64,000 nt of DNA, from the NCBI RefSeq assembly GCF_018446385.1, contig NC_055996.1, positions 125,709,750 through 125,773,749 on the forward strand, read 5' to 3'. Both the position numbers and the translations under genes were made by a program. This document shows, piece after piece, positions 1-64,000 of this stretch. The stretch is from Zingiber officinale (taxonomy: Eukaryota > Streptophyta > Magnoliopsida > Zingiberales > Zingiberaceae). Under the pieces are notes generated by a model. That model had not been told where the DNA came from, searched no databases, and saw only the letters and a list, made by a program, of their open reading frames with translations. Position 1 is the first letter of the stretch; every line of letters begins with the position of its first letter.

Positions 1-504
1 TTACATATTTCCACATGAGCCCATAACAATCTCAAACAAATTTTCCCTTTAAAAAAAAGAAGTTTCTTCCATTTCTCAACTCTTCCTTATTTTAACATGT
101 TGTTTGTTATTAGATCTAATGTCTTCACTCAAATAAAAAAATTAATTTCTATTGTCAATGGATTCCTTCTATTTCTCTTCCCTTTTCTAATGTCCTTAAA
201 TCTGCAAGTCTTTTTTATTCTTCTTTGCATGACACCCATCTTCTCATGAGGCCTTTCTCCATTCTGTTTAGTAGTACAAGACTCTCTTTTGATTGAGTAT
301 CCTCTCCCAATACATCTATGTGTTGTGTGCTTCTATATACGCCACTATAGTCTACAAGGAAAAACTCACTCAAGTGACTAGGCTTCTTGGGATCAATCTT
401 ATCATTTTAGTCTCTCTCTCTCTCTCTCTCGTCTAGTTTTTCCTTTTATTTGTTGCATGTTGTGGTATATGTCGCCTTATGGAAAGGACAATTCAAGATA
501 CCTA
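1..504. other. AT-rich flank without a recognised gene
   Basis: No supported coding region or element boundary was seen here. There is a short CT dinucleotide run at about 411-430. The segment adjoins the LTR that begins near 505 and may be old intergenic sequence or a distant DGAT1 intron. I found no DGAT1 exon in it. Confidence 0.4.
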
Positions 505-1364
505 TGCTGGCGCAACGGGCCGGCAAGAGGAGGGTGAACTACCTATAAAATAAAATTAACCTTTCTCGATCTTAGGACTCTAATTAGTAGCACAATTATA
601 CTAAATTAAATCAACAACTAAAAAGAAGAGGCAAAGAAATTACTTAGTTACAACCTACGTGGTTATTAATATAAGATAAAAGAAAGCACTAAAAATCTCC
701 TTTAAAGGCGGAGAAGCCTCTTACACTCGTTGAATGCTCAAAAAGTTGCTAGGAAATGAATACAAGAGTTGTTGAATATTTCTTAACTCCAGGGGTCTTT
801 TTATATGCCTTGAAAAACTCTATCCGCAGCTTGAAGGCGCCTTCAAGATGGTCCAAGGCACCTTCCATTAGCTAAGTTTTATTCGTTGAAGATAAAACTT
901 ATCTGTGGCTAACGACTACTAGAAAGCGCTTTCAAGAGCTGGAAGACGCCTTCGCACTGCTCATTGAAGGCGCCTTCTAGCCGTGGAAGGCGCCTTCCAA
1001 CTGGTAGATCAACTCCACTCCTTAGTGGTTGATCTCTTCACGTGGGTAATTCTCCGGCTAACCGGAGTTGAGCTCACCCGAACCCAACTCTGACCTTCTC
1101 CTTGAGCAGGCTTCCTCCCAGGCTTCTCGTCCCTCGAACGTCGCACGCGTCCTTCTCGTCCACCGGTGTACTCTTCCACAGTATCTCGTCCCTCAGATGC
1201 ACCAAGCCCGTCGGCTCCCTTCCCATGCCATCCTTCTCGCTAGCTGCGTCTTCCGCTCAACTTCTTGTATTTCTAAGCTCCTTTACACTTTGACACAAGG
1301 ATCAAACACAACAAGATCTAACTAAACTTGGTTGACAACATCAAAACTACCAGGAATGCTTACA
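505..1364 (-). mobile_element. LTR of a truncated Copia-like element (A), minus orientation
   Basis: On the plus strand the unit runs from TG at 505 to ACA at 1364. It is followed directly by ATCTCTCCCTTTTTGATG, which on the minus strand is a polypurine tract placed just before an LTR start. A TATA-like box (ATATAAAA on the minus strand) lies at about 799-806. Just upstream of it in element orientation are palindromes with a GGCGCC core: an 18-bp perfect one at 830-847 and others at 966-977 and 985-998. The GAGGAGGGTGAA stretch near 520 resembles the end of the other Copia-type LTRs in this window. The second LTR is not in the window, so the left boundary is tentative. Confidence 0.6.
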
Positions 1365-2560
1365 ATCTCTCCCTTTTTGATGTGCATTAACCCAAGTTCA
1401 AGTTAGGGTTAAAAATGCAATAACATAACTAAAGTAGATAAATTGCTTGCGAAATAAGTAAAAATTCTAAATTCAAAAAAAAATCCTAACTCCCTCTCAA
1501 CTTGTATCTATTTCTCTCCCTTTGATCACATCAAAAAATAGGGAAAAATACAATAAAGTGTTAAACAAATATTTTTAGGGCTACATTACAAACATTACTA
1601 GTAGGCTAATAATTAAGCTTCTATTTTGACACAAATAATATAAAAATTACTTTTCTATTTCGAAAAAATCTTGAAAATATCTGTCGCATGTAAACAGAAT
1701 AAGTTAGAGTAGTAGAAAAATTTACATAGAAATACCTTGTATTTGAAAAGAAATAAATTATTTCAGTACAGAAACTAATTTTTGAAAATAAGTCTTTAAA
1801 AATATTTTTTCAACTCTATTATTTTTCCTGGATGTATGAGACACATTGTTTAACGGCAAAAAAGTAAAATTTTCAAAATTTCTATTTTTTTGAATTTTTA
1901 ATATTAACAATTATCTTTTCGGAAAATAATTTATAATACATCAGACATAAAAAAAAATCAAAAATATTTGTAAGGATAGAGAATATTATGTTTTATCACA
2001 TAAAAATGAGATTTTCAAAATTTAAATCTGCAAATAAATTTAAATTTCAAAGTATGATTTTTGTTAATAATTTTATACTCAACAGTAAACAAAATTTGAA
2101 AAAAAATCTATTTGTAGATTAAATTATCAGATAGCATAGAAAAAATTTTCAACTCGAAATAAAAATTTTAAAAAAATATATTTTTCTGATTGAGACAATT
2201 CTTATCCTAATAATTAAAAAAATTGGAGTTTAATCTAAAAAAGATTTTAGAACCCAATATAAGTTCTGTCTATTGGATTTACTAAAAATTTTGGAGGTAC
2301 ATAATTTTTAGAAATTTTCTGATTTCTAATGTATCAGTTTATTTACCATAATTTCTAAATTTTGATTTTTTAAAATCGTTTGAACATGCATGGTCATTTT
2401 TTAACTGTTCGATTTCTATTTTCAATTTTTCGTTTTCTATCTTTAAATTATCAAACATATCCAAGGAGCATGATTTTACTAAGTTTAATTTTAACCTACC
2501 ATTCTCTCTTTCTAATTGTACTATATTCTTAGATAACATTTTGATAAATTGGAAAGACGT
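1365..2560 (-). mobile_element. Internal remnant of Copia-like element A, truncated
   Basis: This AT-rich sequence follows the polypurine tract and would be the 3' internal region of element A read on the minus strand. It contains no long ORF. A short coiled-coil ORF at 2339-2539 is the only coding-like piece. Resemblance fades near 2560, where I place the truncation without a clear junction. Confidence 0.4.
2339..2539 (-). pseudogene. Coiled-coil gag-like fragment
   Basis: A 66-residue reading frame with a strong heptad pattern (LERENGRLK, then IENEKLKIEIEQLK) and ending KSKFRNYGK. The gag proteins of elements B, C and D have a comparable coiled coil after their zinc knuckles, so I read this as a fragment of a Copia-type gag. 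No zinc knuckle is present in it. The chance of a random AT-rich ORF is real. Confidence 0.35.
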
Positions 2561-3065
2561 TTGGCTGCAACAGCATTTTCTTTCTCTTTATTTTCATCAA
2601 CAACAAGCCACTAACAGCAATTCCAGCTTCTTCTCTTCATCTTTCCAACAACAGTAGCTCTCCCTCATATTTTTCCAGCGAGCACCAGAAACAGCACCAT
2701 CTTTGTTGTTTTTTTTCCAACCACCAGCCCTTCTATTACCTATTTTATGTTTATCATCGGAGTCAAGAGAGAAGCCAGTCAACTACTTGATTTTCCTCAT
2801 TTCGAATCTTCGTTCAATGAGCTTATCATTTCCAGGATGGCAACAGCAAAGTAAAGGTAAAATTGGTAAGGAATTGGCATAAATGATATTGGAGAAATAA
2901 TTGATTCATGATTATATTTATTTAGGTTCAATTGGCTCGTTTAGTATCAACGAAACATCCCCTCTCCCAAAGAAAAGTTGTGAGGTTTAGATTTTATTTT
3001 ATTAGATTTCTATTAAGATTGGTTAAATAAATTTGTTATTCAATAGTAGAAAGAGATGTCACGTA
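2561..3065. other. Intergenic sequence, nothing recognised
   Basis: There is no ORF with credible composition and no clear repeat boundary. A CA/CT-rich patch lies at 2590-2720. An ORF on the minus strand at 2597-2782 has no recognisable family. Confidence 0.35.
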
Positions 3066-3310
3066 GGATCAATGGTGCAACGGTAGAGCGCCTTCTCAAT
3101 TTCCCAGACATCTAAGATCAAATCCCAACTTCGGCGAATTAACGGATAAATTTTCCTTAATGAATGGTTCACTTAAGAACGCTGGGTTGATAGGTCGTCC
3201 GCTGCCAGCGCTTCTTGATTTATCTTGATGACCGATGGAAAATTTCCGTGGGTCGGGTTGGTCACTCCTAAGATTAGTCAGCGTAAGCTGAATACCTGAT
3301 GCCAACTAAA
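3066..3310 (+). mobile_element. Probable tRNA-derived SINE
   Basis: A box-A-like stretch (GGTGCAACGGTAGAGC, about 3074-3089) is followed after about 30 bp by a B-box-like stretch (AGATCAAATCCCAAC). This is the internal promoter arrangement of RNA polymerase III SINEs. The body around 3190-3280 has short GC-rich blocks unlike its AT-rich flanks, and the 3' side runs into A-rich sequence. I could not identify target-site duplications. The minus-strand ORF across it is a shadow. Confidence 0.5.
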
Positions 3311-4114
3311 ACAAAAACAGAGTGGAATCAAGATCTGATCCGTCTTGTATTACTATGTTCTTATATATTATTTTGGGTTTGAATTATTTTTGTATTGTAG
3401 TTGTAAATATGAGTTCGATTAAAGCACATTGATTTTTTTTTTTTTTGACACTCGTTACTTTTTATTGTTTATAGAGGTACATATATCTATCCTATGACTT
3501 CCATACATTTATCCTTTTGCATGAATAAATAGATAAGATAGATTATATATATGTGCTTTATAGAGGTTTCTAAAAAATGGGATTAAAATAATATTTAAAA
3601 AAAGTGAAACGGGTTATAAAATAATTAAATATGGGTAAATAATTGATACTAGTTCAAGTTCACATATGGATTTTATATAGGAATTAAAATGGGAATGGTT
3701 GTTTTTAAAATTTAAAATAGATATTCTGAAATGATCTTCAGTTGTTCTCTATCTTTAAAGTGCTCAACCTTTCGTACTGTTAATATTTCATTCTTTTGAT
3801 ACTCGTAGCTTACCCTATGATGATACCTAAATGAATTCACATGACTCATATTAAAAGTTGACTTATGTTGGTTGTTCACACGAATCGATAAGATGTGAAC
3901 TTGGAATTGAACAGTTGTGGTAAAAAGGAGTTAAAGTAAACTAATAAAAATGTAAATGGGAAATATTAAAAAGTGAAAACTACGAGTCTAACCTTATACT
4001 AGCCCGTACGTCGGATGACGTATGAAATTGCGATATGAAATTTAAAGAACTTATTGAACAATTTAAAATTGTGATATGAAATTGCAATGTACTTTACTTT
4101 CTTGACCTCTAATA
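3311..4114. other. AT-rich sequence, nothing recognised
   Basis: No gene, no clear repeat boundary and no exon of DGAT1 was seen in this stretch. It ends at the left LTR of element F. Confidence 0.4.
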
Positions 4115-5218
4115 TGGGGAGTGTTAAAAGTTGCCACAAATACAAACGAGGATCAATTGGATGTTAAGTTGGATCAAAAGTTAAGAGATGTCAATGTGAC
4201 CATCTCTATTCGACTGAGCCAACCCGCCAGTCTTCCAAGGCCTACCCAAGCCGACCCACCAGTCATCATGGCTAACCCACCGGTCTTCCTGGTCGACCCG
4301 TCAATTTTCCTGACCGACCAGCCAATCTTCCTAGTTGAGCCAAACAAACCAGTCTTCCTAACCGACCCACCAGGATTTCTGGTCGTCCCGCTAGTCATCC
4401 TGGCTGTCCCGCCAGTCTTCCTAGTTGAGCCGACCCGCCAGTCTACGGTTGGTCCTATACAGACCGAGGGGCTCAGCTTTCGAATCAAATATCTGGCTTA
4501 TGTCCGACCGACTATGCTGCTCGAACACTCCGACTCACCTCCACTCTGACCCGACACCTCTCCCAGGCCCAAATATCCAGAATAGCACATGCCCCCCCCC
4601 CCCCCCCCGATTAGTTGTCAGAATGTCAGAATACATGAGTTATCAAAACGCATGTAGTATGCATGACATAACATGATCCCCTCGAGGTCTCCACAAGACA
4701 AGACATGGATGACATGACCACACTTTTGACATGACACATTCTTTAATGGGAACATGACATCTTGTCAAAAATGCAACCTCTCCTCTCCCCTCTCCTCTGA
4801 TCATCACGGATGTGACACATCACTCCTTCGTGCTATAAAAAGCCCCGCCCCTGCCCGTGAGCCAAGGTATCCGGGATACTCCTTACTACATGCACTCACA
4901 TTTCATTAAGCTTTTGCACTATTTATCTTCTCCATTTTTGACATCACAGAAGACTGACTTAAGCGTCGGAATAAAAGGTCAGGGAGCCCCCGGTCTCCCT
5001 GACTCCCTCTAACGCTCCGTCTATCTTTTCCTATCTTCTAGCAACCTTACAAGCACCATTGACGAGATCTTTTTTAGCACCTTCGGTCCCTTTTTTCTTG
5101 GCTTTCTTGGAGGTCCAGTGATTCAGTCAACCTAGAAGACAGCTCACCTTCCTCTACCTCTTCCTCCTACCAGCCACTTCACCGACATTACATCTCTCAC
5201 CACTTCCAGACGGGATCA
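4115..5218 (+). repeat. 5' LTR of element F
   Basis: It begins TG near 4115 and ends GATCA at 5218, directly before the primer site. TATA box CTATAAAAAG near 4835. A run of about sixteen C residues near 4591-4608 is absent from the other LTR, which has only five C there. The stretch 4230-4440 is a degenerate tandem repeat built on CCGACCCACCAGTCTTCCT-like units. The ORFs predicted across it are repeats read as protein. Confidence 0.75.
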
Positions 5219-5221
5219 AAT

Positions 5222-5240
5222 TTGGCACCGTCTGCGGGAA
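5222..5240 (+). other. Primer-binding site of element F
   Basis: TTGGCACCGTCTGCGGGAA lies three bases after the LTR end. It differs at only two positions from the common Tat-lineage primer site, which would pair with the 3' end of a tRNA, usually given as tRNA-Arg. Confidence 0.7.
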
Positions 5241-6521
5241 CCTCTCCCCCTGATCTAGAATGTGAAGATGGATGATGCCGGAAAAATCTGTCATCACCAT
5301 GACCGGAGAATTTCGATAAACACACCACCGCCATAGTAAAGAGCTTGGTTTTTTATTTATATTCTCTTCCCAACTCCGTAAATTTTCAGGAGTCAGAAGA
5401 TTTAATTATTCACTCTATCAGCAATCCCGATCGGCAAATCATTTGGCAATTCTCCACTCAAGTTCCATTCAACGGGGTAAATTCCGGTAAACTTTCAATA
5501 GGCAAGTTACCCGGCTGTAATTGGCAATCGGTAGCCAAATCTGCCAATTGTAAAAGTCCGATTGGTAGTTATGATGGGCAAATTCGAAGGCAAATCAAAT
5601 GCCCCTCCGAGCAACCAATCAAATTCCCATTTGACAGTAGAAGCTTCTCATCCAATCAACAGATGATTTAATCCGCAACAAATCTCCAAAAGGACAGTCT
5701 GATTTAATCCGATCGGCATCTCAAAAGGACAGTCCAATTAAATCTCGAACGGCAGCTAGCCATCTCCAATTATCATTCATTTGGCCATCCTAACGGCAGC
5801 TCCAACGAACAGTTCAGTCATCCCAAGAGACTCATTCGTATTTGCGTGGCAGCTTGAAATTAGCAGTTTAAGTCATCTTGATAAATAAATCTGAACTTGA
5901 ATTTTGGAATTTAAATTCAGACTGTATCCATATTCTTATCAGACAGGAAGTTCATCTCCAAATGACCACTCGGCCAGTATCTTCAAATAGCCACTCGGCC
6001 AATATTTCAAAATCAAATGGTCACTCGGCCGATCAAAGGTCAACTGAGCAAGTCAGATTCTGAGCAAGCTCACCAAATGCCCATCAAAAGTAACATTGGC
6101 ATTCGATTCGGCGAGTCCCAAGCAGGAACTCCATCAACAGGCCGAGCAGACCATTTTGTTTTTTCTCAAATTATTCAATCAGCAAAGTCCCATCAAATTC
6201 AAAAAGGCCAAGTCAAAAGTGACGGTCAAAATTGGCAACAACAAAGGACCTATCTTCCAATCACCTTTAAAGTGGCAAAAACCACTTGGCTCCAATTGGG
6301 AGCAAGTGATCAAAATAGATCGGCGTCTTCACCCGATCGGCAAGCGCAATTAAAAAAAAAATCATTTGACCAAACAGCACCAAATCCGTTCGGCTGCAAA
6401 GGGACAAAAAGTCAAATGAGCAAATCAAATTCCAACCCACGCGGCTTCACAAAGCTCCATCTCCGTTCCAAAACACCAAAATGGCAACACCAATGGGCAA
6501 AATCCGATCGGCATGGTTTAG
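5241..6521 (+). mobile_element. Left internal part of element F, non-coding
   Basis: The stretch is composed of many near-copies of words such as GGCAAATC, CAATCGG and GATCGGCA. No credible CDS was found; an ATG near 5272 opens only a very short frame. The sequence resumes at 12724 on the other side of nested element G with the same word composition, which supports the nesting. Confidence 0.65.
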
Positions 6522-7657
6522 TGAAATAATGGATGATTCTAGCGAAAGGGCAGAAATGATAGTCAAAATAATATGACAGTTAAAAATCAAGAGAATGTAA
6601 CAGTTAAGATTAAAGACTACTTGTGCAGGCAGTCCACTCTCCTAAGACCAACTGACCTCTTGGCCGGTTGAACCTCCAGGGCTCAATCCCCTTCTCCTGA
6701 ACATCATCCCAGTCTTATTCTCAACCGACCACTTGGCCAGTCGGACCTCCACCTCCAGGACTCAATCTCCTTCTTCTAGGCATCATCCCAGTCTTACTCC
6801 CAGTCCCCTTCTCCTGAGCATCATCCTAGTTTTACTCCTAGGCCTCTTGGCTAGTGAAACCTCCAGGGTTCAGTCCTCTTCTCGTCTTACTCCTGGCCGG
6901 CCTCTTCACCGGTCGAACCCAGAACTCAGTCCCCTCACTTCTACTAGGCATCATCCTAGTATTACTCCCAGCCGACCTCTTCGCCAGTTAGACCTCCAAG
7001 ACTCAGTCCCCTTCTCCCAGGCACCATCCTAATCAAATCCCCGGACGGGTTTACGCAGATCGGACCTCTAGGGCTCATTCCCCTCACTTCTCCTAGGCAC
7101 CATCTCAGCCTTACTCTCAATCGGCCTCCTAGTCAGTCGGACCCCTAAGAGGATAACACTGTCAGGGAATCGCAACAACTTATCAGGAAGTAACAGATAT
7201 TTGACAAGAAATATTCCAATACTCTGTCACATACAAACCGCGAAACCCTCCTCTACCCAATGAAAGCCCATCGTACATCTTCTTTCACCCGACACCCCCT
7301 GATATGCGACATTCTCTAATGTCTTATGATTGCAGAGGTTACAAAAGGCAGTATAAAAAGGGAGGTCCTCTCCGTTGGCCAGGCACGCGCTAAACAGCAG
7401 TCTTAGGCGCACACATTTATGGTTCTTCATCTTTTTCCACTCGTCCTCTCTTCTGACTTGAGCGTCAGAGGGCCTGCGTCAAGGACCCCTTCTCTGGTTC
7501 TCGCTCTAAAGCTTCAGGGTACTTGGTATGTGGTGTTTGCAAGGCAGTGGGTACCATCAACAATCCTCTTCCTCCAAGCTCCGAATTTCCTCTCTTCGTC
7601 GACATTCTCGCCATCATCACCGGTACCCTCATCTAACTCAGCTTCCGGACGGGATCA
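6522..7657 (+). repeat. 5' LTR of element G
   Basis: It shares with 11467-12723 the start block (GAAATGATAGTCAA), a long run of CGGCCTCTTGGCCGGTCGGAC-like units, the TATA box (GTATAAAAAGGGAG, near 7350) and the end block GATCA. The unit repeats contain GGCCG/CGGCC arms around CTCTT, a weak form of the palindromes seen in other LTRs here. Reading frames across it are repeat artefacts. Confidence 0.75.
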
Positions 7658-7659
7658 AA

Positions 7660-7677
7660 TTTAGCGTCGTCTGTGGG
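7660..7677 (+). other. Primer-binding site of element G
   Basis: TTAGCGTCGTCTGTGGGT is a decayed version of the TTGGCGCCGTCTGTGGGA type and lies two bases after the LTR. Two of its differences are G to A or C to T changes, as expected from cytosine deamination in silenced DNA. Confidence 0.65.
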
Positions 7678-7706
7678 TACACATTCATCTGTTCTGGAAC
7701 GTGAAA

Positions 7707-9060
7707 ATGGAGGGCACTGATAAAATCAACCTCACTATAATGCTCGGGGAATACGAATTATTCATGGAGGCCAAGATACGAGCGGCCTCAGAAAAACAAA
7801 CTACAGATTTTCACTCGCACCGCGCTCTTGTGGCCTCGAAGGAAGTGCTCTTCACCTCGGATGGAAGATCCAAGAGGAAGCGGTCATACGACTTCTCCCA
7901 AGAGCTGTATCGAACACCTAGAGAAGGTGGCAACAGAATGGAGCAATCTCAAGCCTCCTCAGCCGGGAACTCGCGTGTAAGAGACCCAAAGAGGGAAAAA
8001 GCCCTAGCCATTCAGGAGATGTCTGAACAACTCAGTGTCCTTTTCTCCCAAGAAGTGCTAGACGAGAATCTTCCTAAGGGTTATAAACCACCATCTATTG
8101 GAGAGTATGGAGGTAATAATGATCCAGAGGATCACCTCTGAAAATTCTAGAACACTGCTCTGTTGCATCAATCCAGCGACGTAATAAAATGTCAAGTGTT
8201 TCTGAACACTCTCTTCGGCTCAACGCAAAGATGGCTCGACGGGTTACTAGTCGGATTCATTACTTTGATCCATTACTTGTTTCCAAGAATTTAGGAACAG
8301 TTTCCTACACCATTTCGCTAGCAGCAGAAAATAACCAAAGACCAATCATAGTTTGTTTGCGCTTAAACAAGGGGCTATGAAGTCCTTAAGACCATACATC
8401 AAGCGTTTCAAATAAGTGGATGTCCCGTCCGCCACTTTTGAAATATTAATAAGCGCCTTCTCTTAAGGCCTATCAGAGGGAGATTTTTTTCGAGCCCTCA
8501 TCCAAAAGCCCCTAAAAGATTTCAATGAGCTATTAGGAAAAACGGTCAAATACATTAATATAAAGGAAGCTCAGACCGCTCGAAAAAGGAAGTCAAGAGG
8601 CTCCAACCAGTTGAGTAGAGAGGAGGCCACCATCGCCTCCTGTTCGTCCTAAGGATCCCGCGTCGAATTATCCGTCGGTTCAAGAAACAGGGGTGGCACG
8701 GCAAGTCGGAGCCATTCGAGCTCCTGTCAACCAATCTACCCCATGGGAGGCCCAGTATTGCACTTACCACCGGTCACCCACTCATGACACAGGAAGTTGT
8801 CTCCAGTTCAGGACTTTCGCCGAGCAGCCGAACTAGGTCTTCCTCCGCTCGAGATCGCGCCTCAACTTCTGAGACAGGCCAGCAATCCTAACATCTCAGC
8901 CCGACCAACTAATTCGCCTCAAGGGAAAAAAAGATTCGGGTAGCTCATCAAGCGATAGACGAAAGGAAATGAGAAATCCGGGAGAATCGAGTAAATGCAG
9001 CAATCCGTGACATTATAAAGATGGGTTCTCTAATCGACAGAGAAGCTGTGTAGGGTCGAT
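7707..9060 (+). pseudogene. Gypsy gag pseudogene of element G
   Basis: An open frame from the ATG at 7707 to a TGA at 8139-8141 covers 144 residues. It ends in the gag signature LPKGYKPPSIGEYGG...DPEDHL, which in Gypsy elements precedes the capsid-like retrotransposon gag domain. The homologous frame continues past the TGA (NTALLHQSSDVIKCQVFLNTLFG) and again near 8500-8600 (KYINIKEAQ). It carries many stops, so the protein cannot be made whole. No zinc knuckle was found downstream. The gag of an autonomous Tat element is several times longer. Confident as Gypsy gag; the end of the pseudogene is approximate. Confidence 0.75.
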
Positions 9061-9240
9061 CGAAGATGTAACTAGGCTAGTATTGCAGGGAAGGCGATGT
9101 AAAATCCTCAAGAAACTTGTGTTCAACTACTACGGTCCCCGCAAAGGTCAATGGTGAAAAGCTGGATCACCCATGTAGTGTGGTTTAATTCTGGCCTTAC
9201 CCTAACTGAGGAGCATTCTCTAGCTACATTAACCTTTTTC

Positions 9241-9870
9241 TAATAAGCGGATCCCAGACTCTCGCCCCGTGTGAATTATAAGCGAGCACGGCTCTCACAT
9301 CCCAACGACCTCTGATCGGACTCCAGACTCTCGTCCCCATGCGAGTTATAAGCGAGCACAGCTCTCGCATCCCAACGACCTCTTGGTCGAACTCCAGACT
9401 CTCGCCAGCGAGTTATAAGTGAGCACGGCTCTCGCATCCCAACGACATCCCTGTCGGAAACCCAGACTCTCGCCTCCGTACGAATTATAAGCGAGCACGG
9501 CTCTCACGTCTTAACAACCTCTCGGTCGGACTCCAGACTTTTGCCCCCATGGTAGTTATAAGCGAGCACGATTCTCGCGTCCCAACGACCTCTAGATCAG
9601 ACTTCAGACTCTCGCCCCCGTGAGAGTTATAAGCAAGCACAGCTCTCGTGTCCCAACGACCTCGGTCAGACTCCAGACTCCAGACTCTCGCCCCCATGTG
9701 AGTTATAAACGAGCACGACTCTCGAGTCTCAATGACCTCTCAGTTAGACTCCAAACTCTAGCGAGGACGACTCTCGCATCCTAATGACAATCTAGTCGAA
9801 TTCCAGACTCTCACCTAATGCAAGTTATAAGCGAGCAAGGCTCTCACGCCTATAACTTCTCGGCCAGGAT
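9241..9870 (+). repeat. Tandem array of about 60-65 bp units in element G
   Basis: About ten units share CCAGACTCTCGCC, GAGTTATAAGCGAGCACG, GCTCTCGC and CCCAACGACCTC. Inside each unit GCGAG and CTCGC can pair. Related units occur in element F at 13000-13110 and 13750-13890, which links the two elements. ORFs in either direction are periodic artefacts. Confidence 0.85.
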
Positions 9871-9879
9871 AAAAATCTT

Positions 9880-10315
9880 CTCGGCACTTATCTCCACAAT
9901 CACCCTGTCCAACTCTTATCTCTACAGCCGCCTTGTTCGGTTCTTATCTCTACAGTCGTCCTGTCCAGCTCTTATCTCTACAGTCGTCTTGTCCGGATCT
10001 TATCTCTACAACCGCCCTATCTAACTTTTATCTCTACAGTCGCCCTGTCCGGCTCTTATCTCTACAACCACCCTGCCTGGCTCTTATCTCTATAGCCGCT
10101 CTATCATACTCTTATCTCTATAGCCGCTCTGCCCGATGCTCATCTCCACAGCCGCCTTATCATGCTCTTATATCTACAGCCGCTCTGCCCAGCACTTATC
10201 TCCATAGCCGCCCTATCAGGCTCTTATCTCCACAACCGCTTTATCAGGCTCTTATCTTCACGGCCACTCTACCCAATACTTATCTCGATAACCGCTCTAC
10301 CCTACACTTAACATG
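9880..10315 (+). repeat. Tandem array of 27-bp units in element G
   Basis: Roughly sixteen units of a 27-bp word built on CTGTCCGGCTCTTATCTCTACAGCCGC, with point changes. Because 27 is a multiple of three, long false ORFs open through it (for example 9933-10316). Function unknown. Arrays at this place, between gag-pol and the 3' LTR, are common in Tat-lineage elements. Confidence 0.85.
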
Positions 10316-10635
10316 ATCGTGGCAACACTCAGCAATACACGCATGTGGTCAACCTTCAACACCATAGCCTCAACCTCATGATTCAATTAACGCTCAAGCA
10401 CGAGAGTTAATCACTCGTCTATGAGAGAGGAAAAGTGTAAACTGAATGACGATTAAGAATAATAAAGTACACAGAGGTCAATGAACCATCAACAAACATA
10501 CAACACAAAGTCTGATTAATCAAAACCCAAAAAGTAGTTTCTGGTCTCCCTCCTACAATTCTTTCATATTACAAAATATTCATCTAACAGACTAGTCGTT
10601 AGGCGTCCTTCCTCGCGAGGGTGCCGGACTGCTCC
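10316..10635. other. Unassigned internal sequence of element G
   Basis: No repeats and no credible ORF. It separates the 27-bp array from the end of the antisense ORF. Confidence 0.4.
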
Positions 10636-10636
10636 T

Positions 10637-11152
10637 CCCACCCTAGATACAGACGAGTCGCTGATCTGCAGCCCGAGCAGAAATAGGTCGCTTGCTCGAA
10701 CGTTTGTTCGATTCACCCTGGTAGACCTGCAAGGAAGACGCCAGCTCAGATTTGGTTCGGTTTAATTCGGCTCGTAAGGAGCTCAGTTCGATCGCTCCCA
10801 GGTCCAGGTCTTGCTGTTGCTATAATATTGTTAGATCCTTGGCCTTTACTTCCCTAATCAGGCTGGAGATCGCGGAGGCATGCATCATTTTCAGGTCATA
10901 TAATTCCGTAGTCCTTTGCGCTAAGTCCATAGAGACTTTGTTCTTTATGGCAAGTTCAGCTCGAGCTTTAGACTGGGAAGCAGATAAACGCACCTCGAGT
11001 TCCTTCCAGTTTGAGTGCAGGAGATTCAAGGCTTGCAACGCCTCTACTAAGGATTCCACCTTCTCGACAAGTAATTGAGTTCGTCTTTTTGCATCTTGTT
11101 GTAGCTGTTGGATCTCTTCAATCAGGATCTTAGGGTGAGATTCTGACGCCAT
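10637..11152 (-). pseudogene. Antisense coiled-coil ORF (aORF-like) of element G
   Basis: On the strand opposite to gag there is a frame of 110 codons from the ATG at 11152 to a TAG near 10820. The same frame then stays open for about 60 further codons (QQQDLDLGAIELSSLRAEL...) to about 10637. The product is almost entirely heptad-patterned (IEEIQQLQQDAKRR, LVEKVESLVEALQAL, KARAELAIKNKVSMDL), a long coiled coil. Additional ORFs, some antisense and placed near the 3' LTR, are known from Tat-lineage Gypsy elements. The position fits that type; the family assignment is inference. The single TAG could come from a CAG by deamination. A spurious ORF is less likely because of the regular heptads on both sides of the stop. 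Confidence 0.55.
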
Positions 11153-11466
11153 TAATTAGAGAGATTCGCCAAGGAAGAAGCACAACGAGGTCGCTGACGA
11201 ACAAGGAAGAAGCACAACAAGGATAAAGGAAAGGTAGGGGTTAAGAGCCGAAAGGGGGCCCCTTTGTAAAAGAATGATCGTGAGACAAACCATACGATCC
11301 CATGGGAAAAACATCCTCCTCCTAAGACATGAGATCAAAGGACAAGTGGATCCTTCTAAAAAGTTGTATGTTGACTGTATTGGGAAGGAGCGATAGTTAG
11401 TAAACAGACTATGGTCTAGTTAGTCGGGCATGAGTCTCCTTCGACTAGACTTGAAAGGAAGGCTTT

Positions 11467-12723
11467 TGATACGGAAAATAATAAATGACGCCGGCAAAAG
11501 GATAGAAATGATAGTCAAGATGACGTGACAGTCAAAAGTCAAGAGAATGTGGCGATTAAGGTTAAAGACTACGTGTACAGGTAGTCCACTCCCCTAATAC
11601 CGACTGGCCTCTTGGCTGGTCAAACCTCCAGGACTCAGTCCCCTTCTCCTTCTCCTTGACATCATCCCAGTCTTACTCTTGACCGACCTCTTGGCCGATT
11701 GGACCTCCAGGGCTCAGTCCCCTTCTCCTAGGCATCATCCTAGTCTTACTCCCGATCGGCCTCTTGATCGATCGGACTCAGGACTCAATCCCCTTCTCTT
11801 GGGCATATCATCTAGTCTTACTCCCAGCCGGCCTCTTGGCCGGTCGAACCTCTAGGGCCCGATCCCCTTCTCCTAGGCATCATCCCAGTTTTACTCCCGG
11901 CCGGCCTCTTGGCCAGTCGGACTCACGGCTCAGTCCCCTTTTCTTGGGTATCATCCCAGTCTTACTCTCGGCCGACCTCTTGGCCGGTCAGACCCACGGC
12001 TCAGTCCCCTTCTCTTGAGCATCATCTCAAGTCTTACTCCCGGCCGGCCTCTTCGTCGGTCAGACCTCCAAGGCTCAATCCCCTTCTCCTGTGCACTATC
12101 CTAATCTAATCCCGGACGGGTTTATGCCGATTGGACCTCCAAGGCTCAGTCTCCTCACTTTTCCTAGGCATCATCTCAGCCTTACTCCCGCCCGGCCTCC
12201 TAGCTGATCAGACCCCAAGGCGAAAACACTTCAGGCGCAACAACTTGTCAGGAAGTAAAAGATATTCGTCAGAAAATATTCCAATACTCTGCCACATACA
12301 AACCGCAAAATCTTCTCTACTCAATGGATATTCATCGTACATCTTCTTTCACCCGACACCCTCTGACATGCGACATTCTCTGATGCCTTATCATTGCGAA
12401 AGTTATAAAAAGTTGTATAAAAAGGGAGATCCTCTCCATTGGCTAGGTACACGCTAGACAGCAGTCTTACTTAGGCGCACACATTTACTGTTCATCATCT
12501 ATTTCCGCTCGGCCTCTCTGCTGACTTGAGCATTGGAGGGCCTGCGTCAGGAACCTCTTCCCTAGTTCTCGCTCTAACGCTTTTGGATGCTTGGTTTATG
12601 ATGTTTGCAAGGCAGTGGGTACCATCAGCTATCCTCTCCCCCAAAGCTCCAAATTCCTTTCTTTGTCAACATTCTCACCATCATCACAGAACCCCCATTG
12701 AACTCAGCTTCCCGACAGGATCA
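11467..12723 (+). repeat. 3' LTR of element G
   Basis: It starts TGATACGG and ends GATCA, matching 6522-7657 with about 120 bp more of the CGGCCTCTTGGCCGGTC-type units. TATA box GTATAAAAAGGGAG near 12417. The length difference lies in the unit array, so copy number has changed since insertion or during reverse transcription. Confidence 0.75.
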
Positions 12724-14120
12724 GTCAGCAATTCCAAAATCGGCAAATCCAAATTGGTCGTCCAGCGTCAATCGACAGCTCAAAAGTCGATTGGAAAATT
12801 CCCCCAATTAGGAGCTTCAATCGACGGACTCCAAGCCCATTGAAAAACTCCCCGATAGCAAAAATCAATCGACAGCTCCACTAGCGGAGTTATCACAAAC
12901 TGCGCATCAGGTTCGTGTTTATATAGTTCTGTCCTTCATATACGAATCATTACTCTTCTTCGCAGACACAGAGAGAGAATGCATTACGACGGGCACATCA
13001 GACTCTCACATCTCTCGACCGAGTTATAAGCATGATCCTCACGCACCCAACGACCTTCCGGTCAGCAAAAACCTCCAGACTCTCACGTCTCTCGAACAAG
13101 TTACAAGTGGATCCCCACGCGTATCCGCCGCTCGATCGACACTCACACAATTAGTCGCCCGCTCGAGTTTCGCACAGCCACTCGCTAGGCTCCACTTTTG
13201 CAAGCAGATTGGCAGCTCTAAGAAACACAAAATGTCAATCAGCCAATCTGTGGCCATTTCAAACAAGAATTTCAATTGGTCAAATCCAACCCAAAAAGAC
13301 CAAGTGAAAAATCCAATTCAGCTTGGCAAAATAAAATTCTAACCGATCGGCAGAATTTAGGCAAATCCCAATCAAATTGGCAATCCGTGGCCATTTCAAA
13401 CAAGAATTTTCAATTGGTCAAACCAATCCCAAAAGGTCCAAGTGAAAATTCCAATTCAGCTTGGCAAAATAGAATTCTAGCCGATCGACAATTTAGGCAA
13501 ATTCCAATCAAATTGGCAATTCGAGCGGCAATCACATGCAAAGGGCATGTTAATGGGCTAATGCTGATCGGCAAAGTCCAAGCAAAATCACAAAGGACAA
13601 TCAACTTTAGTCGGCCACATTCCAATCAAATTCCCATTAGCGGAATTCAAGTGGTCAGGTTGACACAGTCAAGGTCCTAGCCAATTTCCCTTGACTAGAT
13701 TTAGTCGGCAACTAGAACGGCCCGGACCAACAAGCAAAAAGACTCGCGCGTCTCTTGATCACATTAGTAGCATGGTCCCCACAATCGGCAAAAACCTCCA
13801 GACTCTCACGTCTCTCAATCGAGTTATAAGCGTGGTCGTCACGCGCCTCCAGACTCTCACATGTCTCGACTGAGTTATAAGCATGGTCCCCACGCGCCTA
13901 ATACTCCATCGCTCACTCGGCATTCATCTGCCGCTCACTCGGCACCCATCTGTCGCTCGCTCAGCACACGCTCCGCCGTCCACTCGACACGCGCTCCGCC
14001 ACCTGCTCGACACCCTCTCCGTCGCCTGCTCGACACCTGCTCCGCCGCCCAATTGACACCCACTCAGCCTAGCGATATGCTTAGTCTAGTCAGTCGAACT
14101 CAGGGAGACTTGTGATACGA
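12724..14120 (+). mobile_element. Right internal part of element F, non-coding
   Basis: It resumes the AAATCAAATTGGCAAT-type word composition of 5241-6521. Two near-identical blocks start at about 13237 and 13382. Past 13740 there are CCAGACTCTCACGTCTC...GAGTTATAAGC repeats related to the array in G, then a run of CGCTCACTCGGCAC-like units to about 14060. No CDS is credible. Confidence 0.65.
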
Positions 14121-14912
14121 TGAGTGTTGAAAGTCGCCACGAATGCAAACAAGGGTCAATCGGATGCTGCGTTGGGTCAAAAGTCCAAGGGAGATCAATG
14201 AGACCATCTCTATCCGACTGAGTCAACCCGCCGGTCTTCTAAAGCTGACTCGCCAAGGCAACCTGCCAATCCAATCTTCCTAACTCGACTCGCACCACCA
14301 GTCTTCCTGACCGACCCGCCAATTTCCTAGCCAATCCGAGCCAACCCGCCAGTCTTCTTGGCCGAGTCGACCCGTAAGTCTATGGTTAGTCATATATCGA
14401 CCCAGAGGCTCTGCTCCCTGATCGAATATCTAGCTCATGTCTAGATGCTCCGGCTCACCTCTACTCCAACCTGATGCCTCTCCTAGGCCCAAATATCCAG
14501 AACAACACATGGCCCCCAATAGGTTGTCAGAATACATGAGTTGTCTGAACACATGGGTGTCAAAACACGTGGAGTAATATATATGACAGTGTGATCCCTC
14601 AAGATCTTCATAGTACAAGACATGGGTGACATGACCCTCTGACACTTTTGACATGACACATTCTTTAATGTGAATATGACATCTTGTCATAAATGCACTC
14701 TCCTTTGACAACCATGGATGTGACACATCACTCCTTCATGCTATAAAAAGTCTGGCCCCCATGAGCCAAGGTATGCGGGATACTCCTTACTACATGCACT
14801 CACATTTTATTATTCTCCTGCACTGTTTATCTTCTCCATTTTTAATATCGCCGATGACTGACTTGAGCATCGGAGTGGAAGGTCAGGGCACCCCCGGTCT
14901 CCCTCTAATGCT
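14121..14912 (+). repeat. 3' LTR of element F, truncated
   Basis: It begins TGAGTGTTGAAAG, matches the first LTR through the TATA box (CTATAAAAAG near 14742) and stops matching near CCCTCTAATGCTC at about 14912. The last 200-odd bases of the LTR are missing, probably by a deletion that also removed the duplication site. Confidence 0.7.
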
Positions 14913-15131
14913 CAAAACAAAATTAAATTCATTCGAATCTTACATCTTTTCTTGATTACCTACTTAGCAATTTATGTTTGCTTTCTGCTTTCCTTAACCT
15001 CCAATTTTTGCATGCGCAAATACCCTTTTAATATTATAGTTGAGTTCAGCTTCTACATAGAGTTACTTAGAGATCTCGATCCACTGGTTCGTTGATTCCT
15101 TGTTTGATTTTTTGCTTTGTTGTCTTTTCAT
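14913..15131. other. Unique sequence, possibly DGAT1 intron 5
   Basis: AT-rich, with no exon and no element boundary except the hAT target site at its right end. It lies downstream of DGAT1 exon 5 in gene orientation, so it would be intron 5 if the gene continues beyond the window. Confidence 0.3.
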
Positions 15132-15987
15132 CAGTGTTCTAAAAATCGGCCTAAGCGGCTGCCTAAGTGGTAGGCATCAACCAGCCACACCTAAAACATG
15201 CTAGTTGGTCAAGCTAGGCGGCCTTGGCGTCTAGGCAGGATTAGGCGACCCTAGGCGCTGATTAATCGGTCGAATCGTCTAGGCGACGCGAAAATAGTGC
15301 AAGGTTTTCATGATTTCTTTTAGTTTAGAATTTTAAATTTAAAGTCCAATTAAAAAAACTAAAATATAACTCTTTTTTTTGTTGGGCTTAAGTTTTATAA
15401 GCCTAAACTTTGGTCCAACAAAAAAATTAATTTGTTGGCTTGCCCTGACAGCTAACACCAAACTTCATCTTCATCAAAGCGAATGAAGAAACCCACTTTT
15501 TGGAGAAATATAGAGTTAAACGGCTGGAGAAATCGATTTGAAAAAAAAAATTGTTGTCAGATCTTTCCTCAACTAAGCAATATGAAAGGGATTGAATTGA
15601 AGGTTGGCCAAAGCCTAGTCCTTTGGAAAAGTTATTTCATCAGACAATCCCGAAAAAGCTCTAGAGTGAAAGAACTTCATGTGGATGATTTTACATCCAA
15701 AGAAGAAGAAAAGGATCGCAATGATAATATTGAGTTTGTGTCTAATGAAGAACATGTCGTTGAAAATTATGGAAAAGTAGAATAAATTTGGGATATTTTA
15801 TTAGTTGTATAATTTTGAACTCATTTTAAATTTAATGTTATTGTGTCGGAGTTATAGAATGTAAGTTATTATGTCATATGTTGATACCGTGGAATCTGCC
15901 TAGCAACGCCTAGTCCCCACCTAGGTGTCCCAGGCGCTAGGCATTGATTTGACGCCCGATTAGCATCTAGCGAATTTTAGAACCTTG
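15132..15987. mobile_element. Non-autonomous hAT transposon, 856 bp
   Basis: Terminal inverted repeats are CAGTGTTCTAAAAATCG at the left and CAAGGTTCTAAAATTCG (reverse complement) at the right. A perfect 8-bp duplication CTTTTCAT flanks it at 15124-15131 and 15988-15995, the size diagnostic for hAT. Inside both ends are CCTAGGCG/GGCGCTAGG-like subterminal repeats, as hAT transposases need. There is no transposase domain. One 100-codon ORF lies inside. Confidence 0.9.
15483..15785 (+). CDS. Hypothetical ORF inside the hAT element
   Basis: A 100-residue frame beginning MKKPTFWRNIELNGW, with an acidic C-terminal part (KEEEKDRNDNIEFVSNEEHVVEN). It shows no BED zinc finger and no hAT dimerisation motif that I recognise. 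It could be a transposase relic, a captured fragment or chance. Only the even spread of codon use over 300 bases in AT-rich DNA argues for past coding. Confidence 0.25.
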   Translation: MKKPTFWRNIELNGWRNRFEKKNCCQIFPQLSNMKGIELKVGQSLVLWKSYFIRQSRKSSRVKELHVDDFTSKEEEKDRNDNIEFVSNEEHVVENYGKVE

Positions 15988-16446
15988 CTTTTCATTTTGG
16001 TTCATTTGTTGTTTTATCTGTATAGTTTTCATTGTAAACAAAGGAAATGATATATAAATAAATAAATTTGATGAATTTCTTGGTTATCCTATTTATATGA
16101 CTCCTAGGTCTCTTTTATTATTAGTGTCACCGAATGGGGTACCTCTTGGTGGAATTATGCCCTCGGGGCGTGACAATAAGTTCATCATGAAATGTGGGAT
16201 CTAAAAATAAACGTAATGATATTTTTTGGTTTATTATATTGACAATACAAGTCAAAGTTAATAAAAGAGACGGTAAATAATTTAAATATATATATTATAA
16301 AAAAAAAAGGGAAACAATTATGTTTATCAGGTTATCAAACAAGAGAGCAATTTCAGACAAAGTTGTATAGGTTGGAACCATTGAAATTGACTCGCAAACA
16401 AAAGAATAAACATGCAAGAATCAGACTAGCAACTGGGAACTATTAC

Positions 16447-16514
16447 CTAAGAATTATAAAGGTAGGATAGAGAATTGCAGATGTCGTATTTATCACATGA
16501 AAAGCGATGGCCAG
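16447..16514 (-). CDS. DGAT1: DGAT1 exon 5
   Basis: 68 bp between acceptor TATGCAG and donor GTAATA, encoding LAIAFHVINTTSAILYPTFI and then IL plus two bases of Arg. It has the length and the LYP...LR ending of the corresponding segment in known DGAT1 proteins, though the first residues differ more than in other exons. It lies 4.6 kb from exon 4. Confidence 0.8.
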
Positions 16515-19500
16515 CTGCATACAATCACAATGATGGCAATAAGTGGTATAAACTATATAATGTAATGCACAATAAATAACTTGCAAGAAGGTAGTGGAGC
16601 AAAGGAAAGAACTTAAATCAATCAAATCCAAGGAATGGGAATCAAAGCATTGGCACCTAGAATACCTAAATCTGCTGACAATAGATCTAGGCTACAAAAA
16701 CACTATCCAAGTGGTATCTAAGCATGCAAGAGCACAGCCCACTAACATCAAACATGTTCATATCTTTCACCAAAACATTTTGAAAAGTTATCCTCTTTTC
16801 TAAATAAACAAAAGCAAGAGATTTTACTTGCCAATGTAATATGCAGACACATGCAAAGAAGCTCTGCTATGCTCATGATGCAAGCATGCATCACCTGTAA
16901 TGTTAAAGCACACATGCTCGTTCAATAGCAATTCCAAAAGTAGGGGAAACATCTTCTTATATGTCTCCACTTTGGCTAATAAAGCAAAAGACAACAATTA
17001 AGCTTGAAGAAAGCCAGTATTCTATTGCATTGATTAAAGATGCCTATTATAAGGGAATACATAAGGACTAATGACACATTTAAACCACAAAGCAGTGTAG
17101 GATTAAATCCACTGCACCAATAATCATATTGACTCATTCCCTCTCAAGTTAGAACATATATATATCCATATTCAACTTGTTCCATAAATTAGAAAACTCC
17201 TCAAGATCATTAACTAAGACCATGATTATAAAAAAGAAAAACAAACAAAGCAAGACTTTGAAAAATTGTCAACGAAGCATGGAGACAATAATCCCTCCAA
17301 CCTTCGAATAGCACATTGACAGAGAGGATAGAGAGAGATAATGGACTCTAATACAAAAACCCTGAGTGGTAATATAGGTAAAACAACAAAGTGCGACTGA
17401 CCATTGGATGGAAGACACGTATACAGGGTTTGTATAAATTGTAGTTGATCCGAGGAATCAATAGTCATTCCTAGAGCAACACAAAAGGGAAGAAAATACA
17501 TGAACCGACCTCATCATCTCCATCCCGTAAGAACTATAAGATCAGCCCAAGGATGCCTTCGGCATCCAGGGGTCATGGACAACAGAATTAAAACAACAAA
17601 AAACAGCTGAACCCACCATTCTTACAGGATCACCCCAAAGACGCCTTCGGCATCCAGGGTTCACGGACAACAACATAATTAAAACAACAGAGAACAGCTG
17701 AACCCATCAATGTTAAGCGACACCTGGCAAGAGGCTCTGGGATGGGCACTCAGTTTTAGAAACTATAAAAGACAATACCACCAACAAATTGAGGCTCTCT
17801 TGGAACACGTGCAAGGCATCAAGTTTTCTCTAGCTCACACTCTTCTACCTCACTTTGGAACGTAGCACACTTTTAACCTCTTTTCAACCAATGAGTCAAC
17901 CCCAGTGTTTAGAATGGATGTATAAACTTGATGTGCATGTTTGCCCTTTATCCAGATAAAGGAATGAATATATGTTATGCTTGTTCTATGATGACGAACT
18001 ACCCTCTAAAGAATGGTTTTTTAGTCGATTGTTTCAAGTAATTCAAAGAGAGAATAAGGAATGAGCCTTCAACTACCTTCAACATCCTTTAATGTAATGC
18101 ATAATGTCACTTCCCAACTCCTTTCTTTCGGCTTACACCCCCTCTTAAGGCATTTCCTTGGCTCTACCGAGCTTACTCAAACTCTATAGTGTGTCTCTGT
18201 GGAAGCCTCTTTTTCCATTCAACAAACGAAGGAACCCAAGCTTCACCAACCATCATAACTCTTCATTTTTGTTGAATAACTAGGTTAAACTCCTAAACAA
18301 CTTGAACCTCATTCGAATAAATCCAAATTCCAATCAAATTGACTTCTTCTAGTCATGTTCTCTATTGCAGTCGGGGCTGGCATATTGTAATCTGTCGAGA
18401 AAATACTACTATAAATTTGGCACAATTTGTGAGAAAATTGCAGCAAAAATTGAGTCAAAAGTGGAAATGGTTGGCCACAAAAAAGTTTGTTTGACACACC
18501 TATGAATTAGATTCCACAGGGAGTAGGGCAATGGTGTGGAGAAGAGACAACAACTTCTCCCATACTAATGAAAGATTTGTTCAAACCCACATCTTAGGTA
18601 GCGTAGTAATAATGAATAGGTACCCACGGGAAATAATGGATTCATAATTGTCAATGATGACCCGAATACTGAAAAATGCATTCTCGAGATTGGAGACAAA
18701 CATTAAAGGTTAGAAAATCTGGGAACCAAGACTAGCATGAGCAAGATGATTATATATTTGCATTAGTGACTAGGTCATGAGAAGAGCAAAAGATGATAAT
18801 AACGCATTTAACTAGTAGAATCTGTGAGACTCATGTCCTATATTAATCACCTTGCTCGTCCTCAAATCCTTAATGACAATAAAAATGACATTAAATGTTA
18901 CAAGACAATTTAAGAATTTAACAAGTTTACGTATAATAAGCTCAATCAAAACTAAGGCAAGGATTGGTTAGTTTTTTAATGGATAATAAACAAGAATCTA
19001 AGAGGAAGATCAAGATCTATGAAATAAGTAGGTTATAAATACACCTACATGAACCACATAGATAACTAGTCGACATGAGACACTAGCAATAGCTTGAAAT
19101 TAAACATAGCTCCACAGGAATTACATTTATGGAACTAAATCTAAAGTAGGTTGGGACTAATGGATCCTCTTGGGAAGCAATATTTGGCTGTCCATATAAG
19201 CTAATGTTAAAGGATAGTCGAGTGGGCAGTCATGGAGAGAGTAGCAAACATCCTTGACACATCTAAATCTCCTTCAAGGTGAATGCTTAGGCTTGCCTTC
19301 TCCGCCAATAAGCATTGCTAACAACCTCCAATACTATGAGGCAGATCAAATGGCAATTAAGCTACAAGAATGATCTATCTTGCGGGAATAGAGATAATAA
19401 GGATGTAGCAAAAGCCCGCAACATCCATATGTAAATATCCAACATGGGTGGAATGGAGGAGTTGCCTCATGACGGGCAATGTGAAAGAATATGATGGTGA

Positions 19501-22500
19501 AGAGTTTGTCAAAGTGGCATGATCTAAAAATGTCTCTGAAATCAATATGAAATGCTTGAAATTAGTGAATATGTAGTCATCTCAGTGCTTGAATGTCACA
19601 ATCGCAAGAAATCATCAATCATATCATATGCTCAAGAAAGGTTACCAACATGCAAGTCTCAATTCTAGTTTCCAATTCTATGTTCAAGTCTTATAGCAAG
19701 AGAAAAAGAATAGGATATACTCATGAGTTCATGAGACAAAATCAATCAATTACCAAAAGGAGTGTGGTTAACTAGGTATTAATCTTGTCCACAAGGCTTT
19801 TGTAGCCTCAAGAACTTAGCAAACTAGATAATGAGTTGATCTACCAGACCCTGAAGCAAATCTGGATTATGCGAGCCTGTAAAGCATAATTCTACTTTAT
19901 CATCTTCTAAGTGATAACCAATACAGAGTTAAAAAGGCTTGGGAGATCAACGCTAGGAGACAATCGTGAAGTATCACAGAATCTAAAATTTAGGGATTGA
20001 AGGAAGTTGTCGATGAATGTACCAAAAACTAAAGACAGACGAGAAAGCAAGTCAATACACTGCAGTTGTTGTTCATATATAGGCAATAGCTAATAGTGCA
20101 GGCAACAGCAACTACAAGAGGAAGCAAATTTAGCAACGGTTATTGTGTGAACTCACAAGGGGAAGCAAATTTGCTTTCTACAAAAGCAAGGATAATTGCC
20201 ATGCCAATCTAGGCTGGTACAAGAATCAAGCAATTATTTCCAAACTTGGACATGCAGACATTGAAATCACAAGCTACATGTGCATTGAAGGACCTTGTTT
20301 AAGAGGAGGTTATTCATCAGGGAAGGCTCGGCTCAGGATAGAGATGATATATCAGTCATAGATAGTTCTGATACCATGTTTCATTATTGTAACTTTACAC
20401 TTTGCACCTTCAATATATGGTCATTACAATTAGATCCCTAACCAAGTTTTGGGCTAATTCAACTTGGCCCACAACATTCAATCAATAAATTTGTATGATT
20501 CTGCAAGTTGAAATTCCATTTTAACTAAATCATGGAAGTGGCTTTCAAAGACAAAGCCATTTTATCTACATTTGGAACTTGGAAGTGGCTTCAACAACAA
20601 TAGGCTAGAGGTTTTTTTAATAAGATCTTGGAGATTTAAAAAACATACACTCAATGGTACTGCCAAATGCAAGCAACCAAAATTTTAGAATATGATTCTT
20701 ATTGCATACAACTAATGGTATATGTCATCCAGCAATATAATGGAAAAGAAACATTCTAGTATAGTTCTATGCATAGGCAGGACGAAAATTTTGATGATTC
20801 AATCAATCCTTTAAGCATTAATCACATTTCCAATCAACTAATATGATTACTCTATTTGATAAACAATGTAAACCTTATAATTTGATCATGTTTTTCTAAT
20901 CCATTAGGGTTATACATGGAGGACCTCGCGTCATTTATCATTTTTAAAAAAAAATCAAACCATATAACTTAGTAAAATGATCAAAAAAAATTTTTGATTT
21001 AAAAAATATACTAGTTGCTGATGATAAAATAAACACATCTCTGAGACAAAATTTGTAGTTCAGAAGTGATCCCATGCAAACACTCATTCATCCAAAATGA
21101 ACTAGTAATTGGTGAAGATAATTGGATACATTGGAAGATAACCAACTTACTGGTTCAGATATAAGCTTTCTCCATGCCAGTTTTTCGATCAAGAATGCAG
21201 CAAGAGGGAAAAGGGACAGAGTAAAACTGGAAATTTGAATGTCAGATAAAACATAACTGTGCTAGGAATTAGCAGTTGAAACTGAAATTTTACCAACACA
21301 TCAAAAGTGGCCAATCTCTCAATGATTTTGAACTGAACCAAAACCCAGCCTGAATAAGTAAACCATACTGCAAAAGGCAAACAGTGTCAACTGATCAGTG
21401 TACGTCATGCAGTGCACAAAAAAAATATGAAGAGCCACAACACAAAAACTATTCTGCTGAATTCTACTGGCATTTGAAACTACAAGAAGAGAGAGAGACA
21501 AACTTTTACATTCAAGTTGGGAAAAGGAGCAAGAAATAACCAACCTTCATCAAGTTCTCAATGATAAGCCTTCCATTGACTGCAATCAGCACTACTATAC
21601 ACAGGTTAAGAAGACCTGCATGGCTCTATAATGCAAAAGGAAATTAGTTAGAATAAATACTTATCACAAAACAGAGAAAATTAAAGAAAACAACAACATG
21701 TCTTCCTCTGCAAGTTGCCATGTAGACTATATCCATATGTCTGTCGGTTTGTAACAATCTCATAGTGAACAAACTTTTCAGCATACATTGTCTTCCATTG
21801 CGAAGTTGAAGCTTAGACTATATCCTTCTTATATGTATTAGTTTATAAGAATCAATTACATAGCAAATGCACTATCCAGCAGCATGATGTTTGTATGTCT
21901 TACTCTTTGGCGCTTGATGTAATTGCATTGTCCAAGAGGCGAGTGAAGTTGCGCAGGTAGTTATTTGGGAACTCATGTTTAGATAGTTAAGGTGTTAGTT
22001 TCTAAGTAATGGAGTTGACAAGTCAAAATTGATGTATCTGGTTTCTTACAAGATGATTGTCCACAAGGGGAGTGGTGAGAGGGAAGTGAGTGTCCTCTAG
22101 GTAGTTATCTAGGAACTCATGTATGGATAATGGAGGTGTTAGTTTCTAAGTAATGGCATAGACAAGTCAAAATTAATGTAATTGGTTTCTGAATATAGGT
22201 ACACCAAACAAAGAAAAGAAAGCAAGCTTTAAAATCTTTCAAAGATCACAGTTATGCATCAACTTGAGATGTGTAAGAAATCATAGTATTATCAACTTAA
22301 AATATGGAATTCTCTTACACCAACACATGTTAGTGTTACGAGATCCTTTTGTTCTCTCCTTCACAATGAGCCTTATGTTGGGATCACAAGAACTTTGTGA
22401 TGAGGTTGGTGATTGCTCTAGCACTGCTTGCTATAATTAGCAGGCTCAAACTACACAATTGTAGATGCAAATTTGGTGACTCTAAAATGTAAAATCGCCT

Positions 22501-23720
22501 CCACAAAATATAATGTAATGGAATCTTTGTCAATCATGGTAGAATAGCACAATCACAAAAGAAAAAATTGATAATGAGAACAATTTAGTATGGTTTGATG
22601 TAAGCATACTCCACGGAAAGAATTCATCTATATAATATGGGGAAAAAAGTAGTGAAAACTACACAAATCAATGTACAAAATCTTACAAAAATGCCTTCTT
22701 GATCCAAACTATTCAGGAAAAACAAACAAAAATCTCAATACTAGTGCTCCTCGCCAAAAAAGCTCCCATGTGAAAAAAAAAAGTTCTTTTTTCAACTAAC
22801 AATATGATATTTAGTATACTCCAAACACATCCAAAGACATCTCCTAAGATCTAGAATGCATCACTGGTGAAGAATTGTAGCCCTTCAGAAAACAATTGAA
22901 AAGTTACTAAAATCATGAGGAAAAAAAAAGTAGCAAAACATCCTACTTCAGCTTCCCAAGCAATTTGGGCCATAATTAGAACAAATCTAGCCCAGTATTA
23001 GATCCTAAATGACTTTGAAACCTAGAGCAGGAGAATGGTGGGCCTGGGCAGCCATCTTGCTGAAGTCTTGCAGGTGGTGATGCGGACTCTGGAATCTGGA
23101 TAGGTTAGTTTGCCCAATATATACATAACTAGAGTACTAGGGACGTATGTGCATGGAAGAACCCGTATAATCAAAATATAATAATAACTAGAAGCTAAAA
23201 TATTCCTCAAATGCGTCTTAAAGTAACATGATCTCGTTCATTATGTTTTTTTAACAAATGTTGGTCGATGTCAGTGACCACTGACTTGATCACATAGAAA
23301 TGCAGAAAAGTAGTCTACCTGCTTGAAGATAGCATCCGAGCTCAATGGACTCTCCTTGATTCTTTGGTGAGCCGGAGCCGACGCCCGGTACAAGAACATG
23401 GCCCGGACCTCGCCATCGGATGCCGGACCCTTTCCCCTTCTGATTCCATCTTCGTGCTCTTTGTCGTTCGAAGCCATCGGCGTCCTCTCCACTTCGTCCA
23501 CTGGACCATCGCCTCCCCCCACCCGATGGGACACCTCCCCATCGGAGCTGCTCTCTACGCTGGATTCCTCTCCGAAAAAACCGCCCGAGGTCGACCTCGC
23601 GGGGGATTCTGCCACCACTCCCGGGGTGGCGGTGGGGGTGGGACGTCGGCGGAGAAGGTCGGAGGACGCCGTCGCGGATCGTGTTACGGTTGGCGTCGCT
23701 TGGTCAAGTGAAATCGCCAT
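16447..23720 (-). CDS. DGAT1: Diacylglycerol O-acyltransferase 1, exons 1-5 (partial gene)
   Basis: Five exons: 23720-23319, 21625-21545, 21367-21294, 21226-21151 and 16514-16447 (402, 81, 74, 76 and 68 bp). All junctions are GT-AG and the joined frame is open for 233 codons plus 2 bases. The start is the first ATG. DGAT1 is the ER-membrane MBOAT enzyme that transfers an acyl group from acyl-CoA to diacylglycerol, the last step of oil synthesis. Exon 1 gives a disordered N-terminus with an RRR cluster and then the hallmark SAPAHQRIKESPLSSDAIFK. Exon 2 has RLIIENLMK, exon 3 FWFSSKSLRDWPL, exon 4 LFPLAAFLIEKL, exon 5 a membrane segment ending ILYPTFIILR. The catalytic His/Asn part and the FYxDWWN motif are encoded by later exons (plant genes usually have about 16), which I do not find in the 16 kb to the left. 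Either intron 5 is very long or this is a gene fragment. Confidence 0.9.
17540..17707. repeat. Two-unit tandem duplication with hairpin
   Basis: Units of about 77-80 bp (17540-17616 and 17628-17707) share GATCANCCCAA, CTTCGGCATCCAGGG, GGACAACA, AATTAAAACAACA and ACAGCTGAACCCA. The first carries the perfect hairpin GGATGCC-TTC-GGCATCC. In the second the left arm has changed and the stem is shorter. Confidence 0.7.
20365..20476 (-). mobile_element. Short LTR plus Met-type primer site, Copia/TRIM-like remnant
   Basis: On the minus strand a 100-bp segment starts TGTTGTGGGCC (at 20476) and ends ATGAAACA (at 20377). It is followed at once by TGGTATCAGAAC, a primer site for initiator Met-tRNA. An LTR of 100 bp would fit a TRIM element. 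I did not find the partner LTR within intron 4, so this stays tentative. Confidence 0.45.
21151..21226 (-). CDS. DGAT1: DGAT1 exon 4
   Basis: 76 bp between acceptor TTTCCAG and donor GTAAGT. It completes the Cys codon and encodes FTLSLFPLAAFLIEKLAWRK and LISEP, the second membrane segment. Confidence 0.92.
21294..21367 (-). CDS. DGAT1: DGAT1 exon 3
   Basis: 74 bp between acceptor TTTTGCAG and donor GTAAAA, encoding YGLLIQAGFWFSSKSLRDWP and then LLMC. It ends with two bases of a Cys codon completed in exon 4. Intron 3 is only 67 bp. Confidence 0.92.
21545..21625 (-). CDS. DGAT1: DGAT1 exon 2
   Basis: 27 codons between acceptor ...TTATAG and donor GTTGGT. It encodes SHAGLLNLCIVVLIAVNGRL and then IIENLMK, the first membrane segment, nearly the same as in known plant DGAT1 proteins. 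Confidence 0.92.
21929..22192. repeat. Diverged tandem duplication in DGAT1 intron 1
   Basis: Two units of about 125-130 bp share AGGTAGTTAT, GGAACTCATGT, GGTGTTAGTTTCTAAGTAATG, GACAAGTCAAAATT and TGGTTTCT. No coding potential. It is an intronic repeat, possibly of an old element. Confidence 0.65.
23319..23720 (-). CDS. DGAT1: DGAT1 exon 1
   Basis: 134 codons, ending with a complete codon at AAGCAG and followed by the donor GTAGAC. It encodes the soluble, poorly conserved N-terminus and the conserved acyl-CoA-binding/regulatory stretch FLYRASAPAHQR...SSDAIFKQ. GC content is far above the flanks, as is usual for first exons of monocot genes. Confidence 0.9.
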
Positions 23721-23935
23721 GAAATGGAGGACGGCCAACACCCAACACGGCCTCGCTCAGTTTCCGAATTCCGACGCACATCGCAGACGGACGGTTTTAT
23801 CAACACGGGCATTTGCACGGAACCACCGGATTTCAAATTAATTACCAGGAAACCATGCGCGCACGGCTTTCCCGTTTGAGGTCGTTAATTGGAAAGCGAC
23901 TAATTAATTATAGATTAGATTGGAGTAAAAATTTA
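23721..23935 (-). promoter_or_regulatory. DGAT1 5' flank and probable core promoter
   Basis: Only 215 bp separate the DGAT1 start codon from the Harbinger-like MITE. A TATA-like GATAAAAC on the minus strand lies near 23792-23799, about 70 bp before the ATG. The region is GC-rich near the gene and AT-rich towards the MITE. The transcription start cannot be fixed from sequence, and upstream control elements may lie inside or beyond the MITE. Confidence 0.4.
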
Positions 23936-25130
23936 GGGGGTGTTTGGTTCTTTCCTACGAATATGAATCGGAATGGAAATTATTGTATTATGGAATGGAA
24001 ATGGGTATGAGCATGGATATCACTCTTAAAAGCAATGTTTGGTTAGTTGTATACCTTCTATCGGAATAAATCAAAGTTTCCTTTTTTACCCTTAAAGGAA
24101 AATAAGAGAAAAAATTAAATGTGAGAGAAAGATTAATGTGAGAAAAAAATATGATGAAAGAGAATGATGAGAAAAAAATACTATGAGAGAGAAAGTGTGA
24201 TAAGAAAGAATGAAAAGAGAGAAAGTGTGATGAGAGAAAATGAAAAAAAAAAGAGTGTGATTGGAGAGAGCATGATGAGAGAAAATATGATGTGAGAGAA
24301 AGTATGATAGGAGAGGATAAAGAGAGAGAAAATATAGTGAGAAAAAATGAGGAGAGAGAGAGTCATGAGAGAGATTGAGGAGAGAGAAAGTATGGTGAGA
24401 GAAAAAGAGAACAGTGAATATGATGAGAGAGATTGAGGAAAGAGAAAGTATGATGAGAGAGAAAGTGTATTGAGGAAAAAAGGAGTAAGTGTGATAAGAG
24501 AGATTGAGGAGAGAGAAAGTGTGTTGAGGAAAAAAGGAGGAAGTGTGATAAGAGAGATTGAGGAGAGAGAAAGTATGATGAGAGAGAAAGTGTGATGAGA
24601 AAAAAAAGTGTGATGGGAGAGATTAAGGAGAGAGAGAAAGTGTGATGAGGAAAAAAAGAAGGAAGAGAGTGCGATGGAAAAGATTGAGGAGAGAGAAAGT
24701 ATGATGAGAAAGAAAGTGTAATGAGAAAAAAAGAGGAAAGAGAGTGTGATAGGAGAGATTAAGGAGAGAGAAAGTGTGTGATAAAATGATGAGAGAGAAA
24801 CTATGATGAAAGAGAAAATATAATGAGAGAGAATAAAGAGAAATAAGTGATATGAAAGAAAAAATAAATAAATATATTTTGATATTTGATATTAATGGAG
24901 AAAATTTTAATTTTAAGTCAAGGGTATTTTTGGAATAAGGGAATATTTTGATTGATGAAAATAGGGTAATGACTCATTGAAGAGGAGGTACATGGGAATG
25001 AGTTATTACCCAATTTTAAGAATTCATTCCCTTATTTGTATTCCAATTCCTATAATCCAAACATTAACAATGGGAATCATTGATTCTCATTCTCATTCCC
25101 CACTTCTATTACCCTAAACCAAACACCCCC
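23936..25130. mobile_element. PIF/Harbinger-like MITE, 1195 bp
   Basis: Inverted ends GGGGGTGTTTGGTT (left) and AACCAAACACCCCC (right) are flanked by TTA at 23933-23935 and 25131-25133, the 3-bp target preferred by PIF/Harbinger elements. Just inside are blocks rich in GGAATGGAAAT and their inverse. The centre (about 24110-24860) is a long purine-rich array of GAGAGAAAGTGTGATGAG-like units. No transposase. A diverged second copy spans 30589-57235 in three pieces. Confidence 0.85.
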
Positions 25131-25166
25131 TTAGTATGGCTCATCTTAAGTTTTTCAGTGTCCTAC

Positions 25167-25206
25167 GATACGATACGATAAGATAAGATAAGATAAGATA
25201 AGATAG
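25167..25206. repeat. (GATAA)n microsatellite
   Basis: CGATA units change into AGATA units over about 40 bp. Confidence 0.85.
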
Positions 25207-25444
25207 TTAAATTACGAGTGGAATTAAACTGATAAAAATATTTAATTGGATAGGATCGTGAATCACTTGGAAGTTGGAACCGAAACAAAAATTGATGGTT
25301 GTTAAAACACTAATCCATTGGTTATTAAATCATATGAGTAACCAGCATAGCAGACTAAAGTTGGCCGGGCGCCAGCACAGCAGACTTGGAACTCCCAATC
25401 CATCAAAGTGGTTTGAGGATTAGGTGATAAGTTCATGATCCCAT

Positions 25445-26273
<829 letters not shown>

Positions 26274-27086
26274 TGATTTTATCCGAGCGCTGAGTCGATG
26301 GACGCTGGGGACGTGGCACGCTCCGCTGTCTCCGGCTGTTGGTGTAGATCTCCGGCGAACCTGCAAAGAAGCCAAGTCGGGAGGGGTTTCCCGGCGACGA
26401 CCCTCCGACGCTCAAGTCAGGCAATGAGGAATGAGAGAGGCAGTGTAACTGTGGCTACAGTAAGAGATCGCGCATACCTTCATCGAGGTCTGGGGGTCCT
26501 TATATAGGACCCCGGGGAGGCGCGGTCACGCTTCTTGATGCGTGCACGCTTCCCCCAAACATACCTTAACAAGCCCGTGTCGGAAAAGTACATCTGACGT
26601 CATTCCGCAATCGTCCGAGCATATCCCGGATGTGACGGTGGAAGCTTCCACCGTATGACCCTGTGTACGGCTCGGTCGCCAACTCTGCTGCTTATCGGCG
26701 GCAGATGTCTCGAGGATGATGTTATCCCCTGTCTCCTTAGTCCTCTTGCATTCCCTGTCTGTTCCCGGACCGAGCGGTTCAGCTGCTCGGCAGGCGTGTC
26801 ACTTCTGTCGCCGGTTATAGGTATCGGTCCGACCAGGAGGACTCCCGGTCGTATGCTCGGATGAGATTGCTCTTGCCTGTCTCTGTTGCCTTGTGCCCCG
26901 GCCGAACGGACAACCCGCTCGGCCTTGAAAACCTCCTTACCTTAAGCATCGGAAAACCCGACCCTTAGTCGGGTTGTCTTTCATTCGGCGAGGGGATTCA
27001 CGGTCGGTCGGCATGCTGCGTCCTTTGATCTCCATGTACCGTTGACCTTCCATCAACGAGGATCCCCCGTCCTTACCACCGGATCA
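26274..27086 (-). mobile_element. Solo LTR of a Tat-like Gypsy element, 813 bp
   Basis: This is a GC-rich island in AT-rich DNA. On the minus strand it starts TGATCCGGTGG and ends AGCGCTCGGATAAAATCA, the kind of end seen in Tat elements. The TATA box is CTATATAAGG, about 26498-26507, between GGGGTCC/GGACCCC arms. Flanks CCGTT (26269-26273) and CCATT (27087-27091) form a 5-bp duplication with one CpG-type change. No internal region is present, so it arose by LTR-LTR recombination. ORFs across it are not genes. Confidence 0.8.
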
Positions 27087-27335
27087 CCATTAAAATAATT
27101 ATTTAAGTTTGGCTTAATGTTTTTCATGAGGTTGAGCTTAGTTTAAGCTTCGCTTGAGCTTAGTTGGTTAAGATATTATCGATCAAGTTTATTTGTTTGT
27201 TTGAAATTTTACATTTAACCTTGTTTGGTTGGTAATTGAATTTGATAATAAAAATTTATTTATTTAATTTAAAAATTTCTTTATTTATTTAATATGTTGA
27301 TAAGAGTTTTAATCATGGACATTGTTCACAAATAT
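27087..27335. other. AT-rich flank between solo LTR and SINE
   Basis: Contains GAGCTTAGTTTAAGCTTCGCTTGAGC-like words of a possible old MITE arm. No gene. Confidence 0.3.
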
Positions 27336-27547
27336 TGTGGCAAAAAAGTGAATACGCTCGCCCCAGTGTCTCCACCAACCCGTCCCAAGGCCAACATGGA
27401 GGAGGTAAATCACAGACGGCTACTAGCCTTTGGAATACTGATTAGCACATAAGGGAGGTATTTACCTCAGCTTTGTCGAGATTCAAACCCCAGACCTCAT
27501 TGTGACACCACCTCATGCGCTAGCCACTAGACTCATCCAAGATGACA
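27336..27547 (-). mobile_element. tRNA-derived, T-tailed SINE with 17-bp TSD
   Basis: Read on the minus strand it has box A (TAGTGGCTAGCGCATGAG) and a perfect B box (GGTTTGAATCTC) about 30 bp apart, a 3' body with GTTGGCCTTGGGACGGG, and an end with six T residues. Direct repeats ACATTGTTCACAAATAT flank it exactly (27319-27335 and 27548-27564). This is the product of LINE-driven target-primed reverse transcription. The T-rich end resembles Au-type plant SINEs, which I infer rather than know. Confidence 0.9.
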
Positions 27548-27564
27548 ACATTGTTCACAAATAT

Positions 27565-28123
27565 GTTCTATACAAATGTTGTTTATAAACATGTTTTACA
27601 CAAATATGGTTCGAGAACGTTATCCACGAATTTTGTTCATGAACATTAATGAACTGAACATATATATTCAAGGTTAATTGTTTAGTTTAACAAGTTGTTC
27701 AAGTTTATTCATTTTATTAATCTTGTGTATATTAAATAAATTGTTGGGATTCAATCAAAATTCCACATTTAAATGATTTGAAAATTATCATGGGTTTAAA
27801 AAATATAAGATATCTTCATGGCATGAAGACTTTTGGGAAGAGCTCAAACGTAAAGTCATAAGAACTATGCCAAAAGTTGAAAAATATCATTTCATTATAA
27901 AGATATATGAACATTCTTTTACTTGGGTTACTTTCCCTTCTAGGGATGTTTGGTACATTTATTCATAATATGAAGTTAACTTCTGAATACCTATCAAAAA
28001 TAAGATATCCTTACACGAAAATATTACTTTTTTATTTCTAATTTCTTAATGATCCATGATATATTACTAAGTACGAGATTATGGAAAGTAACTCAATTAT
28101 ATATTAAAAAAATTGATTTGAGT
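27565..28123. other. AT-rich intergenic sequence
   Basis: No ORF of interest and no repeat boundary recognised. Confidence 0.4.
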
Positions 28124-28132
28124 ATAGAAATT

Positions 28133-28506
28133 GAGAAAATTACGTTTTTAGTCCTGTAATTTATATTTTTTCCAATTTTAATCATGTTATGAATCAATTT
28201 ATATTTTTAGTCCTGTAACTTGTAATATTTTTCAATTTCAATCTATTTTCCTCTAAAATTAAAATTTTTCAACGGAAAATGATGAGTTGTAAATTTAATT
28301 TGGAAATTTTGATTTTTTATGACTCATGTGTTTTTTATATTCTAACAACAAACTAGACATTTTCCGTTGAAAATTTTCAATTTTAAAGGGAAAAGGGCTA
28401 AAATTAGAAAATATTACAAGTTACATGACTAAGAATATAAATTAACTTATAACAGGACTAAAATTAAAAAAGATGTAAATTATAGGACTGAAAATGTAAT
28501 TTTCTC
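28133..28506. mobile_element. MULE-like MITE, 374 bp, with 9-bp TSD
   Basis: Long inverted arms start GAGAAAATTACGTTTTTAGT on the left and GAGAAAATTACATTTTCAGT (reverse complement) on the right, and pair for well over 100 bp around a short centre. Perfect duplications ATAGAAATT lie at 28124-28132 and 28507-28515. Nine bases is the Mutator-like size. No coding capacity. Confidence 0.9.
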
Positions 28507-28515
28507 ATAGAAATT

Positions 28516-29468
28516 AGAAGAAACAAATTTGAGTAGAAAATTAAGTTAAAGTAGATGATTGAAAATATATAATTTTATTTTTAAAACATATCATAAAATA
28601 CATTTATTTAAAAAGATAGAAATTAAAATGATATAAATTATTTAAATATAAGAGAATTTAAAAAAAACTAAATAAAATATAATTTCAAAATAATAACTTT
28701 GGCCAAAAGTGACTATGTACAAATTTTGTCCAAAAGCTAATATATAGTTATTTTTACGTGATTTGGGCATAGACAAAACTCGAAACAAACTTGATCGATG
28801 GTGACTGATGGCGAAATTTAATAATCAAGGTTCATCAACTTGTATAGTGGCCCATAGACGGATGGATACAACATATCATCATACGCAACCACGGAAGGTA
28901 GGCCTTGGGTCTGTTTACTTGAGATGACACCAAAATAAAAATAGTGAAAAATTTATATGACAATTTATTTTCCTATTTATTTCGTAAAAAAATGAATTAC
29001 TTTACTCGTGAGGCACGGGCAACCCCCCGCACGGCCGCCCCATGCCGCGGGCAAGTTCATTGGGTTTCTTCTTCCTTTTCTCTTCTCTGTGTTTTTCTTT
29101 CTCAACCATTTCCTTCTCTTTTTTGTCTTCCCTAAGAATTGTTCTCTTTCGTCGCTGCAGGATTTTTTTTCCTTCTTGAATTTCTTTCTCTCCTCCATTC
29201 ACAACTCAGAGTAAACAGAGATTGCTATTTCCAGTAGTATGGAATCATTAATTACTTCTCCAACGTATAGATTTGATCATCATGCATGAAATGGTTAATT
29301 CAAGTTCAACTAGAACTTCAATCTTACATAGTTGCTTTCTTAGCAAAATCTACGTCACAATAGTACGGTAAAAAAATGATAATCCTTATTAAGGAGGTAG
29401 AAGTGAGATAAATCATGAGGATATTTATCCAATAAAATGGTCTTTTGTATGGGGTCAGGTGGCTTGTA
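28516..29468. other. Intergenic sequence with a short GC-rich island
   Basis: Mostly AT-rich. At 29005-29060 there is a GC-rich patch (GGGCAACCCCCCGCACGGCC) followed by CT-rich sequence to about 29200. ORFs across it on both strands are low-complexity and I do not accept them as genes. It may be a fragment of an LTR I do not recognise. Confidence 0.35.
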
Positions 29469-30102
29469 GAGGTGTTAAAATTGAATTCAACCTGCCAACC
29501 TGACCTGAGTCGACCCAAAAATCAAGTTTGGATTAGAAATTTTCAGATTATAGTTGAGAGTTATTGGATTGATTTAGTTTAGGGTCGAATTTGAGTTGAT
29601 CCAAATTGACCCGGGCTCATGGCGGAGCTAGAAATGATAGTCCATTTGGACTAAAAATGCCATCTGAATGCCCCTAGCTAAAATCCCTTTCTTCCCATTT
29701 AAAAATTCAAAATGCATTGTGTGAATCAGTCAAATTAACTTGATAATCAGTTGGGCCCCCGGGTTATAGCTCGGGTAAGCTAATACTTGGCTCTGTCTCT
29801 GCTGAGGTTGACCTAAATTCATGATTTAGGTGTTTTTTAATATTAAATTAAATTTTATTTTTAAAATTAAAATATTTTAATGATGAAATATCAAGATAAA
29901 AGTAAGAAAATTATAGAAAAATAATAATAATAAATAGATTTTTTTTTGGATTGAGAGACTTATTCAGGTTATCTGAGTTCAGACTCAAATTTAGGATTTT
30001 CAAGTTGAGTTCGAGTATGAGTTAGATTTGGATTGAGATTTTTTTTAATAATTGATCTTCAATCCATCCCGAACCCACTCAATTTATTCGAATTGATACC
30101 CC
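29469..30102. mobile_element. TA-flanked MITE-like element, with a nested insert
   Basis: Ends GAGGTGTTAAAATTG and GGGGTATCAATTCGA (reverse complement) are flanked by TA at 29467-29468 and 30103-30104. The arms carry AACCTGACC...GACCC and GGGTTCGGGATGG words typical of such elements. A foreign-looking piece at about 29611-29811 lies between two TTGACC words and has imperfect inverted ends GGCGGAGC and GAGACAGAGCC. It is probably a second small transposon. Confidence 0.45.
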
Positions 30103-30384
30103 TAATGATCTGTGATACATTTCACATATATTTAAAATGAATCTCATGATCTATTATAGTAACATTATATATAAGTACCAACCGTGTTAATTCTAAGGGG
30201 CAAAATCTAAATCACACAAGAAAAAAGAGGATGGTGGCAATTATTATGGATGACTAAAAGCTTAAGTATAGTTCATATAGAAAAGTAAACAAGAAAATAC
30301 TTATGAAATATATTTATGCAACGTGTCTCCATAAATAAAAACGTGTGTGAATTAAAATTTGAATATCACCTACTCTATCTTCAT

Positions 30385-30507
30385 CATGAGTTTCACTGTC
30401 AATTAGTTGTGAATTCAGAATGACACATGAGTTTCACCGTCAATTAGTTGTGAATTCAAAATGACACATGAGTTTCACTGTCAATTAATTGTGAATTCAG
30501 AATGACA
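30385..30507. repeat. Three tandem 41-bp units
   Basis: CATGAGTTTCACTGTCAATT and the following 21 bases repeat three times with two to three changes. Confidence 0.9.
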
Positions 30508-30588
30508 CATATATTAGTTTTGGAGACATCTCCAAACAAGTCGATAGATTTTTTTTTTCAAGAAAATGACAATGTTGATAAAATTTTA

Positions 30589-30926
30589 GATGATATTTGA
30601 TTTTCTCTTAGGAATCGAAATAGGAATAGGTATCATAGTATTATGGAATGAGAATAAGTGTGAACTTGGGTATCATTCTTAAAAATAATGTTTGGTTAGT
30701 TAAATATATTAAATCAGAATGAACCTAAATTTTCATTTTTACCCTTAGAGGAAAATATGAGAAAAAATTAGATATGAGAGAAAGTTAAATGTGAGAGAAA
30801 AATATAATGAGAGAGAATGATGAGAGAGAAAGCGCGATGAGAGAAAAAGTATGATGGGGAAAATGAAGAGAAAGAAAATATGATGAGGAAAAATGAGGAG
30901 AGAGAGCGTGACAGGAGAGAAAAGTA
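30589..30926. mobile_element. Harbinger-like MITE copy 2, left piece
   Basis: Flanked on the left by TTA (30586-30588), with a decayed inverted end GATGATATTTGATT. Its inner sequence matches the copy at 23936 (GGTATCATTCTTAAAAATAATGTTTGGTTAGTT, TTTTTACCCTTAGAGGAAAAT, GAGAGAAAG units). It continues at 45539 and at 56987 across later insertions. Confidence 0.75.
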
Positions 30927-30937
30927 GGGGTGTAAAT
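30927..30937. mobile_element. TA-flanked MITE, left tip, split by element D
   Basis: GGGGTGTAAAT with TA before it (30925-30926). It resumes after element D at 45037. The inverted partner GGGGTGTAATCGAG (reverse complement) ends at 45536 and is followed by TA. Confidence 0.7.
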
Positions 30938-31957
30938 TGTAGGGGATCTTGTGGTCGGCTAGAAGGGGGGTTAGATAGCTAGGTCACCCCCAAATCGATA
31001 GCTTCCCACACTAGTTAGTTTGCGCAGCGGAAATACAAACTAATATGAATACAAAGAAAGTTAAAGACAAAGAAAAACAAGTAAACTAATACACGCCGAT
31101 GTAACGTGGTTCGGAGATAGCTTGCTCCTACTCCACGGTTGTCCGTAAGGTGGACGATCTCTATCTGTCAGTGGATGACTCCCCGACAAACTCTAGCTGG
31201 CTCACGTAGCTCCTTGTGAGTGGAGAAATCTCACCACAACTCTCACAAGAACTCTTGAGATGCTAGGGCACAGGTAGACTACTAATAGGGGTTAACCACC
31301 TTTATTCCGTCAGTCTTAACCAAGCTCCAAAGACTTGGTTTTATAAGCCACGGTTTAAAAAACTCCGCCTACCAGTCGACTGCCAAAACCATCAGTCGAC
31401 TACTCTCCATAGAGATTCGACCATTACATCCCAACGGCTCGATACCAGTCGATTGGTAAAAGTACCACTCGACTGCACCACACTGGTCGAGTGAACAAAA
31501 GCATTATATTCGCTCACAGTCAACTATATAGTTGACTACACCAGTCGACTGATGAAACCACCAATCGACCGGTACTTGAGTTCAATCTCTTAGCACTCGG
31601 ACTCTCACCCTTTCGACTCACTTGACTCTTTGTTACAGCTTTGACCTCTTGTCTTATGCCTACTTCCTTTGACTCTCGTCCCTCAGATGCACCCAAGCCC
31701 GCGGCTTGTCCCAACGCCATCCTTCGCGTATGCCTCAAAGTCGTTTCCCGCGGCCCTTGTCCTTGTTGCCTTGTCCACGGTCCCTCGGATGCTCCATCCT
31801 TCACCGGAACCCGAAGTCATCAACCTGAGTCATATGTGTATCTTGCAAACCTGTAAAACTCAAATACATATATCAAATACAAGGGTGAAGCTAACTTAAA
31901 CTCTTTGCCCAAACACCAAAACACATAGTCGCACAGACCATTGGGATTGCTCCAACA
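30938..31957 (-). repeat. 3' LTR of element D
   Basis: 1020 bp, from TGTAGGGGATC to TCCAACA on the plus strand. The TATA box (TATAAAAC on the minus strand) is at 31338-31345. Upstream of it in element orientation, at 31371-31580, is a cluster of CAGTCGACTG-type palindromes. Confidence 0.9.
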
Positions 31958-31972
31958 ATCTTCCCCTTTTTG
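31958..31972 (-). other. Polypurine tract of element D
   Basis: On the minus strand CAAAAAGGGGAAGAT abuts the 3' LTR start TGTTGG. It is the plus-strand primer of reverse transcription. Confidence 0.85.
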
Positions 31973-32465
31973 ATGTTTAGCAATATGTTTAAGTTAGGGA
32001 AAATAAACATGCTACAAACAATGAACTTACATTACCAAGGTTAAACACTTGGACTTACACCATTGAATGGACTTACGTTGCCAAGGCTACACACTTGAAC
32101 TTATACCGCCGAATGGAAAATGCAAACATGCATTGAACCTATCCCAAGACTCCCCCTACACCTAGGCTCCCCAATGAGCTAGGATTTTACCACATGAATT
32201 TTTAAGAATCTATCACAAGGCTCCCCCTACGCAAAGGTACCCTCCCCCTACGCAAAGACGCTCAAGGTTTTCCTAACTAAACCATATTTCTCCCCCTTTG
32301 CCTAACATTAAAAAGCTCCAATAATATCCCAATTATTGAAAACTTGGTCACCAAACAAACCCTAAACTCGTGTATTTATTCCCCATGGATCTCATACACC
32401 TATAATAGTTGACCCGGTCAAAATCCAGTGCTGAAAGTAATTTCATGTTGGTATCAGTCGACTAC
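31973..32465 (-). mobile_element. 3' untranslated part of element D (distal)
   Basis: Non-coding interior between the polypurine tract and nested element E. It has a few CTCCCCCTACG repeats near 32150-32260 and a GTCGAC palindrome near 32457. Confidence 0.7.
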
Positions 32466-34106
32466 TGTTACACACCGCAAGTATACGGTTACGTCGTCAG
32501 TAATAATAAAAGATATCATATCCACAGGGATTGGTTATAAGCACTAAAGATTTCTCAAAATGAATTAGCTAAAAAAATAATTAAAAGATCATTTACAACT
32601 AAGATCAGAGGTAAGGGTTAAATGCAAAGATTTAGTTTTATAAAGATTCTAGGAATCTTGGTTTCTTTGTGATAATCATTGATGTAATGTAATCTACCAA
32701 ACCTTGCCCTCAATTGCAATGTATTCGTAAGAAGTCACCGGTTGTTTTTTTGCAGAAAACACCGGTTAAGGACTTATATCTAAACCCTAAGCAATCAAAG
32801 AGTTATGAATCCCTATGAGGTCCGTTACGAGGCAGCCCTGTCACGACGCCCCTCGGTCATACGACATAGAAACCCATCCCTAATCAATTAGCATTAAGAT
32901 ATAGAATTAAGCATGTCCGTGCTACTCCCTTGCAAGTTCTTGTTTTATTCCTAAAGGTAATCCCCTAAAAGGTCCGTGAGCGGGGCAACCCTGTCATGAC
33001 GCCCCTCGGTCATACGATTTAGCGAATTCCTCTACAAGATTCCACAAGAGATACAAACAACCAATCAAGAATAGGAATTAGGCACAAAACACAACAATCC
33101 AATACAAGATTGATTGATATAAAACATAGCAATATCCTTGGATCAAGAAGATGGCAAATCCATTGACTCTTACATCAAATTACATCACAAATATTCCCTC
33201 CTTCCTAGAACAAGAAATCTACTCCATAAAGAATAGAAGAAGGACCGAAGACAAGAAAATCCAAGACATTCCAATCCAAGAACAAAAGAATAGAAAGGAA
33301 CGCTTATCTCTTTACGATGAGTGATCTTCGGAACCAATCCTCCGCTCTTCGAGTCGAATCTTGGACAGAAATCCCCCTTTGAATGGCTGGAAACCGCCCC
33401 AAGAACATATCTCCCCCAAAGGGAGAGCCTCCCCTTTCAAAAGGGAAGAAGCTCTATATATAGAGGGGGCAAATTTGGGCGCCACACGACCCAGGGCATG
33501 GCCATGTGAGATCCACACGGCCAGGGCAATCCTCCTCTCGGCTAGGGTCGCACGACCGTGTGATGGTCACACGGTCATGCCATGTACTGCCTCTGCTTGC
33601 TTGTGCGACCGTGTGAAACCACATGGCATAGCCATTTCTCCTATCTGCAAGTGTTGCACGGCCATGTGGCACACACGACTATGCCAATTTCTGGCTCTGG
33701 AAAAGCTACACGGCCGTGTGAAACCACACGGCCTAGGCAATCTTGGTCACTGGAGGGGTTACACGACCATGCAATTATACACGGCCGTGTACTGGTTGGC
33801 TGAAGGAGGGTGGCACGACCCCTCATCACCACACGGTCGGGATCATTCCCCTTTGCAAGGCCGTGTGGCAGTCATTGCCCAGGTCGTTCTTCTCCGTTTG
33901 GTTGTAGAATCATCCACGGACATCAATTCTTCTCCAAATTTGACTCCTGAAAGCATAAAATACACAAGAGCAGATCTCCAAACAAAGAGAAGTATTTATG
34001 CTAAAAGCAAAGCAAGAAGCATGAAAGTGCATAGACAAAGAATGCACAAAACATAAGAATGTACGTCAAAATATGCTAAACAAGTGTATAAAATCTATGC
34101 ACATCA
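32466..34106 (-). repeat. 3' LTR of element E
   Basis: 1641 bp, TGTTAC to ACATCA on the plus strand. TATA box CTATATATAG at 33454-33463. Upstream of it in element orientation (33474-33870) is an array of CACACGGCCGTGTG-type hairpins. ORFs across the array are artefacts. Confidence 0.9.
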
Positions 34107-35297
34107 CACCCTCAGACTTAGACTTTTGCTTGTCCTCAAGAAAAATGTCGCAATCAAGATTTATGTATTCAATAATGCATCATAATCCTTAGTGCACATT
34201 CCTAATTCTATCAAGAAGTTTCATTGATGAGCATGCTCATGGAAACAACTCAAGTATGACTTAAGCATAAGTATCTTGTGCACAGTGCAAAGTAATCCCC
34301 AAACTCTTAAAGTTTTCAATCTACGTCCTAGCCAAGTCATTATCCAATTGAGTTCCTAATATTTCTCGTGATAGGCACTTACCTGCCACACATTTGGTTC
34401 ATATTTCTCAATCAACCCAATGTCTCAAAGACGTGCTCGATATCAGGAGAACCATAAGAGTCATTTCCCCAGTAACCTAACTCGGTCTCAAATGGATGAC
34501 TAGCTAGTTTTCACTCACGACAACTGTTTTTTATATCCCTTTTTCAATACTTTTTTTTCATTTCACTTTTTTTTTTATTCAGCACCCCTTTTTTACATTA
34601 AGTGATTGCATTATGCAACACTTAACACACATAAGCTCATAGGCACATAAGTTGGGATATTTTGATTTTTTTTCAAATGAGCTTTTCAAGATTCGAGCCT
34701 CATCCAATAACCAAAATGAAGTTTGAGAAATCACCATGGAAACCAAGTACTAAACAAATAGGATGAATCATGGCTATTTCAATGATATCAATTATTCAAG
34801 TTCAAGTAAAGTGAAGTGAAGGTAAGATTCTTAAGGTTAAGCCAAAACTCCAACTTATTTTCATATGATACTTAGCTTATTTCATGATACTTAAGATAGA
34901 GAACAGAAGTACATTAAACATACTAGCATCATTTACAATATCATGAATCAAGATAAAGAACGTTCTAACAATTTTACTTTTGAACAAGAAAGCATAAAAG
35001 TGAGGATTTGATGTTCTCTTCAATGGGGATGCCACAAAACTTTTCAAAAATAGACAAGTGACTATCAAAACAAAATAAACTGCTAAACAAAATAGAAAAT
35101 GCAAATTTTTTCAGGTTTTCAAACCACCCCCCCAAACTTAAACTCTTCATCGTCTCGATGAAATCAATATAATGGAGGAGGTGGACGAGGGAAAGAAGGT
35201 CTACGTCGTTCCCCAATAGGAAAACTAGGAAACCCAGGGGTTTCACTCAGGAATCTATGATATTCATAAAGGGCATCTATTTGTTGGCTAGTAATAC
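34107..35297 (-). mobile_element. 3' untranslated region of element E
   Basis: Starts next to the LTR with GAGGACAAGCAAAAGTCTAA-type sequence (minus strand), which is typical of the end of Athila/Gypsy interiors. A second purine-rich tract (AAGTTTGGGGGGGTGG, minus) lies at about 35122-35140. No ORF is credible. Confidence 0.65.
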
Positions 35298-36654
35298 TCA
35301 TGCCTGCATAAAATCCCTCATTCTAGCTTGGTCAATATCATAGTCCTGAACAAATTCAACCATTTGACCTCGAAAATTCCTCGTAAACTGAAAGTGATTT
35401 TGTACTTCTCTGAACTGGTCATCAGATAAAGAAAAGCGACTTTCCAACATTCTTCGTTGGGCATTTTGCTTCTCATGAAGTGAGTCCAGAGATGCATAAA
35501 AATATGAAAAATTGAATCTAGAGGAACCCGTACCATAGGCAAAAGAATGCCTAGCGGGCTCTGGATGTCCGGAGGGCTGTGGGTATCCAGATGATGAGGG
35601 CTCAAGGTGTGGCTCTGTGTCTCCGGATATAAAAGGGACATTCTCAGGGCCTAAATCAGTAATTACCCAATTAGCTAGGTTGCGAATAGAAGTTCGCTCA
35701 GGACAAGGAAGAGGTAAAGGAAAACTATTCGTCCTAGGAAATGCAAAATCATTCTCATCCCGACAAATTATTTTCATAGCAAGACATGCATCAATGTCTA
35801 TCATGTCATTGCCATGGATGACTTCCAACCCATCTAAATCAAGCTCCAAATTAATAGTTATTTAGTAATCAAACCACAAAAAACAATTGACCCCGAGGAT
35901 GCCCTCTCGGCTCTTACTAAGGTTTGTAAAAAATGAAAACTGGAATCAAAATTAACTTTATGCAACATAGCCCACAAAGCGTAAAGCTCTACTTTCTTGA
36001 TGACTCCATCACTTTTCCCTCTACCAAAAATAGTTTTACTCATAACTCGATGTAGGTATCTAAAAATGAGGTTTTGTATGTGAGAAGTCTTAGCTCTAGA
36101 GGGCTCATAAGGTTGTTCTAGTCCAGTAATCAAATTCCAAAATTGATTCCAATTAACCCTAGAATCAAACCTACGAGAGTTATCGGTAGACAATCCAAAA
36201 CAAGTGTTAAATTCACTAAATGCCCACTGAAACTCTTGATTCATAAGCCTAAAAGCTATCTTACCAACATAGTCATCCTCATTGGCAAAGTGAACATCTA
36301 ATGAACTTAAAAACTCCAAAATAATGCGAGGATAAGAAGGTATATGTGTATACAAAATGTCATTCCAATCTAGGAACTCAATATCCAATCTATATCATCT
36401 ATAATCCCTAGCATATCCAAAACAGTTGGGTCTATATATCTTGTACACACAATCTTTCTATTGACAAGAATCTCAAATCTAGATTTATGATCTGCATTTC
36501 TAAAAATGATATTGAATTCATTGTCGTTACCTTCGTCGCGTGCTATCCTCTTTCCTTTGCCTTTTGTTGGTTGTTTTCCTTTTTCCCTTATTGGCTCCTT
36601 CCCTCCGCTCGATCCACCACTTCCCTTACGAAGTTTCTTCAGAATATTGGACAT
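35298..36654 (-). pseudogene. ATHILA ORF-1-like gene of element E, frameshifted
   Basis: Three overlapping open pieces: 36654-36370, 36388-35858 and 35849-35298, each in a different frame. The middle piece has the pattern of the plant ATHILA ORF-1 family (IPSYPRIILEFLSSL, FRLMNQEFQWAFSEFNTCFGL, then a conserved segment on Trp/Asn-rich sequence). In Athila elements this ORF lies in the 3' part where an env gene would be. Its function is not established. The first piece begins MSNILKKLRKGSGGSSGGKE, a basic N-terminus. Single-base indels near 36375 and 35852 break the frame. The upstream neighbour is the palindrome array at 36898-37332. Confidence 0.75.
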
Positions 36655-36897
36655 GTTGTCAAGATTAAGTGGGGAAAGGTGCTGTTTTTGGTTGGAGAAG
36701 ACAGATTTTGAAGGAATAGATCTTGAGAAACAAGATCTTTAGATATAGGAGAAGAAAAAAGAAAAAAAAAAGTCTAGATCTTGATGAAGTTTGTGGAGAA
36801 GAAAGAGTTTGAGATCTAGATCTGAGCAGGTTTAGGAGAAAGGTTGAAGAAGAAGGGAATTTGGGAGAAAAGGATGCTTTGAGAGGGTGAGGGTGTG

Positions 36898-37332
36898 TGG
36901 CCGACATGACCCAGGTATGGTCGTGTATAATAGACATGACTAAGGCAATTGCTCCACACGGCCTCATCCTTCCTCTCCTCGGGAGACCTTACACGGTCGT
37001 GCTAATCAGCACGACCACAACCATCTCCTCTTCGGATTAATTTGCATACCCGTGCAAGGGACACGACCGCATCCTTTTCTTTGTCGGGTTGGTTCATACG
37101 ACCTTGCATATATGCACGGCCTCAACCTTCTTCTTTTCAGTTCAGCTCACACGGCCGTGTATGGGGCACGGTCGAGATCCCTTCCTCCTCTGGAATCACC
37201 ACACGGTCGTGTCTGGTACACGGCCTGACTCTTTTTCTCCTCGGGTGGCCTTACACGGCCGTGCCATGTAGACACGGCCCTAGCATCCTTCTCTTTTGCA
37301 AAATGTACCTGGTCGTGTATGGCACACGACCA
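36898..37332 (-). repeat. Internal CGGCCG palindrome array of element E
   Basis: About ten CACGGNCGTGTG-type words spaced 25-50 bp, with the same core as the arrays in both E LTRs. It sits between the protease and the ATHILA ORF-1-like gene, about 250 bp before that start codon. Confidence 0.8.
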
Positions 37333-37578
37333 ATCTCTGTTTTGCTCCAAATGAATGTTCTACTCCTTCCTTGCTTCTCCAATACTTCCATGCCTATAAA
37401 GAAGTCATGGCCAGCTCATGGAAGCAAAATTTCAACCTGAAAATAAAAGAAACAACGAATTTAAAAGTATTAACTATTGAAATGAAAACTGAAACTAAAA
37501 ATACTAAAAGAACCCTTGAGTTGCCTCCCAAGAAGCGCTTGTTTAGGGTCTTTAGCTTGACCGTTCTCCTTGATCATT

Positions 37579-38550
37579 TCATCTTTTTCTTGCCCTAGGA
37601 GGGCAAACATATTTCTCATTTTTATTGGGAGGCCTCCTCCCAATATCGCTTGCCGGATCATGTTCTACATTTGGTGGCCTACTATGAGGATGAAAATTCC
37701 AATCCTCAAGTTGATAACCATCTGCCCCGCTGTGAACACTTAATAATAAAGAAGAGACATGGTTAGAAGCATTAGACAAATCATATTCTAACCTTTCCTT
37801 ATCAATTACCAAAGAAAGTTTATGGTTTTTTACATCAATTATTGCTCCAGCTGTGGCAAGGAAGGGTCTTCCCAATATGATTGGAATCTTCGGGTCTTCT
37901 ACCATGTCCAGAACTACGAAATCTGTGGGAATAGTAATCCCACCAACTTCTACCGGCACATCTTCAAGTATTCCCATAGGATATCTGCAAGAATGATCAG
38001 CTAGTTGTAGTGCCATGGTAGTAAGTTTCATGTTTTTGAGACCTAATTTATTACAAATTGAATACGGAATGAGGCTAACACTTGCTCCCAAATCACAAAA
38101 AGTTTTTTCTATGAATTCAGATCCTATATTGCAAGGAATGTAAAAGCTTCCTGGATCTTTAAGTTTCAAGGAAATATTCTTTTCAAACAAAGCGCTGCAT
38201 TCCTCAGTAAGTGCAATGGTCTCAATGTCTCCCCTTCTTCTTTTATTTAACATAATGTCCTTCAGTAATTTGGCAAATTTTGGCATTTGTAGAATTCCGT
38301 CAATCAAAGGAACTTCCACACAGATTTCTTTAACTTTGTCCAAACATCTACCAAACTCTTCATCCTTCTTTAGCATCACTAATCTTTGAGGAAAAGGGAT
38401 TACTTGACTTTGTGGATTAAGTGGAAGAGTCTCTTCAACCTTAATGGTACTCTCCTCATTTTCTTGAATCTGATTTGGTTCAAGTGCTGGAGGAGAGAGC
38501 TCTTCTTTAGCTTTCATCCCTTTTGGAGCAGTCACTTGAGGATCCCCCAA
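37579..38550 (-). CDS. Athila-type retropepsin (protease) with gag C-terminal linker
   Basis: A 323-residue open frame. Residues about 60-130 (GRCLDKVKEICVEVPLIDGI, MPKFAKLLKDIM, TIALTEECSALF) are the conserved linker upstream of protease in Athila-lineage polyproteins. The aspartic protease follows: active site DLGA at about 153-156, the flap region LQLADHSCRYPMGILEDVPV, and ILGRPFL, the hydrophobic-hydrophobic-Gly signature. It would cut the gag-pol polyprotein. The frame continues upstream through stops to the gag (38948 on). After about residue 250 the sequence leaves the family and ends PPRARKR with no reverse transcriptase. This ORF is intact by itself but part of a broken polyprotein. 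Confidence 0.85.
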   Translation of the reverse strand: MGDPQVTAPKGMKAKEELSPPALEPNQIQENEESTIKVEETLPLNPQSQVIPFPQRLVMLKKDEEFGRCLDKVKEICVEVPLIDGILQMPKFAKLLKDIMLNKRRRGDIETIALTEECSALFEKNISLKLKDPGSFYIPCNIGSEFIEKTFCDLGASVSLIPYSICNKLGLKNMKLTTMALQLADHSCRYPMGILEDVPVEVGGITIPTDFVVLDMVEDPKIPIILGRPFLATAGAIIDVKNHKLSLVIDKERLEYDLSNASNHVSSLLLSVHSGADGYQLEDWNFHPHSRPPNVEHDPASDIGRRPPNKNEKYVCPPRARKR

Positions 38551-38947
38551 GGTCCGTCCGCTCCTAAGTTCGATGCGATTGCAATGCTCTATCGGATTTA
38601 CATCAGATTTTCCAGGAAATTGCCCTGGTGCACTTAAAGATGATGAGGCTAGCTGGGCAATTTGGCTATCTTAGATCTTTTGATGCTTTTCAGAATTATC
38701 CATTCTCTGAGTCAACTTCAAAATATCTTGCTTCATTTCGTTTTGATTAGAGATAATTTCCTCAAGCATCTTTTCAATTTTAGAAAACTGATAGCCTTGA
38801 GAAGATTGTTGTTGTTGCTGAAAATTTTGTTGTCCGGATTGGAAACTTTATTTGCCTCCCATGGATGGTCCTTGTTCTTGATTATTTCTGTAGGAAAAAT
38901 TTGGATGATTCTTCCACTCAGGATTATGTGTTGGAATATGGATTGTT

Positions 38948-39862
38948 CTACCTTTGATTAAAACTCATGATGGTGTCACATTGCTCTAATTGATTTATTT
39001 GTGCAGATATAGCTCCCAAAGGACATGAGTCTTGTGAATGATCAGAACTACCACACGTTTCACAACAACATACTATGACATTGACTGTATTAGTGCTAGC
39101 CCCCATACTTTCCAACTTCTTTGTGAGAGCATCCAACTTTGCAGTCATTAAAGTGACTGCATCTACATCAAATTTCCCTGATGTTTTAGTTGGGTTTGAA
39201 TAAGAATAGCCACCACTTCTCTCATTTGTCCATTGATGATGATTTTGTGCTACACTTTCAATTATTTCCTCAGCTTCATCTAGACTTTTATTCATGAGTG
39301 TCCCTCCAGCAGCTGAATCTAGGGACACCTTAGTATGATAATTAATGTCATTATAAAATGTGTGCAACGCTAACCACTTCTCCAAACCATGATGTGGGCA
39401 TTGTCTGAGCATGTTATTATATCTATCCCAAGCTTCAAATAGAGATTCTGAGTCAGCCTGTTTGAAACTTGCAATGAGATTCCTCATATGAGCCGTTTTA
39501 CTAGATGGAAAGAATTTATCCAGAAATTGTTGCTCGCATTGTTCCCATGTGATGATGCTATTTGGAGCTAAAGAGTTCAACCATTGCTTAGCTCTATCTC
39601 TTAAAGAAAAACCCAAATAATAATAAACGCACCGTTTTAGAAGGAACACCATTCATTTCATTGTACCACATATCTCATAGAAGACCTCCAAGTGTTGACT
39701 TGGGTCTTCATGCGGTCATCCACCAAACTGATTTTGCTGCACCATAGAAATAATAGCCGGTTTGATCTCAAAATTATTTGCTTCAACAGAAGGTCTTGAA
39801 ATGCTAGATCGAAACCCTCTAGCGTAAGGCGCTGCATAATCTTTTAATGGTCTATTTGTCAT
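38948..39862 (-). pseudogene. Athila-type gag pseudogene of element E
   Basis: It starts at the ATG at 39862 (MTNRPLKDYAAPYARG), with NNFEIKPAIISMVQQNQFGG typical of Athila gag. A TGA at 39716-39718 follows, where the family has a sense codon. Two single-base frameshifts come before the long open part (39652-38948) with FSLRDRAKQWLNSLAP, ITWEQCEQQFLDKFFP and FKQADSESLFEAWDRYNNML, the retrotransposon gag core. A Cys-rich CCCETCGSSDHSQDSC stretch is the zinc knuckle. It would form the particle shell. Not translatable as one protein. Confidence 0.85.
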
Positions 39863-40216
39863 GCTAGAATGATCTTGTTCAGTTTGTTGTCTTTACAGAA
39901 TTTTTCTTTTATGAAATGTTCTATCTATTTCTGGGTCTAGAGAAAGAAGTTCTCCTGCAAAGTTAGATCTTCGCATACACAAAAACAAGATATGTTTGCT
40001 CAAAAAGAAAAGAAAAGGATAGAAGAATAGAGAGGATGTAGTTTACAAGAAGAATTAAAGAACAAATGAATGCAAAGAATGTAATGAATGAATGCAATGA
40101 ATGGATACAATAAAAGAATACAAAACAGAATTGGAAAAGTAGTTACTAGTTAGATGTAAGAAAGAAAAAGAAAAGTTTAGTCTAACTCAATTGATAATCT
40201 CTAATGTTATAAGCGC

Positions 40217-40239
40217 AATCCCCGGCAACAACGGCAAAA
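40217..40239 (-). other. Primer-binding site of element E
   Basis: The minus strand reads GCCGTTGTTGCCGGGGATTG after the LTR. It matches the tRNA-Asp type site of Athila elements (GGCGCCGTTGCCGGGGA) except for an inserted TTG and a changed start, so it is probably decayed. Confidence 0.6.
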
Positions 40240-40241
40240 CT

Positions 40242-41885
40242 TGTTATGCACCGCAAGTGTACGGTTACGTCGTCAGTAAGAATAAAAGATATCGTATCCA
40301 CAGGGATTGGTTATAAGCACTAAAGATATCTCAAAGTGAATTAGCTAAACAAACAATTAAAAGATCATTTACAACTAAGATCAGAGGTAAGGGTCAAATG
40401 CAAAGATTTAGTTTTATAAAGATTCTAGGAATCTTGGTTTCTTTGTGATAATCATTGATGTAATGTAATCTACCAAACCTTGCCCTCAATTGCAATGTAT
40501 TCGTAAGAAGTCACCGGTTGTTTTATACAGAAAACACCGGTTAAGGACTTATATCTAAACCCTAAGCAATCAAAGAGTTATGAATCCCTATGAGGTCCGT
40601 TAACGGGACAACCCTATCACAACACCCCTCGGTTATACGACATAGAAACGCATCCCTAATCAATTAACATTAAGATATAGAATTAAGCATGTCAATCCGT
40701 CCTACTCCCTTGCAAGTTCTTATTTTACCCCTAAAGGTAATCCCCAAAAAGGTCCATGAGCAGGGCAGCCCTGTAACGATGCCCCTCGGTCATACGATTT
40801 AGCGAATTCCTCCACAAGATTCCACAAGAGATACAAACAACCAATCAAGAATAGAAATTAGGCACAAAACACAATAATCCAATACAAGATTGATTGATAC
40901 AAAACATAGCAATATCCTTGGATCAAGAAGATGGCAAATCCATTGACTCTTACATCAAATTACATCACAAATATTCCCTCCTTCCTAGAACAAGAAATCT
41001 ACTCCATAAAGAATAATGGAAGGATCGAAGACAAGAAAATCCAAGATATTCCAATCCAAGAACAAGAGAATGAAAAGGAACACTTATCTCATTATGATGA
41101 GTGATATTCTGAACCAATCCTTCACTCTCCGAGTCGAATCTTGGACAGAAATCCCCACTTGAATGGCTGGAAATTGCCCCAAGAACATATCTCCCCCAAA
41201 GGGAGAGCCTCCCCTTTCAAAAGGGAAGAAGCTCTATATATAGAGGGGGTAAATTTGGGCGCCACACAACCTACAGCACGGCCGTGTGAGATCCACACGA
41301 CTAGGGCAATCCTCCTCTCGGCTAGGGTTGCACGGCCGTGTGATGGTCACACGGCCATGCCATGTACTGCCTCTGCTTGCTTGCACGACTATGTGAAACC
41401 ACACGGCCTAGCCATTTCTCCTATCTGCAAGTGTTGCACGACCGTGTGGCACATACGGCCATGTAATTTCTGGCTCTGGAAAAGATGCATGGCCATGTAA
41501 AACCACACGGCCTGGGCAGTCTTGGTCACAGGAGGGGTTACCTAGCCATGTAATTATACACGGCCGTGTACTGGTTGGCTGAAGGAGGGTGGCACGACCC
41601 CTCATCACCACACGGTCGGGATCATTCCCCTTTGCAAGGCCGTGTGGCAGTCATTGCCCAGGTCGTTCTTCTCCGTTTGGTTGTAGAATCATCCACGGAC
41701 ATCAATTCTTCTCCAAATTTGACTCCTGAAAGCATAAAATGCACCAGAGCAGATCTCCGAACAAAGAGAAGTATTTATGCTAAAAGCAAAGCAAGAAGCA
41801 TGAAAGTGCATAGACAAAACATGTATAAAACATAAGAATGTGCGTCAAAACATGCTAAACAAGTGTATAAAATCTACGCACATCA
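40242..41885 (-). repeat. 5' LTR of element E
   Basis: 1644 bp, aligned to 32466-34106. TATA box CTATATATAG at 41234-41243. CGGCCG hairpin array at 41265-41650. Differences between the two LTRs are scattered, many of them C/T or G/A inside the CG-containing array, as expected from methylated-cytosine decay. Confidence 0.9.
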
Positions 41886-42685
41886 ACTGCCAGAAGTACT
41901 AGTCGATTGCCTTTATCGAAATCAATACACAGAAGCATTCTATGTTCGATATTCATTATTACCAGTTGACTGGTAACTATATCAGTCGATTGGTACCCAA
42001 ATTCCAGCCTATCCTATAATTTTGACCCGATTTCAGAAATACGCCAATAATTTTACAGACATCCAAAAATCTCCAAATTTTATGGAGAGGTCTATTTTAC
42101 CCATGTTTACTTGGGAAATATACATTACAAAATATATCCATCATAAATCCCAATATTAACACAAAGTCCAAAACTAGCTTAATAATTCAATTGAACATTG
42201 ACCTAAAGTCTTAGTTTTGGCTTTCTCTTGATGTATTTGCTCATACTAACCTACAATACATCCCTAGCATTGGTTTATATGGCGTCCATATATCCAAAAC
42301 CAATTATCATGCTATATAACCCCAATATCATATTTCCAAACATAAAACATAACTCAATTGTGTCAAATCCCTAGGTTTGAGACTCAAGTCCGTCTCCAAA
42401 TCACTTGGCACATTCCATAACCTAACATAGACTCCCAAGTAAAATCAACTTGAGATCCATTGGTCATGGGTCCCAATTTGACTCTTTGAGCTTCTCCTAG
42501 AACTCTTAACCTTAGTCATCTTCCTAGGTGACTCATCCACAATTGTTAGGCCACATCGGTGCACCTCCGGTTACACTTGGCCTACAAACCTAACCTTTTT
42601 AACCTTAGATACCTTGTCCTTGGTTAACTTCTTCTTACCATTAAATAGCTTTCCTTTTCCATTTATTGTCTTCTCCTTGCTATAG
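41886..42685 (-). mobile_element. 3' part of gag region and untranslated part of element D (proximal)
   Basis: Near E (41886-41990) are GTCGAC/GTTGAC-type palindromes like those of the D LTRs. From about 42300 to 42680 a broken frame (KGKLFNGKKKLTKDKVSKVK, then DESPRKMTKVKSSRRS on the minus strand) looks like the basic C-terminal tail of gag seen in B and C. Confidence 0.55.
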
Positions 42686-43998
42686 TCATATGTAACCTAG
42701 CATAAGCTTTCCCTTAGTATTAGAGACACTAAATCGGTATCCTAAACCCGATCTATCATTGTTGGGTCTTTGACTACCCAACATTATACCTAAACCCTTA
42801 GATCCAATATTGAATCTTTCTAGGGTTTTCTCCAACTTGTCAATCTTTGCCTTCAAAGCTTGATTTTCCCTTTCTAGGTTCCTAAACCTAGAGTCAACAT
42901 GTCCACCATGGACATTCCTATACCTACCATTTCTAGGCATGTGTCTCCCATTATTGGGATTAATGCCTAAGTTCTCCTTAGGTTTACCATTTCTAGGTTT
43001 ATCATGCATATATCTCCTATGGTTATGATCTATATTTACCCTATTTCTATCATGATATTTAAATCCAAAATTTTGCATGAGTAAATAATAAAAATTATTT
43101 CTAGTATACATAGGAGTATAAGAATCATAATTGCAATTCAAGTTAGGGTATACCTCCCTTACCCTTGAAGTTCCCCCTTGACTTGAGCTCCTCTTCTTCT
43201 CTTTCTCCCATTTTTTTAATTGCGCTAACTTCTTGATCTCCCTCTTCTTAGGGCATTTGGTATGGTAGTGGCCCTTCTCCCCACACGTGAAACATCTAAT
43301 GCACATTTCCTCCTTTGGGATTCTTCATTCCTACAACCCTTGTTAGTTTTTAAATTAACTTGAATGAGTTTAGGATTTACCTTCTTCTTACCCATTGGGC
43401 ACCTACTCTTGTAGTGCCCCTTCTCATTGCACCCGAAGCAAATGATGTGGTATTTTGACTTCACTTCGGTGGAGATGCTCACTAGGTTGGCTACTTCCAA
43501 GACATCTTCATCCGTCTTGGCTTCTTCTTCAACTTTTGAAGATGTAGATGATGCCTCATCTTCTTTCTCCTCCTCGAATGTTGGGCATGACTCAACTTCC
43601 GTTTGCTTCTCCTCAACTTAAGTAATTAAACTCATCTTCTTGGATTCTTCTTCTTCTTGTGTAGGTTTAGGTTCTTCCCGTAGAACCATCTTCACCTTGC
43701 TCCATAACTCGTGGGCATTCTTATACTTACCTACACAACTCATAACATCATTAGGCAAAATATCAATTAATATTGATATTACCTTTGAATTTGCCTCCGA
43801 TTGTGAGGTTTGCTCTTCCGTCCAATATCTTGGTCGAAGTCTCTTCCCTTTCTTGTCTTTTGGGACTTCAAATGGCTCCTTGGTCGCCATCATGGTAATC
43901 CAATCCGTGTTGAAGAAGACCTCCATCTTCATCATCCAAAATGTGATGTCCCCTAGGCTTCCTCCTTCAAACTTTGGCGGATCTATCAAGTCGGTCAT
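42686..43998 (-). pseudogene. Gag pseudogene of element D
   Basis: It starts MTDLIDPPKFEGGSLGDITF and has the N-terminal capsid-like region (WMMKMEVFFNTDWITMM, ILPNDVMSCVGKYKNAHELW). There is a TAA at 43618, after which the same frame continues through the first knuckle CFGCNEKGHYKSRC. A frameshift near 43310-43330 follows, then the second knuckle CFTCGEKGHYHTKC, a basic region and a coiled coil (RNLERENQALKAKIDKLEKTL). It ends with the LGSQRPNNDRSGLGY motif known from Copia/SIRE-type gag. The layout equals that of gag in B and C, with lower identity. Two lesions make it non-functional. Confidence 0.85.
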
Positions 43999-44037
43999 CT
44001 TTGCTTCCTTGGTGGTTAGTCCAATGGAGAGCGTCTT

Positions 44038-44049
44038 GCTCTAATACCA
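44038..44049 (-). other. Primer-binding site of element D
   Basis: TGGTATTAGAGC on the minus strand differs by one C to T change from TGGTATCAGAGC, the complement of the 3' end of initiator Met-tRNA. It lies two bases after the LTR. Confidence 0.85.
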
Positions 44050-44051
44050 CT

Positions 44052-45031
44052 TGTAGGGGATCTTGTGGCCAGCTAGAAGGGGGGTTGGATAGCTAGGTCA
44101 CCCCCAAATCGATAGCTTCCTACACTAGTTAATTTGCGTAGTGGAAATACAAACTAATATGAATATAAAGAAAGCTAAAGACAAAGAAAAACAAGCAAAC
44201 CAATACATGCCAATGTAACGTGGTTCGGAGATAGCTTGCTCCCACTCCACGATTGTCCGTAAGGTGGACGATCCCGATCATTGATGGATGACTCCCCGAC
44301 AAACTCCGGCTATCTCACGTAGCTAATTGTGGATGGAGAAACCTCATCATAACTCTCACAAGAACTCTTGAGATGCTAGGATACAGGTAGACTACTAATA
44401 GGGGTTAACCACCTCTATTTCGTCAGTCTTAACCAAGCTCCAAAGCCTTGGTTATATAGGCCACGGTTTGGATTCTTTGGAAAACCCCGTCCACCAGTCG
44501 ACTGCCCTCTGTGAAGATTCGACCGTTACATCTCAACGGCTCAATACCAGTCGACTAATAAAAGTACCAGTCAACTGCTCCACACCGGTTGAGCGAACAG
44601 AAGCATTTTATTCGCTCCCAGTCGACTGATGAAACCACCAGTCGACTGGTACCCGAGTATAATCTCTCAGCACTTGGACCCTCACCCTTACGACTCAGTC
44701 GACTCCTCGTTGTAGCTTTGACCTCTTGCCTTCAAGCCTTCCTTTGACTCTCATCCCTCATATGCACCCAAGCCCGCGGCTCGTCTTAATGTCATCCTTC
44801 GCATATACCTCAAAGTCGCTTCCCTCGGGCCTTGTCCTTGTTGCCTTGTCCATGATCCTTCGGATGCTCCATCCTTCACCGGACTTGAAGCCATTAACCC
44901 GAGTCATATGTGTATCCTACAAACCTGCATAACTCAAATACATATATCAAATAAAAGGGTAAACCTAACATAAACCCTTTGCCCAAACACCAAAATACAT
45001 GGTCGCACGGACCATTGGGATTGCTCTAACA
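44052..45031 (-). repeat. 5' LTR of element D
   Basis: 980 bp, TGTAGGGGATC to TCTAACA. TATA box TATATAAC (minus) at 44452-44458. GTCGAC palindrome cluster at 44490-44660, just upstream of it in element orientation. It is 40 bp shorter than the 3' LTR; part of the difference lies in the palindrome cluster. Confidence 0.9.
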
Positions 45032-45036
45032 TAAAT

Positions 45037-45536
45037 AAACCAAGCCGATCGTGAGCTACTCGAAGCCAAATTTGATAAAAGCTCATTTGAACTCGTTTAA
45101 TGAGGCTCGTTAAGATAAACAAACCAAGCTCAAGCTTCACAATATTCGGCTCGTTAGCTCATGAACATGTTTGTTAAGCTCATGAATTAACTTTTAAATT
45201 AAAAAATAATAGTTTTAATATTGAATTTATAGATTTTATATTCTACTTATAAAAAATATAGACAAATATATTAAATTTATTTATTAGAATAAAATTATAA
45301 ATTTTAATAAGAATATTATAATTTTCTCTAAATATATAATTTAGTTTTTAATAAATACTTAAATTTATAATTTATATTTATTAAGCTCGTTTAGACTCGA
45401 TAAAAGCTTGAATAAGCTCGTGAGTCATGAATATATTCGTTAAATAAAGCTCAAGCCCGACTCCATTATAAACGAGCCAAACTCAAACATTCAAGAGTTC
45501 AGTTCGGCTCGACTCGACTCGACTCGATTACACCCC
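45037..45536. mobile_element. TA-flanked MITE, right piece
   Basis: Continues from 30937. AT-rich centre with AGCTCGTTTAATGAGGCTCG and GGCTCGACTCGACTCGATTACACCCC near the ends, then TA at 45537-45538. Without element D the MITE is about 511 bp. Class not certain: a TA duplication suggests Tc1/mariner-like or other TA-targeting elements. Confidence 0.65.
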
Positions 45537-45538
45537 TA

Positions 45539-45992
45539 GGGAAAAGGTATGATGAGAGAGAAAGTATGCTAAGAGAAAAAGTGTGATAGTAAAAAATGAA
45601 GAGAGTGAAAGGGTGATGAGAGAAAATGAGGAGAGAGAAAGTATGATGAGAGAAAATGAGGAGAGAGAAAGTATGATGAGAGAAAATGATGAGAGAGTGT
45701 GTGATGGGAGAGAATGAAGAGAGGAAAAGTGTGATGAGAGAAAATGAGGAGAGAGAGTATGGTAAAAGAGAATGAGGAGAGAGAAAATATGATGAGAGAG
45801 AAAGTATGATAAAAAATGAGGCGAGAGTGTGTAATGGGAGAGAAAGTGTGATGAAAGAGAAAGTGTGATTGAAAAGAATAAAGAGAGAGAAAATAAGGAT
45901 AGAGAGTGTGTGATGGGAGAGAGTATATGGGGAAAATGATAGAGAATGTATGATGAGAGAGAATGAGGAGAGAGAAAGTATGATGAGAGAAT
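45539..45992. mobile_element. Harbinger-like MITE copy 2, middle piece
   Basis: Purine-rich units (GAGAGAAAGTATGATGAGAG), as in the centre of the copy at 23936. A false 196-codon ORF runs through it on the minus strand (Ser/Leu/His periodic). Confidence 0.75.
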
Positions 45993-46058
45993 TGTTGGAA
46001 CCGAAATGTAGCTAGAGGGGGGTGAATAGCTCGTCGCGCGCTTCGTGTTCTTCGTTGC

Positions 46059-47119
46059 TGTTGGTGCAGGAAGCATCCGACGATCGAACCTTAGTTTTGA
46101 TAATGGCAAAGGATTCAAAGTTAAGTTAGTGTGTGATCTAACATGTTTGAATGAGTGTTTCAGGAAAGTCCTAGCTGCGGTTAGGCAGGAGAAAAACCCT
46201 AAGGGGCGGTAACCTTAGGTCCTAGGGGGCGGTAACCCTAGGTGGAGGAAAACCCTAAGGGGCGGTAACCTTAGATCCTAGGGGGCGGTAACCCTAGGTG
46301 GAGAAAAACCCTAAGGGGCGGTAACCCTAGGTCCTAGGGGTGGTAGCCCTAGGCGAAAAGTCTAGTCGGTCTGGAAGACCGGACTGGCATCAGGTAATCT
46401 CTCCTGAGGGGAGTAGGTGAGGACGCGTTCCCCGTAGAGGGAACAGTAGGCGTCGGGTCGACCTAGGGTTTCCGGTAGGAAATCCGAAGTCAGACTCGGA
46501 CAGTCCGAAGACTGTCGTTTATTCTTTACTATGTTTTATCAGATTCTAACGCTGTCTTGCAGGGTATTTTGCTCGGACTAACCTTTGTTTGCTGGTGAGG
46601 AACCTGCTGGAAAAAGGTGGTCCGGGCGCCCGGGACCAAATATTATCCCCTACGCGACTTCGCCACGTGGAGCAACCTGGTTGGCTGGCCACGTCACACT
46701 CCAGGCGCCCAGAAAGGTCCCAGGCGCCCGGAACCTCATATAAAAGGAGGGTCGAGGGTGCATCGACAAGCTTTCCTTCTGCTGTGTGCTGCTCAAGAAA
46801 CGACTCTAAAGTGCTGTTACAGTCGCCGACGACCCGAAGCTTCAGTTATTACTTTGTTGTCGGTATTATTTCAATTCCAGTTGTACTAATCTCCTTGTAC
46901 TTATTTACGATATTATAGTTGTTGCCCACAGGAAGCGATCAAGGATCGCGGGCCTTCGAGTAGGAGTTGCCTTAGGCTCCGAACGAAGTAATTCCCTGTG
47001 TCTCTGTGTTTGACTGTTTTTATTCCGCTGCTTATTACTCTCTCGTACGACTTACGATTTCGAAAAAGAAATAGCCACGAGCGCTATTCACCCCCCCTTC
47101 TAGCGCTTTCGATCCATCA
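46059..47119 (+). mobile_element. Solo LTR, 1061 bp, nested in the 3' LTR of B
   Basis: TGTTGGTGCAGG to GATCCATCA, with GTTGC at 46054-46058 and 47120-47124. TATA box ATATAAAA at 46738-46745. Just upstream is the perfect 12-bp palindrome CCGGGCGCCCGG (46622-46633) and two more GGCGCC words. A tandem block of CCCTAAGGGGCGGTAACC-like units fills 46190-46350. The 3' end (CTATTCACCCCCCC) resembles the Copia-type LTR ends in this window. Confidence 0.92.
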
Positions 47120-47819
47120 GTTGCTTGTTTCTTTGATGGTGTGCAGTGGAAATACAAGAAACAAAAACATACAACGCTAACACTTAAGGATTTACTTGGT
47201 ATCCACCTCACAAGAGGTTACTAATCCAAGGATCCACACACGCACGCACCCTCCACTATTAAAACACTCCTTTAAGGTAACTACTGAAGGTGGAGAAGCC
47301 CTACAAGACTCTCAATACAAGAAGAAAGAAAAGGGCAGTAAATAACAAGCAAAAGCTTACAAGAAGTGCAATAAAAGCTCTAACCCTAACTTCTCTTCTT
47401 CGCCTCTTGACTTGGATAAAACTTCCAAGAATCTTCAAGATCTAGCGTGGAGAGATCTGTGAGAAGCTGTAAAGATCGGAGCTGTATGCGTGAAGTTCTG
47501 CTGAAGGAAACGCTCGTCTGAAGCTAAATACGACGCCAATGGTCGGATCCCGATCGATTGGATTGCTCCCAATCGATCGGGGAGGCTTTGGATCGATCCA
47601 CTAATCGATCCAGAGTGCCTCTGTACTCTCGGGAAAATGCCTGGATCGATCGACCGATCAATCCAGAGCTTATCGCGCTAAATCAGCTCTCTCCAATCGA
47701 TCCACTGATCGATTGGAGCCTCTGGATCGATCGGCTGATCGATCCAGAGAGGTTCTATTCGTGCGACATTCCTCCCCAATCGATCCACTGATCGATTGGG
47801 AGGATCCCTGTCATGGGGA

Positions 47820-50217
47820 TGTTGGTTGCTACTCGGAAAGCCTATAGGTTCCACTGTACAAAAATTTTGTACAAAGGTCTGAACCTTTTCCTAGCTACCA
47901 TGTGTTCTTTTAAATTAAATTTTGGATCTCCTGCGGAACTTAACACGTTTGATCCAAAACTTAATCAATTTGTTCTTTTAGGTTTTGACTTGGATCTCCT
48001 GCGGAACTTAACACGTTCGACCCAAGTCTCCTTAAGTTATTAATTCCATTAAATATCAATTTCCATAAAAGGTTCCCAGTACTGACGTGGCGAGGCACAT
48101 GGCCTTCTTGGATATGGGAGCAACCACCACCGACTAGACAAAACCTTTAATAGAAAGCTAATATTTAATTTCCTAAAATAACTTTAGGTTAACCAAAGAG
48201 AACAATCAAATCACAAGGAAAAGAAAGAAACAAAAGAACACAACTTCGAAAAACCATATTCGAAATACTAGAACGTAAGCCTCTTGTATTTGGTATTATT
48301 TCCATAAATAACTAGCATGATGCGGAAATAGAAATTACTAGTTATACCTTGTAGAAAAACCTCTTGATCTTCTACCGTATTCCTCTTCTAACCTCGGACG
48401 TTGTGTGGGCAACGATCTTCCAAGATGAGAAACCACCAACCACCTTCTTCTCCTCCAAGCAAGGTTCGGCCACAAAGGGAAACTTCACCAAGGAGGAAAA
48501 ACAAAATACTAACCAAGCTCCAAGAGATGCTAGCTTTCTCTCCTTCTTCTTCTTCTTCTCCGAGTAGTATCCGGCCACCACAAGAACTCCAAGGGAGAGG
48601 GAGAGGTTCGGCCACCACAAGAGGAAGAGAAGGAGATGATGGCCGGCCACACCAAGGAGCAAAAGAGGGAGAGGAATAATAGATGTTGTGTCTCATGAAT
48701 GCACCCTCACTCCTTCTTTTATATTCCTTGGCCTAGGTAAATTAGGAAATTTAATTACAATAAATTTTCCTTAATTTCCTTGACATGATTTAATTGAGAA
48801 AAATAAAATAATATTTCCCCAATTAAACAATGATGGCCGGCCAAAACAATAGGAAGCAAATTTGGACAAGTTTCAATCAACAATTAAAACTTTCCTTATT
48901 TGTTTCCGGAAATTTTAAAAAATAAAATTTCTCTTTAAAATCTCTTCATGGTTAATAAAAGGAAATATCTATAATTTTAATTTTATTAACATGTGAATAA
49001 TTTTAAAGAGAAAATAAAACATCTCTCCAATCTACAAATAAGGAAAGAGATCTAATCTCTTTCTTTAATCTTTTGTAAATTTTTACAAGAGAGATATTTT
49101 AATTTTAATTCTCTTTTAAATTAAATCTTCCACATAATAATAAACATTAAAATTAAATTTTCTTTTTAATTAATTATGGCCGGCCCTACTAGCTTGGGTT
49201 CAAGCTAGGGCCGACCACCCAAGCTTAGGCCCTAGCTTGGTTCCCAAGCTAGCTTGGCCGGCCCCTTTAGGTGGGTATAAAAGGTGGGTATATGTGGGTA
49301 TAGTACTCTATAAATAAGAGGCTACGATAGAGACCGAGAGGAGGAATTGGTTTTGGTCTCCGATAAAATTAAGCATCCCATGTTCGCCCGAACACACAAC
49401 TTAATTTTATCAATGATAATTCATTCCACTAGAGAACTATCATTGAACTACCGCACCAATCCCAAATTACATTTTGGGCTCCTTCTTATTATGAGTGTGT
49501 TAGTCTCCCTGTTTTTAAGATATCGAATGTCCACTAATTAAGTGAGTTACTGACAACTCATTTAATTAATATCTAAGTCCAAGAGTAGTACCACTCAACC
49601 TTATTATCATGTCGGACTAAGTCCACCTGCAGGGTTTAACATGACAATCTTTATGAGCTCCTCTTGAGGACATTACCAACCTAGTATCACTAGGACACAG
49701 TTTCCTTCTATAATCAATAACACACACTATGAGTGATACCATTTCCCAATTTATCGGGTTTATTGATTCATCGAACTAAATCTCACCCATTGATAAATTA
49801 AAGAAATAAATATCAAACATATGTGCTTGTTATTATATTAGGATTAAGAGCACACACTTCCATAATAACTGAGGTCTTTGTTCCTTTATAAAGTCAGTAT
49901 AAAAGGAACGACCTCAAATGGTCCTACTCAATACACTCTGAGTGTACTAGTGTAATTATATAGTCAAGATAAACTAATACCTAATTACACTACGACCTTC
50001 TAATGGTTTGTTCCTTTCCATTCTGGTCGTGAGCTACTGTTTATAATTTATAAGGTACTGATAACATCATCTTCTGTATGTGACACCACATACTATGTTA
50101 TCTACAATATAAATTAAATGAACAACTACAAAACAAATGTAGATAATTAGACCAAATGTGATTCTTTATTCATAATGAATGTTTACAAAGCTTAGGCTTT
50201 CAGTATACACTCCAACA
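47820..50217 (-). mobile_element. Solo LTR, 2398 bp, nested in the 3' LTR of B
   Basis: Ends are TGTTGG and CCAACA, with GGGGA duplications at 47815-47819 and 50218-50222. Orientation is probably minus: it would then start TGTTGGAGTGTATACTGAAAG, a Copia-like LTR start, and have AATATAAAAG near 48718 as TATA box. A plus-strand TATAAAAGG near 49277 leaves some doubt. The short ORFs at 48364-48696 come from low-complexity leader sequence. Confidence 0.85.
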
Positions 50218-51172
50218 GGGGACTCATCCGATCGATCGGCCGATCAATTGGACATGAGCCAATCGATCGGCTGATCGATCTAGCTCTTGGTTTTTGCCCT
50301 AAAACCAAGTCCAAAGCCCCCTGAACCAACATTCGGTCAACCCTTGACCTGTTGGTACATGTGTCTAGCATCCGACCATCCTTAGCCTGCTAGGACTCCC
50401 TCACCAAGTGTCTGGTCAATCCCTTTGACCCACTTGGACTTTTCTTCCTCGTACCAAGTATCCGGTCAATCCCTTTAACCTACTTGGACTTTCACTAGAT
50501 GTCTGGTCAACCTTGACCCATCTGAATTTTCTCGTGCCTGGCTTCACTCACCCGGGCTTCCCTTCTGCTTAGCTTCACTCACTAGGACTTCTCATCTGCC
50601 TGGCTTCACTCACCAGGACTTTCCTTCTGCCTGGCTTCACTCACCAGGACTTTCACCTAGCTTCACTCACTAGGATTTTCACCTGGCTTCACTCACCAGG
50701 ATTTTCCTCTGCCTGGCTTCACTCACTAGGATTTCCTCACTACCTAGCTTCACTCACTAGGTCTTTCACCTGGCTTCACTCACCAGGATTTTATTCTGCC
50801 TGGCTTCACTCACCAGGACTTCCTTTGCCTAACCTCAAAGTTAGGACTTTCACCTGGCTTCACTCACCAGGATTTTCCTCCTGCCTGGCTTCACTCACCA
50901 GGACTTCCTTTGCCTAACCTCCAAGTTAGGACTTTCACCTGGCTTCACTCACCAGGATTTTCCAGTCAAGTATCCGGTCAACCTTGACCTACTTGACTCT
51001 CCATCACAATCTCCACACATGAACAATTATACTTGTAATCTCCATATGTTATCTACATGTATTGTCAAACCATCAAAACATAAACATTAAAACTCGAGCT
51101 TGACCCAATTCAAGCTCAGTCAAATTAGGTCAACCTTGACCTGGGGAATATTGCACCAACAATCTCCCAACA

Positions 51173-51187
51173 ATCTCCCCCTTTTTG
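51173..51187 (-). other. Polypurine tract of element B
   Basis: The minus strand reads AAAAAGGGGGAGAT directly before the LTR start TGTTGGGAG. The identical tract precedes the 3' LTR of element C. Confidence 0.9.
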
Positions 51188-53410
51188 ATGTTTGACAATA
51201 CCTTCTTTAAGTTAGGCTAATCCCATAGCCTAAACCTCCTTCATGTCACTAGGTAATGAAGGCCTAAGTTAAATCCTTCATTCTCCTCCTAAGAGCAAAC
51301 TCCCTCTTAGATAATGAAGTCCTAACTTAAACCCTACATTCTCCCCCTATTGGCACACATCAAAACAAACTCTCCCCCTGAAGAGTTACTTAACGTTGTT
51401 CACAACTTCACTCGTTGTGATCAACCCGATAATGAAAGTCTCATACCTTTTATTTATCTTTAACCCTACATTCTCCCCCAATGTAGACAAATGCCCAACC
51501 TTGAGCATTTACAACTTAAATAATGAAGATATCCACTCTCCATTGTAATCCAATGCTCAACCTTGAGCATCTTTCACTAAGGAAGGTTAACCACCTTCCA
51601 CGGTGTATGAAAATTTAGTTTTCATATCCTTAAAGAGTAACTTCCCCTAAAGACATGGTCATGACTTCTGTCATTGCACCAACAATGACTTGGAATCCCT
51701 AAATCTTTAGGAAACCCACTTTAAAAGTTTTGAGGTTCAAAAATTCAATAATGAAACCAAACCTCAACCTAACTTCTACCTAGTCTCCCTTAACCAATCC
51801 ATCCTTATTTTCATCATGAAAACTTCCCCTAAATGTATACAAATATGTTTTTGAGGGGTTTAGAATGGTTTCCTAGACTAAACAAGGGTCAAACCACTGA
51901 AAATCAGCTTTCCTAGCTGAAATCAGGTTCCCCAATCGATTGGAGTTGGGTCCCAATCGATTACACTGCCTTGAATCGATCCACTGATCGATTCAGCCAG
52001 TCTGGATCGATCGACTGATCGATCCAGCGAGCTTCTACTCGGGAGAACAGCCTTCTCAATCGATCGGCTGATTGATTGAGGCACTCCAATCGATCGGGTG
52101 ATTGATTAGAGACCTGAAATTGTTGAAATTCAATTTCAGCCAATTTCAAAAACCCCTAGAAAATTCTACAAAATTTTAAAAATCATGAAAATCGTTTTAG
52201 ACATTATTTAGGGCATATATTATCATGGAAAAATAGTTTTATAAGAAAATACTTCATATTTTCCAAGATTGACACAAACTTGAAAACTTGCAAAAACCTT
52301 AGTGTTTTCTTCCAAGTTTGTGCTTAACTTTTCAATGATGATCACTATCAAAAGATAGCCTTCACCAAGGTTTTCCAAAAGCTTTTTAAAATGATTTTCA
52401 AAACCAATATCCAACCATGTTCCTTGAGCTCAATGCACATGACTTGTACATTAGTTTTTCCAATGATTGAAAAACACATAACTATGTGTTTTGATAAACC
52501 TAAAACTCAAAAGAATGTACTAAATCAACATCTTGAGTTTTGTTCATCATCCTAACATCTCACTTATATTTAATGTGTACTAAACCACATACAAGTCACC
52601 TTATAGTTTGTGTGAGATGTTAACTTTTGGTTATGCCCTAATCTAGGGATCATGCATATCTATCTAGGCATTCTTGGGGTTATTTACATCCACCAAGGAT
52701 GTTACTTGTTGATCAATGTCATTTGTCCTTAATTGTAAGGAATTAAATTCAATGCATGATGTGGTATGACATACATCAAAATAGAAATAATTTTCAAAAG
52801 AAAATTTCCTATAACTATATGATGTATGGATGACATGACATGGTATTTTTGTGTTTTTCATAATAAGGCATGAGTGCAAACATAAATAAATAAATATGAT
52901 GTCATGACATTTGATGGGCAAGCGAAGCATGGCAAGTTAGCATAGATAAAATACCTAGATTACCTATCTAAGTATCCTTAACCCTTAGCTAACTTAAAAA
53001 TTTAAACCCTAGATTGCCCACTATTTCCCAAGAAAATGTCAAAAACCAAATTTGACATTTCTTTTGCTTTTCCTAATTTGTGCCAATTTAAATTAAGCAT
53101 ATTCCTCAAATTTTGGCACAATTTACTCTTTTAAAGAGTAATCAATTGAGTTAAGGCTTAAATTTGCTTTTAACTTCCTAATAACATACCAAAATCCCAA
53201 CTTGGTAGTTCTTATGATTTACTCAAATTGTGTCATTTAAAATTTCATCCAATTTATCAAATTGTGACACATTTTACTCTTATAAGAGTAAATAAAAATT
53301 CTTTTCATTTTCAAAGGTTAACAATAACCTTGAAAATGCTCCCCGAGTGTCAACTTCATCAAAGTTGGGTTAACTACCCTTCTAATCGGAGTTGACACTC
53401 TCTAACCCAT
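51188..53410 (-). mobile_element. 3' untranslated region of element B
   Basis: About 2.2 kb without credible ORFs, colinear in parts with 61060-62900 of element C (for example the segment on two-line repeats of CTCCGATTAGAAGG and the ATGTCATGACATCA words). A CGATCG/GATCGATC palindrome array sits at 51926-52112. Confidence 0.8.
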
Positions 53411-55136
53411 TTATGGGGTAGAGAAAATGCTCCTAGGAACCCAACATCTATTGGTGCTCCTTGGATGCTCTAGGTATTCACTAGGGATAACTTCCCTAGA
53501 TATCTTCCTAGTGACTTTGTTTGACTTTTTAGAAGCCTTGGCCACTTTTTCTAGGTTAACTCTAGGGATTCCTACTCTAGTGACATTGTTAGTGACTTTC
53601 TTGGACTTTTTAGACGTCTTAGTCACTTTTGTTGCAAAAATACTCTTAGGAATAACCTTCCTAGTATTTTTGACTTGACCATTTGACCTAGACTCGGTTC
53701 CAAAGCTATATGGAACCCTATTGTAAGAAATTACATCCTTCTTAGCCTTTGGTTTGTATCTCAAACCTCTATGGCCATTGGATGACTTTTGTTGTCCTAA
53801 ACCTAGGTTTTGACTCCTTAACCCTTGTGTATCATTTGTGATTTTTCTAAGAGTCCTTTCCAATTTATCAAGTCTTGACCTTAAGACTTGATTTTCTCTC
53901 CATAACTCCTCAACCTTAGATTTTTCATTTACACTTTGATTTTTTCCTTTTCTTAGGTAAATATCTAAAATCCTTAGGGTTATTTTCTAATTGGTTATCT
54001 ACCTTCCTAGCCTTAGGTTTGGTAGTTTTAGCATGAAGAGCCACATGATTTTCATTAATTTTATCATGCTTCTTATTTTTATGATAAATAGCATTAAAAT
54101 GATATAAATTAGAACTAGCATGCTTTTTACCATTATTTAAAAGGGTAGGCTCAATAAATGATATCTTTCTTTTTACCTTGGAGGCTCCCCCTTGACTTGT
54201 GCTTCCTCCAAGAGCCTTGACCGCCTTCTTCCCCTTGGGACATTGGCTCCTATAATGCCCTTTTTGATTACAAGAGAAGCACACAATGTATTCCTTGCTC
54301 TTCTTTGTTGCGGGAGCGGTCTCCTTAGGCTTCACCTTGCCCTTTAGTGCCACTTGGCCCTTCTTCTTGGCCAGTTTGGGGCACTTGCTCTTGTAGTTCC
54401 CATGTTCCCTACACTCAAAACATATAATATTATTTTTATTTTTAATTGAAACATTTTTACCTTCATGTGTAGGGATGACACTTGCTCCTCCATTTGATGT
54501 CTCTTGATTTTTGGAGGATGCATCGTCTTCTTCTCCACTTGACTCGGATGTAGAAGCTTCTCCTTCTTCTTTATCCGATGTCACCAAGGGTTGCTCCCCC
54601 TCAATCCTAGAGGTGGAGGCTTCTTCATCTTCATCTTCTACATGGAACAAGGAGTATGTCCTCTCCTTGCCCTCTTCATTGCATTCCTTTGAAGATGAAG
54701 CTTCTTGGACTTCTTCTTTGGAAGTTGAGCATCTCTCAACCTCGGAGTCCTCCTCTTCTCGGTCTTGCTCCAATGAGTCACCCTCTTTGGATTTATCTTG
54801 ACTTGGTACAGTGGAGGGTTCTTCGTGAAGCAATGCCAATTTACTCCAAAGCTCCTTGGCATCCTTGAATTCTCCAACTTGAGCCAAAATATTGCTTGGC
54901 AATATATTGACCAAAAGCTTGGTCACTTTATCATTTGCCTTGCTCCTTTGAACTTGCTCTTGACTCCATTTCCTTTTCTTGAGAGACTTGCCCTTGGAGT
55001 TTGTTGGAACTTCAAATCCTTCCATGAGAGCAAACCATTGCTCTATCTCCATCATCAAGAAATTCTCGATCTTTGATTTCCAAAGATCGAAGCTTGTTGA
55101 AGTAAATGACGGAGGCACCCTTGTATCGAATTCCAA
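53411..55136 (-). pseudogene. Gag of element B, broken by one frameshift
   Basis: The first open part (55136-53925, 403 codons) begins MEFDTRVPPSFTSTSFDLWK. It holds the capsid-like region, an acidic Ser/Glu-rich linker, and two knuckles: CFECREHGNYKSKC (His4 preserved) and CFSCNQKGHYRSQC. It ends in a basic stretch at a TGA. The second part (53863-53411) carries the coiled coil and the conserved tail EVIPSEYL...RCWVPRSIFSTP, which is nearly the same as in element C. The shift is at a run of six A near 53937-53942. The coiled coil is open in another frame right from that run, so a single-base indel is enough to explain it. It would be the structural protein of the particle. Translational frameshifting at the A run cannot be excluded. 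Confidence 0.88.
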
Positions 55137-55267
55137 GCCCGTCTTGGAATTCCATTTGAAGTTGAGCTTCTTGTGATAAAGTCTTCGACTTGTAGAATTG
55201 CTCCAACTTCTTCACCCTCTAGCTTTTTCCCTTTTCGGTGATGATTACGGTGAAGAGTGGCCTCAGT

Positions 55268-55276
55268 CTGATACCA
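55268..55276 (-). other. Primer-binding site of element B
   Basis: TGGTATCAG (minus), two bases after the LTR. The next bases (ACTGAGG) diverge from the initiator Met-tRNA complement, so pairing is shorter than in C. Confidence 0.8.
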
Positions 55277-55278
55277 CT

Positions 55279-56981
55279 TGTTGGGACCGAAATGTAGCTA
55301 GAGGGGGGGGTGAATAGCTCGTCGCGCGCTTCGTGTTATTCGTTGCTTGTTTCTTTGATGGTGTGCAGCGGAAATACAAGAAACAAAAACATATAACGCT
55401 AACACTTAAGGATTTACTTGGTATCCACCTCACAAGAGGTGACTAATCCAAGGATCCACATACGTACGCACCCTCCACTAATAAAACACTCCTTTATGGT
55501 AACTACTGAAGGCAGAGAAGCCCTACAAGACTCTCAATACAAGAAGAAAGAAAAGGGCAGTAAAGAACAAGCAAAAGCTTATAAGAAGTGCAATAAAAGC
55601 CCTAACCCTAACTTCTCTTCTTCGCCTCTTGACTTGGACAAAACTTCCAAGAATCTTCAAGATCTGGCGTGAAGAGCTCTATGGAGAAGCTGTGGAGTCA
55701 CCTGTGAAGATCGGAGCTGTATGCGTGAAGTTCTGCTGAAGGAAACGCTCGCCTGCAGCTAAATACGACGCCAACGGTCGGATCCCGATTGATTGGATTG
55801 CTCCCAATCAATCGGGGAGGCTTTGGATCGATCCACTGATCGATCCAGAGTGCCTCTGTATTCTCGGGAAAACGCCTGGATCGATCGACTGATCCACTAA
55901 TCGATTGGAGCCTCTGGATCGATCGGCTGATCGATCCAGAGAGGTTCTGTTCGTGCGACATTCCTCCCCAGTTGATCCACTGATCGATTGGGAGGATCCC
56001 TGTCGCGGGGACTCATCCGATCGATCGACCGATAGATTGGACATTAGCCAATCGATTGACTGATCGATCCAGCTCTTGGTTTTTGCCCTAAAACCAAGTC
56101 CAAAGCCCCCTAAACCAACATCCAGTTAACCCTTGACCTGTTGGTACATGTGTCTAGCCTCCTACCATCCTTGGTCTGCTAGGACTCCCTCACCAAGTGT
56201 CCGGTCAATCCTTTTGACCCACTTGGACTTTTCTTCCTCGTACCAAGTATCCGGTCAAACCCTTCGACCTACTTGGACTTTCACCAGATGTCTGGTCAAC
56301 CTTGACCCATCTGAATTTTCTCGTGCCTGGCTTCACTCACTAGGACTTCCCTTCTGCCTAGCTTCACTCACTAGGACTTCTCATCTGCCTGGCTTCACTC
56401 ACAAGGACTTTCACCTAACTTCACTCACTAGGATTTTCACCTGGCTTCACTCACCAGGATTTTCCTCTGCATGACTTCACTCACCAGGACTTTCACCTAG
56501 CTTCACTCACTAGGATTTCCTCACTACCTAACTTCATTCACTAGGTCTTTCACCTGGCTTCACTCACCAGGATTTTCTTCTGCCTGGCTTCACTCACTAA
56601 GACTTCCTTTGCCTAACCTCCAAGTTAGAACTTTCACCTGGCTTCACTCACCAGGATTTTTCTCCTACCTGGCTTCACTCACCGGACTTCCTTTGCCTAA
56701 CCTCCAAGTTAGGACTTTCACCTGGCTTCACTCACCAGGATTTTCCAGTCAAGTATCCGGTCAACCTTGACCTACTTGACTCTCCATCATAATCTCCACA
56801 CATGAACAATTGTACCTGTAATCTCCATGTGTTGCCTACATGTATTGTCAAACATGTATTGTAACATGTATTGTCAAACCATCAAAACATAAACATTAAG
56901 ACTCGAGCTTGACCCAATTCAAGCTCAGTCAAACTAGGTCAACCTTGACTTGGGGAATATTGCATCAACAATCTCCCAACA
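55279..56981 (-). repeat. 5' LTR of element B
   Basis: 1703 bp, TGTTGGGACCG to CCCAACA on the plus strand. Array of CCTGGCTTCACTCACCAGG-type hairpins at about 56090-56780, GATCGATC palindromes at 55787-56072, and a weak TATA-like GTATTTAG (minus) at 55760-55767. About 43 bp of the palindrome array that are present in the 3' LTR near 47655-47700 are missing here, between short GATC words. Confidence 0.9.
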
Positions 56982-56986
56982 AGAAT

Positions 56987-57235
56987 GAGGAGAGAGAACA
57001 AGAAGCGAGAAAGTGAAATGAAAGAAAAATTGAATAAATATATTAGGGGTATTTTTATCCAATACTTAATTTTCATTTTCATTCCAATCAAAAACCCAAG
57101 GGAAGAGGTAGGTTTCATCAATACCTAAGTTTTTAGGTTTCATTCCAAAATCTTGATTCCATTTCCATCAACCAAACACAAGATTTGAGAATAAATCCAT
57201 TCCCTCATTCTCAAACCCCTAAACTAAACGCCACT
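56987..57235. mobile_element. Harbinger-like MITE copy 2, right piece
   Basis: Ends with CTAAACTAAACGCCACT, a decayed inverted end, then TTA at 57236-57238. ATTCCAATC, GGTTTCATTCC and CCATTTCCATCAACCAAACAC blocks match the right arm of the copy at 25000-25130. Without insertions this copy would be about 1.04 kb. Confidence 0.75.
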
Positions 57236-57238
57236 TTA

Positions 57239-57603
57239 GTGTATTATTGGATTGATGAGTTGATATATTTTAATTAGTAGTGAAAGTTATGGTTATAGAT
57301 ATTGTTTATGTTTAATATATTTGGAATAGTAAGTATGTAGTTGAGTTAGTGAATAAGAGACAATGAGATAATAGTTGCATTGTGGAATTAGTGATTAATG
57401 TTGAAGGGTTAGTAAGTTATGTATTAGCTTATAAATAGGTGGCTTGTTGATTTACATCGAGAAAAATTATTTTATCCTTCTTGTCTATCCTTGACCTTCT
57501 ATTATTGTGTCAATCTTTTCTATTATTTTTCTTAACATTAGTATTAAAGACAAGTTTCAAGGAGAGTCATGGCTTTCAAAAGTCTGGTACAACTAGTCAT
57601 TCC
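57239..57603 (+). mobile_element. Old Copia LTR and gag start, interrupted by element C
   Basis: An AT-rich segment with CTTATAAATAGG near 57430 ends TTCTTAACA at about 57533. It is followed by TTAGTATTAAAGAC, a decayed version of TTGGTATCAGAGC, and then by an ATG (57570) opening MAFKSLVQLVIP, a typical beginning of Copia gag. Element C starts 34 bases after that ATG. Confidence 0.5.
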
Positions 57604-57860
57604 TGTTGGTGCAACCATAGGTCAAGGTTGACTTGGTTGACCTGACTCGAGTTGACCTGACTCGAGTTGTATTTTGATGTTTGACCTAGGAAGATTGTTG
57701 GTGCAACCTTAGGTCAATGTTGACCTAGTTGAGTTGTATTTTGATGTTTGACACTCGTGGAAGAGTTGTATTCTTGATATGGGACAAGAATAGATGTTTG
57801 GGAGATTATTGGTGCAACCGTAGGTCAAGGTTGACCTGGTTGACCTGATTCGGGAAAGAG

Positions 57861-58535
57861 TCCAAGTATGGAGACTTGGCAACGGAAAAAGTCCAAGCAG
57901 GGAACTTGGCACTGGAAAAGTCCAAGTAGGGAGCTTGGCACGCGAAAAATCCAAGTGTGGAGACTTGGCACGGGAAAAGTCCAAGTATGGAGACTTGGCA
58001 CTGGAAAAGTCCAAGTATGGAGACTTGGCACGGAGAAGTCCAAGCAGGGAGCTTGGCACGAGGGAAAGTCCTAACTGGGATGTTAGGCAGGTGGAAAGTC
58101 CCGGTGAGTGAAACCAGGCAGTGGGAAAGTCCTAACTGGGATGTTAGGCAGGTGGAAAGTCCTGGTGAGTGAAACCAGGCAGTGGGAAAGTCCTAACTGG
58201 GATGTTAGGCAGTGTGGAAAGTCCTGGTGAGTAAAGCCAGGCAGTTGTGGAAATCCTGGTGAGTGAAGCCAGGTGAAAACCCTAGTGAGTGAAACTAGGT
58301 GAAAGTCCTGGCGAGTGAAGCCGGGCAAGGGAAAATCCAGATGGATCAAGGGTGATCGGACATCTGGTGATGGGAAGTCCAAGTAGGTCATAGGAGTGAC
58401 CGGATACTTGGTACGGAGAGAAAAGTCTAAGTGGGTCAAAGGGATTAACCGGACACTTAGCGGGGAGTCCTAGCAGGTCAAGGGAGTGACTGGATGCTAG
58501 GCGCAATATACCAACAGGTCAAGATTGACTGGATG
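57861..58535 (+). repeat. Array of about 20 hairpin units with varying paired arms
   Basis: Successive units are CCAAGT-n-ACTTGG, CCAAGC-n-GCTTGG, CCTAAC-n-GTTAGG, CCTGGT-n-ACCAGG, CCTAGT-n-ACTAGG, CCAGAT-n-ATCTGG, CTAAGT-n-ACTTAG, CCTAGC-n-GCTAGG and CCAACA-n-TGTTGG. The late, longer units also have inner arms such as GGTCA/TGACC. Loops are 5-8 bases in the short units. Confidence 0.9.
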
Positions 58536-58569
58536 TTGGTTTGGACTTGGTTTGGACGAAAACCATGAA

Positions 58570-58938
58570 CTAGATCGATCTGGTGATCGATCCAGTGATA
58601 CCTCGAATATTCTGATCGGTCTGGTGACCGATCGATGCTATCGATAGCCTCGTGTGATGGCGATCGATCGATGACCGATCGGAATCGTCGAAGCGAGCGA
58701 GGCGGGCGCAGGGGCTGATCGGTGCGGGGACCGATCGGCCTGCTGATCGGTCCCGGCCGATCAGGAAGTTCCTGATCGATGCGTGGACCGATCGGAGCCT
58801 GATCGGTCTGTGGACCGATCAGGAGGTTCCCTGATCGGTCCATGGACCGATCAGAGATGAAACAGAAGCGAAGGCTAGGAATGGATCGGTGTGTGGACCA
58901 ATCCACATGGAGCCTGATCGGTCCACAGACCGATCCAG
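58570..58938 (+). repeat. GATCGGTC/GACCGATC palindrome array
   Basis: About ten words of the form GATCGGTCNNNNGACCGATC, some shortened, spaced 20-40 bp. The last lies about 65 bp before the TATA box. Confidence 0.9.
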
Positions 58939-59001
58939 GCACTAGCCGTTGCGACACAACGGCTAGACTTCTTCTGTGTTTTCTTCGCTTTCTTCGCAGG
59001 T

Positions 59002-59009
59002 TATAAAAG
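59002..59009 (+). promoter_or_regulatory. TATA box of element C 5' LTR
   Basis: TATAAAAG in GGTTATAAAAGGAAGG. The transcript should start about 25-30 bases downstream, dividing U3 from R. Confidence 0.8.
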
Positions 59010-59548
59010 GAAGGCTGCTGCTGCGAGCTTCGACCCTACTTCTTCCTGTCCCTAAGTGCTGCTGTGCTTGAGCTTTGTTGAGCTCCTCCAAAAGCTTCGC
59101 GTGAGCTTCTTCCTTCGGCTGGGACTCCGACTGAGCTGCTGCTGTGGTTGGCGTCTGAGAAGCTGTTGCTTCTTCAACAGTCGACAAGAAGGCAAGGGTT
59201 GTTTACATTTGCTGTGTATTTACTTCTTGCTTCTCTTGTATTTGTACTTCTTATCTTGCTGTTGCAAGAAGTAGTTGTGGCGAGGTTTCTCCACCCATAA
59301 GGAGCTCATATTTAGCCGGTTCTCCGGGGACTCATCCACCGACGGATTGGTAGGCTTCGTCCACCTTACGGACACGCCGAGGAGTAGGAGTTCATCTCCG
59401 AACCTCGTTACATCGGGTTTTTTTTCTTCTCCTTAGTTTCTTCCTTGTATTTCCGCTGCGACTAACCCTAACTGTAGGAAGAACGCGAGAATTTGGGGTG
59501 GCTATTCACACCCCCCCTCTCTAGCCGAGTACGAACGATCCTAACAAG

Positions 59549-59560
59549 TGGTATCAGAGC
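59549..59560 (+). other. Primer-binding site of element C
   Basis: TGGTATCAGAGC, exact complement of the 3' end of plant initiator Met-tRNA without CCA context, two bases after the LTR. Confidence 0.92.
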
Positions 59561-59607
59561 GAGGCCGCTCTTCGACGGATCAACACCCGGGGGAGCACGG
59601 GCTAGAG

Positions 59608-61059
59608 ATGGATCTCTATAGAGAAGATGTCACGATTCAACCCTTCTACGAGTCTCACGACAACTTCACGTATTGGAAGGTAAGGATGATGTATTTTCTT
59701 AGGACTAATATGTTAAATTGGTTTTGTGTACAAGAAGGGTTTTCCCCTCCGATGGATGAGGAAGGAAAACCTATCAAGAAGAAGGAGTGGACGAAAGAGC
59801 AAATCCGACAATCCGAAATCAATGACGAGGTAACAAAAATTATTGAATTTGTTTTACCTAATAATGTTTTGTGCAAGATAGATAGGTACAACAACGTCAA
59901 GGAATTGTGGAACAATTTGGCAAAATTCCATGAAGAGGAGCCTAGTGAGCCAAGTAGCTCACATCATGGAGGAAGCGAATTGGGAGTTGAGGGCTACTCA
60001 ACATCCAAGGAAGAAGAGGAGGAGAGCTCTTGTTCAAGATCGGAGCAAGAAGAGGCATCTACCTCCGGAAGGGATGAAGAAGAAAGCTCATCTACATCCA
60101 CAACCCTAGGTAACTCAAACACTGTGATTTCAAGCAAATTACACATAATGTGTTTTGAGTGTAGGAAGTTTGGGCACTACAAGAGTAAGTGTCCAAAGAG
60201 GGTTAGAAAGACTCCACCGGCACCAAAGGTCAAGGAAGTCGGAGTCTCGACATGCAAGAGCAAGAAGCACGTGGTGTGCTTCCAATGCAAGCAACAGGGA
60301 CACTATAGGAGCCAATGTCCAAGGGGGAGGCAACCTCACAAGGACAAAAGACCAAGTACGTGTAAAGGGGGAGCGAAGGCAAACCCTAAGGTATCCTCTA
60401 AGGTTCATTCTTGCACTTCTAATAAGATACATGCTAGTAGTCTTATTGCAATTGTCAAGAATGATAAGCATGTTAACTTTAGGAACCAATATATGTGCTT
60501 AGGTGCTAAACATGTTAGCCTAGATAAGGATAACACTAGGAAAGCCAACCCTAGGATCAACTCATCTAAGGCTAAGGAAAATCTAGGTAGAAATCCCAAA
60601 ACTACTCGACATATGCCTAGGAGTACCTCAAGGAACAATGACAAATTAAAACTTGAGGTATTAGAAAAGGAGAATCAAGTCTTGAGGTCAAGACTTGATA
60701 CTTTGGAAAAGGCTCTTAAGAACTTGGAGAAGTCATCTCTAGGGTTTAAGGGTCAAAAATCCAAGTCAAAGGACAAGAAAGGTTTGGGTCACAAACCTAA
60801 GTCCCAAACGGCCAAGCCCACTTATCACAATGTTCCATTCGATTATGGAACAAAATCTAGGGTTATGAAGACCAACACCAAGGTCACAAGGGGAGTCACC
60901 CCTAGAGTTGATCTTGATGAGTCCCAAATGGCCAAGGTTTTAAAGCCTAAGAGGGTCATTAGGAGGGTTGCTAGGGAAGTTATCCCTAGTGAATATTTAG
61001 TGAACCCAATGAGCTCTAATAGGTATTGGGTTCCTAGGAGCATCTTCTCTACCCCATAG
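59608..61059 (+). CDS. Gag polyprotein of element C, intact, no pol
   Basis: From the first ATG (59608) there are 483 codons to a TAG; a longer frame would need a GTG inside the primer site. Residues about 8-120 are the capsid-like part (FYESHDNFTYWKVRMMYFLR, VLPNNVLCKIDRYNNVKELW), as in Copia gag. A Ser/Glu-rich acidic linker follows, then two CCHC knuckles, CFECRKFGHYKSKC and CFQCKQQGHYRSQC, near residues 190-245. Basic linkers come next, then a coiled coil (LEVLEKENQVLRSRLDTLEK) and the tail EVIPSEYLVNP...RYWVPRSIFSTP. In complete Copia elements protease would start about here; this frame simply stops. The protein should assemble particles and bind element RNA. Confidence 0.9.
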   Translation: MDLYREDVTIQPFYESHDNFTYWKVRMMYFLRTNMLNWFCVQEGFSPPMDEEGKPIKKKEWTKEQIRQSEINDEVTKIIEFVLPNNVLCKIDRYNNVKELWNNLAKFHEEEPSEPSSSHHGGSELGVEGYSTSKEEEEESSCSRSEQEEASTSGRDEEESSSTSTTLGNSNTVISSKLHIMCFECRKFGHYKSKCPKRVRKTPPAPKVKEVGVSTCKSKKHVVCFQCKQQGHYRSQCPRGRQPHKDKRPSTCKGGAKANPKVSSKVHSCTSNKIHASSLIAIVKNDKHVNFRNQYMCLGAKHVSLDKDNTRKANPRINSSKAKENLGRNPKTTRHMPRSTSRNNDKLKLEVLEKENQVLRSRLDTLEKALKNLEKSSLGFKGQKSKSKDKKGLGHKPKSQTAKPTYHNVPFDYGTKSRVMKTNTKVTRGVTPRVDLDESQMAKVLKPKRVIRRVAREVIPSEYLVNPMSSNRYWVPRSIFSTP

Positions 61060-62894
61060 ATGGGTTAGAGAGTGTCAACTCCGATTAGAAGGGTAGTTAA
61101 CCCAACTTTGAGGAAATTGACACTCAAGGAGCATTTTCAAGGTTTTGAGAACTTTTGAAAATGAAATGGAATTATCATTTACTCCTTTGAAGAGTTAAAT
61201 GTGCCTAAAAGATTGGAAATTTCATTTTTAATCTCAATTGGCATAATTTGGGAAAATCTAGAGAACTCTCGAGGAAAACTGAAACATGCCAAGTTTTGAG
61301 GATAAATTTGATCTTTAAGTGGCATGAATTAATCTAGAGTTCAAGAAGTGTCAAAATTAGGATTTTGGCATTTTGGGGCAATCTACGATTAAATTTGAAG
61401 TTAGCCAAGTGGTTAAGGATACTTAGATAGGTAATCTAGGTATATTTATTTATGCTAAATCTTGCCATGATTATTTGTCCTCACATGTCATGACATCATG
61501 TTTAGTTTTATTATCATTTGAAATGTCATGATAATGCTTAGGCTAGTTTTTATGTCATGTTTATTTAAGTTTCAAACTTTATGCCATGACATCATAACAT
61601 TGGCACATATCTTCATTTATGATACCATTTTATGCCATGTCATCATCTCTTGCATTAATAATCAATTGAATTGATTTAAGGATGAAAAACACATTTTGAT
61701 ATTGAGATCAAATTTGTGTTTAGAAAATGCATGAGACCTTAGTCTAAGATATCTAAACCCATATCTTACATCAAAATTGCCATGGATGTGTTTGATACAC
61801 TTTAGATGTGTGTGAGATATTAGGATCATGAATTAGGATCAAGGTGTATAGTGCTTGTACCTAGATGAGCCTAATTCAAGAAATGGAGGATCATAGGGAA
61901 AGCTTGTGTACAAGTCATGTACATTTAGCCCTAAGATTATGGTCCTAAATTAAAAGGTTTAAAATCATTTTAAAATTGATTTGGAAAACCTTGATGAAGC
62001 CATCTTAGTGATTGCATTCATCATTGAACATTGTGATACAAAGTTGAGTTAAACTTGAACTATTTCAAAGTTTTTGAACTTTGTATCAAGATTGAAAAAT
62101 GGAAGTTATTTTCATAAGAAACTATTTTTCCATGATAGTATATGTTATGAGGAATGTATCCTCAAAATTTCACAATTTTTCGAATTTTATAGAATTTTCT
62201 AGGAGTTTCTGAATTTCGGGAAGGAAATTTCAGAAATCTCCTGTCAGAGTCTGGATCGGTCTGGGGACCGATCCAGGGAAGTCCTGATCGGTCTGCAGAC
62301 CGATCCAGTGAAGCATGGATCGGTCTGCAGACCGATCCAGTAAGATCCAGAGGCCTGAAATGAAGCATGGATCGGTCTGGGGACCGATCCAGGGGGCTTT
62401 TGATCGGTTTGAGGACCGATCAGTGCGTGCCAGTTTCTGATTTTCAGCATGTGTCTGAAATTTCAGTTTTTGGGAGTTGAGTTTCGGGTTTCTAAAGGTT
62501 TGAAACTCTCCAAGACATTGTTGGTGCAATGGTCAAGGGGGAGTTGACCTTTAGGGGGAGTTTTTACCTAATTGTCAAGGGGAGTTGACTCTTAGGGGGA
62601 GTTTTTACTCCTTAAGACTTTTGAGGATTAGTGACATAGGATTGTCACTAAGTTGATTGTTGAGTTTAGTATCAAGGGGGAAATTAAGAGTTTCAATGAA
62701 AGGTATGAGACTTTCATTAGGAGGAAACTCTTGACCTTGATTCTCTCTTTTTGATGTGTGTTAAAAAGGGGGAGAGTGTTGGAGAATGGGAGAATGTTCT
62801 AGATAATGTTCAAGGAAGAACATTGAAGAACATTGGGAAACCTAAGTTAGGTTATCGGATTAACCTAACTTGATTATGGTTTTGTCAAACATCA
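61060..62894 (+). mobile_element. 3' untranslated region of element C
   Basis: 1.8 kb without an ORF of interest. It holds the internal palindrome array at 62248-62430 and, from 62530, several GGGGGAGTT and AAGGGGGAGA words, which look like additional purine tracts before the true polypurine tract. Confidence 0.85.
62248..62430 (+). repeat. Internal GATCGGTC/GACCGATC array of element C
   Basis: Five to six units of GGATCGGTCTGNNGACCGATCC type (two have the extra centre CTGCAG), the same flavour as in the C LTR. It lies about 470 bp before the polypurine tract. Confidence 0.9.
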
Positions 62895-62907
62895 AAAAGG
62901 GGGAGAT
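62894..62907 (+). other. Polypurine tract of element C
   Basis: AAAAAGGGGGAGAT directly before the LTR start TGTTGGTGC. Confidence 0.92.
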
Positions 62908-64000
62908 TGTTGGTGCAACCATAGGTCAAGGTTGACCTGGTTGACCTGACTCGAGTTGACCTGACTCGAGTTGTATTTTGATGTTTGACCTAGGAAGATT
63001 GTTGGTGCAACCTTAGGTCAAGGTTGACCTAGTTGAGTTGTATTTTGATGTTTGACACTCGTGGAAGAGTTGTATTCTTGATATGGGACAAGAATAGATG
63101 TTTGGGAGATTATTGGTGCAACCGTAGGTCAAGGTTGACCTGGTTGACCTGATTCGGGAAAGAGTCCAAGTATGGAGACTTGGCAACGGAAAAAGTCCAA
63201 GCAGGGAACTTGGCACTGAAAAAGTCCAAGCAGGGAGCTTGGCACACGAAAAGTCCAAGTGTGGAGACTTGGCACGGGAAAAGTCCAAGTATGGAGACTT
63301 GGCACTGGAAAAGTCCAAGTATGGAGACTTGGCACGGAGAAGTCCAAGCAGGGAGCTTGGCACGAGGGAAAGTCCTAACTGGGATGTTAGGCAGGTGGAA
63401 AGTCCTGGTGAGTGAAACCAGGCAGTGGGAAAGTCCTAACTGGGATGTTAGGCAGGTGGAAAGTCCTGGTGAGTTAAACCAGGCAGTGGGAAAGTCCTAA
63501 CTGGGATGCTAGGCAGGTGGAAAGTCCTGGTGAGTGAAACCAGGCAGTGGGAAAGTCCTAACTGGGATGTTAGGCAGTGTGGAAAGTCCTGGTGAGTGAA
63601 GCCAGGCAGTTGTGGAAATCCTGATGAGTGAAGCCAGGTGAAAACCCTAGTGAGTGAAACTAGGTGAAAGTCCTGGTGAGTGAAGCCGGGCAAGGGAAAA
63701 TCCAGATGGATCAAGGGTGATCGGACATCTGGTGATGGGAAGTCCAAGAAGGTCATAGGAGTGACCGGATACTTGGTACGGAGAGAAAAGTCTAAGTGGG
63801 TCAAAGGGATTAACCGGACACTTAGCGGGGAGTCCTAGCAGGTCAAGGGAGTGACTGGATGCTAGGCGCAATGTACCAACAGGTCAAGATTGACTGGATG
63901 TTGGTTTGGACTTGGTTTGGACGAAAACCATGAACTAGATCGATCTGGTGATCGATCCAGTGATACCTCGAATATTCTGATCGGTCTGGTGACCGATCAG
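62908..64000 (+). repeat. 3' LTR of element C, partial
   Basis: Aligns with 57604-58635. It has four instead of three 61-bp units of the CCTAAC..GTTAGG/CCTGGT..ACCAGG pair. It leaves the window in the GATCGGTC array. Confidence 0.93.

Follow-up and report, generated by a model that had tools for sequence, protein, structure and literature searches.

What keeps the arms of neighbouring hairpins matched when their sequences differ? The question is raised by the U3 of a retrotransposon in Zingiber officinale, which carries a row of inverted repeats. An earlier note, made from the sequence alone, had proposed either selection for a folded nucleic acid or a copying process in which one arm templates the other. 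Here, these possibilities are considered for a window of 64,000 nucleotides (the whole stretch of DNA analysed; contig NC_055996.1, forward strand) and for copies of the array elsewhere in the genome.

Element C and its hairpin array

The array lies in the 5' LTR (TG...CA, 57604-59546, plus strand) of element C, a complete gag-only insertion of the Ty1/copia type. The LTR ends can be read in the sequence, and the direct repeat ATTCC, the target duplication, flanks both outer sides. The 3' LTR (plus strand), preceded by a polypurine tract at 62898, starts at 62908 and runs beyond the window end. An alignment of both LTRs has 69 differences in 1872 columns (K2P 0.038), as well as gaps, one of which is a 61-nt repeat of the array. 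A TATA-like box, TTATAAAAGG (59001-59010, plus strand), was taken as the promoter, and U3 probably ends shortly after it. Gag, with a zinc knuckle, extends from the first ATG at 59608 to 61059 (plus strand; open frame 59545-61059), and no frame of at least 150 amino acids is present between gag and the 3' LTR.

Judged by its cis-features and zinc-knuckle gag, element C is probably best classed among the Sireviruses, as a gag-only member. These elements are known for repeated palindromic motifs that precede the TATA box (Bousios et al. 2010, PMC2829016), and as a Sirevirus, element C is expected to carry palindromes upstream of its promoter. Indeed, GATCGGTC/GACCGATC units with the CGG-CCG core of the palindromic RM boxes are located at 58614-58935 (plus strand), upstream of the TATA-like box. 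The terminal polypurine tract AGGGGGAG, followed by AT/TG (62898-62909, plus strand), matches the signature described in PMC2829016, and copies of AGGGGGAG are found upstream of the 3' LTR at 62536, 62553, 62594, 62767 and 62898. The junction of this tract and the 3' LTR is flanked by an inverted repeat, one arm of which (62884-62897) adjoins the tract while its complement is at 62976-62989; the LTR is entered by 68 bases before this right arm is reached, further than the published average of 28 (PMC2829016). The junction of LTR and PBS, CA/AGTGG/TATCAGAGC (59545-59560, plus strand), follows the published form CA/A(T or G)TGG/TATCAGAGC, and a polyC-rich stretch close to the 3' end of the LTR (59507-59525, plus strand) resembles the integrase signal as described in the same source (PMC2829016). 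The CCHC zinc knuckle scores above cut-off with PF00098 in element C and its neighbour; Retrotran_gag_2 is found in the neighbour only, below cut-off. A second cluster of GATCGGTC-type palindromes (62248-62415), which precedes the polypurine tracts in the linker, recalls those described upstream of env in some Sireviruses (PMC2829016); here there is no frame of at least 150 amino acids.

The studied array, at 57862-58539, lies upstream of both the CGG-CCG palindromes and the TATA-like box. About 20 consecutive inverted repeats had been reported up to 58535; there are 21 units, the last of which ends 4 bases further on, and 15 have perfect 6-bp arms. On the basis of sequence and tandem structure, three groups can be distinguished on the plus strand. 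Short units u1-u7 (57862-58056) have arms of the CCAAGT/ACTTGG type and a period of about 30 nt, and short units u8-u16 (58070-58325) have arms of the CCTAAC/GTTAGG, CCTGGT/(A,G)CCAGG and CCTAGT/ACTAGG types with periods of 61 nt and 26 nt. Long units u17-u21 (58337-58539) have a variable 7-bp outer stem with an unpaired GGA on its 3' side; the second, inner stem (GGTCA/TGACC type) already seen in the long units is present in all five. The same array, longer by one 61-nt repeat, is found in the 3' LTR of element C (63166-63904, plus strand), and related arrays occur in the truncated 3' LTR (50326-50996) and the 5' LTR (56115-56779) of a neighbouring minus-strand element.

Watson-Crick pairs are formed at 120 of the 126 arm positions, compared with a mean of 85.1 after permutation of the arms, and none of 20,000 permutations reached this number. 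Exchange of arms between units destroys the pairing, as expected if arms differ between units yet match within them: perfectly paired units fall from 15 of 21 to a permuted mean of 3.0. For the 14 distinct arm pairs, 79 of 84 positions are Watson-Crick (permuted mean 55.1). Several imperfect units had been explained as G.T wobbles, which holds for four mismatches (T.G) in the six units concerned. The other two are C.A, and thus wobbles are not the sole defects.

The array also folds more stably than dinucleotide-shuffled controls on both strands (z -5.5 sense, -6.6 antisense, 20 shuffles per strand), a gain that the earlier note had named as a check. Whole-array folding was rejected as evidence of array-specific structure, since these elements beat their shuffles in gag and linker as well. 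In 400-base windows, most of the sequence from about 41 kb onward, where the Sirevirus-type elements are found, has clearly negative scores on either strand, and this applies to gag and linker too; a few low windows are found elsewhere (e.g. 801, 31201). The Sirevirus-type elements (41000-47000 and 48800-64000) are richer in local inverted repeats, coding parts too, than most of the remaining window, and this holds for both strands. Perfect 9-bp hairpins number 3 in gag of element C (0.0 expected), 6 in its linker (0.2), 12 in the internal region of the neighbour (0.8), 6 and 3 in the neighbour's LTRs (0.2 each), 4 in the 41-47 kb element (0.8), 3 in a gypsy stretch (1.2), and 5 and 4 in controls (3.3 and 3.0). 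The array stretch has none (0.0 expected) because its stems are shorter. Four Sirevirus gag frames contain more 7-bp stems than synonymous-codon shuffles (8 vs 2.2, 10 vs 2.4, 4 vs 0.6, 4 vs 0.8), as does one gypsy frame (4 vs 0.5); another gypsy frame leans upward (4 vs 1.6; 6/100 shuffles), and three other frames have no such excess of 7-bp stems. Hairpins of 7-8 bp exceed synonymous-codon shuffles in the gag frames at 59545-61059, 53411-55211 and 42686-43324.

Other repeats in the window include a 1.65-kb direct repeat (32466-34106 and 40242-41885, 93% identical) that looks like an LTR pair; our guess, from the layout, is that the element, whose frames are at 35298-39652, is of the gypsy type. 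Two related repeat tracts (24092-24891 and 45499-46214, about 75% alike) contain long reading frames with much Ser, Leu, Phe and His, which are probably spurious, and about 110 bases at 25452-25561 form a simple repeat that is self-complementary.

Pairing among genome copies

The genome searched (3.09 Gb, 211 contigs) yielded 7915 candidate places, of which 40 (L001 and L009-L047) were scored and all of these used. These are the closest relatives of the window copy, with 87-96% identity besides the window copy itself, and correspond to 33 insertions after merging of seven pairs 5.1-5.5 kb apart as LTR mates. The family of element C is gag-only; at least 6 other insertions among these 40 of 7915 candidates have two arrays 5.1-5.5 kb apart. 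Gain or loss of units causes misalignment of the short units u6, u7 and u14, making their shared states unreliable; the main test rests on u16-u21. The covariation set for these units contains 42 sequences (34 distinct), two of them from the neighbouring minus-strand element.

The structure of u16-u21 is paired in 98.3% of 2054 cells, compared with 96.7% in shuffles (0/500). Changes on both sides were found at 9 of 61 pairs (4.6 in shuffles, 1/500) and in 50 cells (12.7 in shuffles, 0/500), so that the joint change of arms is borne out across genome copies. When partner columns are slid by 1-3, pairing falls to 15-40%. There is no excess of further pair types over shuffles in these units (27 vs 29.0). 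The clearest covarying pairs are u19 pair 2 (CG 17, UA 17), u20 pair 2 (CG 23, UA 10), u21 pair 5 (CG 23, UA 7) and u18 pair 1 (CG 28, UA 6). At u19 pair 2 no intermediate occurs among the 34 distinct rows; G-U intermediates are present at other pairs of the array. The commonest core between the arms is identical for both arm types in u19 (18/25 and 8/17 rows) and u20 (21/31 and 5/10 rows). In u18 and u21 it differs between arm types, and thus swaps of longer pieces are possible there.

On a tree built from non-stem columns, with u15-u21 scored, 21 changes fall on internal branches: 10 two-sided Watson-Crick, 6 to G-U, 3 from G-U to Watson-Crick, none to A-C and 2 to other mismatches. The same five classes at the tips (59 changes) number 11, 20, 5, 12 and 11. 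One-sided departures from Watson-Crick on internal branches comprise 6 G-U, 0 A-C and 1 other. Identical double changes recur on the tree and are not all independent; together with the differing cores of u18 and u21, this recurrence implies that recombination between subfamilies moves some of them.

A stem variant or state was termed shared when found in at least three insertions, and private when found in fewer than three. All 7 shared pair states of the long units keep a standard pair (5 two-sided Watson-Crick, 2 G-U), compared with 10 of 29 private states (1 two-sided Watson-Crick, 9 G-U, 10 A-C, 9 other; Fisher p 0.002); one-arm breaks accordingly number 0/7 and 19/29. When the 40 family rows of u16-u21 are counted by column, 15 shared variants include 11 Watson-Crick, 3 G-U, 0 A-C and 1 other, and 30 private variants include 2, 9, 9 and 10, respectively; the resulting p values, 8e-6 for Watson-Crick and 3e-4 with G-U, are both too small because a two-sided change is counted twice. 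Unpaired columns of u16-u21 hold 27 private and 20 shared variants. From the split between shared and private variants it seems that the replicating lineage keeps the pairing and that the loss comes later, as would be expected if the element gains from it. The short units are less clean: states departing from a Watson-Crick majority comprise 3 two-sided Watson-Crick, 6 G-U, 3 A-C, 4 other one-sided and 1 other two-sided when shared, and 4, 16, 20, 16 and 3 when private.

A survey across families, anchored on the core alone, gave 144 units with 46 distinct 7-bp arm pairs. Six or seven of 7 pairs are formed in 27 of these (permuted mean 4.0, maximum 10) and fewer in 19; all nine arm pairs seen at least three times are perfect, and there are ten perfect 7-bp types overall. 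The odd pair in 6-of-7 units is A-C in 6 cases, G-U in 6 and other in 5. Among the pooled units, 14 have an A-C closing pair (CCAAGC/ACTTGG). The plan is the same in the divergent arrays of L057 and L058. An earlier core-anchored survey (223 distinct arm pairs, 569/1561 positions paired, permuted mean 396) was discarded because its anchor was not strict enough.

Two proposed readings: a folded strand or dyad boxes in DNA

The array is real and appears to be maintained, with the pairing itself kept as the family evolves. The explanation that we prefer, with some reserve, is that the array may have grown in tandem from the upstream portion of a Sirevirus LTR's palindrome-rich cis-region, and that its pairing is selected on a folded single strand, the likeliest being sense RNA. 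Tandem duplication would expand the upstream palindrome region into about 21 stem-loops and supply new units, compensatory change would let stem sequences drift while staying paired, and selection on the folded strand would keep the pairing. U3 occupies the 3' untranslated end of full-length LTR-element RNA, where it adjoins the polypurine tract. RNA is the first choice because of this position; stems that vary around a conserved core point to a single strand that folds. There the array might act as a repeated structural cis-signal that binds Gag, serves dimerisation or packaging, protects the 3' end or controls reverse transcription.

The step to sense RNA is weak. The wobble evidence is mixed, with 9 G-U and 9 A-C among the private variants by column, and the antisense fold gain over shuffles, which is at least as great as the sense gain, counts against it. 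Strand asymmetry of wobbles gave a mixed result as a test of RNA versus DNA and was dropped as proof; single-mismatch hairpins have no clear bias. The shared states of the short units, with 3 A-C and 5 other, and the 14 occurrences of the A-C closing pair also count against the preferred explanation.

Alongside it stands the reading that the array works as double-stranded DNA, i.e. as dyad-symmetric boxes for transcription or chromatin factors upstream of the promoter. This role has already been suggested for Sirevirus motifs (PMC2829016), and it agrees with the location of the array upstream of the TATA-like box and beside canonical palindromes, with a fold gain that is similar on both strands, and with the lack of a G-U excess among odd pairs. 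However, as arms differ between units (14 distinct arm pairs, ten perfect 7-bp types), there is no single half-site beyond the CC/GG ends, and the commonest cores repeatedly contain the unpaired GGA, which is asymmetric. We consider such boxes possible but rather unlikely.

The array is not entirely without precedent, and the statement of the earlier note that no LTR feature of this kind was known is not supported: palindromes upstream of TATA were already published for Sireviruses (PMC2829016), and in maize an LTR region that is structured, rich in palindromes and a site of small-RNA hotspots has been reported (PMC10760457, PMC5311732). Like the RM boxes, the array consists of tandem LTR palindromes upstream of TATA, and element C has canonical ones too. 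By contrast, RM boxes are described as one consensus palindrome per element, which has a CGG-CCG core with a single exception among the elements (PMC2829016), whereas the array has many arm sequences, an inner hairpin and the unpaired GGA, and none of its 14 arm pairs forms the CGG-CCG core. Without this core and with variable arms, it is a separate upstream array and not a standard RM cluster. In the available part of the published account of RM boxes (PMC2829016) a covariation test was not found. The region of a 2016 study (Genome Res 26:226), as related in PMC10760457 and PMC5311732, is likewise a structured, variable LTR cis-region and small-RNA hotspot, but it has the Copia motif CACCGGACNNNGTCCGGTG and is tied to host silencing, and pairing-preserving two-sided change is not mentioned in the available parts of these accounts. 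No covariation study of LTR hairpins was found in literature searches, which does not establish its absence in print. Sirevirus LTR palindromes are known, and the covariation of the array arms is new evidence. Six Rfam matches, all far below the gathering score and five of them in the canonical palindromes, were taken as chance; viral contigs contained no gag relative and gave two matches to a 17-base core.

Unit exchange, arm-templated copying and the meaning of the array

Covariation could be merely apparent if whole units had been duplicated or swapped between subfamilies, their ancestral hairpins having arisen by chance or from an older palindrome. There is clear tandem structure, and a 61-nt repeat is present in one LTR of element C and missing from the other. 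In addition, some alternative arm pairs occur as units in other families, there is homoplasy on the tree, and the cores of u18 and u21 differ too. Nevertheless, u19 and u20 share their commonest core across both arm types, and swapping leaves unexplained why one-arm breaks in the long units are absent among shared states (0/7) and frequent among private ones (19/29). We regard this origin of the signal as improbable.

Quasipalindrome template switching, in which one arm is copied from the other and both would change together (PMC7202029), could rewrite the arms during reverse transcription or host replication with no function needed. The CG and UA states of u19 pair 2 (17 each in 34 distinct rows, no intermediate) and the local hairpin excess throughout the element, gag included, are consistent with it; G-U intermediates at other array pairs are not. 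A general copying process would also maintain gag hairpins and leave substitution clusters matching the inverted template. Gag was compared in 26 sequences (of 51 loci retrieved, 25 had enough coverage to pass the filter), but it is also under coding constraint, and scoring is not quite alike, since a hairpin in gag counted if any copy had it perfect and those of the array were defined from the window copy. Shared gag states (at least 3 copies, departing from a Watson-Crick majority) comprise 3 two-sided Watson-Crick, 1 two-sided other, 13 A-C, 9 G-U and 8 other, and private states 2, 2, 5, 10 and 14. Pairing in gag hairpins is not maintained, a standard pair being kept in 12/34 shared vs 12/33 private states. 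Linker A (20 sequences) has 4 shared changes from paired states, none two-sided; in linker B (21 sequences, gappy alignment), two-sided Watson-Crick changes make up 3/30 shared and 11/136 private.

Substitution clusters that gained an inverted-template match number 2 in gag (2.6 expected), 2 in linker A (1.1) and 2 in linker B (0.2), the array being outside this test. The linker B value favours copying, but direct matches there are in excess as well (8 vs 1.8). Single substitutions have a mild excess of both kinds (in gag, inverted 13 vs 9.8, direct 14 vs 9.6). There is little sign of templated mutation in internal regions: gag and linker A lack the footprint expected of template switching, and in linker B it is doubtful. 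Arm-templated copying thus seems quite improbable. Between the two answers of the earlier note, selection on a folded nucleic acid fits better, given the unmaintained gag hairpins and the scarcity of templated mutation internally, and the linker B clusters remain a point for copying. Since gag and linker A have neither maintained hairpins nor an inverted-template signal in their clusters, retention of pairing is most simply explained by selection on the array.

Selection on a folded strand leaves the function of the fold to be considered. It is conceivable, if rather doubtful, that the array serves, in the 3' U3 of the element's RNA, as a structural signal kept by compensatory selection on pairing, through which gag-only elements are recognised or copied by the proteins of autonomous relatives. 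Why the structure persists despite inviting small RNAs has been raised as an open point (PMC10760457). The split between shared and private variants is a simple way to seek such signals in other high-copy families. Sirevirus LTR palindromes have so far been discussed as promoter boxes and silencing triggers; if the RNA-signal reading is true, the known palindromes would be, at least partly, RNA structures, beyond their role as promoter boxes.
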